From: Meghimatium bilineatum
Taxonomy: Eukaryota; Mollusca; Gastropoda; Stylommatophora; Philomycidae
NCBI GenBank assembly: GCA_034231615.1
Contig: CM067307.1
Coordinates: 6,689,013-6,753,012, forward strand
DNA length: 64,000 nucleotides
Reading direction: 5' to 3'
The notes under the pieces were generated by a model. The model searched no databases, was not told the DNA's origin, and saw only the letters and a program-made list of their open reading frames with translations. Of the stretch, positions 1 to 64,000 are shown piece after piece. A program made the translations under genes and the position numbers. Each line of letters begins with the position of its first letter. The first letter of the stretch is position 1.

Positions 1-429
1 CGGGTTCCTATTGTATCTGCTCGAGTAGATATTCCAGGAGTGATTTGAAAAGACCGAGTTGAATTATTCCAATTTCCAAGATGGAGGTAAAGATCACCTC
101 TCCAGTTATACCCATGCAATTCACAGCACTACCAATCATATCGCGATGTATTTGAATAATGTTAGTTATCATTGTGTTTTTGACAGATTTACAATGTACT
201 ACAAACTTGTTTTGTTTTCTGTATAAGTATATTACTGTTGTTAGTGTCACATTTATGCAATGTTCATCTTTGCACCAGATGGCAGGATCGCCATGTCAGG
301 GTTATCGTGACAAGTTATCCACTGCCGCTGTTGTTGTCTGATAGTGACGATGTATCTGGAAAACAATGAAAGTTGAAATAACAGTTTAGATAAGAGTTGG
401 TTAATAAATAATTCGTTATTATGTAGACG
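1..429. other. No gene seen
   Basis: Unique-looking AT-rich sequence. Only short open frames without recognisable motifs are present. Confidence 0.5.
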
Positions 430-1690
430 ATAGTTGCTTGAGTGATTATGTTGCGTTGTTGCTATGTTATGTCGTAGCTGTGTTGTGTTGTTGCTATGTT
501 ATATCGCAGCTATGTTATGTCGTGGCTATGGTGCACTGTGTTGCGTTGTGTTGTGGTTATGTTGTATTGTGGTAAGATGTGTGTTATGGTTATGTTATAT
601 TATGTTGTTTTATGGTATGTTGGATTGCCGTTATTGTGTGTCATGTTATGTTGTGGTGTTATGTGATATGTTGTTTTGTGGTTATGTTGAATTATCTTGT
701 GTTGTGGCTGTATTGGTTATCTTGTGCTGTTGCTATGTTGGGTTATCTTGTGTTGTGGTTATATTATATTGTGCTATGTTGTTTTGTGATTATGCTATGT
801 TGTGTTGTGGTTATGTTATGTTGCGCTATGTTGTGTTGTGGTTATGCTATGTTGTGATATGTTGTGTTGTGGTTATGTTATATTGTGCTATGTTGTGTTG
901 TGGTTATGCTATGTTGTGTTGTGGTTATGTTATGTTGCGCTATGTTGTGTTGTGGTTATGCTATGTTGTGCTATGTTGTGTTGTGGTTATGCTATGTTGT
1001 GCTATGTTGTGTTGTGGTTATGTTATGTTGTGCTATGTTGTGTTGTGGTTATGTTATGTTGTGCTATGTTGTGTTGTGGTTATATTATATTGTGCTATGT
1101 TGTTTTGTGATTATGCTATGTTGTGTTGTGGTCATGCTATGTTGTGTTGTGGTTATGTTATGTTGTGCTATGTTGTGTTGTGGTTATGCTATGTTGTGCT
1201 ATGTTGTGTTGTGGTTATGCTATATTGTGTTGTGGTTATGCTATATTGTGTTGTGGTTATGCTATGTTGTGCTATGTTGTGTTGTGGTTATGCTATATTG
1301 TGTTGTGGTTATGCTATATTGTGTTGTGGTTATGCTATGTTGTGCTATGTTGTGTTGTGGTTATGCTATATTGTGTTGTGGTTATGCTATATTGTGTTGT
1401 GGTTATGCTATGTTGTGCTATGTTGTGTTGTGGTTATGCTATATTGTGTTGTGGTTATGCTATATTGTGTTGTGGTTATGCTATATTGTGTTGTGGTTAT
1501 GCTATGTTGTGCTATGTTGTGTTGTGGTTATGCTATATTGTGTTGTGGTTATGCTATATTGTGTTGTGGTTATGCTATGTTGTGCTATGTTGTGTTGTGG
1601 TTATGCTATGTTGTGCTATGTTGTGTTGTGGTTATGCTATGTTGTGCTATGTTGTGTTGTGACTGTGTTGTACTATCTTGTGCTGATGCT
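430..1690. repeat. Degenerate TG/TA-rich minisatellite, about 1.26 kb
   Basis: Short blocks such as GGTTATGCTATGTTGTG recur with variable spacing (about 17 to 33 bases). One strand is almost free of C. Periods divisible by three leave several frames open, including one of 428 codons, but the translation is only C, V, L, M, Y and W repeats with no domain, so I treat it as non-coding. Confidence 0.9.
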
Positions 1691-1835
1691 GTTTTATTGT
1701 CATGTGATGTGTTTGTCGTGACTAGTATATGTCTTGGCTATATTGTGTAGTGACTCTGTTAAGACTAGACATCAAGCTTCCTCTCTGTTTGTTTTCTCAT
1801 GGTCCGTCTGTTTCTGTAGGTTCATGTTTGTATTT

Positions 1836-1890
1836 TCTGTGTGTGTGTGCGTGTGTGCGCGTGTATGTGTGTGTGTGAGAGAGAGAGAGG
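1836..1890. repeat. Compound (TG)n/(AG)n microsatellite
   Basis: Alternating TG/CG dinucleotides run directly into a short AG tract. Confidence 0.9.
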
Positions 1891-2389
1891 ACAGCACGAA
1901 AGCATGTGGGACGAGTACAACGCCACACATAAACTGAGTTATTAACCAACATTATAGCACGCTGTTTTCCCATAAGTGCTCCGATGACCTTTCAGAGGTT
2001 GACCTGAAATCGTGTAGTGTCGTCTACCATGGTACCTAGGTCCTTGTGGCTGAGTGAACCAAGAGAATAATTTTACTTCACCTCACTAGCGTGTCAACTC
2101 GATACCTGTGTCTGATGGTCAGAGGGGGGATGATTTAACACTACACTGCCGAAGCTTCAAGTATGAAGCAAGTTAACACATAAAAATATTCGTAGATTCC
2201 TTGACAACAGCAAGAGGATAATGTGTTACTGAAGCCAAACGTAGAGTAGCTCAGACAAAGGCAACATTTCACAATATGAATAACATTCTATAACATAGAT
2301 CATTTTTTTGGATTGATGTGAGAGAGTTCGTAGAAGTTATATAGAACTATTTCTGAAGATATATCTATATCCGAAGACAAGGCGTGAAG
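1891..2389. other. No gene seen
   Basis: Non-repetitive sequence with no splice-bounded reading frame or mobile-element motif that I recognise. Confidence 0.4.
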
Positions 2390-2905
2390 TTGGTTGGGAA
2401 TTCTTCAGCATATTCCACTGTCACATCGAGCATGAGGATGGAGATAGAGGGAGTTACAGCAGCTCTTAATTGGTTGATAACTGATACATCAACAGACTCG
2501 GTAATACAAACTCTGAAAGCATGTTGTGCACGATAGAATAGTTCATGCTAAGAAAAGAATGGCGGGACTTATTGATATACTGCCCTGGTCATTCTGGGGT
2601 CAGAGGAAACGAGAGAGCCGACTTATTGGCAGACAATGCGGCGATAGACGGCACATTGCTGAGAAATGATAAAGCAGACTTAATGAAGGCAGTAATAAAT
2701 TCATTTCAAGATGCAGATGATGTCAATGAGGTTGATAACGTACACATACAGAGAATGTTAGAAATGGGAGTATCTAGAGGTGAGGGGAGGAAAAGTAAAT
2801 TTTTTGGAAAGTCCCGAAGATCACACAATCAACACCTGACCGGAACTCTGAGTCTACATACACTGGGATGGCTGCTGGAGCGGAGGGCAGAGCACTTATA
2901 GGAAT
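2390..2905 (+). pseudogene. LINE fragment, RNase H C-terminal part
   Basis: A frame from 2545 encodes a peptide with CPGHSGVRGNERADLLA, the last RNase H motif (His, then Asn-Glu-x-Ala-Asp) of I/Jockey-type retrotransposons. Upstream, in broken frames, is an MEIEGVTAALNWL-like stretch that resembles the middle RNase H motif. The reverse transcriptase is missing and the flanking frames contain stops. A fragment with the same type of motif lies at 3655-4340 in the opposite orientation. A dead retrotransposon piece; the exact clade is not certain. Confidence 0.7.
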
Positions 2906-3269
2906 GTTCCTCGTGCTGTGAAGCCAGTTTCTAATCAAGAATATCTGAAGCATGGAAACAAATCTTCTACAATCAGTAGAAAAGTAAGACATTATATTGA
3001 GTCAGTAAAGATGTGGTCTATTAGAAGAATGTTGAAAACACTGTTGACAAATATTAAGTGGTATATACTAAATAAAGTATAAAGGTTACTGTAAAATCCT
3101 AACTATCAATGTAAAAAAATAAATAACAATAAAACAAAGAGTAAGGACAATTTACCACGTTACGGTCCAACAGTGATTTTCTCAAGAAATACATAACAAT
3201 AAAAGAAAATAAACACAAAAATATTCAAAACTAGAATGACTTGGATATGTTTTTCTCAAATAAACGTAA

Positions 3270-3655
3270 TGAAGATGTCTTGAAAGAAGTTAATTCCAGA
3301 AGTTAGAGCTCGGATCAGAAAAAGACAGTCCATATTCTTTGATCACGATAAGTCTGGAACACATCCTGAAAACAGGCACTTTAAAGAGCAACAGGTACTA
3401 TCCAACCTTTTTAACATTCCATCCTATTATCTACTTGCATGGTCTTGTGGAAGATCAAGAGAGAAGATGCTGGACTGCTTGTTGTTGTGGCATGGGAGAA
3501 CATCGGTATCGGAAATGATTGGTAGTACACGAGACAGAAGACAGTGAACAGACATGATAACTAACACGACATGTCTTGGAATATAAAAACATATTTGAGA
3601 GTACACAAGGCAGAAGGCTGTGGACAGACATCATTACTAACACATAAATTTAAAA
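3270..3655 (+). pseudogene. LINE 3' end fragment with partial internal duplication
   Basis: Broken frames give GRSREKMLDCLLLWHGRTS followed by a DRRQ-x-TDMITNT-like run, typical of the C-terminal tail of RTE/L2-type reverse transcriptase polyproteins. The last 50 or so bases (DRRQ to TDMITNT) recur imperfectly at about 3590-3650. A related tail lies at 55555-55755. Confidence 0.6.
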
Positions 3656-4340
3656 GGAATCATCATCCACATTAGTCTCACTCTCGCGTGCTATATCTCT
3701 TAAGGTGTTCAAAACGTTAGCTCGATCCATCGCCCTGTGCCACACTCGCGCATGATGCCAGTTGATCTGCTCTTTCATTTCCTCGAACACCCACATGCCC
3801 CGGTACGAAAATAAATGTAACCACTTTCAACTTCGCCTTTCTCAAGGTCTCCCTCAATCTACGGTTCGGATTCCACTTGTATCTTCTTAATCCTACTCAT
3901 AGAGTCACTCAAGATGCACACCTGCACTACCTTCTGTGTGCCTATCCACTCAAATGCCCTGGTCTCCGCCATAGTCTCCATGATCATACTACTCGTAGTG
4001 ACCGCAAAGGCACCACTCTCCTCCTTGATCGTTTTACCTGCGCACTGAGCTGTGAAGGCCCAAGCACTGCGAACATGTCTAATCACAGATCCATCTGTGT
4101 ATATAATCACATCCCACACTTTGGTATTCTCACTGACCAGAGCCTGCACTTCTTTCTCCACAGCTGTGGGACAACATTCTCTGCATTCCCTTCCAAGTAA
4201 TATTACTATTCTCAAACAAGTTTCGAAATCTGTGGGTAGATTTATCCATTCCCCACCTGCTGCCACATCCTGTAATCTGCACACGACTTGTATGACATCC
4301 TCATCACGTCTCTACCTCTTGCTCGCCTCTACCTCTACCA
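3655..4340 (-). pseudogene. LINE fragment, RNase H domain
   Basis: The - strand frame 4284-3859 contains VIIYTDGSV (first RNase H aspartate), METMAETRAFEW (glutamate motif) and VCILSDSMS (second aspartate). After a stop, the - strand continues with FVPGHVGVRGNERADQLA at about 3809-3752, the histidine/aspartate motif. All four RNase H blocks are therefore present in order but interrupted by stops. The reverse transcriptase part is absent. Confidence 0.75.
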
Positions 4341-4814
4341 TTCTCCTCAACAAGGTGTCGTGTCTTTTAATAAGTCGAAAATATTTTATTTGTTTATATG
4401 TTGGTTATTAGTTTATTTTATTTGGTTTATATTTCCTTTAAGCGTGTTTAAAAAAAAAAAAGTATTGGTTATTAGAGCTTCTATGTACCATTAACATCAG
4501 CATCTGTCTAACAAGATAACAAAGAGACATGGTTTCATTCTCTGCTCGGGGCATTCTAAGCATTCTTCCAATTGCTAAAACTCGAAAAAACATACCTGTG
4601 GATACTTTATTACAGACTAAAAATAATTACTCAGCCAAACTTCTTAACTTGCAAAGTCTTACGTAAACATTCCAAATATCATTTGAAACGACAAATGTAT
4701 TAGAACTTTTATCTGAATTGTTGCTATAACAGATAGGAAAATATGATCGTGCCACGTTTAGAACCCGTTATCTATGGTGCTTGATTACCTACTGTCTACG
4801 GAAATTTCCCCAAT

Positions 4815-5158
4815 CTTGATCTTTTTCAGGTGCCATGTTCTTTCAAGATCTTCCCATGTGAAAAACTTGCAGAAAATAGATCTACATCGCGCTCTAAGGT
4901 AAAAAAGAGCTCATCATCTTGTGAAAAGAGGAGAAATGCAGCAGCGCAACAGCGGAGAGTAGCTAGACAGTCATGGAAAGACCAAAATCCATCTACAGCG
5001 GTCTTTCCATGCCCCAACTGCCCAAGGACATTTATATCTCGAATATGGCTCATTAGCCATCTACGAACTATTAAGCATGGTCATAATTCTAACTGAATTT
5101 TCAAAAGTGGATGTAAAAAAAACGGCCATCATCATTTATGATAGACGACACATTCTTT
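4815..5158 (+). pseudogene. LINE C-terminal zinc-finger-like tail
   Basis: The frame 4830-5096 ends in FPCPNCPRTFISRIWLISH-type sequence (C-x2-C ... H-x4-H), a C2H2-like finger. It is preceded by a basic stretch with EKRRNAAAQQRR. I recognise this as the C-terminal end of an endonuclease/reverse transcriptase of a common invertebrate LINE, followed by its 3' untranslated end. A second copy lies inverted at 28440-28760, supporting a mobile origin rather than a host zinc-finger gene. Confidence 0.65.
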
Positions 5159-5164
5159 CTAGAT

Positions 5165-5720
5165 AAAATAAGAAATGAAGAAATTAGACAAAAAAGCTGA
5201 TATAATATCATGTATTGAACATATTGAGAGACAGCAAATACAATTGTTCGGTCACCTTATGAGAATTTAAAAAAAAATTGGTAGCATATCCTATCCAGGA
5301 CGTAGCTATCAACCCAGCATTTGTTGGCTGTGGTGATTTTCTAGGCAATATAAATACGTTCAGTAGGTTGCCATTGCTTTCTGAACGGTCCGGATGCACA
5401 ATTGCATGTGGTGAGGAACGAACTCGGTACCTTTGCCGTCACAGACGCGCTCTGTACCACTTCGCCACAGAGCCGGACATGAGAATAAAGCCAAACCAAA
5501 TACCAATAAGAGCATATAAGAAAAGAATATCCAGGCGTAAAACCAAAGGCAGACCAAGAAAACGGTGGATAGAAAACACCAAGATAGCCTTGAACAAACA
5601 TGGACTAAATGCCACCACGGCGTTCACATGTGGCATTGGAACGACAGCTCAAGCTCCCACACCTAAGCTTAACGGCAAGTGTCAATGCGATCAACCACCA
5701 TTCACCCGAGGACAGACAAT
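5165..5720 (+). pseudogene. LINE 3' fragment split by a SINE
   Basis: The left part (5200-5266) reads ISCIEHIERQQIQLFGHLM. After a SINE insertion the frame resumes near 5481 with KPNQIPIRAYKKRISRR and GRPRKRWIENTKIALNKHG. The uninterrupted order is seen in related copies at 53815-54260 and 42840-43130 (both - strand), which shows that the SINE came later. Confidence 0.75.
5267..5478 (-). mobile_element. tRNA-derived SINE (family 1), nested in a LINE
   Basis: On the - strand the right end is a tRNA-like head with an A box (TGGCGAAGTGGTACAGAGC) and a B box region (CCGAGTTCGTTCCTC). A body of about 130 bases follows. An 8-base target duplication, ATGAGAAT, flanks it (5259-5266 and 5479-5486). 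A near-identical copy is at 52180-52388 and a truncated one at 29085-29150. Confidence 0.85.
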
Positions 5721-5724
5721 AGAC

Positions 5725-6126
5725 AATTATTTCAAACAAGCAAGTTATCGGGAAATTAGAAGCAGTAGAGATGTGTTCTACAGAAGAATGCTGAGAATAC
5801 CATGGGCTGCCAGGGAAACTAATGTGGAGGTTCTGAAAGAGTCAAATGCGAGACCGAGCTTAGTCAATAATATAAGAAAAAGACAATTTTCACTTTTTTG
5901 GCCACGTTATTAGACAAGGAGGTTTGGAGAACATAATTACAACAGGCAAGATTGAGAGCAACAGAGACAGAGGGCGACAACGTGAGAAAATATTAGACAG
6001 ATTAACAACCTGGCACGGTAAGGAAACAACAATAATTTTGATACATAAAACTGGAGACAGAGAGCTGTGGAGAGTTATGATCGCCTACGACAGCCGGCAA
6101 GGCACCTGATGATGATGATGATGATA
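5725..6126 (+). pseudogene. LINE reverse-transcriptase C-terminal fragment with (GAT)n tail
   Basis: Frames encode SSRDVFYRRMLRIPW, ESNARPSLVNNIRKRQ and, after a frameshift, ENIITTGKIESNRDRGRQRE. This is the standard C-terminal tail of RTE-like endonuclease/reverse transcriptases. The copy ends in a run of TGA/GAT repeats at 6108-6126, a typical LINE 3' tail. Antisense relatives lie at 7412-7900 and 50885-51240. Confidence 0.75.
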
Positions 6127-6234
6127 TTCTTTCCAAACAAACATCTGGACATTAAAAAAAAGTAAATATATTAAACTACAACTGTTCAACCCCTAATGTA
6201 ATATTTGTATGAACACATGCTTGCGAAAGTTGGA

Positions 6235-6845
6235 AGATAACAAAGGCAATGGAGAAGAAATTAAATTAATTTGAAAATAAATGTATTAGAAAACTCTAAA
6301 TAATAAATTACTGAAGCAAGTGCCGGAGTGTAAAATATCGTGATATCATATTTACCTACGACGGAAGAATAGACAGGGAACTGGAGACAAAAATTCAAAA
6401 AATTCAACTACGTAAAATATGAACTTCAATAATTTGGAAATTCAAATCTATCCCAATGAAAGCGAAAAGGAGAATCATAAAATTCAATCTTCATACCAAC
6501 ATTGTGTTGTCAATGTGACATATGGACACTAACACAACAACAAGAGATGCCTTCATCATCCATCAGGTGACATATTCTTTCCAGAACGTAGCCTTCCCTA
6601 TGAATCTCTTGAATTTGTCCGAGGACTTGAGCAAGTTATCCCGCCTCTTTTAGTGACATGCGCAGGCATTCTTGAATGTCTTTTGCCCAACGGCATCTTC
6701 AGCGGCCTTTGCCCCTGTTGCCTACTATCATCCCCTCCAGTAACACTCTCTCCCTGCCTAGAGATGTCGCTTTTTTTACTACATGTGACATAAAATGTCA
6801 AAGAAAAGCAGCAAACAGAGCCAGAAGAGATCATGTGAGGACAAC
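6235..6845 (+). pseudogene. Degraded LINE fragment (family 4), interrupted
   Basis: Broken frames include TEE-x-TGNWRQKFKKFNYVKYEL and, further on, CQRKAANRARRDHVR, matching in order the better copies at 24510-25240 and 27745-28435. Positions about 6546-6780 do not fit and on the - strand look like another LINE 3' tail inserted here (RQQGQRPLKMPLGKRHSRM on the - strand). Confidence 0.5.
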
Positions 6846-7074
6846 ATCTGTAGCTGTAGCATTTTATAATTCTCATTTTAACTTGTGTTTACTTTATTTA
6901 ATTGTCAATATTTTCTCATAATTTGGAACATTTTCTCGACAAATACCGCTGCTGGTCGGAGGTCTGTGACAATAATTTTTTCCATGTCGATATAAGGGAC
7001 GTAATCGCATTATGTTTCAAATACAAAATCTTTTTTAATTACCTCCTCGAATCTTCTAGATAACTGTTAGAAGA

Positions 7075-7330
7075 GTGAACAAAGTTACTGAGCTCACAAA
7101 GAGAAGAAAAAATTGCAACACAATGACCTGCCATGAATATTTCATAAATCTTTGGAAAAGACCATGCAAAAGATGGATTACAGAAATAAAAGAGTCAATG
7201 AAAATAAGTATATATGAAGCACACAAACAGAGTTTTCTACCCCTGATGCTTCAAGGCAGAACGGCAGTTCCCTTATATATTTCTTTTAGTAACACCATAT
7301 CAGAGATCTTGGTGGATGGATTACCAGAAC
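7075..7330 (+). pseudogene. Probable LINE 3' tail fragment
   Basis: The open frame contains RPCKRWITEIKESMKISIYE, similar to the GRPRxRW...I-type tails of other LINE fragments here. A GAACTGCGGCATCCATTA-type repeat follows; a relative is seen near 49390-49500. Confidence 0.4.
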
Positions 7331-7411
7331 TGCGGCATCCATTATTTTTGTATGGTTCTATAACCAAATTGGATTTAACGTGGTTGAAAGAAAAGTACCA
7401 CACCAAAAGAG

Positions 7412-7900
7412 GTCATCATCATCAGGTGCCATGCCAGCTGGCGTAGACGATCGCGACTCTCCACAACTCTCTGTCCACAATATTAAATCAGGATCGTTGT
7501 TGTTTTCCTGCCGTGTCAGGTTATCAAACTGTCTAATATGTTCTCATGTTGTCACCCTCTTTCTTTGTTCCCTGTTGTGACTATGTGACTATGTTCTCCA
7601 AATCTGTCTGTCTCATGAAGAGGTCAAAAAAATTAAGATTGTCTTTTTCTTATATTATTGATTAAGGTTCGTTTCGCATTTGACTCTTTCAACACCTCTA
7701 CATTAGTTTTTCTGGCAGTCCATGGTATTCTCAGCATTCTTCTATAGAACTACATCTCTATTGCCTCTAATTTCCCACTTTCCAGTTTGTTTATTGTTCA
7801 AGACTCGCACCCATATGTAAGTATAGGAGTTATATAACACTGTAGAGCTCTCTTTCTCACCTCTAATGACAAGATCATATTACACAATATATTTTTCATT
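7412..7900 (-). pseudogene. LINE reverse-transcriptase C-terminal fragment
   Basis: Antisense relative of the fragment at 5725-6126. The ATC run at its left end is the reverse of the (GAT)n tail. On the - strand, broken frames give a VLNNKQTGKWEI-like and an AENTMDCQKN-like stretch matching the YGCE...FYRRMLRIPW region of that LINE. Confidence 0.6.
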
Positions 7901-7984
7901 TTTTTAAATGTTGTTTTTGCCTGCCAAAATCTTTAAAATGTCTGATATAACCAAATTGGAATAACGCCCTCTGTTGAAAGAAGA

Positions 7985-8235
7985 GTAACTTACTATCTAT
8001 ACATCTATGTGACGTGTTCGTTGCAGAACGTTGTCCACACTGCCACTCTTTAGGCTCTCGATTCTGTGCACACTGCCCAGCTTCTTCCAGTGTCATGCTC
8101 AGAAAATCTTGCATATCATAAGTCCATTGTAATCTTAGTCTACCTCTTGTTTTCTTTCTTGGCACTTTTCCCTCCATGATTAAACTTTCTAAGCCGTTGT
8201 ATGAGTTTCTAGGCAATTGTATATATCTCAGTATT
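7985..8235 (-). pseudogene. LINE 3' end fragment
   Basis: The - strand frame contains ESLIMEGKVPRKKTRGRLR, LQWTYDMQDFLSMTLEEAG and QCAQNRE, the C-terminal tail of an RTE/L2-like polyprotein. It differs from the neighbouring fragment, so it is a separate insertion. Confidence 0.65.
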
Positions 8236-8925
8236 TTGCCAATTATTTCTCAGTCGGTTCCGGTAGCTCATCAGTTACGCCCTCAGTCCAATACGGGGCG
8301 CTTTCAACTCCCGCCTTCGACGACGTTGTCTATAATATGATATTCCACTTTCTCCACCAGCAGTACTTCACTATAATAGGTTAATATTATTGTAATGTTA
8401 TATTATAAATATTATTTTACTTAACCAAAAACATGGTTCTTCAAATGATAAATTCAGTCTTAACATTTATCAGTAATTCTTTCAAATTAGTGCACACACA
8501 CAAATGTGACTTGCCTACGTCGATATTTGTAAACAATGCTAGAAATATATGATGTAAAGGAAGTCACTGATGTAATTGGAAGCATGATTTTACTTTAAGT
8601 GAAATAAAACATGAATACACAAAAGTAATGCATATCGATAAAAATAGACTCATAGCTACAATAGTCACTGACGAAGAACAACTAGACTCATAGCTACAAT
8701 AGTCACTAACGAAGAACAACTAGAAAATGTCAACAACTTGATATCTAGAGTCAAACATTATCATTGCAAGAGATTGTTCAGCAGATATTTTTTTTAGAAG
8801 AGGGTAGCAATGGCACTACAGAAAACATTAAATATGAAAACTGTAAAAGTAAGACTGTGAATAAGATATTTTTCAGTGGCAACGACATCCACAATGGAAA
8901 CGAAAATTTCGGCATTTTAAATTAA
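8236..8925. other. No gene; one 41-base duplication
   Basis: Unique AT-rich sequence. At about 8645-8727 a block beginning AGACTCATAGCTACAATAGT is present twice in tandem. Confidence 0.5.
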
Positions 8926-8928
8926 ATG

Positions 8929-9505
8929 CGTAAGAATATCACGGACAGAAAGAATATCGCGGACAGAAAGAATATCATGGAAAGAAATAATATGACGGTC
9001 AGAAAGAATATCGTGGACAGAAAGAATATCACAGACAGAAAGACTATCGCGGACATAAAGAATATCACGGAAAGAAAGAATATGATGATCAGAAAGAATA
9101 TCACGGACAGAAAGAATATCACGGACAGAAAGAATATGACGAACAGAAAGAATATCACAGACAGAAATAATATCACGGACAGAAATAAAATCACAGACAG
9201 AAATAATATCACGGACCGAAATAATATCACGGAAAGAAAGAATATGACGGACAGAAAGAATATCACAAACAGAAAGAATATCGCGGATAGAAATAATATC
9301 ACGGAAAGAAAGAATATGATGGTCAGAAAGAATATCGCGGACAGAAATAATATCACGGACAGAAAGAATATGACAGTCAGAAAGAATATCGCGGACAGAA
9401 AGAATATCGCGGACAGAAAGAATATCACGGACAGAAAGAATATCACGAACAGAAAGAATATCGCGGACAGAAAGAATATCACGGACAGAAAGAATATCAC
9501 GAACA
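8929..9505. repeat. 18-bp minisatellite, about 32 units
   Basis: The consensus AGAAAGAATATCACGGAC is repeated with point variants (GCGGAC, AACAG, TGACGG). Because 18 is divisible by three, long open frames run on both strands. They have no domain and simply translate the unit. The array ends exactly where a LINE 3' fragment begins. Confidence 0.95.
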
Positions 9506-9508
9506 GAA

Positions 9509-9740
9509 ACGGCCATGTGTACATGTGGACAGGCAGCACAGGGTGCCAAACATATACTTCAAGAGTGTTCTGAGCATGAAACGCTGAGGCAGACATATTG
9601 GCCAGAGGAAACAACACTGGAATCAAAACTCTAGGGGACACTGTATGAACTACAAAAGACAGTGAGTTTTATTAAGGAGACAGAATTACAGATATAGACA
9701 TGTTTCAAGTGAACGAAAGAAGAAGAAGAAACGAACAGAA
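9509..9740 (+). mobile_element. 5'-truncated LINE (family 1) 3' end
   Basis: From ACGGCCATGTGTACATGTGG onward it is nearly identical to 19101-19320, the 3' end of the large LINE at 15956-19322, including the tail TGAACGAAAGAAGAAGAAG. It encodes the CTCGQAAQ...H...C region after RNase H, with one premature stop. Confidence 0.9.
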
Positions 9741-9829
9741 AGACAACCCAACACAATCGTCTGTAAAGATATGTATATAGAAGTATAGTGGCTCCTCAAA
9801 CCTTTTTTTTTAAACAACGCAAAGCTAAC

Positions 9830-9849
9830 ATATATATATATATATATAA
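9830..9849. repeat. (AT)n microsatellite
   Basis: About ten uninterrupted TA dinucleotides. Confidence 0.9.
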
Positions 9850-10059
9850 AGACACAATGGATTGGAAAGATTCATCACAGAAGGATATGTTTTAGCAAAT
9901 AGAAAGAGAGGCATACCGAGACACAGGTCGCCGAAGACTTTTTCAATGTAACACTGGAAGAGACGGGATAGCGTGCACAGAACCGATAGGCCTACAGCGT
10001 GACAGGGATGATAGCGTTCTATAAAGAGCACATCACATAGAGAGGAAAAATTAATAAGG

Positions 10060-10338
10060 CCGCTTGTTGGTGGGCCCTAAATGGGAGCAAGGAATAATGG
10101 AACTGTTATCTGGCATGCATGTAGTAAGAGACCACTAAGTAGGTTTTGTGGTTGAGTTAACTGTGTCATCCAGGAGAGGGTCAAAATGACCTAAAGGTCA
10201 TGCCAAAGTCAGTTATATCAAGCTCAAAGATACAGATGTCGCAGATAAGTTGTAAACCACGACACAACTCATATCTTACTCTAGACTACATCTTGCAAAT
10301 CTGCAGGAGTTTGAGAATGAACGAAGAAGAAGAAAATA
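10060..10338 (+). mobile_element. 5'-truncated SINE (family 2)
   Basis: Diverged copy of the 3' part of the full-length SINE at 54582-55125: GGGCCC...GGGAGCAA...TTTGAGAATGAACG followed by a GAA-rich tail. The tail TGAACGAAGAAGAAGAA is nearly the same as that of LINE family 1. Confidence 0.8.
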
Positions 10339-10454
10339 TTAAGCTTATAAAATTGCACATTTAATATAATGCCGCATACAGAATACGTATATCACACACA
10401 CAAATTCCCACACCGATGCTGATTTTTCACACACAAACAATCACAACAAATATA

Positions 10455-11275
10455 CATGTTATGTTATGTTATGTTCCTCCAGGGCCATAGGCGGCGCATA
10501 GGGCAGAAACCATAGCTTTCCATTTCTGTCTTTGTGTTGCCAGGTCTTTCAATTGTTGCGTGTTGTTTAGGTTCATTGACATGCCTTCTCTATTAATGGT
10601 TCTTCGTAGAGTTTCTCTAGGTCTCCCTCTTCTTCTTACTCCAGGTGGCACCCAATATAGTGATTGCTGGGGAATTCTTAGGCTGTTCATTCTGAGAACA
10701 TGGCCAATGTAAGTCCAACGCCTTTGTCTAATGAAGGAAGATATATAGGTTTGTTTGCTTTCCTCTCTTATAGTAGTGTTAGATTTAAAGTCACTCCACT
10801 TAACGTTCAGAATGGTACGTAGGCATTTGTTTTCAAAGGAGTCGAGTCTTTTATCTGTGGCTTTTGTGGCTTTCCAACTTTCGCACCCATATGATAGAAT
10901 AGGGATGATGTTGGAGTTAAATAACTTGAGTTTTGTGGTGTTTCTTAGTGTGTTTGACGTCCATATGTTGCGTAGTTTGTTGAAAGCACCCGCTGCAAGG
11001 GCAATACGGTGTAAAATTTCTTTTGATGAGTCTCCATCCAATGCTAGATTGGTGCCTAAATATGTAAAATTGTTGACTTTTAATAATGGAACATTTTGAA
11101 TTTCTATGTTGTCGTTGGATCTCGTAAAATCTAGTATATGAGTTTTTGATGTGTTGATTTTCAAACCTATCTGATTTGAGTAGTGTTGGAGATTGTCAAG
11201 CTTAGATTGAGCATCTGTGTGGTTTGCGCTCAAAAGGGCTAGGTCATCTGCGTAGTCAAGATCTTCGAGAGCGGT
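10455..11275 (-). pseudogene. 5'-truncated RTE-like LINE, reverse-transcriptase half
   Basis: On the - strand it enters at LEDLDYADDLALLS (the YADD active-site box, about 11262-11225). It then continues open for about 250 codons with KINTSKTHILDF, NNFTYLGTNLALDGD, PILSYGCESWKATK and RRWTYIGHVLRM, ending in ALCAAYGPGGT and a stop near 10469. A pentanucleotide tail (AACAT repeats) follows, typical of RTE-class LINEs. The endonuclease and most reverse-transcriptase motifs are missing, so it cannot be autonomous, but the frame is intact, which suggests a fairly young insertion. Confidence 0.85.
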
Positions 11276-11302
11276 ATTATTAATCCATTTTTCTCATTTC
11301 CA

Positions 11303-11940
11303 GAAACAAGATTATTAATCCAAATATACATAGACGGTATAAAATTCAACCAAGTAAAGGAATTTCAGTTTCTAAGCAGCGTGCTCTCGGAAGGTTGGAG
11401 ACTAGATAGAGAAATACAAAATATCAGAAAGCAAACGCAGTTTTATATCAATTAACACCACTGCTGAAGCACAAGAACATCGACATGATATCCAAAAAGA
11501 ACGTTAATAAACACAGTGTTCATGCCGACACTTGGTTACCAATGCCAGGCCTAGACCATGACAGAGAAACTAGAACGAAAACTAGCTGTATGTGAAATTA
11601 AGTTCCTGGAAACAACACTAGGGGTAACAAAAAAAAGAAAGAATAAACAATGGCACCATAGGAAATCTGATGAAAGCAATATCGTGCAAAGAATAGGAGC
11701 CTACATAGACACAGAAAATGGTTCGACCACCTTATCAGAATGGAACCAGATCACATTCCATCAATAGCCTTCCATAAAATATCATCTGAAAAGAGAAACA
11801 AGGGACGGCCCAGACGAAAATCAATAGATGACATAACAGAATACTAGAACACCAAGGCAACACTATGGCAGCGGAATCACAGTTAGCTAATGAAAGAAGA
11901 CATCGGTTCCACATGGCGGAACACATGAATAGGGCAAGAC
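11303..11940 (+). pseudogene. Decayed LINE fragment
   Basis: Broken frames contain NQVKEFQFLSSVLSEGWRLD, a KLERKLAVCEIKFLETTLG stretch, RMEPDHIPSIAFHKI and KGRPRRKSIDDITEY, the order found after the YADD box in invertebrate LINEs. It has several stops and frameshifts. It lies just upstream of CFAP77 exon 1. Confidence 0.6.
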
Positions 11941-12154
11941 AAAATAAAATCACAGCACTACAGACGACGGCAGAAAAATATTCAGACGTTTTGAGAAAAC
12001 CCAGATGTGGAATCATTGCTAATACGGCACTCTGCGCATGTACCGGATGTATAACCAAGGTAACGTAGAACCAAGCCACAATAAGATGTATTAATTTTCT
12101 AAGGTATTTTATTATTCAAGGAATAAGTTTCAATTTTACTGAAAATTTGCAGAA

Positions 12155-12250
12155 ATGGCTGTACAAGTGGATGAGCCGTTTCATTACACTGCAACTGGTA
12201 TTTTAGGCGATAAGAGAAATACGATGCTTCGAAATGAACTACATTTAAGG
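12155..12250 (+). CDS. CFAP77 coding exon 1
   Basis: Residues 1-32, phase 0 at the 3' end, donor AGG|GTAAGT. The ATG follows a TTTGCAG|AA acceptor-like sequence by two bases. Confidence 0.85.
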
Positions 12251-12911
12251 GTAAGTAATAATTCAGATATTTAAAAACAAACTAACAAAGTTTAACTCCC
12301 ACTGAACTGAGTACAAGTTGTACTACAACTAAGCCAAGCTCACCGCGTTTCAAACATTCACACATAGGGCATATACATTTGGTGAGAGCGTTTAATTTAC
12401 ATTGTCGGTGTGTTTTATTGCTGTTTCTTGATAAAGGCTTTGATCGCAGCGTCACAATAGTACTTCTGACTTCTTTGTAAAATGTATATTTTTATTTATT
12501 ATTATTAGCTTAGGCCTATCCTTACAAAAACTATATGTTTATTAATAGTAAAATAGCCTATTTTATTTTATATATGAACTTTCTGACGGGGAAAAAGTTT
12601 GAGGCAGATCATTCTTGACATACAAAAAGATATAGGCCTATTAATGTCTCAGTGAAAGACAGCGCTATATTAATAATATTATTATGATCAGACTGAATGA
12701 ACTGGGTTTTTTGTGTGCTGCAAATGAGTGTCTACTGTGTAACCAGAACAAAGATTAATAAAATCGCACTATATCAGTGGTCCTCAATGGGACCATATGT
12801 ACTACTCTGGGGGCACAGCTATTTCCGGAGAGAGGGGAAATGAGTAAAAAAAGGTGAAATTAGGATCCTTGGAAAGATGAGTTTTTCAGCTATACTATAT
12901 GTATTCCAATA

Positions 12912-12951
<40 letters not shown>

Positions 12952-15900
12952 CTCAATACTCTAGACTAGTCTAGACCTACTACTACTATTCTCATTGAAA
13001 TAATAATAAAACAAATTGTGGGGAATCCAAGATGACCTAAAATATAGACAGATGATCAATATGGAACTGCATGTTTAATCATTTACCACAAAGCAGAAGA
13101 TAATGAATAATTCTATTCATCTATTTATAGATCTACACTCCCTATGGAGCATAGTTGTCTTAACAAACCGCATGCATCTTGTCCTTCTTTAGCTATTACC
13201 AGCTCCATGTTCTAACAAGTCTTTATGTTTTTTTGCATCTAAATATTTCATCAAGGTATTTCTTTGTCTTGCTATTTCCATGTTGGATCCATAACAATGT
13301 GACTGTCTTACAATGCTTTCCTTTTTTTCTTACATTTCAATAACTAATAAATAATTAAGGAAGTATTAAGAAATGTATGGCTGGCGTAATTTCAGAACAA
13401 AGTTGGTCATGTTAAAACAAGAGAATTTCTTCTCCCAGAGAAAGATTATGTTTATAATTTCAGAACAAAGTTGGTCATGTTAAAACAAGAGAATTTCTTC
13501 TCCCAGAGAAAGATTATGTTTATAATTTCAGAACAAAGTTGGTCATGTTAAAACAAGAGGATTTCTTCTCCCAGAGAAAGATTATGTTTATAATTTCAGA
13601 ACAAAGTTGGTCATGTTAAAACAAGAGGATTTCTTCTCCCAGAGAAAGATTATGTTTATGGTGCACCATCTGGCAGGAGAGATTTTAATGCTGCATACGG
13701 TATGTTATCTTGTATGTTATCTTGTATGTTATCTTGTATTTTCTGCTTTGTTAATATTCAAAAAAGTTCTGGCTAATATTTATTATTATTATCATCCAGA
13801 TATTATTCATATCTTGGCATTTGTATTATATCACCTATTTTCTTGTAAATTAAGTTAAGTTCACAATTATCTTAGAAATTTTGTTATATCCAAAATTTTC
13901 TTGGAATTTTTGCTAAATACACAATTAACACACATACATGTGGCGCATGGCTGAGAGGTTAGAGCATTGGTCTGACACTAGTGAAGTCTAGAGTTCAATC
14001 CCCAGTAAGGACTGTGTTTGTTCTGCCGGAGGGTAAATAAAAAAAACTCACTCTGTACATGATGTGGCGACTGCAAGAACATGCAGCCTTTATCAAACAG
14101 CTATTCAATCCCCTCTCTGCAACTCCTTAATGGGAAAAATGCAGTATTTGACAATTTAAAAAAAACCCAATTATCTTGGAATTTGTATTCAATCCACAAT
14201 TTTCATGGAGTTTTTGTTACATCCACAAATTTCATGGAGATTTTGTTAAACCCACAATTTTAATGGCAGATTTTTCATTAAATCCACAATCCTCTTGTTA
14301 TCTTATTATATCCACAAGTTTCATGGAATGCTTGTTAAATCTATAATTTTATAGGAATTCTTTTATAACAACAATTTTCTTGGAATTTTTGTTAAATCCA
14401 AAATTTTCTTGGAATTTTTGTTATATTCACAACTTTTGTGCAGTGTTTCTTTTATTCCTTGACATTGTTATTCTATTCTGTGGACAGTTTTTTTTTCTTA
14501 ACATTTATGGGACTCAAAATACATTAAATGTAATACAAAATGTCATTTTTTAAACTCAACATTGCTTGTATTTTGGACCAATATGTCTGCCAAATAAAGA
14601 CACCCTATTGGATTGATCATCAAAATATTGGTATTGATTTCCATCGATCATAAATTGGTCAGTTATAGGCCTATTTCATGGTTTGCTAAAAATAATTTTT
14701 ACATTAACTCAAAGCATTGTAGAAAACTTTCACTTCTGTTTTGGCCACAGTGAAGCGCTTGTTAATCTTTTGTTTTGGCCACAGTGAAGCGCATGTTAAT
14801 CTTCTGTTTTGGCCACAGTGAAGCGCATGTTAATCTTCTGTTTTGGCCACAGTGAAGCGCATGTTAATCTTCAAATTAATAAGAGTTATTTTATATTCTG
14901 TATATTTGTATTGCTTTTGATATCATTCTCGCCCGTGTGTTGTTGGGGCCCGAAAGGGGAGCAAAGAATAGCAACACTGTTTACCTTCCACGCATGTCGT
15001 AAAAGGCGACTAATGAGGTTATGGGATGGAGTTGGCTGTCCCATCCCATATAGGATCAGTGACCCAAAGCCATGCTGAAGTCAGATGTGTCAGGCCGAAA
15101 GGCGCAGATATCGCAGCAATGCTGTAAACCATGACACAACGCATTCCGTTCTCCGGACTACATCCTGCTGATCTGCAGGAGTTTGAGAACGAACACAGAA
15201 GAAGAAGATATCATTCTGAAATATGTACATAACTTCAACAATAATTCAACACATGTATATTAATTCATTAAAAAAAATGTTCAGTAAGACAATTTGATGC
15301 TCATGTTTATGCATTCTAGACACATACAGTAGATACTAATACCTATATTCATTTAGATTTGTGGCAAAATAATGAGAATAAATTACGGGGTAATTCTTTT
15401 GTTTTATTATTTACTAATTCTAATTAAGTGGAATAATGAATTACCATGGATGTACTTACATATTCATATTTTGTAATGAATTACCATTGATGTACTTATA
15501 TATTCATATTCTGTAATCAGTTTCCTTTCCAATGATAGGGCCTATATAATACATACATTATTTATCAATATTAGGTTTTCAGGTAATAAATAATTGCACT
15601 AAGACAATGAAAACAAAGTACAGGTAAACTACAACAGGAACATTAGATAGGCCAACATCAATGCATGTTTACTGAGAAGAGAAGGTTCGAGATGAAATGA
15701 TAAGATAAGTAATGAGAAACTCATGGAAAGAACTAAATAAGTACTAATAAAGAGAACATAGAAAACTTTAGGAACATAGTAAAGGAAATTTAGTGCTTAG
15801 ATGCAATAAATATTAAAATATAACACTCCTCCCTCCCCAACCTACTTTTTTCAAGTGGTTGTCCTGAAGAAAATAGTTTTTAAAACCTCAACAACAAAGT

Positions 15901-18900
15901 GAGAAGTTTTAAAAATATAAAGAATATCTACCTCCTTTCTCTGTTTACCATTTAACAAACTCCTCGAACTACTACTGCCCAAATGATAAACCATTGGTAC
16001 TAGACACAATTCCAGATAAAGAGAGACTTATGGTGTGTGGTGACTTCAACAGCCACTCTCAGAGCTGGGGCTACAATCATATCGACAAGAGAGGTGAGGA
16101 ACGTGAGAGCTGGCAGGATGAAAATAATCTCATCCTTATTAACCAACGAGCAGACTCACCAACCTTCTACTCAAGAGCATGGCACACCACCTCTACACCA
16201 GATCTGGCATTCCACTCACCAGGCCTGGAATGGAACATCACACGTGTCGTTGGAAAGCAGCTTGGGGGTAGTGACCACAGACCAGTATTTCTGGAAATCC
16301 ACAATGAATTTACCAAGGACAGCAGCACGCTCACTAGGTGGAACTATAAGAGGGCAGACTGGAAAATGTACCAGCATTTAACCAGTGTTCTAGCTAAGGA
16401 CATGAACTTGGACAAAGACATAAATAGAGAGGTGAGTGAATTTAATAGATGTATACTACATGCTGCTAGTAAAACCATACCCAGGGGGGCACGCAAGAAC
16501 TACAAACCCTACTGGAATAATGAACTGGAAAAGCTGCAAAATGAGATGGAAACATCTAGACAGCAGGCCAAGAACAGACCTAGCCAAGAACATCACAACA
16601 AATATCAGCAAACAAAGGCTAAATTTCAAAGAGCCAAGTTACAAGCCAGACGGAGCAGCTGGAAAGAAAAAACAGAGTCGCTGAACCTAGAAAGAAATAC
16701 TAGGAAATTATGGAAACTTGTAAAACAACTAAATGATGAAGGTACAGGGAGAAATACCAGGATCACACTTTATAAAGATAAAAACATTTCAACATGCAGC
16801 TGATTATTTTGCAGATTCCTTTGCAGAAGACAATAACATCAAAGTCAGCCCAGACAAACAACAGGAGGTTCGAGAGAACCAGCAAAACATTGGACAAGGT
16901 GAACCTATACCTGAAGTCATGGAGGCACCAATCACAATGAGAGAACTGGAGCATGCAATATCCAAATTGAAAATGAAAAAGTCCCCTGGAGCTGATGGAG
17001 TGTCCAATGAAATGATTAGAAACCTGGGAATTGCAGCAAGAGCAAAGCTACTGCAGATCTTTAACACAAGCTGGTCCATGAGTAATGTACCACAGGCGTG
17101 GAGAGAAGCAATAATGATACCACTCCTCAAATCAGGAAAAGATGGCAACACAGTCTCCAACTACAGGCCCATCAGCCTCACAAGCTGTCTATGCAAAACA
17201 ATGGAACGCATTATCAATCTTAGGATGCAGTGGTACCTTGAAAGTGAAAACCTTCTGGTATCACAGCAAGCAGGTTTCAGACAGTGCTACTCTACTGAAG
17301 ATCAGGCAACTTACCTCTCCCAAGAGATTGAGGATGCCTTCCAAGATAAGAAACTGGTACTAGCAGCATGGATAGACCTCAGAAAAGCATTTGATAAGGT
17401 CTGGAAAGAAGGGCTCCTAAAGAAATTGCGAAATTGCAGGGTTAGCTCAAGAATGTACAAATGGGTAAAAGCATACCTGCATAATAGAAGAGCTAGGGTA
17501 CAATTAGATGGTCGCAAGAGCAAGAAAGTTCTACTGTGTCATGGAGTACCCCAGGGAGGAGTCCTGTCACCCACACTTTTCTTGGTTTACATCAATGACC
17601 TAGTTGCTGAACTACCACACGTGATCAAAGTGGCAATGTATGCTGACGACCTGGTGATATGGTGCACGGAAGAACATGCGACAGTGGCCACAAACAAATA
17701 CAAAGAGCTATCGATGCTCTAACCTTATGGGCTAATAGATGGTGTGTCAGCATTAACACAGATAAGTGCAGCACTACACTCTTTACCCTCTCACCAAAAC
17801 AAAAAGCCGGTCATATCAAAATAGATGGAGAACTCTTGAAAGAAGACAAACAACCCACATACCTCGGAGTTACTTTTGATGATAAACTGATATGGAAGCA
17901 GCACATAAACAAAGCAACAACAAAAGCCAGGAGGAAGTTAGCTATCCTGAGACAACTAAGTGGAACCACATGGGAAGCCAGTGGAAATATACTCAGTAAA
18001 GTTTACCAGCAAGGCATAAGACCACACCTGGAATATGGTTCAGCTGCGTGGTGTCCTGCATCACACACCACATTACAAGATCTAGATAAAGTGCAAAACC
18101 AGGCACTTAGAATAATGTTGGGAGCAATGAAATCAACACCCATAGCAGAGATGCAGAAAATGGGAAGAATGCAAACACTTGGCGAACGCAGAGACACAAA
18201 CGTACTAATTCAGGCAGAAAAGTTTCAGTGTATGCCAAGTCATCCAATGAAGGAAAGATTCCAAAATCTAGCAATGGGGCGACTGAAAAGAAGCAGCTTT
18301 ATCCATCAAGCTAAACGACTCCGCAGACAACTTACAGACCTACCTGAAGTTGACAGCCCCTTAAGGTCTGTACCAGAACAAATCCCATGGAGTGAAAGGC
18401 ATGTAATGCCAATATACATTCAGACCCATGTGAAAGGAATACTAAGCGAGAACGAACAGAACAGTGTGCAGTGAAGGACAGTCACCCTCAGTTTCCTGGA
18501 TAAGGAATATCCACAAGATATATGTGTCAGAGTATACACAGATGGGTCAGCACTGAATGCCGTGAGGAATGGAGGTGCAGGTGTATATATAGAATATCCA
18601 CACAAGCCTAGAGATACCATCAGAACACCAACAGGAAAATTCTGCAATAATTATGATGCTGAAATCCAGGTAATTAGTGTGGCAGCTAAATAACTGCTGA
18701 ACTCCAACTCTGACCTACAGCCTATGGTATTTCTGACAGATACAAGGTCAGTGCTTCAAGCTCTCCAGTCTGGAAAACTAACAGACTTGAAAAAACTACT
18801 TAGCGAATTGTCTTACCAGTATAGGGTAACCATGCAGTGATTACCCTCTCACTGTGGAATACCAGGAAATGAAAAAGCAGACCAACTGGCTAAGGAAGGT

Positions 18901-21900
18901 GCTGCCGAAGACCAACCAGATATACCAATCACCTACCATCAGAAAGAACAGATGATCAAGTCAATAAGAAAGCCACAAACACCAACACAAGATGACTATC
19001 ATATTATGAACAGACCAGAACAAGTTATAATTCTACGTCTCAGAACAGGACACAACCGACTCCGCAGTCACATGTATACAAACTTCAAGATTGGCAACAC
19101 GGCCATGTGTACATGTGGACAGGCAGCACAGAGTGCCAAACATATACTTCAAGAGTGTTCTGAGCATGAAACGCTGAGGCAGACATATTGGCCAGAGGAA
19201 ACAACACTGGAATCAAAGCTCTATGGGACACTGTATGAACTACAAAAGACAGTGAGTTTTATTAAGGAGACAGAATTACAGATATAGACATGTTTCAAGT
19301 GAACGAAAGAAGAAGAAGAAGAACAAATTCCTTTCTATGTTCCTGAACATACATTAAAAGATATCTTGATATATGTATCTTGATAAAAACCTTTATGATA
19401 AAAACATTGATTCTTTGTAGACCTATTGCTAAACGTAAAACTGTTATTTAACAATTTTTTGATTTTTTTGTCTATATTCACTTAGCTATTGGTGCAAAGT
19501 TTTACAGCAGTCTTCTATTTACTCAACATGAGAAAAGATAGTAGAATATTATGAGACATAAATTGTTATGGAATCTAGAGAGAACGATAAGAAGAGAAAA
19601 ACCCAGAAACTTCTGTAGAAGAGAGTTAGATATGGATTTAACATCTATGTGTTTCAGTGCAAAAACAGAAAAAAAAATAGTGCACTGTTTGCCTGCCATG
19701 CATGTAATAAGACACAGTTTAGGAGGTTTTAGGGATGGGGTTGGATGTCTCATTCCATATAGGGTCAAAGTGACCTAGAATCTATACCTGATGTTTGATG
19801 TTGTGTGTCAGGTCAAAAGGCACATTTATTGCAGCCAAGATATGAATGATGATACAGTGCATTTTGTTCTCTGGACAGCATCCTGCTCATCTGCTGGAGT
19901 TTAAGAAAAACTGCACAAGAAGAAGATATGGATACAGAATTGAAAGAGAAATAAATACCGTACATTTGGTGTTAGATTGTAATTATACCATTTAAAATAC
20001 ATAAAAATGAACATAGTTAATTTTGTGATATTTCAGTTAACATTGTCATTGTTAACAAACTATTCTCCTTTGTTTATTGTAGCTTTACGAGGATGGGCAG
20101 GCACATATCCCGAACAAAACGCATCCTTTTCAATCAAGCAAACAACAGAACGAGACTTCATGAATCTCAACAAAGCAGCCATTACAGCAGGATTAGTAAA
20201 ACCTACAGAAAACTTTGACTATAGGGCCACACATGATATTCGACAACCTCTTTTCAAAAACCAGAAGACAACAGGAAAGATGTCAAGAAGATTACCACCG
20301 ACCATGGTATTTGGTGTTCCTAGCAGGTTTGAAAATATTTTTCTAGAAGCACAACTATAATTTTGGTACCAGATACAATCACAGCAAGCAGGTCTCTTAT
20401 ATAAATATGTATTAAAATGAACACGAAATTAAATTCATTTATGGCATTTTCAAAATATTTATTATATATTCATATCTAAATTTATTTATAATGTTACCTA
20501 AAATACTATTATGTATCTTTAGTTTATCTATAATGTTATTCAAAATATGTGTTACATGTTTTAAATTTATCTGTCATCCAAAATATTTATTATGTAGGCT
20601 ATCTTAAATTTATATATATAATTTATTCCAACATATTTATTATAGGTCTATATCGTTAATTTATCTATGTCATCCAAAATATTATTATGTGCCGTAAATT
20701 TATCTGTTATTCCAAATATTACTATTATATCTTAAATGTATTTGTAATGGAACCCAGAAATATATATTAAATATTTTAAATTTATTTGTAATGTCATCCA
20801 AAATATGTATTAAATATCTAACATTTTTCTATAAAGGCACCCGGAAATATTTATTATGTACCGGTATCTTAAATTTATCTATAAAAATCATTGTAATTTT
20901 AATTCATTGTGTTGTCATTTTTATGTAGGGTGCAATATGTGTAAATTTTGTAATAGCCATCTTGTAAAATTATTACAGGAGTGCAGTATTGACTTACAAT
21001 TGTCCGCTGGATAGCAAACATGCTCATGTGTAGAAATGTTGTGCTGGGTGCGATCCTGGATTTCCGAGATCACAGCAATCGCACCGGGTTTGCCACAGGG
21101 ATCCCCATTGTATCCTATGCTTTTCAATGTGTACACCTTAAAATTTCACAACTGCAAAACATCTGGGCTAGGTAGGGTTTTCGCATATGCTGATGGGATT
21201 CTGCTATACAACCTAGGCAGAGTCAGAACTGATATCGCTGCCGGTTGTACAGAGAAAATTAGACCAATTGTCATTATGGTGTATTACTGACAATGCAGTT
21301 GTTAATCCTTCAAAGGCAACGGTCATCTGGTTTTTCTGAAATAGCAAACTAGTGACAGACACTATGTCAACTGTCAATTGTACAGGCTACATTATCGTTA
21401 GGGAACGAACACGATTAAAATATCTGGGGATAACTTTTGAGAGAAGTCTCTCACTCAGAAAACATATTGACAACATTCTTCAGAAAACAAAGAGAGGGAT
21501 CAGTGATATTATGGTGATGGCAGATGTAGACATGTAACAACGGTTACACTTTCTGCTGCTGTAAATACTACTGTTCTCTGTCAGTGATTATGACCTCTCT
21601 CTACTCACGCTGTCAAAGACACAAGTAGATAGATTGAAAACAATTTCAATATAAGCCTATGAAGATAGTGCTAGGATGTACTAGATGTCCTCATCATGGT
21701 CATGAGATTCCTGTTTGATTTCCCCAACATTTGGGTACGACATCAGTGGTGCAGATAAGGATATTTCTTGATGTAGCCAAAAATTACCACCAACCCTTAC
21801 ACCAAAATTTAGATATGCCATGGTTAGATATTACACATGCTATGTTACACATCTTATATTATTTATTTGTTCCATTTTAATTGTGTTCCATATTAATTTG

Positions 21901-24900
21901 ATTCCATATTCATTGTTTGTTCCATATTGATTAATTGTTTGTTCTATATGGATTGTTTATTCTTCTTCTTCTTCTTCAGCGTTCATTCTCAAACTCCCGC
22001 TGGATCTCTGTCCCACTAGATTTCCAGCAGGATGTAGTCCAGAGAATGGAAATGCGTTGTGTCGCCGTTTTATTTGCACCAATGGTCCGACACATCCGTC
22101 TTCGGCGGTGATTGTTTATTCAATATTAATTGTTTGTTCCATATTAATTAATTGTTTGTTCCATATTAATTAATTGTTTGCTCAATATGGATTGTTTGTT
22201 TCATATTAATTAATTATTTGTTCCATATTCATTGTTTTGTTCTTTATTCATTCCTTGATTGCCCATATTCACTGTTTGTTTCATATTCATTATTCATTCA
22301 ATTTTACAGCAGTATTATCGTTTATTGATTCTCATATTATACCAAAATAAAGGTCTATAATTTACACTTGTAAAAAAATCCTGTGCCAATACTAAATTTT
22401 TAGTAATTTGTGATGTCACTCTGTGGCTGTATTCCTAGTTACAAAATGGCCGTAATTGTAGTTCGACCAATAAATTCTTTTTTACCGTTGCGCTGAGTAT
22501 TCCCAGATGCAAAGATCCACAGGGAACATACTATGATGTTAACCTATTATGTTGCTGTAAGGATTTACTGGAACTGCACCATTAAAAAGCCGATTGAGCT
22601 TGTGGATACGTAATAAACACTGGGTTTGTGTTAAGTATTTAATGCCAGAGAAATAATCAATCCAAACATGAACACAATTTTATTCTCCCATTTTTATCAT
22701 ATTTCGCTATTTTTCACATCACATTCCACAAAATATGTAGACCATTATTTTGGTATAGTTTGTTCTTTATTAATAATTGTTTGTTCTATATGCATTGTTT
22801 GTTTGATATGCACTGTTTGTTTCATATTAATTAATTGTTCTATATTCATTGTTTTATATTTCAGACCTTCAACTCCCATACATGATTTGCTTGTACATAA
22901 ATATCAGGATAACTGGTTTGCAGACAGACAAAAAGAAATGCAAGCAAAGAGATCTGCTGAAACTAAGGTTAGCAGAACTTCATCTGTGATCAGTTTCCTA
23001 AGTTTAGCAGTCTATACATGAGGGGTGAGTTGCCTCCATAAATTCAGTCATCAGAGGAGGTGAGTTGCCTCCATGAATTATAGGTGAGTTGCCTCCATGA
23101 ATTATCAGAGGAGGTGAGTTGCTTCCATGAATTATCAGAGGAGGTGAGTTGCCTTTATGATTCAGTCATCAGCAGGAAGTGAGTTGCCTTTATGATTCAG
23201 TCATCAGCAGGAGACCTTTTTGTGTGCTCCGCAGCTTTTCTTTCATTTTTGTCAATTGGATTCAGGTTTTAGTCCTTGGGTCACCAAAAAGTGGATAGAC
23301 TCATGTCTGTAGCATGTGTTCTGGAAACGAGGGGTGAGGGCATGGGCATTATACAGTTTTGACAGCATTTATTTTGTGGAAATGTGCATGTAGTCTACAG
23401 TGATCTGTATGGAGCTTAAAGATGGTAGTTTCCTGTATGGAGCTTAAAGATGGTAGTTTCCTGTATGGAGCTTAAAGATGGTAGTTTCCTGTATGGAGCT
23501 TAAAGATGGTAGTTTCCTGTATGGAGCTTAAAGATGGTAGTTTCCTGTATGGAGCTTAAAGATGGTAGTTTCCTGTATGGAGCTTAAAGATGGTAGTTTC
23601 CTGTATGGAGCTTAAAGATGGTAGTTTCCTGTATGGAGCTTAAAGATGGTAGTTTCCTGTATGGAGCTTAAAGATGGTAGTTTCCTGTATGGAGCTTAAA
23701 GATGGTAGTTTCCTGTATGGAGCTTAAAGATGGTAGTTTCCTATAATCTGTCAAACTTTAGGATGAAATCTTGTGAGAAGTAGCTCCATGTTCTCAGATT
23801 CCATATAAGTTTGTATTTTGTTTTCATGAGTGCTTTTTTTTCTTTATCAAAGATACCCTGTGATGGAATTGTTCTTTTTCTGTGCAGGTTTTTGCCAGTC
23901 TGTCAGCTGACTCATTAACTACTCTTCCACATTACTCAGGGATCTACTTCAGTAACTCTACTTTGTTGTTGGTAGACACTTGATTTAAATGTTATCAATA
24001 CATGTCTAAGCTATGGTGGAAGATGATTCTCATACATGTCTAAGCTATGGTAGCAGATGACTTATATAGGCCTACATGTCTAAGCTATGGTGGAAGATGA
24101 CTTATATACATGTCTAAGCTATGGTGGAAGATGACTTATATACATGTCTAAGCTATGGTGGAAGATGACTTATATACATGTCTAAGCTATGGTGATAGAT
24201 GACTAAATGAGCCTCAAGATAGAGATAAATCACGAGCGTCAGATATGACACAACAGGATGAAAATGTAGGGGCTGCGGCAACACAGGCTAGCACAGATGA
24301 ATACTTTTTAGTTGAAACGTACACTGTCTTTGTGTTTCACTCTTAATACACCAGTTTTACTATTTGTAAGACTTTCATTTACCTTTCTTGTTCATATTTG
24401 ACTTCCAAGGTGAGAGTCTCATAAGTCAAACTAACAATGACACAAAATAGAAACAGCTTGAGGTGAAATTCAACGTCAAAATAAGATATTTTAGTAATAG
24501 TAGTAGCAGTTCATAACTAAACTACTCTTTGCTAATGATCAGTGCCTACCCTATAGTTCAAGTGACAAGCTGCAAGATCATATACGCTACCTATTCAACG
24601 AAAGCTGTCTGAATCACAACATAAAGATAAATACAGAAAAAAAGAGAAGTAATATCTATAGGCAGAGAATGCCAATACAATCAACATAAAAGTAAGTCAT
24701 CAACCACTGAAGCAAATGCAGGAATTTAAATATCTTGGGAGCAATTTTACAGATGATGGAAGAATGGACAGAGAGATCAAGACAAGAATTTAAAAACTCA
24801 GCTACATAAATTATGAACTTACCCCAATCTTGAAACACACATTTATCCCATTGGAAACAAAAAAGAAAATCATAAATCACTATTTATACCAACATTGTTA

Positions 24901-27900
24901 TCAATGTCAGACATGGACACTAACTAAAGTCAAAGAACAAGAGAAATGCTTACTATGTGTGCAATAAGATGTCTAAGAAAAGCAGGAAACAGAACATGAA
25001 AACATAATGTGAAGAATGAAGAGATTACAAGAACTATTGTAACAACGCCTGTGGTGAAGTATATTGAAAAACAGAAACTGAAATGTTTTTGCAACTTAAA
25101 TGAGAAGGAATCCATATTGGCTAACAGCAACAATATGAGATTGGAAATAAAAATAGGCAGAAGACCAAGAAGAAGGTGAATTGGAGGATTTGTCAACATT
25201 TTGATACATCACAATATTAATGCATATAAAGTGACCAAATGTGCCATAGTCCAAAACCGATCACCATTCAATCCTGCGATGTCTAACAGCAACCAATTCA
25301 ATCCTGCGATGTCTAACAGCAACCCATTCAATCCTGCGATGTCTAACAGCAACCCATTCAATCCTGCGATGTCTAACAGCAACCCATTCAATCCTGCGAT
25401 GTCTAACAGCAACCCATTCAATCCTGCGATGTCTAACAGCAGCCCATTCAATCCTGCGATGTCTAACAGCAACCCATTCAATCCTGCGATGTCTAACAGC
25501 AACCGATTCAATCCTGCGATGTCTAACAGCAACCCATTCAATCCTGCGATGTCCAACAGCAAAAGCAGAGAAAAGACAATAGATAGAATAGCAGTACTTG
25601 CTGTACCTGTGTTTTCTCAAGAGTTGCCAGATACAATTTTATGTTTATATTTTGTCAAATTTCACAGAAACGTGTCACGTCAGCACCATTAGTAAGTGTC
25701 ACTATTTATTTATTTCTTTTTAACAATAGTGGCCATATTTTCCTAATATTTATGTAATTTTTCTTAAGTTTTAACCAAAGTTTTTTGTATTAGCTGTTGG
25801 CTAATTTTACTTTATTTGTTCTATTTTGTACAAATAGTTGGTGCTGTTAAAAATAGTAAAGTCAGAATTCCTTTTAACGTTTATCTTCTGTCTTATCATT
25901 GCCATATATTACAACTCTATCCACATTATGTATACTTGCTACTAATTATCCACATAATTAATAGATAATAAATGAAATCCCTTTGAAAGGAAGATCCTGT
26001 TAAGAATAATCATCATCATGTACCATGATGGCTATCGTAGGCGATCATTAATCTCCGCAAAATTCTATTTTTTTGTACTATATAATATATAGTAATATAT
26101 TATAGTAATATATTATAGTAATATATTATAGTAAAATATTATAGTAATATATTATAGTAATATATTATAGTAATATATTATAGTAATATATTATAGTAAT
26201 ATATTATAGTAATATATTATAGTAATATATTATAGTAATATATTATAGTAATATATTATAGTAATATATTATAGTAATATATTATAGTAATATATTATAG
26301 TAATATATTATAGTAATATATTATAGTAATATATTATAGTAATATATTATAGTGATATATTATAGTAATATATTATAGTAATATATTATAGTAATATATT
26401 ATAGTAATATATTATAGTAATATATTATAGTGATATATTATAGTGATATATAGTAATATATTATAGTAATATATTATAGTAATATATTATAGTAATATAT
26501 AGTGATATATAGTAATATATAGTAATATATTATAGTAATATATTATAGTAATATATAGTGATATATAGTAATATATTATAGTAATATATAGTGATATATA
26601 GTAATATATTATAGTAATATATTATAGTAATATATAGTGATATATAGTAATATATTATAGTAATATATTATAGTAATATATTATAGTAATATATAGTGAT
26701 ATATAGTAATATATTATAGTAATATATTATAGTAATATATTATAGTAATATATTATAGTAATATATTATAGTAATATATTATAGTAATATATTATAGTGA
26801 TATATAGTAATATATTATAGTAATATATTATAGTGATATATAGTAATATATTATAGTAATATATTATAGTGATATATAGTAATATATTATAGTGATATAT
26901 TATAGTGATATATAGTGATATATAGTAATATATTATAGTGATATATTATAGTGATATATAGTGATATATAGTAATATATAGGCCTAATATATCAGTTCCA
27001 CTTCTGACTTTCTACCACGCCATGATGTTAAAATATCCAGTATCTTCTCTCTTTGCCATCCTCTGTTACTTTTCCCCTCAATTTTATCTGTTATTACATT
27101 GTTTCCTAGACCTCCTCTTCTCATAATGTGACAAAATAAATGTGGATTATTTATTTCTGGATGATAAGTAACTTCCCTTTGATGTCAATCTCCATCAGTA
27201 GCTTCCTTTTGGTATCAATCTCCCTCACTAACTTCCTTTTGGTGTCAATCTCCCTCACTAACTTCATTTTGGTGTTAATCTCCCTCACTAACTTCCTTTT
27301 GGTGTCAATCTCCCTCAGTAACTTCATTTTGGTGTCAATCTCCCTCAGTAACTTCATTTTGGTGTCAATCTTCCTCAGTAACTTCATTTCGGTGTCAATC
27401 TCCCTCAGTAACTTCCTTTTGGTGTTAATCTCCCTCAGTAACTTCCTTTTGGTGTCAATCTCCCTCAGTAACTTCCTTTTGCTGTCAATCTCCCTCAGTA
27501 ACTTCATTTTGGTGTCAATCTCCCTCAGTAACTTCATTTTGGTGTCAATCTTCCTCAGTAACTTCATTTCGGTGTCAATCTCCCTCAGTAACTTCCTTTT
27601 GGTGTTAATCTCCCTCAGTAACTTCCTTTTGGTGTCAATCTCCCTCAGTAACTTCCTTTTGCTGTCAATCTCCCTCAGTAACTTCATTTTGGTGTCAATC
27701 TCCCTCAGTACCTGAGTACATCTTCATTTATTGTTTTTTTAGCTGCCCATGGGATTATAACTGAACCACTCTTTGTTGATGCTCAGTGCCTACTCCACAG
27801 TTCAAGTCTAGAGCTGCAAGACCACATAACATACTGAATGTAAGCTGTCTCAATCATGAAGATTAACACAGAAACAGAAGTATGTCTATAGGCCAATACA

Positions 27901-30900
27901 ATCAAAATAAAAATAAAAGATCAATTACTGAAACAAGTGCATGAATTTCAATATCTGGAGCATTTTTACAGATGATAGAAAAATGGACAGAGAGCTTGAG
28001 ATATAAGCTCAAAAAGCCAACTATGTAAATTATGAACTCACACAAATTTTGGAGCAAAAATATATCCCAATGGAAACCAAAAGGCAAATCATAAATTCAA
28101 GTCATCCCAAGATTGTATTATTAATGTCAGACATGGACACTAACTAAAGAACAAGAGAGAAAGCTTAATTGAGATGTCTAAGAAAAGAAGCAAAAAGAAC
28201 AAGAGATCATGTGAGACATGAGAAGATTACAAGAACTGTTGGAACAACATTAGTGGTCAAATATATTGAAAAACAGAGACTGAAATAGTTCTGTCACTTA
28301 ATGAGGATGATCCCTTATTGACCAGTGGCAAGAGCATACAACATAAAAATGTGAAACAGCAAGATACAGAGGAAGGCCAAGAATAAGGTGGGTTGAATGG
28401 ACTACCAACACTCTGAGAAGTCACAATGTTGCATCATGTTGTGTGTTGTTCGTCCATCACAAGTCATGATGAACATTTGTTACATCCACTTTTGAAAATT
28501 CAATTTTAGTTATTTCCTTGATTATGAGTTTGTAGATGGCTAATGAGCCCTATTCGAGCTGTAAATGTCCTTGGACAGTTCGGACATGGAATGATGACTG
28601 TAGACAGATCCTGGTCTATCCATGACTTTCTAGCTGCTCTCCGCTGTTGAGTTGCTGCATTTCTCTTCTTTTCACAAGATGATGCGCTCTTTTTTATTTT
28701 AGAACGCCATGTAGATCTATTTTGTGCAAGTTCTTCCCATGTATGGTAATCATTTCAAAGGCTTTTGACTCATACATCATACAAAGCGACTGAACCTTAA
28801 ACTGAAAGTCAATAAATCCTGTGATACCTTACAGCTAAAACAGAGAAAGGACAATAGATAGATGGGATTCTCAACATTCTTCTGAAAAACTACATCTCTC
28901 TAGTCTCTAGTTTCCCACTTGTTTGTTTATTTATTATCCATTATCCACTTCCATATGACAGAAGTGGTTCTATATAGCACTGAAGGACTCTTGTTTCTTA
29001 CTCCTATTGATAGAAACATGTCACACAGGATGCTATTCATTTTGTGTACAGCTGCTTTTGCCTGTTCTATTTGAAGAATTTTTTTTGGGTAGCATATCCT
29101 ATTCAGGACATAGCTATCAACCCAGCATTTGTTGGCTATGGTGATTTTTTTAAGAAGAATACTAAACATAAAATAGTTACATTTTATAACAAGTGAATCA
29201 GTAAGGAAAGAAACCAATCAAGAATTTTTATCAAGTGTCATTTAGAAAAATATGTTGGAATTATATTGGCCATGTGTTAGGATAGATGAGAACAGACCTA
29301 AACAGACAAACATGTGAAACCTAAACAGACAAACATGTGAAACCTAAACAGACAAACATGTGAAAGGCAGAGCAGAGAGCAAGAGATAAGTAGATCTCTC
29401 AAAAGTAGATCTCTCAAAAGTAGATCTCTCAAAAGTAGATCTCACAAAAGATACAGTGAAGAACAATCAACAGAGACAGCTTAATATTTGACATAAGAAA
29501 TACCATACAGAGAACTATAGTAACTTGCAATAAGGTGCTCAATGTGGAAAGATCTAATGTGCTTTCCTAAATGTGATATACAGCCAAGAAGAACTAACTA
29601 ATTAGTAAGTCTATTACATGTAGGTTGCTTTTCTCACGTCTGCAACGTTTCTGCAATGTCTTTATAACATGCTGCTGTACACATTTAAACCTTCTTAGTT
29701 TTGATCTATTTTTGAACTAACAGTTTGTCATGATATTATTATCTTAGTTTTGATCTATTTTTGAACTAACAGTTTGTCATGATATTATTATCTTAGTTTT
29801 GATCTATTTTTGAACTAACAGTTTGTCATGATATTATTATCTTAGTTTTGATCTATTTTTGAACTAACAGTTTGTCATGATATTATTATCTTAGTTTTGA
29901 TCTATTTTTGAACTAACAGTTTGTCATGATATTATTATCTTAGTTTTGATCTATTTTTGAACTAACAGTTTGTCATGATATTATTATCTTAGTTTTGATC
30001 TATTTTTGAACTAACAGTTTGTCATGATATTATTATCTTAGTTTTGATCTATTTTTGAACTAACAGTTTGTCATGATATTATTATCTTAGTTTTGATCTA
30101 TTTTTGAACTAACAGTTTGTCATGATATTATTATCTTAGTTTTGATCTATTTTTGAACTAACAGTTTGTCATGATATTATTATCTTAGTTTTGATCTATT
30201 TTTGAACTAACAGTTTGTCATGATATTATTATCTTAGTTTTGATCTATTTTTGAACTAACAGTTTGTCATGATATTATTATCTTAGTTTTGATCTATTTT
30301 TGAACTAACAGTTTGTCATGATATTATTATCTTAGTTTTGGTCTATTTTTGAACTAACAGTTTGTCATGATATTATTATCTTAGTTTTGGTCTATTTTTG
30401 AACTAACAGTTTGTTATGATAGCATAGCTAGTTGCATTTATTAACATCCTTTTGTTATTGTTAAGTTTTCATTATTGAAGTTATGTTGTTGTCATTGTTG
30501 ATAATGTTGTTGAAATTGTGCTTTTGTCATTGTTGTTGAGGTTGAATTGTCATTTCTTTTGTTGGTTGAAGTTGTTTAATTATCATTGTGTTGCAATTAA
30601 TTTTGTTCTGTTGTTAATAAGCTGTGCTGTTGTTGTTGCTGTTGTTGCTGATGCATCTGTTGTCATTGCTTTATGTTATTATTAAAGTTAATGTTGTTGT
30701 TATTCCTGAAATTATGTTATTAAAATTGCTGATGGTGTTGTTTTTGATGTTCATATTTCTGCAGGCACTTCCATTGTTACTGTTTCTGGTGTTCTCAGCA
30801 TTATTATTTTTTCTGATTAAAAATGATGTTGTTTTTGTTGGATGCAGCTTTTGATTTTTTGACTTTATTACATTTTTTTTTACTTTTAAAATTGCTGCTG

Positions 30901-33900
30901 TTATTTTCATGTATGTCCGAGGTCCAAAATAGGAGTAAAGAATAACACTGTGACTTGCCAAGAGTTTTCTGATGGCATGTTCATTATTCACTCATATCAG
31001 ATCAACTACATCCCGTTAATCAGTAGGAGTTTCCTCTACCTCTTCTGTGTTCATTCTCAAACTCCTGCAGGTTAGTAGGATGTAGTCCTGAGAATGGAAT
31101 GTGTTGTTGGTTTACAGCTTGGCTGCTATATCTGCACCTTTCATCCTGACACATCTGACTTCAGCATAGTCTGTGTGTCAATTTGACCCTCTATGGGACT
31201 GGATAGCAACACCATCTCCCCCAAACTTCCTTAGTTACCTCTTACAACATGCCTGTCTGGTAACAGTGTCATTATTCTTTCGTTCCCTTCAGGGACCCAG
31301 TCAACAAATAGAGAGCAGGAGTTTGAGAATAAAGAGAAGACAATGGCAACTTTGGAAAATTGTAACAATTCCAAAACAAGTCGCCATAAAATATATTTGC
31401 AGGGGATCTGACAGAATTATTGAAAAAATCAAAAAGTGGTAGATCAAGTGTGATCCTGATTCATGAAGTTAACATCAAACCACCTCACATCTTCTGTTAA
31501 CACATTAGCAGTGGCCTATATTTCACTGGTCAGCTTGGTGATAGTGGTCCGTTAATGAATCCTCCACAAACACAACCCAGTCGATCGAGTTTTCTCGCCG
31601 TTTGAAAAATCAATCATCCACATTCTATTGATGTTGCAGCTAAAAATTCACCAATAAATAGCAATGTCATATATACAAGATGTGATTCAGTGGTTGGTTG
31701 GTTGGTTGGTTGGTTGGTTGCTGATCCAGAATTCCTTGGGCTCAGTCCTTTGTCCTATGATTCAATGGTTAGTTGGTTGCTGATCCGGTGATCCATGGGC
31801 TCATGCCCTTTGTCCTATGATTCAGCCTTTGGTTTGTTGCTGATCCAGTGGTCCATGGGTTCGTGCCCTTTGTCCTATGACTCAATGGTTGGTTGATTGT
31901 TGATTTGGTGATCCATGGGCTCATGGCCTTTGACCCAATGCCATTGTGCCATATATGCATGTGTTTGTGAGTTGTTGTTTTATTACTTATAAGATGTTCC
32001 ATTTATCTGGTCTCTGAAGAAGAAGCATTTCCTGACAGCACTGGACATTCTAAAAGGTGGTCAAGAGGTCAAGAATTTCATAGGGATGAGTGCACAGCCG
32101 ACACTCTGGAGTGTGTTGTGGTTGTATTCTGCTCCAGTGATTGTTTAAACTGTACATGTTGTGGGCAAAGTTGGAAAGTGATACTTTGATCTTGCCTTTC
32201 CAGGAGATTGATGTTGTAATTTGGATTAAGACTGGTCATTATTTGTAGATTTCTCTCCCAGTGTTTCACATGTCCCATCTTTTCAGCCAAGTCTTTGTTG
32301 ACAAATTTCAACAACAGTTTAACTGTGTCCATGGTTGTTCTTGTCTTGCTACCTTCTTTGCTAATCTGTCTGTCTTGTCATTGCCAGGTGTGTTTGAGTG
32401 GCCAGGAATCCACTGGACATGATTCATTAAAAACATTGAAGGTGGACAGCATTACCAGGTGTTTTTTGGTGTTTGAACAGCCAGGAATTCATTGGACATG
32501 ATTCATTAAAACACATTTCATTGGGGGGGGGGAACTGTGTTAGCTGGTTAGTGTCCTGTCTTCCTAGTCAGGTTTTTCAAGGATTGGTTTCCAGTTCACC
32601 TGGAGAAATTTGTTTAAATCACAAATAACTCCTTAGTTAATTCAGCTTAAATAAATGAGCAATACATCTTCTGGGAAAGTAATGGATGAAGGCAAGATGC
32701 TGACCACATCATCCCTATGTGTGCTGTTAGTATAAAAAATACAGACCTAACACTGTAATACTTAATACTTCTCACTGGTAGAATATCTTACTTAACACTT
32801 CTCACTGGTAGAATTTCTTACTTAATACTTCTCACTGGTAGAATATCTTACTTAATACTTCTCACTGGTAGAATATCTTACTTAATACTTCTCACTGGTA
32901 GAATATCTTACTTAATACTTCTCACTGGTAGAATATCTTACTTAATACTTCTCACTGGTGGAATATCTTACTTAATACTTCTCACTGGTAGAATATCTTA
33001 CTTAATACTTCTCACTGGTAGAATATCTTACTTAATACTTCTCACTGGTAGAATATCTTACTTAATACTTCTCACTGGTGGAATATCTTACTTAATACTT
33101 CTCACTGGTAGAATATCTTACTTAATACTTCTCACTGGTAGAATATCTTACTTATATTTTATAATAGAATAATACACATTTATTTGACCCAAGTCACACC
33201 TTATTTGGAGGTGCAAATTGGCTGAGTTAGTAAACATGTTGATTCGAGTTGCAAGTCCAACTAGCATCAGCTGAATGAGCCAAAACTGTTCATTTTTTGC
33301 CCATCTTCTGGTTGATTTTCAAAAGATACAAGTGTATAGTGTCTTTAAGTATTGAAACTTGTAAGAGTACAGTAAAAATTCATAGTTCCCTTAGGATATA
33401 CAATGTGCAAAAACACAATAAACATTCACATTTTTCATGGGTATCAAAACTTGCAAGAACACAGTACAAATGTATACGCAACTCTAGTATCAAAACTTAC
33501 AAGCAAAACAACAAAAGAAAGATCTTGTTGAGTCAGTCATTGTACTAGCCATGTGTTATAATGTTAGATTTTCCATGTTATATTTATTCTATAGACATCC
33601 CGTAAACATAAAATAATTTATGAGACAAGAGCATCTGTGCTGCGAACATTCCAGAATCCAGTGGACCCTCCTCCATTGTGGCACTTACCCAGATTCACAG
33701 CTTCTGTGAGTAATACATTTTTTAAACATCTTATCTCTCAGTAATAGTAGTTGGCTATCCCATCCTAGTAGTTGGCTATCCCATCCTAGTAGTTGGCTAT
33801 CCCATCCTAGTAGCTGGCTGTCCCATCCTAGTAGTTGGCTGTCCCATCCTAGTAGTTGGCTGTCCCATCCTAGTAGTTGGCTGACCCATCCTAGTATTTG

Positions 33901-35771
33901 ACTGTCCCATCCTAGTAGTTGGCTGACTAATCCTAGTAGTTGGCTGTCCCATCCTAGTAGTTGGCTGTCCCATCCTAGTAGTTGGCTGACCCATCCTAGT
34001 ATTTGACTGTCCCATCCTAGTAGTTGGCTGTCCCATCCTAGTAGTTGGCTGACCCATCCTAGTATTTGACTGTCCCATCCTAGTAGTTGGCTGACTAATC
34101 CTAGTAGTTGGCTGTCCCATCCTAGTAGTTGGCTGTCCCATCCTAGTAGTTGGCTGACCCATCCTAGTATTTGACTGTCCCATCCTAGTAGTTGGCTGAC
34201 TAATCCTAGTAGTTGGCTGTCCCATCCTAGTAGTTAGCTGACCCATCCCATATAGGGTCAAAGTGACCCAAAATATATAATGCTGAAGTCAAATGTATCA
34301 GTTCAAAAGGCATAGATATCGCAGGAAAGCTGTAAACCATGACTCAACACATACTATTGTTTGGACTACATCCTGCTAATATGCAGGAGTTTAAGAACAA
34401 ATCCAGAAGAAAAGGTATTCTATTGTTTGTTCTGTCCTAGAACAACTCTATGGTCACTTATTTCATAACAATTAAATGCTCCCTCAGTCCATCTCATGCT
34501 CCTTCGGTCCATCTCATGCTCCTTCTGTCCATCTCATGCTCCTTCGGTCCATCTCATGCTCCTTCGGTCCATCTCATGCTCCTTCGGTCCATCTCATGCT
34601 CCCTCGGTCCATCTCATGCTCCTTCGGTCCATCTCATGCTCCTTCAGTCCATCTCATGCTCCTTCGGTCCATCTCATGCTCCTTCGGTCCATCTCTTTCT
34701 TCATTTTTTAACTACTTCTGAAATATAAGGCATCAATAAACCTCATTTTAATTCTTTAACACGCCAATTGACTTCATTTCTGGCCCTTCCTACCTCCATT
34801 TTTTCCCTATCTAAACTTGTCCTGACTCTTCCTACCTCCATTTTTTCCCTATCTAAACTTGTCCTGACTCTTCCTACCTCCATTTTTTCCCTATCTAAAC
34901 TCATCCTTGCTCTTCCTACCTCCATTTTTTCCCTATCTAAACTTGTCCTGACTCTTCCTACATCTATCTTTTCCCTATCTAAACTTGTCCAGGCTCTTCC
35001 TACATCTATCTTTTCCCTATCTAAACTTGTCCAGGCTCTTCTTACATCTATCTTTTCCCTATCTAAACTTGTCCAGGGTCTTCCTACATCTATCTTTTCC
35101 CTATCTAAACTTGTCCAGGCTCTTCCTACATCTATCTTTTCCCTATCTAAACTTGTCCTGGCTCTTCCTACCTCTATCTTTTCCCTATCTAAACTTGTCC
35201 TGGCTCTTCGTACATATTCTTGATTCCTGTGCTCTGGCTCTTCTTCTTCTTTGTTCTCAGATTCCTACAGATCTGCAGGATGTAGTCCAGAGAACAGAAT
35301 GTGCTTCATCATGGTCTACAGCTTATTTTGCTACATCTGCACATTTCATCCTGACACATCAAACTTCACCATGGCCTCAGGGTCACTTAACACTCTATGG
35401 GACAGGGAAGATAGCTCTATCCCTACAACTCCTTAGTCACATCTTATGACATGCCTAGCAAGTAACCCCTGTCACTATTCTTTGCTGGCTTATGACCCCG
35501 GCAAAACACAGGCACTTTCATTATTATAATACATCTGTAAACATGGTTTTCATATTGTTATCTATTTGTATGTCAGCTATTTACTTTTTCATTTCATTTT
35601 GATAAACTTGCAAACTGGTCTTACTTGTTTTTTTACTTTCAGGCTAAACCACATATTCAAACTTTCAGAACAAAATCTGCAAAATCTGATGCATTAAAGA
35701 GCTTGGAAACTGACAAGGTTGCCAGACAGGGCAACTCAGGCACAGGAATATATGAATCTGCTAAATATTGA
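12155..35771 (+). CDS. Cilia- and flagella-associated protein 77, six coding exons
   Basis: Exons 12155-12250, 13600-13699, 20083-20326, 22865-22967, 33595-33705 and 35643-35771 join with consistent phases into 260 codons plus stop. All introns are GT-AG. CFAP77 is a microtubule inner protein bound inside the B-tubule of ciliary doublets near the outer junction. I recognise it from conserved blocks in the right order: NTMLRNEL (residues 23-30), LPEKDYVYG (about 46-54), NLNKAAITAGLVKPTENF (about 94-111), PPTMVFGVPSRPSTP (about 137-151), YETRASVLR (190-198) and LWHLPRF (209-215). The length is close to the vertebrate protein as I remember it. The start is the first ATG after an acceptor-like TTTGCAG, in context AAATGG; a 5' UTR intron or leader splice there is possible but unproved. 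No AATAAA was seen within about 400 bases of the stop. The introns are filled with LINEs, SINEs and minisatellites. Confidence 0.92.
12251..13395. other. CFAP77 intron 1; contains a (CT)n tract
   Basis: No exon or mobile-element frame is seen. A pure CT microsatellite occupies about 12913-12949. Confidence 0.6.
13396..13660 (+). repeat. 68-bp tandem array spanning an intron-exon junction
   Basis: Units start at 13396, 13464, 13532 and 13600, each AACAAAGTTGGTCATG... through GATTATGTTTAT, and each is preceded by AATTTCAG. The first two copies read AGAGAA where the last two read AGAGGA. Only the fourth copy continues into the full exon 2 with its donor. Confidence 0.97.
13600..13699 (+). CDS. 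CFAP77 coding exon 2
   Basis: Begins AACAAAGTTGG after ATTTCAG and ends at TACG|GTATGT. It gives 33 codons plus one base, completing an Ala codon with exon 3. It carries the LP...YVYG block of the family. Three further copies of its acceptor and first 60 or so bases lie directly upstream (13396-13599). Using any of these brings in frameshifts and a stop, so the last acceptor is the one that yields protein. Confidence 0.9.
13700..13739 (+). repeat. 12-bp repeat of the exon 2 donor
   Basis: GTATGTTATCTT occurs three times in a row plus GTAT, starting exactly at the GT of the exon 2 donor. Confidence 0.95.
13855..14440. repeat. Degenerate AT-rich array, about 33-35 bp period, split by a SINE
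   Basis: Variants of TTTTCTTGGAATTTTTGTTA followed by ATCCACAA recur on both sides of 13935-14150. The middle is a tRNA-like SINE insertion. Confidence 0.65.
13935..14150 (+). mobile_element. tRNA-derived SINE (family 3)
   Basis: The head shows an A box (TGGCTGAGAGGTTAGAGC) and a B box (GAGTTCAATCC), followed by a non-tRNA body. It does not fold as a good tRNA, so a SINE is preferred. It sits inside the AT-rich array. Confidence 0.6.
14734..14869. repeat. 34-bp minisatellite, 4 units
   Basis: TTCTGTTTTGGCCACAGTGA followed by AGCGCATGTTAATC, repeated four times with few changes. Confidence 0.95.
14925..15212 (+). mobile_element. 5'-truncated SINE (family 2)
   Basis: Well-preserved 3' portion: GGGGCCCGAAAGGGGAGCAA at the start, ATCTGCAGGAGTTTGAGAAC near the end, and a GAAGAAGAAG tail. 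Matches the full-length copy at 54582-55125. Confidence 0.9.
15213..15955. other. Intronic; one 45-base duplication
   Basis: No gene. At about 15435-15515 a block with GAATTACCAT(G/T)GATGTACTTA occurs twice. Confidence 0.5.
15956..16803 (+). pseudogene. LINE endonuclease domain, N-terminally truncated
   Basis: Contains VCGDFNSHSQSWGY and GGSDHRPVFLEI, the two C-terminal catalytic blocks of APE-type LINE endonucleases, which nick the target DNA for primed reverse transcription. A lysine/glutamine-rich linker follows. The frame is lost near 16790, where the next part continues in another frame. Confidence 0.9.
16733..17722 (+). pseudogene. LINE reverse transcriptase domain
   Basis: Ordered motifs: KKSPGADGVSNEMI, IPLLKSGKDGNTVSNYRPIS, QQAGFRQCYSTEDQ, AAWIDLRKAFDKVW (first catalytic Asp), HGVPQGGVLSPTLF and AMYADDLVIW (catalytic YADD). 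The active-site residues remain, but the frame breaks shortly after YADD, at about 17660-17700. Confidence 0.95.
17659..18474 (+). pseudogene. LINE reverse transcriptase thumb and connection region
   Basis: Continues the polyprotein in a shifted frame: KQIQRAIDALTLWANRWCV, INTDKCSTTLFT, PTYLGVTFDDKLIW, GIRPHLEYGSAAWCPAS. The frame stops at 18474, before RNase H. Confidence 0.9.
18475..19287 (+). pseudogene. LINE RNase H and C-terminal region
   Basis: VRVYTDGSALNAVRNGGAG (Asp), NYDAEIQVISVAAK (Glu), VFLTDTRSVLQAL (Asp) and LPSHCGIPGNEKADQLAK (His, Asp) are all visible. TAA/TGA stops interrupt after VAAK and before LPSH. The last part has MCTCGQAAQSAKHILQECSE, a Cys/His knuckle-like motif. Confidence 0.9.
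19655..19928 (+). mobile_element. 5'-truncated SINE (family 2), diverged
   Basis: GTTTGCCTGCCATGCATGTA, TCATTCCATATAGGGTCAAA, CATCTGCTGGAGTTTAAG and a GAAGAAG tail follow the SINE order. Confidence 0.8.
20083..20326 (+). CDS. CFAP77 coding exon 3
   Basis: Acceptor TTTATTGTAG; two bases complete the split codon, then 80 codons and AG, which joins exon 4 to make Arg. Donor AGCAG|GTTTGA. It contains the most conserved core, NLNKAAITAGL and PPTMVFG. Confidence 0.95.
20327..20935. repeat. AT-rich degenerate array, about 50-57 bp period
   Basis: TTAAATTTATCTATAATGTC then CATCCAAAATATTTATTATG recurs about nine times with heavy divergence, beginning shortly after CFAP77 exon 3. Confidence 0.65.
20990..21840 (+). 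pseudogene. Decayed LINE fragment (reverse transcriptase)
   Basis: Frames read SEITAIAPGLPQGSPLYPML and GRVFAYADGILLYNLGR, the GxPQGSPLSPxLF and FAYADD boxes. The second catalytic Asp is changed to Gly (ADG). Further on are RERTRLKYLGITFERSLSLR and broken downstream frames. Inactive. Confidence 0.8.
21841..22310. repeat. Degenerate TTGTTTGTTCCATATTAAT array, split by a SINE
   Basis: ATTGTTTGTTCCATATTAAT variants occur about 15 times at 21850-21960 and 22120-22300. The gap is a SINE with target duplication. Confidence 0.8.
21963..22109 (-). mobile_element. Short GAA-tailed SINE-like element (family 2b)
   Basis: On the - strand it ends in a GAAGAAGAAGAAGAA tail. It shares the ACTACATCCTGCTGGAAATC and GTTTGAGAATGAACG blocks with copies at 51550-51705 and 56640-56790. 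A 12-base duplication, GATTGTTTATTC, flanks it (21951-21962, 22110-22121). Confidence 0.8.
22865..22967 (+). CDS. CFAP77 coding exon 4
   Basis: Acceptor TTATATTTCAG, then PSTPIHDLLVHKYQDNW and ADRQKEMQAKRSAETK. The donor AAG|GTTAGC is weak. Six stronger donor-like GTGAGT sites follow within about 220 bases. Confidence 0.93.
23025..23215 (+). repeat. Array of donor-like GAGGTGAGTTGCC units
   Basis: Units of 24-30 bases with GGTGAGTTGCCTCCATGAAT. GTGAGT occurs at 23025, 23060, 23084, 23114, 23144 and 23179. It begins 58 bases after the real exon 4 donor. Confidence 0.9.
23404..23743. repeat. 28-bp minisatellite, about 12 units
   Basis: CTGTATGGAGCTTAAAGATG followed by GTAGTTTC, almost identical copies, so recently homogenised. 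Confidence 0.97.
23997..24202. repeat. About 34-bp minisatellite, 6 units
   Basis: ACATGTCTAAGCTATGGTGG followed by AAGATGACTTATAT, with small length variants. Confidence 0.93.
24510..25240 (+). pseudogene. Decayed LINE (family 4)
   Basis: Broken frames: LLFANDQCLPYSSSDKLQDH (degenerate FADD box, with Asn for the first Asp), QMQEFKYLGSNFTDDGRMD, YQCQTWTLTK, RCLRKAGNRT. Related fragments are at 6235, 27745 and 44530 (inverted). Many stops. Confidence 0.75.
25257..25561. repeat. 30-bp minisatellite, 10 units
   Basis: CCATTCAATCCTGCGATGTC followed by TAACAGCAAC. It is open in frames on both strands (a decapeptide SNPFNPAMSN on +), purely because 30 is divisible by three. No start context, splice sites or conserved ends suggest coding. 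Confidence 0.95.
26070..26985. repeat. AT satellite-like array, about 0.9 kb
   Basis: TAGTAATATATTA (13 bases) with shorter TAGTGATATA variants, about 70 units. Nearly pure A/T with a G every few bases. Confidence 0.97.
27165..27715. repeat. 30-bp minisatellite with a 180-bp higher-order repeat
   Basis: TCAATCTCCCTCAGTAACTT plus CCTTTTGGTG units, about 18 copies. Six consecutive variants from 27302 to 27480 recur in the same order at 27482-27660. Confidence 0.95.
27745..28438 (+). pseudogene. Decayed LINE (family 4)
   Basis: Parallel to 24510-25240 block by block: CTCAGTGCCTACTCCACAGT, then EFQYLEHFYR-like and CLRKEAKRT-like frames, and the GRPRIRWVEWTT-like tail. Many stops. Confidence 0.7.
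28440..28760 (-). pseudogene. LINE zinc-finger-like tail, inverted copy
   Basis: On the - strand it reproduces the PCPNCPRTFTARIGLISH-like finger and the basic EKRRNAATQQRR stretch seen at 4815-5158. Confidence 0.65.
28850..29082 (-). pseudogene. LINE reverse-transcriptase C-terminal fragment
   Basis: The - strand frame includes AKAAVHKMNSILCDMF, and the reverse of GAATGTTGAGAATCC. It belongs to the same lineage as 7412-7900. Confidence 0.5.
29085..29150 (-). mobile_element. Truncated SINE (family 1)
   Basis: GGTAGCATATCCTATTCAGG and ACCCAGCATTTGTTGGCTAT match the 3' part of the copies at 5267 and 52180. Confidence 0.8.
29284..29450. repeat. Two short arrays (25 bp x3, 16 bp x4)
   Basis: ACCTAAACAGACAAACATGT units at 29290-29360, then GTAGATCTCTCAAAA units at 29391-29450. 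Confidence 0.9.
29695..30425. repeat. 49-bp minisatellite, about 15 units
   Basis: TTAGTTTTGATCTATTTTTG, AACTAACAGTTTGTCATGAT, ATTATTATC repeated with almost no divergence except in the last two units (GGTCTA). Confidence 0.97.
30426..30910. repeat. Cryptically simple GTT-rich tract
   Basis: Repeated TTGTTGTTG and ATTGTTGTT runs; no gene. Confidence 0.6.
30913..31005 (+). mobile_element. SINE (family 2) fragment
   Basis: GAGGTCCAAAATAGGAGTAA and the following bases match the start of the conserved 3' portion; it ends abruptly. Confidence 0.6.
31042..31305 (-). mobile_element. 5'-truncated SINE (family 2)
   Basis: On the + strand it reads GTTCATTCTCAAACTCCTGC ... CTTCAGGGACCC, the reverse of the conserved SINE portion. 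It faces the partial copy at 30913. Confidence 0.8.
31688..31940. repeat. (GGTT)n followed by about 58-62 bp units, 4 copies
   Basis: A short GGTT run leads into units carrying GTTGCTGATCC, CCATGGGCTC and CCTTTGTCCTATGA. Confidence 0.85.
32030..32430 (-). pseudogene. LINE RNase H fragment
   Basis: The - strand gives VQWIPGHSNTPGNDKTDRLA (His/Asp RNase H block). An open frame of about 84 codons with KHWERNLQIMTSLNP and CPQHVQFKQSLEQN follows. A partial tandem duplication at about 32394-32510 (AGGAATCCACTGGACATGAT) repeats the QWIPGHS region. Confidence 0.65.
32525..32756 (+). mobile_element. Probable tRNA-derived SINE (family 4)
   Basis: The head resembles A and B boxes (GTTAGCTGGTTAGTGTCCTG ... 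CAGTTCACC). The body TTCTGGGAAAGTAATGGATG ... CATCATCCC is shared with 55840-56045. Confidence 0.5.
32757..33155. repeat. 30-bp minisatellite, about 13 units
   Basis: CTTACTTAATACTTCTCACT followed by GGTAGAATAT, nearly identical copies. Confidence 0.97.
33595..33705 (+). CDS. CFAP77 coding exon 5
   Basis: Acceptor ATTCTATAG, 37 codons in phase 0, donor TCT|GTGAGT. Contains IIYETRASVLR and PPPLWHLPRF, matching the family's YETR...LWHMPHF segment. Confidence 0.95.
33745..34250. repeat. 21-bp minisatellite seeded inside a SINE, about 24 units
   Basis: GTAGTTGGCTGTCCCATCCT units. The same string, GAGTTGGCTGTCCCATCCCA, exists once inside the SINE family 2 body (for example 15030-15050). The array runs without a break into the rest of a SINE copy. 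Confidence 0.93.
34235..34415 (+). mobile_element. SINE (family 2) 3' part, continuous with the array
   Basis: CCCATCCCATATAGGGTCAA through CAGGAGTTTAAGAACAAATC and AGAAGAAAAG. Its 5' part is replaced by the 21-bp array. Confidence 0.85.
34477..34695. repeat. 20-bp minisatellite, 11 units
   Basis: CTCCTTCGGTCCATCTCATG with single-base variants. Open in three frames only by chance of sequence. Confidence 0.95.
34775..35215. repeat. 42-bp minisatellite, about 10.5 units
   Basis: CTTCCTACCTCCATTTTTTC followed by CCTATCTAAACTTGTCCTGACT. Pyrimidine-rich on the + strand. Two sub-families (TCCATTTTTT early, TCTATCTTTT late). Confidence 0.95.
35240..35512 (-). mobile_element. 5'-truncated SINE (family 2)
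   Basis: GATCTGCAGGATGTAGTCCA at one end and TTATGACCCCGGCAAAACAC at the other, in reverse of the consensus. It lies about 130 bases before CFAP77 exon 6. Confidence 0.8.
35643..35771 (+). CDS. CFAP77 coding exon 6, C-terminus
   Basis: Acceptor TTTACTTTCAG, 42 codons and TGA. DALKSLETDKVARQG aligns with the family's C-terminal RALKAH...VRQG segment. Confidence 0.93.
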   Translation, partial: AKPHIQTFRTKSAKSDALKSLETDKVARQGNSGTGIYESAKY

Positions 35772-36194
35772 TATTCAATGTGCCCATTTAATATTGTTGT
35801 AACAAATACTAGAAGGCTTTAAAACAAAACAGCTATCACACTTCTACTGATAGATAGTCATAACTCATTTTCTTCATTTTGTTACCATTTTTCAAGATAA
35901 AAGTTGCCAGTTAGAAATGTGTTTAAATTCCAATATTTTCAAGATATTTGCACTTTTAGATGTCAGCATGAAGATTCTAAATTTCACAAGAATATATTTT
36001 TCATTATTGTATACGTTTTTTGATCATTTAAACTAGCTACAGTAAACTGTGCACATATGGATGTGCAATGATTGCATAGAGACATCCTTTCTATTTTAAA
36101 CAAAATTACACCAGCAGTTACATTTGTTCAATATGTCCATTTATCTTGCCAAGGAATGGTACTGCTTCTATGATCTTCATGAATTTTTTGAATG
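35772..36194. other. CFAP77 3' flank
   Basis: Presumed 3' UTR and flank. No canonical AATAAA or ATTAAA is seen here. Confidence 0.5.
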
Positions 36195-36960
36195 TTCTCA
36201 ACCATCAATTTCTCAACTATCAATTTCCAAATTATTAATATCTTATCTATAAATATCTTATCTATTAGCATCTTAACTATAAATATTTCATTCATCAATA
36301 ACTTCATTATTAATATCTCAGTTATCAATACTATTAATATCTGAGGTATAAATATATCAACTATCAATATCTCAGATATCAATATTTCAACTATCTATAT
36401 ATAAATTATCAATATTTCAACTAACAATGTCTAAACTATCAATTTCTCAACTGTCAATATATCAATTATATATATATATATATATATATACCAACATCTC
36501 AACTATCAATATCTAAACTATCAATTTCTAAACTATCAATATCTGAACTATCAATATCTAAACTATCGATATCTAAACTATCGATATCTAAACTATCAAT
36601 ATCTAAACTATCAATATCTGAACTATCAATATCTGAACTATCAATATCTAAACTATCGATATCTAAACTATCAATATCTAAACTATCAATATCTGAACTA
36701 TCAATATCTAAACTATCGATATCTAAACTATCAATATCTAAACTATCAATATCTGAACTATCAATATCTAAACTATCGATATCTAAACTATCAATATCTA
36801 AACTATCAATATCTGAACTATCAATATCTGAACTATCAATATCTAAACTATCGATATCTAAACTATCGATATCTAAACTATCAATATCTAAGCTATCAAT
36901 ATCTAAACTATCAATATCTAAACTATCCACATCTCAACTATCAAAATCTCAACCTATACA
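36195..36960. repeat. 15-bp array ATCTAAACTATCAAT with a 60-bp higher-order repeat
   Basis: A degenerate left part, an internal (AT)n near 36465-36490, then regular units at 36515-36930. The blocks starting at 36661 and 36721 are identical for 60 bases. TATCGATA palindromes recur at 60-base steps. Confidence 0.93.
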
Positions 36961-37350
36961 TATAAATATTTCACAAATAAATATGTGAGTTATCAATATC
37001 TTAACAATTAACAATTAACTTTAACTATAAATATTCTCAATATCTTTGGTTAATTTGTTTTCATCTCAACTATCAAGTTATGAGAGATATGGTTGCACAT
37101 TCCTTTTGCTACAACGAAAATTGATGAATGCTTTACTGTGTATATATATATCACAATATAGCTGCCAATTATACCTGACTCTCATAGAAATACTGAGTAG
37201 GATAGTCAATATATGGATGTGGTGAACCAATATAAGATCAAGCTATTCACTAGAAGGTTCACAAGAATCACTACTTTCAATGGTAGTAAGACCATTATCT
37301 CTTCTAAGTGAATACAAGAAGGAAGCCAGAGGATAAATTAAACATTCTTG

Positions 37351-37674
37351 AGTCTAACGGGAATTGAATCAGTCCATTCAACGGCACCAAATCGCCTAGC
37401 AACTCTCGTACACAGGTTTTTCCGTACTTGACTAACTGCATCTCCAAAATAAGATGCGATTTTGTCAAGACATTAAAACTGTGCACTCATGGACTTGAGC
37501 ACGGACCAATCGAGACAAGGACTATTACAACAACAGCGAACGTCCTGTACAGGTATTGAAGTATCATTAGTAACAACAGACATATAACATATAATACGGA
37601 TGGAGAAACCTGTGTACGAGAGTTGCTAGGCGATTTGGTACAGTTGAACGGACTGATTCAATTCCCGCTAGACT
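37351..37674. repeat. Inverted repeat, two 69-bp arms
   Basis: Arm 37351-37419 (AGTCTAACGGGAATTGAATC...) matches the reverse complement of 37606-37674 at about 65 of 69 positions, with a spacer of 186 bases. The arms contain a GATTCAATTCC string like a B box. It could be a foldback element or two head-to-head tRNA-like sequences. Confidence 0.85.
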
Positions 37675-37779
37675 AAAGAAATCTGTCTCTTCTACAAAAG
37701 AGAACCAGTGGGAGATTGAGAATGAATGGGGAAAAAAAGATCATTTCAAAGTTCATTTAGCTTATTACATTTAAAATAG

Positions 37780-38028
37780 TTGAAAAGGCATAGCGAATTG
37801 ACTTCACTGTACTTGGGTTTCCCCATATTTACTCTGTGCCTCTCAATGAATGACATGCCACCTGCCAAGAGTACCACTCACAGCACGTAACTCTGTCATT
37901 TCAAGCAATAATCTCCAGGAATATCAGAAATCATCACCTTGTAAATAAGACATCCACAAGCCAGATTCAAACCTGTGATCTCTTTAACTCAAGGTGAATA
38001 GCTTAACCACTAGTCCTACACCATGAAA
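37780..38028 (-). mobile_element. tRNA-derived SINE (family 5)
   Basis: The - strand head: TAGGACTAGTGGTTAAGCTA (A box) and CAGGTTTGAATCTGG (B box). A body that includes GAGTGGTACTCTTGGCAGGT follows. Confidence 0.6.
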
Positions 38029-38187
38029 ATCCTCTTTTACTATACTTAATCAACTATGCTCCCGGCGGAAATCGTACGAATATCCGTGCTGATTATTATG
38101 GAGCGAATGCACAACAAACAATTACACTTAATAAATGTTGACTAAGTACATTTGTGCCTTTAATATCCAGAGATCTGTTACTTAATG

Positions 38188-38548
38188 CAGTGGTTCTCAA
38201 CCTTTTTTCACCCATGTGTTCCCCTTTTGGGACACATTTTACCATGACACCCCAGGTACCTAAACAAGAAGTTTAACTTTCTTCAAGGTTTATCTTATGT
38301 ACATATATGATATGAATATATTCACATAATTTATGAAATATTATCACATATCTTATGAAATACACAAATCTTATGAAATATATTAATGAAATAGCTTCAT
38401 ACATTTTATGAAATATTAAAATTTTGTTACCTTTTTGTAGTGTCCCCTAGATGGGACTTTGTTCCCTTCAATTTCCAATATTTTTTTCATGCCCATTCCA
38501 CAGCAAAGCTCTATGGGGGGATTATGAAGCCCAAATTGAGAACCACTG
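38188..38548. mobile_element. hAT-type MITE
   Basis: It begins CAGTGGTTCTCAACC and ends with the near-inverse ATTGAGAACCACTG, the terminal inverted repeat of many hAT elements. About 360 bases, no coding. The 8-base duplication is not clearly preserved. Confidence 0.75.
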
Positions 38549-38835
38549 CCTTAGAACATAATGTTATACACCCATGGACCTACCTGTCAACTTCCATAAG
38601 ATTATTCAGTATTTCAACTTACATTAACACCGAAGTTATGTATAAAACACTTTACTTACTGTAAATACTAAAAGTATACACAGATATATTCAATAAAGCT
38701 TGAATATATTATGCATATAATGCAGGAAATATATAAAATTTGACAACCATATTACCTGTTTTACAGTGCTATTGCCTTAGTTTTTCATGTAGAAAACGTA
38801 ACTGTATGGTAATATTCATTGACATCAGTATTATA

Positions 38836-38930
38836 CCTAAGAAAGTCTGCAGTGACATTGTAGGACCATATGACAAATGAACCTAAGAAAGTCTGCAGTG
38901 ACATTGTAGGACCATATGACAAATGAACAA
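38836..38930. repeat. 46-bp tandem duplication
   Basis: CCTAAGAAAGTCTGCAGTGA ... CATATGACAAATGAA occurs twice, identical. Confidence 0.95.
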
Positions 38931-39302
38931 TTGGCAGAAATGATGAAGTTCAGCTTTAAGAATGAACACAGCTGTCAGATTCATTGTTTTCATAAAAAAG
39001 CCTTTACCAAGGTAAGAACAAATACAGAAAAATGGTTATGAAAATAATAAATTCTGATTCTCCAGTCTAGTAGCCAAGTTCCTTACATAGCTTAATTTAA
39101 TTTAGCAGTGGTCTATTTTTGTATTTATTTTCTGCCCCAATTTTGATTAAGACCTTTTTGTTTGAACATTGAATCTGTGTATTTGTGTTCATTCGTAAAA
39201 CAGCATTTTCACCATTATTAAATATTATTATGCCATTTGTTCATGAGTATTATATTTAGATTTGGAATTTCTGAAAGTATGTTCGTGTTTATCTTTAAAT
39301 TT

Positions 39303-39422
39303 ACAAGTGTGTTCCCGAGACCCAAGAGGGAAGCACAGAATTGTAACACTACCTCCTGCCATGTATTTCATAAGAGGTAACTAAGGAAGCCTTGTAAAAC
39401 CAACTCGTGGAACTAAGTGCTT
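39303..39422 (+). mobile_element. SINE (family 2) fragment
   Basis: CCCGAGACCCAAGAGGGAAG, CATAAGAGGTAACTAAGGAA and the following bases match the conserved part; truncated at both ends. Confidence 0.6.
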
Positions 39423-39834
39423 TGAACGTCAATCATCCTACTGCCAATCATTGTACCATCTGGTACCCTATTAACTGAACCAGAGTACAACAAAAACTAG
39501 CAGTGATTTTATGTTTTGACACTAAGGAAACTAGATTCAATGAAACAGCTTGGTCTATTTATAACTTCAATTTTTAAAATATTATGTGATGCACTTTTTG
39601 TAAAATTATGTGATGCACTTTTTCTGTAGTAGAAATGTTATTCCTGGTTTGATTTTGCAATGTTAGATTTTGTGTTTATGCAATTATAAAAAAATGCTTA
39701 GTATTGGATTTGATTTATGGAAAAAAAATGACACAATTTTTACACACTGAAATTTGTTATTTGTGTTAAAGTTGCAATCTTTTATACATATTTAAAACTG
39801 TGTGTGACTATGTATAGTTATGTGTATATATATA

Positions 39835-40300
39835 TATATATGCGAGGTAGCTTCAAAAAGGTTGTTCAATTTTATGGATTAGGGGAAATAGTGGAGATTA
39901 TCTACCCTGCATTTCTTCAAAGTAGTTCCCATTGACAACTACACACTTCTGCAGATGTGCATACAGCTGCTGGAAACATTCGTGGAACCCATCCTTTGAT
40001 ACCTCTCTCAGGTGTCTTGTGGGATTGGTGATAATATCATCTGTATCCTTAAATCGCTGTCCTTTCAGTGCTGATTTCATTTGAGGGAACAAGAAAAAAA
40101 AATCAGCCAATGCAAGATAGGGAGAATATGGAGACTGTTCCAAGGTAATCACATTGTGCTTTGCAAGTTACTGTTTTACCAGTAGGGATCGATGTGCCAA
40201 CGCATTGCCATGCAGCATAATCCAACTGTATGTTCTCTATTTTTCTGGTCATTTTCTTCTGATCTGTATATCTCTTAGATGATATTTGTGTTTTCTTCAT
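39835..40300 (-). pseudogene. Mariner-type transposase C-terminal remnant
   Basis: On the - strand broken frames give LHGNALAHRSLLVKQ, LAKHNVITLEQSPYSPYLAL, DFFFLFPQMKSALKGQRF and EKC-like KCVVVNGNYFEE, the C-terminal third of a mariner (DD34D) transposase. The second catalytic Asp (HDNAPAH in active elements) is Gly, and the Asp of the PYSPDLAP block is Tyr. The terminal sequence GCGAGGTAGCTTCAAAA at about 39842 is probably one end. Dead. Confidence 0.8.
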
Positions 40301-40329
40301 TGCTGTATCCTCATTATCATAATCTCCAT

Positions 40330-41230
40330 AGTTATGCTACTTGTAGTCACAGTGAACCCTCCACTCCGCTACTTGTAGTCACAGTGAACCCTCCACTCCG
40401 CTACTTGTAGTCACAGTGAAACCTCCACTCTGCTACTTGTAGTCACAGTGAAACCTCCACTCTGCTACTTGTAGTCACAGTGAAACCTCCACTCTGCTAC
40501 TTGTAGTCACAGTGAAACCTCCACTCTGCTACTTGTAGTCACAGTGAAACCTCCACTCTGCTACTTGTAGTCACAGTGAAACCTCCACTCTGCTACTTGT
40601 AGTCACAGTGAACATCCACTCTGCTACTTGTAGTCACAGTGAAACCTCCACTCTGCTACTTGTAGTCACAGTGAAACCTCCACTCTGCTACTTGTAGTCA
40701 CAGTGAACCCTCCACTCCGCTACTTGTAGTCACAGTGAACCCTCCACTCTGCTACTTGTAGTCACAGTGAAACCTCCACTCTGCTACTTGTAGTCACAGT
40801 GAAACCTCCACTCTGCTACTTGTAGTCACAGTGAAACCTCCACTCTGCTACTTGTAGTCACAGTGAAACCTCCACTCTGCTACTTGTAGTCACAGTGAAC
40901 ATCCACTCTGCTACTTGTAGTCACAGTGAAACCTCCACTCTGCTACTTGTAGTCACAGTGAAACCTCCACTCTGCTACTTGTGGTCACAGTGAAACCTCC
41001 ACTCTGCTACTTGTAGTCACAGTGAAACCTCCACTTTGCTACTTGTAGTCACAGTGAAATCTCCACTCTGCTACTTGTAATCACAGTGAAACCTCCACTC
41101 TGCTACTTGTAATCACAGTGAAACCTCCACTCTGCTACTTGTACTCACAGTGAAACCTCCACTCCGCTACTTGTAGTCACAGTGAAACCTCCACTCCACT
41201 ACTTGTAGTCACAGTGAAACCTCCACTCTG
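40330..41230. repeat. 32-bp minisatellite, about 28 units
   Basis: TGCTACTTGTAGTCACAGTG followed by AAACCTCCACTC, with CCC/AAC and 30-bp length variants. Confidence 0.97.
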
Positions 41231-42164
41231 CTCTCTAATAGTTTTCCCTGCACACTACAACATGATATCACTAAGCTAAAAATCATGTAACAGTACACTC
41301 AGAATGAGAGCAGGTAACAAACAACACAGGACACTTACAAAAACCTGCACAAATCCATTGTGGTACAACTTTGTAAAATCACTAAGTGTATATATGGCAA
41401 CACGAAATATCTACATCTAGATGGAAAACATCCAAACTGACAACTCTACTCCAGACTTACTGAAATAATGATGGAAAAAAAATCTTGTTATTATAATTTG
41501 TGTTTAATGAATTTTGTAACAATTTTCAATTATACACAATAAATTATTTCAATTATTTATTTATTTTGAATATCCAAAATGAAGAGAAGTATAAAGTTAA
41601 TAAACAAGAGCACTAGCTCGTTGATAGATCTTCTGACAGTAGTCAAAGAACATAAAATAAATAGTATGAGCACTAACCAGAATTATAGGTTTTGCAAAAA
41701 TTATTCTGCAAGGAACATTGCCATATAAAAGATAAAACGGGGCAATACAGAAAGAAAGATGGAAAGATTACATAAATATGAAATGATTCTTAACTCACCC
41801 ATGTAGCAAGAAAGACGATGCTATCGACAAGATTGGAAGAAAGAAACAAATAATCATTTTAGATTTAGAACAGGCCAGAACAGACTGAAACAACAACATA
41901 TGTATAGAAAGTTTGGAGTTGGTGAGCTCACACTGATACATGCCCCTGTGAACAATCTGCAGAAAATTGAACATATTTAACAGAACTGCCCCCAGTACCA
42001 CACCACATGAATACAACTGTGTCCATCTTGGAAAACTAAAGCTCTGATGAACAAGTTCTTTGGTCTTATCTTGATGCTGTTGACCACAATACAATTCATT
42101 GAAGAAATTAATATCAGCATATGACACTGTAATGTCACCGGACCTTTTCTCCCTGTATACAGAA
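41231..42164. other. No gene seen
   Basis: Intergenic. One - strand frame (41795-42217) has no motif I recognise. Confidence 0.4.
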
Positions 42165-42645
42165 TACAGTATGCGAAATATAGAAGATATGCCCGGAATA
42201 AAAGTGGGAGGATACAATACATAACTTGAGATATGCTGATGACACAGTACTGATCGCAGGAAGCAAACAAGAACTGCAAGCCCTATTAGATAAAGTAGTG
42301 AAGGAAAGTGAAAACAAAGGCCTCAGTTTAAACAAGAAGAAAACAGAAATAATGGTTGTATCAAAGAGACATACACCACCAAGATGCAACATAATAATTA
42401 ATAACACAAAATTGGCACAAGTTGAAAAAGTGAAATATCTTGGCACCCTGTTAACAATCAGAAGGTAGATGCTCAAGTGAGATAAAGAGCCAAGCAGCAT
42501 AAGCCAAATCAGCATTCCAAAAAATGAGAAATTTTTTTTGCAATGGAAGTCTATCAATGCAGACCCGAATTCGGGTGCTGAGATGTTATATTGAACCGAT
42601 TCTTTTTTATGGATGTGAAGCATGGAAAAAAAAGGTTTCCCTCAT
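42165..42645 (+). pseudogene. LINE reverse-transcriptase fragment
   Basis: LRYADDTVLIAGSKQELQAL (intact YADD), KGLSLNKKKTEIMVVSKR, LAQVEKVKYLGTLLT, then after stops RIRVLRCYIEPILFYGCEAW. 5'-truncated, with stops. Confidence 0.8.
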
Positions 42646-42839
42646 TTCCCTGTTTGCTATGATTCTCTGGACATCACCATTTGTCTCGCTACCCACACCC
42701 ATTCAATTTCAGAACCACACGTGTGTGTATCTTGTTTTCTGTGTTATCAACATTTCCCAACAACATTCTTCTCTGGTGATTTAATCCTTAATTTTACTGA
42801 TGTCCACTATTGTCTATTGTCTCTCCCCAGGTGAATGAT

Positions 42840-43130
42840 GGTTGATATTATTCACACTTGCTGTTAATAGTAAGGGTGGGAACTTCAGTTGTTATTCCAA
42901 GTCACCTTAGGTGCATTGAATCCATATTTGTTCACAGCTATTTTGATGTTTTCTTTCCACCGCTTTCTTGGCCTACCTTTGGCTCTATATCCGGATATTC
43001 TTTTCTTTTATGCTCTTATTGTATTTGGTTTGGGTTCATTCTTTGGTTTGGTTTGGTGACCAAACCATTTTATTTTCTGTCTTTTGATATGTTTCATACA
43101 TGATATTATACCTACTCCACACGATGACCA
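42840..43130 (-). pseudogene. LINE 3' fragment (family 3)
   Basis: The reverse strand parallels 53815-54260: GRPRKRWKENIKIAVNKYG-like and RAYKRKEYPDIEP-like broken frames. Confidence 0.6.
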
Positions 43131-44147
43131 ATGTTTGTATTAGCAATATTTAGAAAAAATTTGCCTTCCATCTTCTATTTCTATTTTCTCTTAGTATAAC
43201 AAGCCAGTACTTTAAAATGCCCATGAGATTCTTCCTATTCTTCTTTAACACTATATGTATATGGTCTCAGAGAACTTTTAACTGTTTGTTCTTAGACAGC
43301 ATCACAGAATGTTATCTCAGGACGATATAAAACATCAACATGCAGGTATGTGAAGATTAAATTTACAATGTGTCACAAGACCTAATGACTGGAAAATTGC
43401 ACGATGTCAGGAAACTTCGTTGAGCGTTGAATCACGACCAAGTTCACATGAGTTGAGACTATTTTACATTTGTATCTCGGTGACGTCAGCTGGTTCAAAA
43501 TTTCAGGATAGCATAAGAATATAATAATCAATTTTCCAACATAAAGATGTAGTCATTAAAAGTTCTCTAGATCACACAAGTAATATTTTGCAATAATAAA
43601 CCATGACATAAAAGCTAAAAAATATAAGCTATCGGAATGTTGTCATTTAGTGGAGGCGTATCTTCTCCTCAGTTATATAATAATAAATGGTTCACAAATA
43701 ATAAATAGTTCACAAGTAAATATTCTTTTAACATTTTACAAAACAAGAACTGCAACTCATTTAACATATATTACAAGTTTTATGAATTATTAAGAGTTAT
43801 CTTGTGCTGGTGAGAAATGTACATAAATCTGTGCAAGTTTTACAGCTTATTTTATCTTTTTTTTTGGTGATGGGAAGACTATACAACAGCAGTTTCAACG
43901 GAGAATGTATGAAGCTCCTATCCATGGAGGTATAGGATCATGTTGGTGGGCGTGAAGACAAAATGGATAAATGGGAGGTCACAGGAACGTAACCCTGACA
44001 TTATTTGACTGATAATTAATTAGGTAAGTGACACTGAAATATGATTTTTACAATAAAAATCATGTCCACTAGCAAAATAATTGTATGGAAATATTTTAGC
44101 CAGTAACAAGAAAATCTACTAGCAAGAAAATATCCTCAAACTACGCT
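43131..44147. other. No gene seen
   Basis: Unique AT-rich intergenic sequence. Confidence 0.4.
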
Positions 44148-44425
44148 TCTTCTTCAGTGTTTGTTCTTACTTTGCAGATTAGCAAAATTTAGTATGGAGA
44201 ATGCAATGCATTGAGTCATGGTTTACAGCTTAGCTGTGATATTTGCAGTTTTCGGCCTGACACATTTGATTTCAGCATGGCGTCTGGGTCAATTTAACAA
44301 TCTATGGGATGGGACAGTCATTTCCACCTTCAAACCTCCTTAGTTACCTTGTATGACATGCATGGAGGGTAACATTGTCACTATTATTTACTCCCAATTT
44401 TAGCCCAACAGCACATAGGCGGTAA
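44148..44425 (-). mobile_element. 5'-truncated SINE (family 2)
   Basis: CTTCTTCTTCAGTGTTTGTT at the left, then the reverse of the conserved SINE portion through CTCCCAATTTTAGCCC. Confidence 0.8.
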
Positions 44426-44529
44426 AATAAGTCATTCCACCCTTAACCAATCTGCAGGTAAAATTCATTTCCGTGACCCCTGGGGCATAGAAATATGTTA
44501 TTTATACTAAACCAAGTTCAATTATTTTT

Positions 44530-45180
44530 AATGCCCTAGGAGTTACGAAAACAAATTTGACCTGCAAGTGGGTCAAGAGAGGGAAAAATATTGAGAACCA
44601 CTGCATGAAAAAACAAATTGTGATAAATATAAAACAGTGTTTTCTTAGCATAAATACTTATATCAGTTAAATAAAAACAAAATAATGTGCTACCGGTTAT
44701 TTGGAAATGTGTGTGAAGACTAAACATATCTTTCATTCTTTTTGCTTTATACCTCTTTATTCCTTGCAGCGTCAGGGGTTGAAGAGTTCTCTGGAGATGG
44801 CTTTTTTTTGTGCTTATTAAATATTTGTTTTCATGGACTCTTTTATTTCTGTAATTCATCTTTTGCATGTTCTGCTTCTGGCTTTGCATCCATCGTGCCT
44901 GTATATCAATGCTTTTGAGAGGCACTATATGAAGGTAGTCTGGAAGCATGTGATAATCTCTTATCTGTTATCTTCTAATGTAATCCAGGATTAGCATTGT
45001 GTTTGTTATGTTTTGACTTCTGATTCTGTCTCTTATTGTTACTCTAAGAATTCTACTTAGACAAGTCATTTCTGTTGTAACAAATTTTATTTTGGTTTTT
45101 GTTGTTAGCGTCCACATTTGACATTGGTAGCATAGTGCTGGCATGATGATAGTTTTAATATAGGCCCTGTACTAAACATA
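44530..45180 (-). pseudogene. LINE fragment (family 4), inverted
   Basis: - strand: MPALCYQCQMWTLTTKTKI, a CLSRILRVTIRDRIRSQN-like tract, then RNKRVHENKYLISTKKSH. It follows the YQCQTWTL...LRKA order of family 4. Confidence 0.55.
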
Positions 45181-45887
45181 TAGATTAAAAATATACTAAA
45201 CATAAACAAATGTAAAGTACAATTAGTGCAAGTTTATCTTTAAAAGTATAAAAAGTGTATGTAAATCTGATTTTTCATCAAAAATTAAGCACAAACTCAG
45301 GACCTTCAGGCAAGAAACAATAGCTGAACACAGCAACTGGCCAATCCCCTGACTATAAGACACAAAAATTGGAATTAGCACCTTGTAACAAATATAAATT
45401 AAAGTAATATCTTCCTATGTTATTAGCCATACTGAGAGAAACCGTGTTAGATCCACATTTTTTAAGGGCTGATATGGTCAGCAGCATGCCTGTCGCATTT
45501 AATTTCCCCAAATGATTTGGTACCCATTTTTGTTGACTGAAGTTGATAGTGATATAAAAAGTATTCCAATGGAAAGTCAAACCTAGACCCTCTGTCTAAA
45601 GTGAGTGCAGTAATCATTAAATGAAGTATTTAGAGAAAGGAGCAATGTATTGGTGTAAATATATAATCAGAATTAAGTATTCACAAAGAAAAAAATTCAT
45701 CATTTTGTTTTCATTGTCTCTTTTTGAAAAACTGGCATAGTCAAGGAAGATTAACAATATTTTTTGCATGTTTTATAGAGTGCTAAGTGTCATGGTCTAT
45801 TTTCTTAAAGAAAGGGGGTGGGTGTAGTGAACCCTACAACTTCCCTCCTCTTATCGATATGCTTGTAGAACACAGACTTACACATCA
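45181..45887. other. No gene seen
   Basis: Unique sequence without supported features. Confidence 0.4.
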
Positions 45888-46005
45888 ATGTAATCTATAC
45901 AAAATGTAAAAAAAGTCAATGTAATCTATACAAAATGTAAAAAAAGTCAATGTAATCTATACAAAATGTAAAAAAAGTCAATGTAATCTATACAATATGT
46001 ATACA
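45888..46005. repeat. 31-bp minisatellite, 4 units
   Basis: TCAATGTAATCTATACAAAA followed by TGTAAAAAAAG. Confidence 0.95.
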
Positions 46006-46084
46006 ACTCAATGTAATTTATCCACAATTCATCCAGTTGTTGATAAAACAAATAAAAACAACACTAGGTTAAGTTTGCTAAATT

Positions 46085-46358
46085 TATACCGGGTATTGAA
46101 AGGGGAGAAAGAATAGTGACATTGTTACCTGCCAAGCAGGTCGTAAGAGGCAACTAGGGAGGTTTTGGAGCAAAGTTGACCATCCCATTCCAATTCCATA
46201 GGATTAAAGTGACTCAAAAGCCATGCTGAAATTGGATGTGTCAGACTGAAAGGTGCAGATATCACAACTAAACTGTGAACCATGTCATATTGGATTCTGT
46301 TCTCTGAGCTACATCTTGCTGATCTGCAGGAGTTTGAGAATGAAAGCAGAAGAAAAAT
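46085..46358 (+). mobile_element. 5'-truncated SINE (family 2)
   Basis: GAAAGGGGAGAAAGAATAGT, TCGTAAGAGGCAACTAGGGA, then CTGCAGGAGTTTGAGAATGA and an AGAAGAAAA tail. Confidence 0.85.
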
Positions 46359-46422
46359 AAGCAATCAGAACAGAACCATCGCTGGAGAATAAGCAATCAG
46401 AACAGAACCATCGCTGGAGCTA
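46359..46422. repeat. 32-bp tandem duplication
   Basis: ATAAGCAATCAGAACAGAAC ... CGCTGGAG twice, directly at the SINE tail. Confidence 0.95.
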
Positions 46423-47055
46423 CAGAGTTTCTACCTGAAGTTTAGATAGCTGATGAACAGGAAAGTTGACCATTTATGGGAAACCTGACTTTCCATTATT
46501 CCACTACACCACTTGATAACTTATGACAATAACATTTGGTAAAATGTATACAAAATATATGTGCAATTTCAATTGAGTAAGATCCACAACATATAAATAT
46601 CAATCTTGTGAATCAGATGTGAATGTTGTGAACATAACACCTGAATATCAATCCTGCAACAAGATATATACCTCACATCTAACACATAGGCTATTTAATG
46701 ACAAATATTCTTCACACCTGGCAAGTATTCCTGCTACCTGACAAACAATACTACCACCTGACCAAGCCAGTAGATGAGGGAATGTTTGAGTTATTTAAAC
46801 CCCCTGCTCCCTTAGCAAATCAGAACATGATTTATGGTACTAGAAATTTAGCCACAAAGATGGGTAAATCCCACCTCTTAGCAATTTATCACAAAATGGT
46901 CATCAAATTATTCATCAAAAAGAGGAGTTTACACACGAAAACTCACAAATAATCTTTTTTTTTAAATATTTAGGTAAAACCTTCTCTTTAAAGAAATCAT
47001 ATTTATGGCCCTGTACCTGACAAACATTCCTGTCACAGAAATTTCCTGTGTGAAT

Positions 47056-47061
47056 TTTATT
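47056..47061 (-). terminator. Polyadenylation signal AATAAA for the rhomboid gene
   Basis: TTTATT on the + strand, about 50 bases beyond the rhomboid stop codon on the - strand, is the right distance for a short 3' UTR. Confidence 0.7.
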
Positions 47062-47109
47062 TAATTTTTAGATATATTCTCTTTACATGAGAGGTCAGCC
47101 ACTGGACAT

Positions 47110-47267
47110 TCAACTGTAGTCTTCCTGTGGGTATCCCCTGTAGGCAATATTGAAAATTACACAGAAGCCCACATATGCCATTGCTGTGAATATACTGAAC
47201 CAACCAGAGCTGTCTGTAAATGGGCTTGCCTTGTTGTCTTTCAAGAAGGATGGACCCAGGATAAAGC
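47110..47267 (-). CDS. Rhomboid exon h (seventh membrane segment and C-terminus)
   Basis: Acceptor ATCCTCTAG, 51 codons and TGA. FILGPSFLKDN, then GWFSIFTAMAYVGFCVIFNI and a short tail YRGYPQEDYS. Confidence 0.93.
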
Positions 47268-50200
47268 CTAGAGGATTATAGATAATGGCATTATGAGATA
47301 TTATATATGACAGTTTCAAATTGGATTCAATGAAATTATAGTTTAAAAACTGGAATGTATAAAAATATTCACTCAGAAAAGATAGTTTTAAGAAAGATTA
47401 GGGCAAGAAATTATCATTCCAAGTAGAATTTCCAAAGATAGCATTTTCTTTTAGCCTTTTAGCATTGCAGTCTTAAATGATAGATTCTGTAGAGCATCAG
47501 ACAAAAATGATAGTTTCATGAAGAAATACAGACAGACAAGTTAGTTTCAAATTAAAATTGCAGACAGAAATTAGTTTCAAATAAAATTATGAATGGAGAA
47601 GTTAATTTCAAATAAAACTGTGAATGGAGAAATTAGTTTCATGTAAAATTTTGAATGAAGAAATAAATTTCAAATAAAATTGTTGACAAAGAAGTTAGTT
47701 TCAAATGAAACTGTGAACAGAGGAATTATTTTCAAATAAAATTATTAACAGGGAAATTAATTTCAAATAAAATTGTAAAAGGAGAAACCAGTTTCAAATA
47801 AAATTGTGGACAGAGGTTAGTTTCAAGTAGAATTATTATCAGGGATAACACATTCAATTTCAAGAATGACTATATTCAGGATAACATGAAGTTTCAAGTA
47901 ATATGGAAGTCTGAAATAATACTTTGAAATAAAATTGTGTTCTGTCATTAAAAATTTCAAACAAAATTTTGTGATAACAACTTCAAGCATGATTATGTTA
48001 TGTGATCAATATTTCAAGCAAGATTGTGTTCTGTGATAAAAACTTTAAGCAAGATTGTGTTCTGTGGACAAAAACTCAAAACAAGATTGTAGACACAGAA
48101 TGAAAGTGTCAAGCAGTTTTGTTTTTTATAGTTTCAAGTGAGATTTTGTTGTACTGCATTTTCTACAGTATTCTTAGTGTTTGAGATGAAGGCATTATAA
48201 AACATACCCGTCACTAAGCCCGCAATGTGTGCAGCGAATCCAATTCTTCCATCATAATCGTTATTATAGTACCAACGTCTATAAGCTGCTATTATTATTT
48301 GTGGTATGACTGAAACATAAGGAATAATAAGAATGGATTGTATAACGCAATTGTCATGTGTTGATTATTGTTGGTAAGTGAGATAACTGAAAGATAAAGC
48401 AAAACAATCAAAGTAGATAAACTATGTATAAGGCCAATGTGGGTAAGGGAGATAATTTACAGATAAAAGCAGCATAACAAAGGCAGATAACTTATAGAAA
48501 AAGTCAGGTGGGAATAATTTATGAATACAATAACATAACATAGAGATATAACTTACAGAAAAAAGTGACATGATAACGGTATATAGCTTACAAATGTTTT
48601 TGTGCCTACATATGTATTTTATAGTTAATTAATCTTTATATTATATCAATAATTTATCAATAATTAATTTAAATATTCATTTTTGAGGGTTAGAAGTTAG
48701 GGTTAATTATGTTTTACATAAATAACTAATATTACATTGGGGTCTTTTGTTACCTCTAATATTTTATGGCAGTGTGTCCTGATATAACCTAAATGGACAT
48801 TGTTGCTCACTGGTTGAAAGAGGCACGCCTCTCCAAAAGAGAGGCACACTCATTAACCCTAAACATATTTATATTTAAATTAATAAATGATAAATATAAA
48901 GTAATAAACATAGCAAAGGGAAATAATCACATAGGTAGGCACTAATTCCAAACCAGTACCATTACAGATAAAGAAACATAAAGGGAGATAACTTACAAAT
49001 AAACTAGCATAACAAAGAGAGATAATTTACAGATAAATAACATGTTACTCTAGATGGCTTATATCTAAGTAACATTTTAAATGGAGCTAACATATGAATA
49101 AGTTATAAATGTAGATTACTTCAGGATGAGTAACATAATAAGGAAAATAACTTACAGATAACCAGCATAAGAATAGTTCTGAGAGTTAAGCTACACAGTA
49201 TTCTCTTCTGTTTGCTCTCTGTTTGGTCATTATTCAACTGTTTTCGATTCTGGAATATATCAAAATTATATTTATATATTAAATTCACACTGTTCTACAT
49301 TAATATTTTATGATATGCATGATTATACTTTTATTCATTAGGACCAGAACTCATGGTGACTGCAAATAGAATATAAAAACCCAGAGGCCATTGTGATTGG
49401 ATCACCAGAGCTGCAACCTATCATATTTTTGTATGGTTGTAAATCTCTGATAAAACCAAATTAGACAAATATCCTCAGTTGAAAGCAACATACATCAACA
49501 TAAGAGGTTGGTTGGTTGATTGGCTGGATGGTTGGTTGGCTGAATGACTGACTGGCTGGTTGGTTTGTTGATTGATTGATTGTCTAGTTCAGTGACTAAT
49601 TGGTTAGTTGTTTGACTGATTGGCTGGTTGGTTGGCTGGTTGATTGATTGGTTGGTTGGCTTGTTTTTTGTTGACTGGTTTGTTTTCTGGTTGACTGGTT
49701 GGCTGATTGTTTGGTTGGTTGGCTGGCTGGTTGGTTGGTTGGTTGGTTGGTTGGTTGGTTGATTGGGTTTTTTTGTTGGTTAACTGTGATATTGGTTAGT
49801 TGGCTTGTTGATTTGTTGATTTGTTGGCTGGTTGGTTTGCTTGTTGGTTGTTTGGCTAGATGATTGTTTTTTTGGCTGGCTTGTTGGTTGGCTGGTTTAC
49901 TGGTTGGTTTATTGGTTGACTTGTTGGTTGGTTGGTTGGCTGGCTGGATGGTTGGCTGGTTTGTTGGTTGGCTGGTTTTTTGGATGGTTGGTCTGTATGT
50001 TGGTTTGTTTTTTTGTTTGACTTGTTCATTGGCTGGGTAGCTGGTTGATTGGCTTGTTTGTTGGCTGGTTGACTTGGTTGGCCTGTTGGTTGGCTGATTG
50101 GTTGATTGTTGGCTGATTGGTTGGTTGTTGGCTGGCTGGTTGGCTAGCTGGTTGGTTGACTTGTTGGTTGTTTGGCTTGGTTAGTTAACCATTTTGTTAG

Positions 50201-53200
50201 TTTGTTGGTTGGCTTGGTTGATTGGTTGAATAGCTGGTTGGTTGGTTGGTTGATTGACTTAAAGGTTGTTGGTGTGCTGGTTCGTTAGTTAGTCATCAAA
50301 TCATCATCATTGCATTCCAGACACACTCATAGATGCTCCAATCTCCATTTGAATGTACATAACATTACACAATGACTGACAGTTGCAATCCTTTGAGAGA
50401 CATTCTTCTAAACCCACAGTAGCACTCATTTCTGGCAACTGCATTTCGAGTCCAGTTTATTCAGGAAATATAATTTATATTAGATTTCTTCATAACATCC
50501 TACTACTTATCCTTAATCCCATTACTTTCCATCTTTGTTACTGTAGCCCTTGCCTTTTTGTCAGATAATGTCTTTGTTACTGTAGCCCTTGCCTTTTTGT
50601 CAGATAATGTCTTTGTTACTGTAGCCCTTGCCTTTTTGTCAGATAATGTCTTTGTTACTGTAGCCCTTGCCTTTTTGTCAGATAATGTCTTTGTTACTGT
50701 AGCCCTTGCCTTTTTGTCAGATAATGTCTTTGTTACTGGAACCCTTGCCTTTTTATCAGATAAGGTCTGGATTCGTGTTATTACACAGACACACACATAC
50801 TGGCTCACACCACAAACATATACAGTATATACAATACATATAGAGTTATATAACAAGCAAAAACTACCACCAGGCATATACAGTACATCATCATGTGCCA
50901 TGCCGGCGGGCGTAGGCGGTCATGGCTCTCTACAGCTCTCTGTCCACAGTATTATGTATCAAAGTCGTTGTTGTTTCCTTGCCGTGCCAGGCTGTCAAAC
51001 TGTCTAATATTTTCTCACATTGTCACCCTCTATCTCTGTTATCTTCAATTTTGCCTGTTGTGACTATGTTCTCCAAACCTGCCTGTCTCATGACCTGTCC
51101 TATTCTGCATTTTATTTCTGTAGAACGTATTCCATTTGCTGTAATCATTGTACCTAAATATTTGAATTGGTTGATCTGTTTTGATACTATATCATTCACT
51201 GTGATCTTGCAAGATATAGTTATATAACTAGTAAAAACTACCACCTGGCATATACAGTACATATAGAGTTATATAACAAGCAAAAACCAAGCAGCAAAAT
51301 CAAAGAAGAACATACATGGAGAGATATTGCAACAGACTATTACCACTTACCCTCGACACAAATTACAAATGGTACTCGTGACACAGAAGTTAAAAGGAGA
51401 TAAGAAATGGCTAAAAGTATTTTCAGTAACATAAGGTAAATATTAACATCTAAATAAAATGAACAACAAACAAATTAAAACATGAGAACTATAAAATGCT
51501 ACATCTATTCTACATGTATGACTCCGAAACATGGATAATGAACCCCACAGAAGACAGATGTGTCGGGCCATTGTCACAAATAATACGGCGACACAATGCA
51601 TTTCCATTCTCTGGACTACATCCTGCTGGAAATCTAGTAGGACCATGGTCCTGCTATAAGAGAGATCGAGTGGGAGTTTGAGATTGAACGCTGAAGAAGA
51701 AGAATTGATGCCTTTAAGATGTGGACATATAGATGAAAGAGAAGAAAATACACAAAGAGATTCTGACAAAACTTCATATGAAAAATAACTATTAAAGGAA
51801 ATAAAAATCAAACAAATAAAATATTATGGACATATTAAAAGACATGAATTGTTGGAGAACATCACTTGAGTGCAGGCATAAAGATAAGAGTGGATGGGGT
51901 GTTGAAACCCCCCACCACCAACCTCAAACAAATCAGAGTATGACTTTTAACACTAGGAACATAGTTAAAAAGCTGAAAAACCAAAAAGAAATCAAATTTT
52001 CATGAAAAGGTAATCAAATTTTACATCATTATTGATGATCTGTCCTTTTTTAGAGCTTTAAAAGATCACATCTAAAGCCCTACAGTTGAGGTGAGTCAAG
52101 AAAGAAAGATGTAGACAGAGAAATTAGTGGGAGGGAAACTGAGTTAGAAAGGAACTGTATCCTAGGTAAAGCTATGACTTTTTGGTAGCATATCCTATCC
52201 AGGACGTAGTTATCAACCCAGCATTTATTGGCTGTGGTGATTTTCTAGGCAATATAAATACGTTCAGTAGGTTGCCATTGCTTTCTGAACGGTCCGGATG
52301 CACAATTGCCTGTGGTGAGGATCGAACTCGGTACCTTTGCCGTCACAGACGCGCTCTGTACCACTTCACCACAGAGCCGGACAATCATAGCTATGACTAT
52401 CATAGGTAAAGCCAGGACTGCAAGCCTAGGTAAAGCTAGGACTGTATCATACGTAAAGCTAGGACTGTAAGTTTAGGTAAAGCTGGGACAGTATCATATG
52501 TAAAGCTAGAACTGTAAGCCTAGGTAAAGCTGGGACTGTATCATAGGTAAAGCTAGGACTGTAAACCTAGGTAAAGCTGGGACTGTATCATAGGTAAAGC
52601 TAGGACTGTAAACCTAGGTAAAGCTGGGACTGTATCATAGAGATAAAGCTAGGACTGTAAACCTAGGTAAAGCTGGGACTATATCATCGGTAAAGCTAGG
52701 ACTGTAAGCCTAGGTAAAGCTAGGACTGTAAGCCTAGGTAAAGCTAGGACTGTAAACCTAGGTAAAGCTGGGACTGTATCATAGGTAAAGCTAGGACTGT
52801 AAGCCTAGGTAAAGCTGGGACTATATCATCGGTAAAGCTAGGACTGTAAGCCTAGGTAAAGCTGGGACTATATCATCGGTAAAGCTAGGACTGTAAGCCT
52901 AGGTAAAGCTGGGACTGTATCCTAGCTTTACCTAGGATACTGACTAGAAGAATGCACCAAGGAAAGAGGCAAAGACTGTTGGAGGTTGACATCAACCTAT
53001 GTTGAAGAGGCGGCATATAATAATGATAGCATGTCACTACTGACAATCTGGTAACTTACACAGACACACACACACAATTCAGTACAAATCATATAAATAT
53101 AAACCCATATTGATGTCAGCATGCACACACACACACACACACACATAAACACATACAGACAATTTATTACCTGCCACATAGCAACTGCATGAGCTGTCAT

Positions 53201-54449
53201 GATCGCATATGCTCCGGCAGCAGCACCGGTAAGACCAACATAATGGTCAACCAGCGACTGACTCAAAGAACCTTCAGAAACATTAAAACAGTCTAATGAG
53301 GGAACACAGAAGAAGTCTAATGAAATATGAAAACAGTCTAATGAGGGGTGCAAAGGGAACACAGAAGAAGAAGAAGAAGTCTAATGAAATATTATTTATT
53401 GAAATTTACTACGTATGTGGTGTGAGGGGACGTAGGAATTAACTTTTTAAAGCTTAAAATATGTGCTATTTTGGATTAATATGGTGAGATGGACTTACAT
53501 TCCAACTTTTTAATATTATGGCAGTTTCATTAAAATTTTGTTATAGTATGCACAGCTTTCGTGACGTCATTGAAGTCACATCACTAGCAAATCTTGCTGC
53601 CACAAAAACAAAATGACTAATGCTATCTGAGATGTCTGTTTACTGTGCACGCCAGCTATAGATATGTTTGCTATAGACTTGAGAAGAAAATATGAAATAA
53701 GTGAAAAGAATTATTCAACGGCTAAAGGGGGGATGTTGTGCTCTCAGTGGATTGCATGCAGATATTGCATCCGGCAGAAGTGAAATGTGTACTGCATCTT
53801 TATTGATATTTATGCTATGAATGATGGTTGATCGTATTCACGTTTGCTGTTAAGCGTAGTGGTGGGAGCTTCAGCTGTCCTTCTAAGGCCAGATGTATCA
53901 TCTTGGTTGCATTAATTCCATGTTTGTTCCAGGCTATTTTGATATTTTCTATCCACCATTTTCTTGGTCTACCTTTGGCCATATATCTGGATATTCTTTT
54001 GTTATATGCTCTTATTAATATTTGGGTTGGGTTCATGGTTCATTCTCATAAGGTGAACAAACCATTTTACTTGCTCTCTTTTGATATGCTCAATGCATGA
54101 TATTATACCAACTCTTTTCCTAATTTTGTCACTTCTTATTTTATCTATTTTAGTAACCATTGCAGCTTTTCTCAGACGCTTCATTTCACACATAACGATT
54201 TCTTTCTGCTGTGAGGCTGTTAAGGACCATGTTTGACATTGGTATAAAAATTGTAGATATTATCTGTCTTTTGTTTCCTATCTTGCTGTTTGGGTGAAGA
54301 AGTAATGGTGAAAGTTGGCAGGTATATATATATATATATATATATACATACATACAATATATACATACCTAACAACTTGCACCATTACTTCTTCACCCAA
54401 ACATCAAGATAGAAATCAAAAGACAGATGATATCCACAATTGTTATTAT

Positions 54450-54498
<49 letters not shown>

Positions 54499-57400
54499 CG
54501 TGCGTGTGTTTACCTACAATGTTATGACATAGTATATTATGTAAAAAAAAAAAAAAAGGAAAGTAACTCATAGCATTTATTAATTCTTCTTCTTCTTCTT
54601 CTTCTTCTGCGTTTGTTCTCAAACTCCTGCAGATTAGCAGGATGTAGTCCGGAGAACGTAATGCATTGTGTCATGGTTTACAGCATTGCTGCGATATCTG
54701 CGCCTTTCGGTCTGACACATCCAACTTCAGCATGGCTTTGGGTCACTGACCCTATATGGGATAGGATAGCCAACTTCATCCCATAACCTCCTTAGTCGCC
54801 TTTTACAACATGCGTGGAAGGTAAATAGTGTTGCTATTCTTTGCTCCCCTTTCAAGCCCCGGAAACACATGGGTGAGCATTTATTAATGCTGTAGGGGTG
54901 TGAGATGTTAGCGATCTCACATTTCAGAGGCTCTGCAAATGAGGGCGGTAGCCATCTCCTCTCCCTCGCAGTCTTTACTTCCCGGATTAATCCAGTACCC
55001 ATTTTAAGGCTGGTACGACCTAAGAGCTGTTGCGATCTGAAAAACATTTCCGCCTCAACTGGGGAATGAACCCAGGACCACTCACATGCGAAGCCAGTGC
55101 GCTAACCACTGCGCTACGCAGCTACCATTTATTTTTAGTATATTATGTATAGGTATGCATACCTGCAATTATCCCACAAACGTAGACGACAATCATTCTC
55201 CAAGTTGAGAAAGCAATCTCTAGGGGAACACCCAGAACCAACTGGATGATTATGTTAAAGATAAGATCGATGTACCTGAAATGTAGTACAGAACATCAAT
55301 CAGTCATTCAATCATGTGATCATCTTAGTGATTCTTATCATTCAACCTTTTTAACTCACTGTATTACCTTTATAATTTACAATATAAAACCAAAACAACA
55401 TGGACAAATATTATGTCCTCTTTGCCAAGAACTTATACTATGGAATCCTGTGTACACATATTTCAATGTTATGTGGTATTTTAGAAACATATACCAAGTT
55501 TCCTAATGTCTGTCATCATTGTGCACTTATTAGGCCCTATTCTACAATATCTTTAACATGGTGATCTTGAACACATTGTGATAACAAGCAAGTTGAATAG
55601 CAAGAAAGTTAGAAGCAGACCAAGAGTGAAGATGCTTGACAACCTGGCATTGTAGCATGGGAGAACATCGGTATCAGAAATGTTTGACAAAACACAAAAC
55701 AAAAGTCTGTGAAAAGATATAATAACCAATGCCACATGACATGGACCACGAGAAGAAGAATATTACTACATAAAAAAAATTGAATAGTTGGCAGCTACAT
55801 CCTGATTGAATTTACTGCCAATTTTATGTGTGAACTTGTGGAAATTAGTGCAAGTTTCCAAGTCCAGTAGTGATTGTTCGATTCTCAGTCAAAGTGTGAA
55901 ATTTTTAGACTATAAATACCTGGTGAATAAACTGCTTTAAAATGGACCTAATTTCTGGGAAAGTAATTTATAGGCCTATGACTGAATACTGACCATATCA
56001 CCCCTATAATTCTGCTGATAAAAGAAAATTCAGGATCTAATTATTCTCCCATATACCTGAATGATGTTAAAAAAAATGAACTACCAAAACTTACCCTGGA
56101 TGCAAGAAGCAATATGTAACAAACCGCCAAGCCTCGTGTCTTCTGGTAGGGTGATACATTGCCTTGCTGCAACCATAATTGGTGACACTAGAGTTATCAG
56201 CATACACATTCCTCAAAGGGTAGGAGGTGACGTTGCTTTCTTGTGATTGGATTATAAATACAACAATCTGAAAGAAAACCCAGATCAATCAACCAATAAA
56301 ACCTCTACAGCATTGATGTTATTTTGATAAAAAGGAACAGAGAACAATGAGTATTTTTTAGCATTAGTTCTAAAACTCCCACTGCATCCCTTTTGTAGCA
56401 GGATAATGATCCTATTATATATCCAGCAGGAATCAGGATGCAGTCCTTCCAGAGATTGGAGATCAGGGTTGCCAGAAAGTTGAAATTGATTATGATAAAA
56501 TTTCTAGTAAAATTTTGGTCAAAACAGAACACCTAACTTTTATTACAATTTTACAGACCAAAAATTATCAAAACATAAATTTAATTGCCAGTGAAGTGAG
56601 ATTTAAAAATGACAAAATTATTTTAATTTGGCACCACCGAAGATGAGGATCTCAGGCCATTGGCGCAAATAAAATGGCAACACAGAGCATTTCCATTCTT
56701 TGGAATATATCCTGCTGGAAATCTAGTAGGAGCAATGTCCTGCTACAAGAGAGATCCAGCGGAAGTTTGAGAATGAACGTTGAAGAAAAAGTTAAATTTG
56801 GCAACAAATTATCAAATCCTGACAACCCTGAAGAAGATGCATTATGTCACCATTTCATATGCAAAGTTTTACAATTTACATAACAGTCTCACCGCTTTAT
56901 TGCCAGGGCCCGAAAAGGGAACAAAGAATAGCAACACTGCGACCTGCCACATATGTCATAAGAGGCGCCTGAGAAGATTTTGAAGTTGGGTTGGCAGTCC
57001 TATCCCATAGAGAGTCAAGGTAACCCATAATCCAAGCTGCTGTTATATATGTTAGGCAGAAAAGCGCAGATATTGCAAGCAAGCTGTAAACCATTACACA
57101 GTGCATTCTGTTCTCTGAACTACTACATGCAAATATGCAGAAGTTTGATCATGCATGCAGAAGAAGAACAAGGAAACAGACTAAATCACTCACACAGATC
57201 TATATACAACAGGTCACAAAACAGACTGAATCGACAAACAGTAAAGCTGATATTGCAAATGAACTATACTCTAGAAATTTAATAATCGAAATACAAGAGA
57301 AACAATTATGTATTAAGGAAAAAGAAACATTATAAAAAGTTGAGAAATTTGGGAAAAACAAAAAATAGGACTGGAAACAGATAGAATGATAAATCAGCAT

Positions 57401-60400
57401 AACTAGATATACAAATGAAGTGTATTAATACCAAATGTATTTAGAGTACCATACTGCAAGGAAATACCAAGCAGTATCGTCAGTGGAGCATGATTTAATT
57501 ACAGTGACTTGAATTTCACAGCCACCAAGATGATCTATTTCAATCAAATTCATAGCAATAATAGTTAAGAGATTAGGTGGTTAATATCATTAAAGATGTT
57601 GGCAGAAATGACCACCAAGTCTCATGTCAGTTTCACCTATAAAGGTAATGTACTGCATTAATAAATTATTGCATAAATAATATCACGAGACTCAAATATA
57701 AGCTGTTATCAATAGTAAATATGGTTATATAATATGACATGGTACAGGTCTGCATGACATAGACATATGCCTTAAGATCACCAGATTCCCAAACAAACCC
57801 TGCCAAAATAGCACAAAATGTTGACTTAGAAGAGACAGCTATGGACAAACATGTCCTCAAGACCTTTTAAAGTTATTCCACCAACAAATGACTGGTTAGA
57901 TATTTGTATTTTATTTCATGTTCATCGTTTACATTTGGGTTGTCCTACTAGAGATCTGCTAATTGTTGTGGGAATCTTCTATACTTCCATATAGGGCTAA
58001 GTGTAGTTCTATAATAAATAGACAGAAGAAATAGTTCAGTCGTTAGTGCATTGCCTTCCTAAGGGTGCAAATCTCAACTGATTTGGAATAATTTTTTGCT
58101 CACAACTGACAACTATGGTCAACTCTAACAACTATGGTCAACTCTAGCAACTATGGTCAACTCTAACAACTATGGACAACTCTAGCAACTATGGGAAACT
58201 CTACCAACTATGGGCAACTCTAGCAACTATGGTCAACTCTAGCAACTATGGTCAACTCTAACAACTATGGACAACTCTAGCAACCATGGACAACTCTAGC
58301 AACTATGGTCAACTCTAACAACTATGGGCAATTTTAATAACCAGCTCTGAAGAACCTACCCACCACCCAAATTTCCCATAGGAAACAAGGGCTTCATTGC
58401 TCATAATTAATAACTACCAAGAATAAAAACAAGCACAATATACACACCCTACAAATAAAAAAAATAAGTCTGGATCTGTTGTGGTGTGGTACAGTGCACA
58501 TCTTGAGGCCCAAGGTACCAGGTTCAAACTCCAATATAGGTAACTACTCATCTGGGTCATACATAAATTAATGGCAGCCTACGGAACATATATATATATT
58601 TCTTACAAAAGCATCACAATCCAAAAATGTTAGGTTGACCACTACATCCTGAATAAGATATGCGACCAACTGACAGACAGAAAGATTGTATTGCAAAACT
58701 TCCACCTTTGATCAGTCGAAACTTTAAACATATTTGCCAACAGAAATATCCTCCGGATGACCGGTAAGGAGACACAAACACTTTTAAGACATTAAGGCAC
58801 AATATTAAACATAAAGGTTGGGACATATTGGTGCACATAGAGGTTGGGACATATTGGTGCACATATAGATTGGGACATATTGGTGCACATAAAGGTTGGG
58901 ACATATTGGTACACATAAAGGTTGGGACATATTGGTACACATAAAGGTTTGGACATATAGGTGCACATAAAGGTTGGGACATATTGTGCATATAATGGAT
59001 GAGACACATTGGTGCACATAAAGGTTGGGACATATTGTGCACATAATGGTTGAGACATATTGTGCACATAATGGTTTGGACATATTGGTGCACATAATGG
59101 TTGGGACATGTTAGTGCACATAATGGTTGGGACATATTGGTGAACATAATGGTTGGGACATATTGGTGCACATAATGGTTGGGACATATTAGTGCACATT
59201 TACATTTAACAAATAAATCTTCCTAATAAGAGTGAAACATATAATGGTTAACATATACCAGCTGAACACATACTAGTTAAACATATACCAATTAAACATA
59301 TGCCAATTAAACATATACCAATTAAACATATGCCAATTAAACATATACCAATTAAACATATGCCAGTTAAACATATACCAATTAAACATATGCCAGTTAA
59401 ACATATACCAATTAAACATATGCCAGTTAAACTACAAATTTACCTGAGCCACTGTGACAGCAATCATGAAGAATGGAGGAGGAATACATTTATAGTTATC
59501 CAAGCGTTCATCAACCATGAGCTGATTTGTTGTATTTCTGCAGACCACCTTTAGAATGCCCTTTGTCTTCCCCAGGTGGCTCTTCTTCTTTTCGCCGCTG
59601 ATACCAGTCTGTGACCCAAAGCTACTGCCATCATCTTGTCTGCCCAAAACCTACAGAAACATTATTGTTCAGTTAGATATATGTGGCCTAGATGTTTGGA
59701 TTCCATGCACATAATTTTGTTTGTTTATTATAAAAACATGTTATCCAGTCATTTTGCATGATACCATGGTTCCTGGTACACCTCTTAGCCTGGTATCTCT
59801 GACTTCAGCACCAGTGATGATTGCTTGCAAAGGACTATGGTCCTGCTCAATGTCAAGGATGACCTGACCAATCTTAGTTTCCAGCTTCTGTTGGCTGGAC
59901 TAAGCCTCATCTCCACTTGCACAGAATGACAATAGGCCTATACATACTGAATTAAAATATCCTGCAATATTGATCTCTAAGCATTGAATGAAGATACAGT
60001 AGGCTTACATGAAAAGAATGGAGATACAAGGAAATGCTGTGTACATCCACGTAGACCCTATACCTCTGAGTACCTCAAATTTGTGGAGCGCTGTAACCTA
60101 GTTGATAGTGAACTTGCTTACTATCACAAATTACAGTGTACCAGGTTCGAAACCACGTCCAGGCATAAATAATCAGGGTCAAGATTTCTTGCCTACATGA
60201 CCGTTCCTCCAGTAGACCCAGTTGTAAATGAATAGCTGACACATGAGTTGGGGAAGGTAAACACAAGTTGGGGAAGGTAAACACAAGTTGGGGAAGGTAA
60301 ATACAAGTTGGGGAAGGTAAACACAGCAAGGAAGAGAACTAGCAAACTCACCTAATAGTTGCTGTGACTTAGAACATGAAGAGTTAGCTTCATCCCCAAT

Positions 60401-60690
60401 GGCAAGTTGCTGCCATAGGACATTCCTTTATCTAAACTTTAAACACATTAAATCTTTCAAAGTTTAATGTGAAAAGGAAGACTAGGATGAAAAGTAAATA
60501 TTTTATAAATGTAAACAAAATCACTTACAATTCTGACAAATTCCTCGTACTTGACAGCTCGGCCCATATTGAAGTCTGTCAAATCTGCAAGCTCCTGAAC
60601 TTTGTCTGCTGGGAGACGATTCCTATACTCAGGGTCTCTCAGAATTTTTCGCAGGTCATGACAAGCCATTTTTTCGCCTCCATAGACAAA
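47110..60690 (-). CDS. Rhomboid-related (RHBDL-type) membrane protein, predicted pseudoprotease; N-terminus missing
   Basis: Eight exons on the - strand join in phase: 60690-60529, 59650-59444, 56267-56095, 55275-55163, 53271-53171, 49249-49156, 48309-48208, 47267-47110. This gives 369 codons plus stop. Layout: degenerate EF-hand-like N-terminus, basic linker, CIPPPFFMIAVTVAQ (first membrane segment), a lumenal loop with HEAWRFVTY, then five further hydrophobic segments and GWFSIFTAMAYVGFCVIFNI as a seventh. This is the order of RHBDL1-3, intramembrane serine proteases. The serine motif GxSGG is replaced by GAAAG (residues 234-238), and the position of the first active-site His (HAGxxH) is Asp (HPGYID, residue 184). 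Asn188 and the last His (FAAHIAG, residue 311) remain. So it is probably catalytically dead and may bind clients like other rhomboid pseudoproteases; that role is inference. Start codon and first exon(s) not found in the window. Confidence 0.9.
47480..48145. repeat. Degenerate array GTTTCAAATAAAATTGTG, about 33-37 bp period
   Basis: About 17 imperfect units fill most of the intron between rhomboid exons g and h. Confidence 0.75.
48208..48309 (-). CDS. Rhomboid exon g (sixth membrane segment with the active-site histidine)
   Basis: Acceptor ATGTTTCAG, donor ACGG|GTATGT. IPQIIIAAYRRWYY, then RIGFAAHIAGLVTG with the conserved His. Confidence 0.95.
48320..49165 (-). repeat. Degenerate donor-like array after rhomboid exon f
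   Basis: On the + strand GAGATAACTTACAGATAAA-like motifs recur (about 48450, 48485, 48546, 48985, 49020, 49146). The last one is the real donor of exon f (TTATCT|GTAAGTTAT on the - strand). The period is irregular, about 35-45 bases where clear. Confidence 0.55.
49156..49249 (-). CDS. Rhomboid exon f (fifth membrane segment)
   Basis: Acceptor ATATTCCAG, 31 codons plus one base, donor TCT|GTAAGT. Hydrophilic start (NRKQLNNDQTESKQKR), then hydrophobic LTLRTILMLVI continuing into exon g. Phase fits both neighbours exactly (0 in, 1 out), which supports an exon with little sequence conservation. Confidence 0.85.
49390..49500. repeat. Dispersed repeat fragment
   Basis: CACCAGAGCTGCAACCTATC and TTTTTGTATGGTTGTAA resemble 7320-7400; probably a LINE 3' untranslated end. 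Confidence 0.4.
49505..50295. repeat. G/T-only strand-asymmetric TTGGTTGGC tract, about 0.8 kb
   Basis: Degenerate GGTTGGTTGGCTGGTTGATT runs; the + strand is almost only G and T with scattered C. It lies in the intron of the rhomboid gene. Confidence 0.9.
50530..50770. repeat. 39-bp minisatellite, 6 units
   Basis: CTTTGTTACTGTAGCCCTTG followed by CCTTTTTGTCAGATAATGT. Open on both strands because 39 is divisible by three. Confidence 0.95.
50885..51240 (-). pseudogene. LINE fragment with internal deletion
   Basis: - strand: KITVNDIVSKQINQFKYLGT, MITANGIRSTEIKCRIGQVM, RQAGLENIVTTGKIEDNRD. The middle (YGCES...FYRRML) is missing compared with 5725-6126. An ATC tail remnant is at the left end. 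Confidence 0.75.
51550..51708 (+). mobile_element. Short GAA-tailed SINE-like element (family 2b)
   Basis: CATTTCCATTCTCTGGACTA, CATCCTGCTGGAAATCTAGT, then GATTGAACGCTGAAGAAGAAG. Same family as 21963 and 56640. Confidence 0.75.
51709..52169. other. Intronic, no gene seen
   Basis: Unique sequence. The first units of the GGTAAAGCT array begin just before the SINE at 52180. Confidence 0.4.
52180..52388 (-). mobile_element. tRNA-derived SINE (family 1), inserted in a minisatellite
   Basis: Nearly identical to 5267-5478, with - strand A box TGGTGAAGTGGTACAGAGC and B box GAGTTCGATCC. Flanked by a 10-base duplication AGCTATGACT (52170-52179, 52389-52398) made from an array unit. Confidence 0.9.
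52399..52940. repeat. About 46-bp dimeric minisatellite of GGTAAAGCTRGGACTGTA units
   Basis: Alternating halves end in ...AAGCCTA or ...TATCATA. About 11 dimers, some deleted to monomers at 52700-52760. Confidence 0.93.
53040..53160. repeat. (CA)n microsatellites
   Basis: ACACACACAC runs at about 53060-53075 and 53124-53145, immediately downstream of the rhomboid exon e donor. Confidence 0.9.
53171..53271 (-). CDS. Rhomboid exon e (catalytic-serine region, serine lost)
   Basis: Acceptor TTTCTGAAG, donor CAG|GTAATA. VGLTGAAAGAYAIMTAH replaces the usual VGxSGGVYALxxAH. The three Ala codons are GCT GCT GCC, so no single-base sequencing error restores both Ser and Gly. Confidence 0.95.
53275..53395. 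repeat. Imperfect duplication with GAAGAAG runs
   Basis: AGTCTAATGAGGG and ACACAGAAGAAG blocks repeated; directly upstream of rhomboid exon e. Confidence 0.7.
53396..53814. other. Intronic, no gene seen
   Basis: Unique sequence. Confidence 0.4.
53815..54260 (-). pseudogene. LINE 3' fragment (family 3)
   Basis: - strand broken frames: QCQTWSLTASQQKEIVMCEM, KRLRKAAMVTKIDKI, IISCIEHIKREQVKWFVHLM, then AKGRPRKWWIENIKIAWNKH. This is the uninterrupted version of the SINE-split copy at 5165. Confidence 0.75.
54320..54560. repeat. (AT)n, (CT)n and poly-A microsatellites
   Basis: (AT)n about 54321-54346, (CT)n about 54452-54493, A-run about 54543-54557. Confidence 0.95.
54582..55125 (-). mobile_element. 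Full-length tRNA-derived SINE (family 2), about 544 bp
   Basis: - strand: the tRNA-like head has a consensus A box (TAGCGCAGTGGTTAGCGCA) and B box (GGGTTCATTCC). A body with GGTCGTACCAGCCTTAAAAT and the conserved 3' portion (GGGGAGCAAAGAATAGCAAC ... CTGCAGGAGTTTGAGAAC) follow, then a (GAA)n tail. The 8-base duplication CATTTATT is at 54574-54581 and 55126-55133. This copy defines the family, whose other members here are 5'-truncated. Confidence 0.93.
55163..55275 (-). CDS. Rhomboid exon d (second membrane segment, Asn present, His replaced)
   Basis: Acceptor ACATTTCAG, donor GCAG|GTATGC. YIDLIFNIIIQLVLGVPLE: Asn and Gln of the H-x3-N-x3-Q pattern are kept, but the His is Asp. Confidence 0.95.
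55555..55755 (+). pseudogene. LINE 3' end fragment
   Basis: LEHIVITSKLNSKKVRSRPR, VKMLDNLAL, HGRTSVSEMF, then a GAAGAAGAA tail. Related to 3270-3655. Confidence 0.65.
55840..56045 (+). mobile_element. SINE-like repeat (family 4), partial
   Basis: TTTCTGGGAAAGTAATTTAT and CCATATCACCCCTATAATTC match the body at 32640-32740. Confidence 0.45.
56095..56267 (-). CDS. Rhomboid exon c (first lumenal loop)
   Basis: Acceptor TTCTTTCAG, 57 codons plus two bases, donor CCAGG|GTAAGT. Contains AMYHPTRRHEAWRFVTYCF and ends LHP(G); the WR of the L1 loop is conserved. Confidence 0.95.
56355..56475 (-). mobile_element. SINE-like (family 2b) fragment
   Basis: CTAAAACTCCCACTGCATCC ... CAGGAATCAGGATGCAGTCC is a diverged reverse of family 2b. 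Confidence 0.5.
56636..56795 (+). mobile_element. SINE-like (family 2b)
   Basis: CATTTCCATTCTTTGGAATA, ATCCTGCTGGAAATCTAGTA, GTTTGAGAATGAACGTTGAA. Confidence 0.7.
56900..57170 (+). mobile_element. 5'-truncated SINE (family 2)
   Basis: GGGCCCGAAAAGGGAACAAA, CATAAGAGGCGCCTGAGAAG, then ATATGCAGAAGTTTGATCAT and a GAAGAAGAA tail. Confidence 0.85.
57171..58105. other. Rhomboid intron, no gene seen
   Basis: Unique AT-rich sequence. A weak tRNA-like string (AGTTCAGTCGTTAGTGCATT) at about 58030 may be a SINE head. Confidence 0.4.
58108..58338. repeat. 19-bp minisatellite, about 12 units
   Basis: CAACTCTAGCAACTATGGT with small variants. Confidence 0.95.
58485..58575 (+). mobile_element. tRNA-like SINE head
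   Basis: A box-like TGTGGTGTGGTACAGTGCA and B box CAGGTTCAAACTCC at tRNA-like spacing. Not a good tRNA fold by eye. Confidence 0.5.
58800..59205. repeat. 26-bp minisatellite, about 15 units
   Basis: GGTGCACATAAAGGTTGGGA followed by CATATT. Three open frames on the - strand are by-products. Confidence 0.95.
59235..59432. repeat. 15-bp minisatellite, about 13 units
   Basis: AATTAAACATATACC alternating with AATTAAACATATGCC, ending about 12 bases from the rhomboid exon b donor. Confidence 0.95.
59444..59650 (-). CDS. Rhomboid exon b (linker and first membrane segment)
   Basis: Acceptor TTTCTGTAG, 69 codons, donor CAG|GTAAAT. A basic linker (GEKKKSHLGKTKG), then YKCIPPPFFMIAVTVAQ at the start of the first membrane helix, a family hallmark (CPPP). 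Confidence 0.93.
60080..60178 (+). mobile_element. tRNA-like SINE head
   Basis: TAACCTAGTTGATAGTGA (A box-like) and CAGGTTCGAAACCAC (B box-like). Confidence 0.5.
60240..60326. repeat. 20-bp minisatellite, about 4 units
   Basis: ACAAGTTGGGGAAGGTAAAC. Confidence 0.95.
60529..60690 (-). CDS. Rhomboid exon a (EF-hand-like region)
   Basis: Acceptor GCTATTAG, 54 codons in phase 0, donor ATT|GTAAGT. Contains MACHDLRKIL and ADLTDFNMGRAVKYEEF, which aligns with the EF-hand of RHBDL3-type proteins but lacks most calcium-binding acidic residues. An internal ATG is present, but the phase-0 frame open from the acceptor suggests an upstream exon. Confidence 0.85.
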
Positions 60691-60780
60691 CTAATAGCAA
60701 TTGTAATAAAAGCAATGTGTTAAACAAGAAGACTAAATAAGGGATGCACATACTACATGAGATACACTGCACATTCTAGA

Positions 60781-61064
60781 CCAGTGTTTCCCAACCCTTT
60801 TTTAGTGTTTCCCAACCTTTTTTTAGTGTTTTCCAACCTTTTTTTAGTGTTTCCCAACCTTTTTTTTTAACCATGCCCCACCTATGTCTTTCTAAAATTC
60901 TATGTCATAAGAAAATTGAATTCCACTATGTAAAATATACATATTTTTAAAAAAAATTGAATTATTTCCTAAATGAGGCCTAATTACAACGTGTTTGAAT
61001 TGACCCCCCTGAACAATCAAATTGCACCACTGGGGGGTGCGGGCGCCATGGGAAACACTATTCT
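60781..61064. mobile_element. hAT-type MITE with an amplified terminus
   Basis: Ends CCAGTGTTTCCCAACC and GGGAAACACT. The target duplication ATTCTAGA sits at both sides (60773-60780 and 61065-61072). AGTGTTTCCCAACCTTTTTT is repeated four times at the left end only. No coding. Confidence 0.88.
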
Positions 61065-61072
61065 AGACATTG

Positions 61073-61630
61073 ACTCAACTAGATCATGATGATGGTAATG
61101 ACGTTCACAAGTAAAGATAAGCATGACATAAGGTCAGGTTTAACCCCTGATATTAATATTTTTCTTTAAAATTTGATAATTTTTGTTTTTTTCCTCCGTT
61201 TGAAAGTGTAACCATTTCTGCAAACAATGATATATGACTAGTAGTAATCATCCATCTGGAAGTATTTTTAATTAATTTTTAAAGTTTCCATGGTTACTTG
61301 TCAGTAGTCAGCTGTTTACATCATTAAATATGATACATTTGAAACCATCATAACTTTTGAACCACTATACATAATCCAATTATTTTCTCAGTATAATGCT
61401 GTCAATTTGATTTAAAGTAAATATTTAATTATGGTTGAATTTACATTAAATGTAAATTTTCATTGGTTTAGCTTTAATTTGGGAGCCAATCATTAAAATA
61501 CTTAATTCCAACTCAGCCAATCAGTGAACACTTCACAAATAATAAAGAAATCATTTTCCATTCAAGCAAAGCATCTTGTTCAGATTGTTTATTAGAGCTA
61601 CATGACTCGACAGATTGTGCTCTTATAGTC
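61073..61630. other. Upstream of rhomboid exon a, no gene seen
   Basis: No splice-bounded frame resembling a rhomboid N-terminus was found. Confidence 0.4.
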
Positions 61631-61904
61631 CGTTCAGAATCGTTTGCCGAGATGTTATGATTTATAATTCAAAAAGTTCTTGATGATTTCACATGAATTT
61701 TGGCATACGTTGTTAAAATGTCCATGTCGCGAAAACATATGTGTTACTTGATGTCTAGCTGTAACGGTTATTTGAAAGCAGCGAATTCTTTTGATGTTTG
61801 CCCATGTAAATATTATTTCGACCATAAACAAAATATTTTACAGTAATCTAGTGCAATGATGACCCATAGGCGTGTCCACAAAATTTTACATGGTGGCAGG
61901 TGTA

Positions 61905-62205
61905 AAAAAAATTTAAAATATATCTTTTGTTCGTAGAGTCAATTTGATATTGTTCCATGCTCTTGGTGTGAGTTTCACAAATGTTGTCGCTGCCTTTGAA
62001 ATAAGTACATATATTTCTTCATGTAAGGAAATTTTGTCTGTAATAGTTGATCCAAGATATCTGAACTTCTGTATTGAATCAAGCGGGCTAATTTTTATAA
62101 GTAATGGTTGATGGTTTGCATATAACATTTTTTTGAATTGCTTGGGTGGTATTGAGCAATGAAATGTTTTACAAATCAACTTGTAAATTTTGCAAATCAA
62201 ACTTT
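61905..62205 (-). pseudogene. LINE fragment inside the DNA transposon
   Basis: - strand: LDSIQKFRYLGSTITDKISL, HEEIYVLISKAATTFVKL, RAWNNIKLTLRTK, the region after the YADD box of a LINE. It sits between the transposase stop and the left terminal repeat. Confidence 0.7.
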
Positions 62206-62234
62206 TTTTAGTGTAGACTTAATCAGAGTAATGA

Positions 62235-63513
62235 TCATTCATAATCAGACGAGTCAAATAGGTCGATTACTGTTTTCGGCTGAACAAACAACAAACCTTC
62301 CTTTTTCCAATATTCCTCTTCTTGGCGTAACACATGATCCTCACATTTCACCCAGTAGTCTTTATGTATATTTGATAGAGCCTGATTTGTAAGAGTCTCA
62401 ATATCACATAATTTGAAAGTTGTATTTGTAGATGCTACGTGTCCTTTAACTTTTGCCCAAATTAGCTCTATAGGATTTAAGTGTGCATGATATGGAGGTA
62501 GTCTCAAACATCTATGACCATGTTCTTCAATTAACATGTCTATTTTAAATATCTTTGTTCGTTGTGTCTGTTTTACAAGGTTAAGCAATTCGGGTTTCAA
62601 GTACCTGTCGGTAAATGGTATGTGTTCTTTTATGAGCCACGTTTTGATTGCATCTTTTGTACTTGATGATGTTGGGATTCTATCTTCTACGTTCACTACG
62701 TTATGGTATGAAGCATTGTCCATTATCAGACAAGAAGGTCTATCTAATATTGGAAGAATACTTTTTTCGATCCAGTCTTCGAATATGTGCCCATTCATTT
62801 CGGAGTGGTAGTCTCTATTGTCAATGGATTTTGAAATGAAAATTAGATGAGCATTCTGCAACAACCCATTATGTCTGCTACCTGCATGTGCAACTATCAA
62901 ACGTTGCCCTTTACTACTTGGTACTGATCTTTTAATACTTCCATCTGCTAACTGCCATTCCTTTTCATTTGTATGATGAGCGTTGATCCAAGTTTCATCT
63001 AAATACACAATATCATAACCATTCTCGCGTATTCCCTTCACGTAAATACTTGCTTCTAAGAGCTACCAGATGTGGCTTTTCACAAATAATGTTTTTTCCA
63101 CCAGCATACTTTCTAAAGGTGAAGCCTGCATTTCTTACAGTTTTCCATAATAAAGTTTTTGATATTTCAATGTCGTTATTAGTTTTCAGCCAAATCTTCA
63201 ACTTTCTAAGTGTCACTTCTTCGTTTTTATCAAACATTCTACATATTTCTCTTTTTACTAGGTCCTTATCGAAACTGTCTATCTTTTCTTTCCTTCCTTG
63301 CTTTCGTGAATTTGTTGGCAATAAATATGCGCTTGCTTCCACTATTCGATCAAATGAACGTTTACACAAACCTAAAATATGCATTGTTCTCTTCTCAGGA
63401 TTTGATAAAGAACAATAAAGATGTCCCTTTTTACGCTCTCTGCAGAAGTATTGATAAATCTTTATAGCAATGTTATGCTCAGTAAAATATTTCGCTTTCA
63501 GATTCATTCTCAC
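62235..63513 (-). pseudogene. DDE transposase, broken by one frameshift
   Basis: The N-terminal frame (63513-63013) holds a helix-turn-helix-like region with KKGHLYCSLSNPEKRTM and a winged region; it ends KYLREGNTREWL then stop. The second frame (from about 63041) carries VYLDETWINAHH (first Asp), CLIMDNASYHN (second Asp) and HAHLNPIELIWAKVKGHVA (Glu), the catalytic triad of DDE_3/IS630-type transposases. The frames overlap, so a single indel near 63030-63041 separates them. By count 83 residues lie between the second Asp and the Glu, far more than the 34-41 of classic Tc1 and mariner. It is probably inactive in this copy. Confidence 0.9.
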
Positions 63514-64000
63514 ATAGACTTGCAGAAGGTAATATGCTTAGTGCCGCCTACATTCTGTAAATATTGAGACGTGCCTCTGACTTGTGACTTGAAATCGAGT
63601 CAATATCCGTTTTTGATTTCACATAATTCTAAGTTCAGGAAAAATAATATTTGGTGCTAAACGGGAATTTCCATATGTAACATTGCTTTATACAAATGTA
63701 CAGTGGAAACAACTACTTTTAGAACGGTGCACATTCTACCGTGAGGGTCATGCCTTTATATTTAATAATCAGATGTGAGATGTAAGCATCTACATAATCC
63801 AGCGGTTGTTTATAATTTAGATTAACTTTTTTTTAATATAGGTTAAATAAGGTATCTTTGATACTGGATCACATTTCTTTGATAAAAAAATATTTCTATA
63901 GCGACATTATTATTCTAAACCTAACTTCAAATGATCAATCCAAATGAACAATACGTTTTTGATAAAAATAATTTAACATCTCGGCAAACGATTCTGAACG

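What the first reader, a model, noticed from the sequence alone, without database searches (positions are those of the whole stretch)
47110..60690. A RHBDL-family rhomboid that has lost its catalytic serine and one active-site histidine
All exon joins are in phase, so the gene looks intact, yet GxSGG is GAAAG and the HAGxxH histidine is Asp, while the WR loop, Asn188, the GFxAH histidine and the membrane layout are kept. Rhomboid pseudoproteases are established (iRhoms, derlins), but those have other hallmarks. This looks like an independent loss within the RHBDL1-3 type. Selective retention of the fold suggests a client-binding or trafficking role (inference).
Basis: partly seen in the sequence, partly recalled or inferred. 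Interest (0 to 1): 0.78.

Follow-up and report, generated by a model that had tools for sequence, protein, structure and literature searches.

The report
Snail rhomboid lacking its catalytic serine
A mollusc genome carries an intact but fast-changing copy of a membrane-embedded protein-cutting enzyme (a rhomboid) that has lost the amino acid doing the cutting, beside working-type copies elsewhere in the same genome, so it has probably become a non-cutting binding protein, a fate already known for other rhomboids.

Summary
On the minus strand eight exons (60690 to 47110) join in phase with AG/GT sites into 369 residues matching Pfam Rhomboid (E 9e-27). In a gap-free alignment with active-type paralogues the catalytic serine is Ala236 (GAAAG), the next glycine Ala237, and the oxyanion-site His is Asp184; Asn188, the dyad histidine H311 and WR are kept. 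It is RHBDL-type: seven of seven introns match a paralogue on the same chromosome (one phase partly by construction). That paralogue (two tandem copies) and a third RHBDL gene keep every catalytic residue, so the loss is specific to this copy. No alternative GxSG exon was seen. A codon model rejects a wholly neutral branch and recent pseudogene decay fits badly (joint probability at most 2e-6), yet the gene evolves faster than its paralogue. Best reading: a lineage-specific RHBDL pseudoprotease, most likely binding membrane clients without cutting. It lacks iRhom hallmarks. Inactive rhomboids outside the iRhoms are on record, so this is a new member of a known kind. Open: orthologues, expression, selection after the loss, the N-terminus, and whether Thr233 (GLTG) could serve as a shifted nucleophile (unlikely).

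The parts
60529..60690 (-). exon a: degenerate EF-hand region (FVYGGEKMACHDL...EEFVRI); possible start ATG at 60669, or continuation of an unseen upstream exon
   Evidence: Pfam EF-hand matched 2 of the 4 members of alignment A1, and the listed table for the window protein shows no EF-hand; that the two are the C10 copies is inferred, since the C23 model has no exon a
59444..59650 (-). exon b: linker and first part of TM1 (CIPPPFFMIAVTVAQ)
56095..56267 (-). exon c: end of TM1, short loop, WRF, first His of the histidine motif (HPG)
55163..55275 (-). exon d: YID (His to Asp, residue 184), Asn188, TM2-TM3
   Evidence: the one exon of this gene listed by the Pfam scan of the genome
53171..53271 (-). 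exon e: TM4 with GAAAG in place of GxSGG
53213..53227 (-). GAAAG codons (residues 234-238); catalytic Ser position is residue 236
49156..49249 (-). exon f: loop and start of TM5
48208..48309 (-). exon g: end of TM5, loop, start of TM6 with kept dyad histidine (FAAHIAG, H311)
47110..47267 (-). exon h: end of TM6, TM7, C-terminus YRGYPQEDYS, stop

Best explanation
A lineage-specific rhomboid pseudoprotease derived from an RHBDL-type secretase. Shown: the gene is intact, it is RHBDL by intron pattern and sequence, there is no Ser at the catalytic position, and paralogues in the same genome keep the full catalytic set. Inferred: the protein folds as a 6+1 rhomboid, cannot cleave, and has been kept for a non-proteolytic task. 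Most likely it holds transmembrane clients of the ancestral protease through the lateral gate, either competing with the active paralogues or steering clients in trafficking or degradation. The exact task is the least certain step (about 0.35 for client binding that modulates the active RHBDL paralogues or shared substrates).
For: Intact eight-exon frame. Rhomboid domain E 9.1e-27. Seven of seven introns match the C10 paralogue in alignment column and phase; the five introns of the C23 model also match; exon f of the C10 copies was sought under the window's phase and exon f of C23 by its first residues, so the f/g phase is partly by construction. Active-type paralogues: C10:22.376-22.394 and 22.450-22.467 Mb (HQGYMH, GASGG, VTAHIGG) and C23:80.517-80.538 Mb (HAGYVH, GSSGG, YTAHLAG). 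Codon model: window-branch omega 0.058, lnL -3578.12, against -3588.15 with omega fixed at 1 (twice the difference 20.05). Neutral decay after loss: the probability that the frame stays open and three catalytic-site codons all change peaks at 2.0e-6, or 3.1e-5 with no indels. Ten overlapping hydrophobic peaks that I group into seven regions at the family's places; Asn188, H311 and WR kept.
Against: Only one sequence carries the loss, so selection after the loss is not measured. Synonymous change is saturated (window branch length 24.5 in the free model) and omega is badly determined: one shared omega (0.225) is only 1.5 lnL units worse. The gene evolves faster than its paralogue (40 against 16 unique changes, chi-square 10.3), which also fits weak constraint. 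The EF-hand region is degenerate. No expression data. A dead RHBDL2 did not reproduce the iRhom effect (PMC3149277), so loss of catalysis alone need not create a regulator. One pairwise alignment sets Thr233 opposite the GlpG serine.
Confidence: 0.69

Rival explanations
1. A very recent pseudogene: function was lost and the frame has not yet broken.
For: Faster evolution than the paralogue and 39 of 102 otherwise invariant columns changed; degenerate EF-hand region; only one copy seen.
Against: Frame, stop and all splice sites intact; the indel rate measured on the tandem copies (27 gap openings to 207 mismatches) leaves little time, and three catalytic-site changes within it have joint probability at most 2e-6.
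Confidence: 0.14
2. A protein kept for a task unrelated to ancestral substrates, for example membrane thinning or a scaffold using the cytosolic N-terminus.
For: The exon b linker is longer than in the paralogue and unlike it; a review points to bilayer thinning by rhomboids, active and inactive (PMC12615303, abstract).
Against: Nothing specific here; WR and the Asn are kept.
Confidence: 0.07
3. Sequence or gene-model error: the true exon e or d carries GxSG and HxxxxH.
For: No RNA or genomic reads available; the splice model rests on sequence only.
Against: A minus-strand scan of 46000-61000 found a single GxSG string, at 56389, without rhomboid context; the changes lie in two exons about 2 kb apart and keep the frame.
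Confidence: 0.05
4. Still a protease, with Thr233 in a GLTG motif three residues earlier taking the serine's place.
For: Window reads G231-L232-T233-G234 where the paralogues read A or F, L, V, G; phmmer sets it opposite GlpG's GLSG with a gap.
Against: Needs a three-residue shift within TM4 and loses the spacing of four to Tyr240; the oxyanion His is Asp as well; threonine is a poor substitute in this site (recalled).
Confidence: 0.03
5. A divergent iRhom, that is, a member of the known pseudoprotease family.
For: Inactive rhomboid; [quoted passage not shown]
Against: No proline before the serine site (GAA, not GPx), no long TM1-TM2 domain, RHBDL intron pattern; the genome has iRhom-like loci on C23 and C24 with GPSG.
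Confidence: 0.02

Closest known systems
RHBDL1-3 type rhomboid secretases (own-genome paralogues C10:22.38/22.45 Mb and C23:80.5 Mb)
   Same: Rhomboid domain, 6+1 hydrophobic layout, intron positions and phases; C-terminal tail YxGYPxxDxS shared with the C10 pair
   Different: Ser to Ala, next Gly to Ala, oxyanion His to Asp, degenerate EF-hand; 35% identity (119 of 342) to C10 copy 2
C. elegans ROM-3 / ROM-4
   Same: Rhomboid-like proteins reported without the intact catalytic triad (PMC519001, passages read)
   Different: Nematode lineage; that they are not iRhoms is recalled, and their residues were not compared here
iRhoms (RHBDF1/2, Drosophila rhomboid-5)
   Same: Catalytically inactive animal rhomboids
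   Different: iRhoms have GPx, an IRHD of about 230 residues and a long N-terminus (PMC6451368, PMC3149277, passages); the first two are absent here
Other inactive rhomboids: derlins, RHBDD3, UBAC2, Dsc2, Arabidopsis At1g74130
   Same: Rhomboid fold without proteolysis (PMC12615303, PMC7065720, passages)
   Different: No sequence comparison made here; this protein's nearest relatives found are RHBDLs
YqgP S288A of Bacillus subtilis
   Same: A rhomboid with Ser changed to Ala still acts as a substrate adaptor (PMC7231995, passages read)
   Different: Engineered mutant of a bacterial protease whose own N-terminal domain is needed

Membership tests
RHBDL-type rhomboid (by descent) | Rhomboid domain | tested here: met
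   PF01694 E 9.1e-27, 94.4 bits
RHBDL-type rhomboid (by descent) | Shared exon structure with active-type RHBDL paralogues | tested here: met
   7 of 7 introns in column and phase; f/g phase partly by construction
RHBDL-type rhomboid (by descent) | Extra helix at the C-terminus (6+1), Ser site in TM4, His in TM6 | tested here: met
   Hydropathy only, ten overlapping peaks grouped into seven regions; no structure predicted
RHBDL-type rhomboid (by descent) | Place in a tree with RHBDL1, 2 and 3 of many animals | not tested
   No collection of animal sequences on hand; that the paralogues themselves are RHBDL is by resemblance to recalled human RHBDL3
Active rhomboid protease | GxSG serine | tested here: not met
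   GAAAG by gap-free paralogue alignment; one pairwise alignment sets GLTG there
Active rhomboid protease | Dyad histidine in TM6 | tested here: met
   FAAHIAG, H311
Active rhomboid protease | HxxxxHxxxN oxyanion site | tested here: not met
   HPGYIDLIFN: second His is Asp, Asn kept
iRhom | Proline before the serine site (GPx) | tested here: not met
   GAA; feature from PMC3149277 and PMC6451368
iRhom | IRHD of about 230 residues between TM1 and TM2 | tested here: not met
   About 45 residues between residue 128 (TM1 peak end) and 173 (start of the next peak)
iRhom | Long cytoplasmic N-terminus | tested here: inconclusive
   109 residues before the TM1 peak seen; upstream exon not located by a scan that also failed on the paralogues
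Functional pseudoprotease | Purifying selection after the loss, with expression | tested here: inconclusive
   Omega 1 rejected for the whole branch, not for the time after the loss; expression not testable

The most novel reading that the evidence does not exclude
Land snails (or a wider mollusc group) evolved their own iRhom-like regulator from an RHBDL protease: a dead copy on the same chromosome as its active tandem relatives, whose Asp184 and Ala-rich site make a client-holding pocket that tunes growth-factor release by those active copies.
Probability: 0.2. Interest if true: 0.65.

Novelty: new member of a known kind. Interest (0 to 1): 0.42.

Why it matters
Animal rhomboid pseudoproteases are mostly discussed as iRhoms and derlins, both ancient. 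A later, separate loss inside the RHBDL type, with active-type relatives in the same genome, would give a natural comparison for how a membrane protease becomes a non-cutting protein, and would show which residues (Asn188, H311, WR) stay when catalysis is gone.

Tried and rejected
Relatives outside this genome: a scan of viral contigs with the window protein found nothing; a scan of bacterial and archaeal genome contigs with the four-member alignment A1 confirmed 47 of 92 matched stretches, all bacterial by their record titles, so nothing was learned about orthologues. The 47 served as a residue panel. L066 was kept in the counts; its chosen frame holds no HxxxxHxxxN, so it should count as unread.

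Papers: searches for rhomboid with 'catalytically inactive' and mollusc (0 papers), rhomboid-related protein with snail (1, a breast-cancer cell paper by its listing) and lineage-specific RHBDL2 paralogues (0) found no report of this protein; rhomboid with gastropod gave 151 papers, of which the 15 listed are taxonomy, fossils or morphology by title. Other searches gave the papers cited. Only the open subset of PubMed Central held here was searched.

Upstream exon: a narrow motif scan of 3.3 kb in the window plus 20 kb beyond gave no candidate, but gave none upstream of the two C10 paralogues either, so it says nothing. The C1 exon was first taken for another RHBDL; its serine-site exon resembles iRhoms. 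The C20 match looks like TMEM115 (recalled). A first splice with exon b one base short broke the frame and was corrected. No structure was predicted: the tool takes proteins that the DNA gives letter for letter, and this one is spliced; I did not try.

Changes made on checking: the GlpG alignment's gap at the serine site was added as a point against and as a rival (0.03), and the best explanation was lowered from 0.72 to 0.69.
Full report
What is there. The window lies in an unnamed 1.61 Gb genome of 32 contigs, at C10:6689013-6753012. It is probably a mollusc: the family Haemocyan_bet_s (PF14830) gives 50 matches, all on C15 and C22; that the family is molluscan is recalled, and the 14 control genomes without a match are prokaryotes, so they add little. 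Size and contig number fit a stylommatophoran snail or slug (31 chromosomes and an ancestral genome duplication are described for Deroceras laeve in PMC12506671, passages read), but the species is not established.

The gene. On the minus strand eight exons with GT..AG introns join in phase to 369 residues and a stop. Pfam finds the Rhomboid domain at residues 167-325, E 9.1e-27. In the gap-free alignment with three paralogues the catalytic serine is Ala236, the next Gly is Ala237 and the oxyanion-site histidine is Asp184; His179, Asn188, the dyad histidine H311 and W170-R171 are kept. The PDB search (best match GlpG, E 3.4e-4) agrees at the histidine motif, but puts a three-residue gap at the serine and so sets Thr233 of GLTG opposite GlpG's serine. 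I prefer Ala236 because it needs no gap against closer relatives and keeps the spacing of four to Tyr240, but a Thr233 nucleophile is listed as a rival. GlpG numbers are recalled. In a panel of 47 bacterial loci, Ser is found in 46, the oxyanion His in 46; the exception, L066, was read in a wrong frame, and the other 46 all have the Asn and the dyad His. These loci were fetched by patterns that include WRF, so WR cannot be judged from them.

Is the model right? A scan of the minus strand from 46000 to 61000 for GxSG and two forms of the histidine motif found one GxSG string, at 56389, without rhomboid context. So no alternative active-site exon was seen. The start is open.

Its relatives in the same genome. 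The Pfam search lists 13 exon matches from 27 candidates. Read, with names given by resemblance and recall: iRhom-like loci on C23:84.5 Mb and C24:39.98 and 40.04 Mb with GPSG; RHBDD1-like loci on C4 and C2; a divergent iRhom-like locus on C1; a TMEM115-like one on C20; and three RHBDL genes besides this one. Two of these are tandem copies at C10:22.376-22.394 and 22.450-22.467 Mb, 96% identical in protein (341 of 354) with 207 mismatches over 10,444 bases in the five blast pieces kept (pieces under 93% identity, far off register or overlapping were dropped); they may be a recent duplication or uncollapsed haplotypes. The third is at C23:80.517-80.538 Mb. All three keep the full catalytic set. 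The window gene is 35% identical to C10 copy 2 (119 of 342) and 32% to the C23 gene (79 of 250); copy 2 and C23 share 41% (103 of 251). All seven introns match those of C10 copy 2 in alignment column and phase, and the five introns of the C23 model also match. Exon f of the C10 copies was sought under the window's phase and exon f of C23 by its first residues, so that phase is not independent; the other boundaries came from similarity and splice signals. So this is an RHBDL by descent, and catalysis was lost on its own branch or that of unseen orthologues. A whole-protein search of the genome for a second copy did not complete; the Pfam scan lists one copy.

Selection. A branch codon model on four sequences and 342 codons gives omega 0.058 for the window branch when free (lnL -3578.12) and 0.225 for one shared omega (-3579.61), and is much worse with omega 0.5 (-3583.89) or 1 (-3588.15) on that branch. 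Synonymous change is saturated, so the value is not to be read closely, but a wholly neutral branch is rejected. This does not date the loss. A second argument: the tandem copies give 27 gap openings to 207 mismatches; at that rate a neutral frame of this length has a 0.15 chance to be intact at 1% divergence and 0.003 at 3%, whereas three catalytic-site codons all changing by then is rare; the product peaks at 2.0e-6 (3.1e-5 without indels). The calculation assumes that 80% of indels break the frame, counts 28 splice-site bases, and takes about 2.2 nonsynonymous sites per codon. Against a strongly kept gene: it has 40 unique changes against 16 in C10 copy 2 with C23 as outgroup (chi-square 10.3), and keeps 63 of 102 columns that are invariant in the three active-type sequences. 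Pfam's EF-hand matched two of four members, and the window protein's table does not list it. It is a faster, partly relaxed, but intact gene.

How it probably works. Inferred: a 6+1 rhomboid that cannot cut but may still admit transmembrane helices. YqgP with its serine changed to alanine still presents its client to FtsH (PMC7231995, abstract and passages), so the fold can do such work without cutting. On the other side, an ER-targeted catalytic mutant of mouse RHBDL2 did not down-regulate EGF as iRhoms do (PMC3149277, passages), so loss of the serine does not by itself make an iRhom-like regulator; the other changes here would have to supply that.

What is known. iRhoms are set apart by GPx, a long N-terminus and the IRHD (PMC3149277, PMC6451368, passages). 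This protein lacks GPx and the IRHD; the N-terminus is unresolved. Inactive rhomboids outside the iRhoms are on record: of five C. elegans rhomboid-like proteins only ROM-1 keeps the triad (PMC519001, passages; that ROM-3 and ROM-4 are not iRhoms is recalled), RHBDD3, UBAC2 and Dsc2 are listed as inactive (PMC12615303, passages), and At1g74130 is an inactive PARL-type rhomboid (PMC7065720, passages). Hence a new member of a known kind. Searches for a report of it in molluscs found none in the held papers.

Noticed in passing
window 15913-19284 (+): Overlapping long frames with endonuclease, reverse-transcriptase and RNase H-like sequence, a LINE in several frames (read by eye; no family search run).
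   Followed up: no
window 62238-63537 (-): Two frames resembling a DDE transposase (by eye), just upstream of the rhomboid gene, in the stretch where a further exon might be expected.
   Followed up: no
window 49506-50256, 52398-52925, 58809-59199, 59250-59432: Introns of the gene hold long tandem repeats, of period 4, 24/47, 26 and 15/30.
   Followed up: no
window 55059-55116 (-): A tRNA-like match of 29.6 bits, barely over the Rfam cut-off of 29, in the intron between exons d and e, perhaps part of a SINE.
   Followed up: no
G000:C10:22376108-22393601 and 22450203-22466990 (loci L009-L016, L025-L028): Tandem active-type RHBDL genes about 74 kb apart, about 98% identical in DNA; copy 2 has Leu-Ser-Asn where copy 1 has Leu-Phe-Asn at the oxyanion Asn.
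   Followed up: partly
G000:C1:2276900-2280000 (minus; loci L006, L018): An iRhom-like gene whose serine-site exon reads VGSTSGVGG rather than GPxG, and whose other exon lacks the first His of the histidine motif (WRFLTAIPLVYGVIH).
   Followed up: partly
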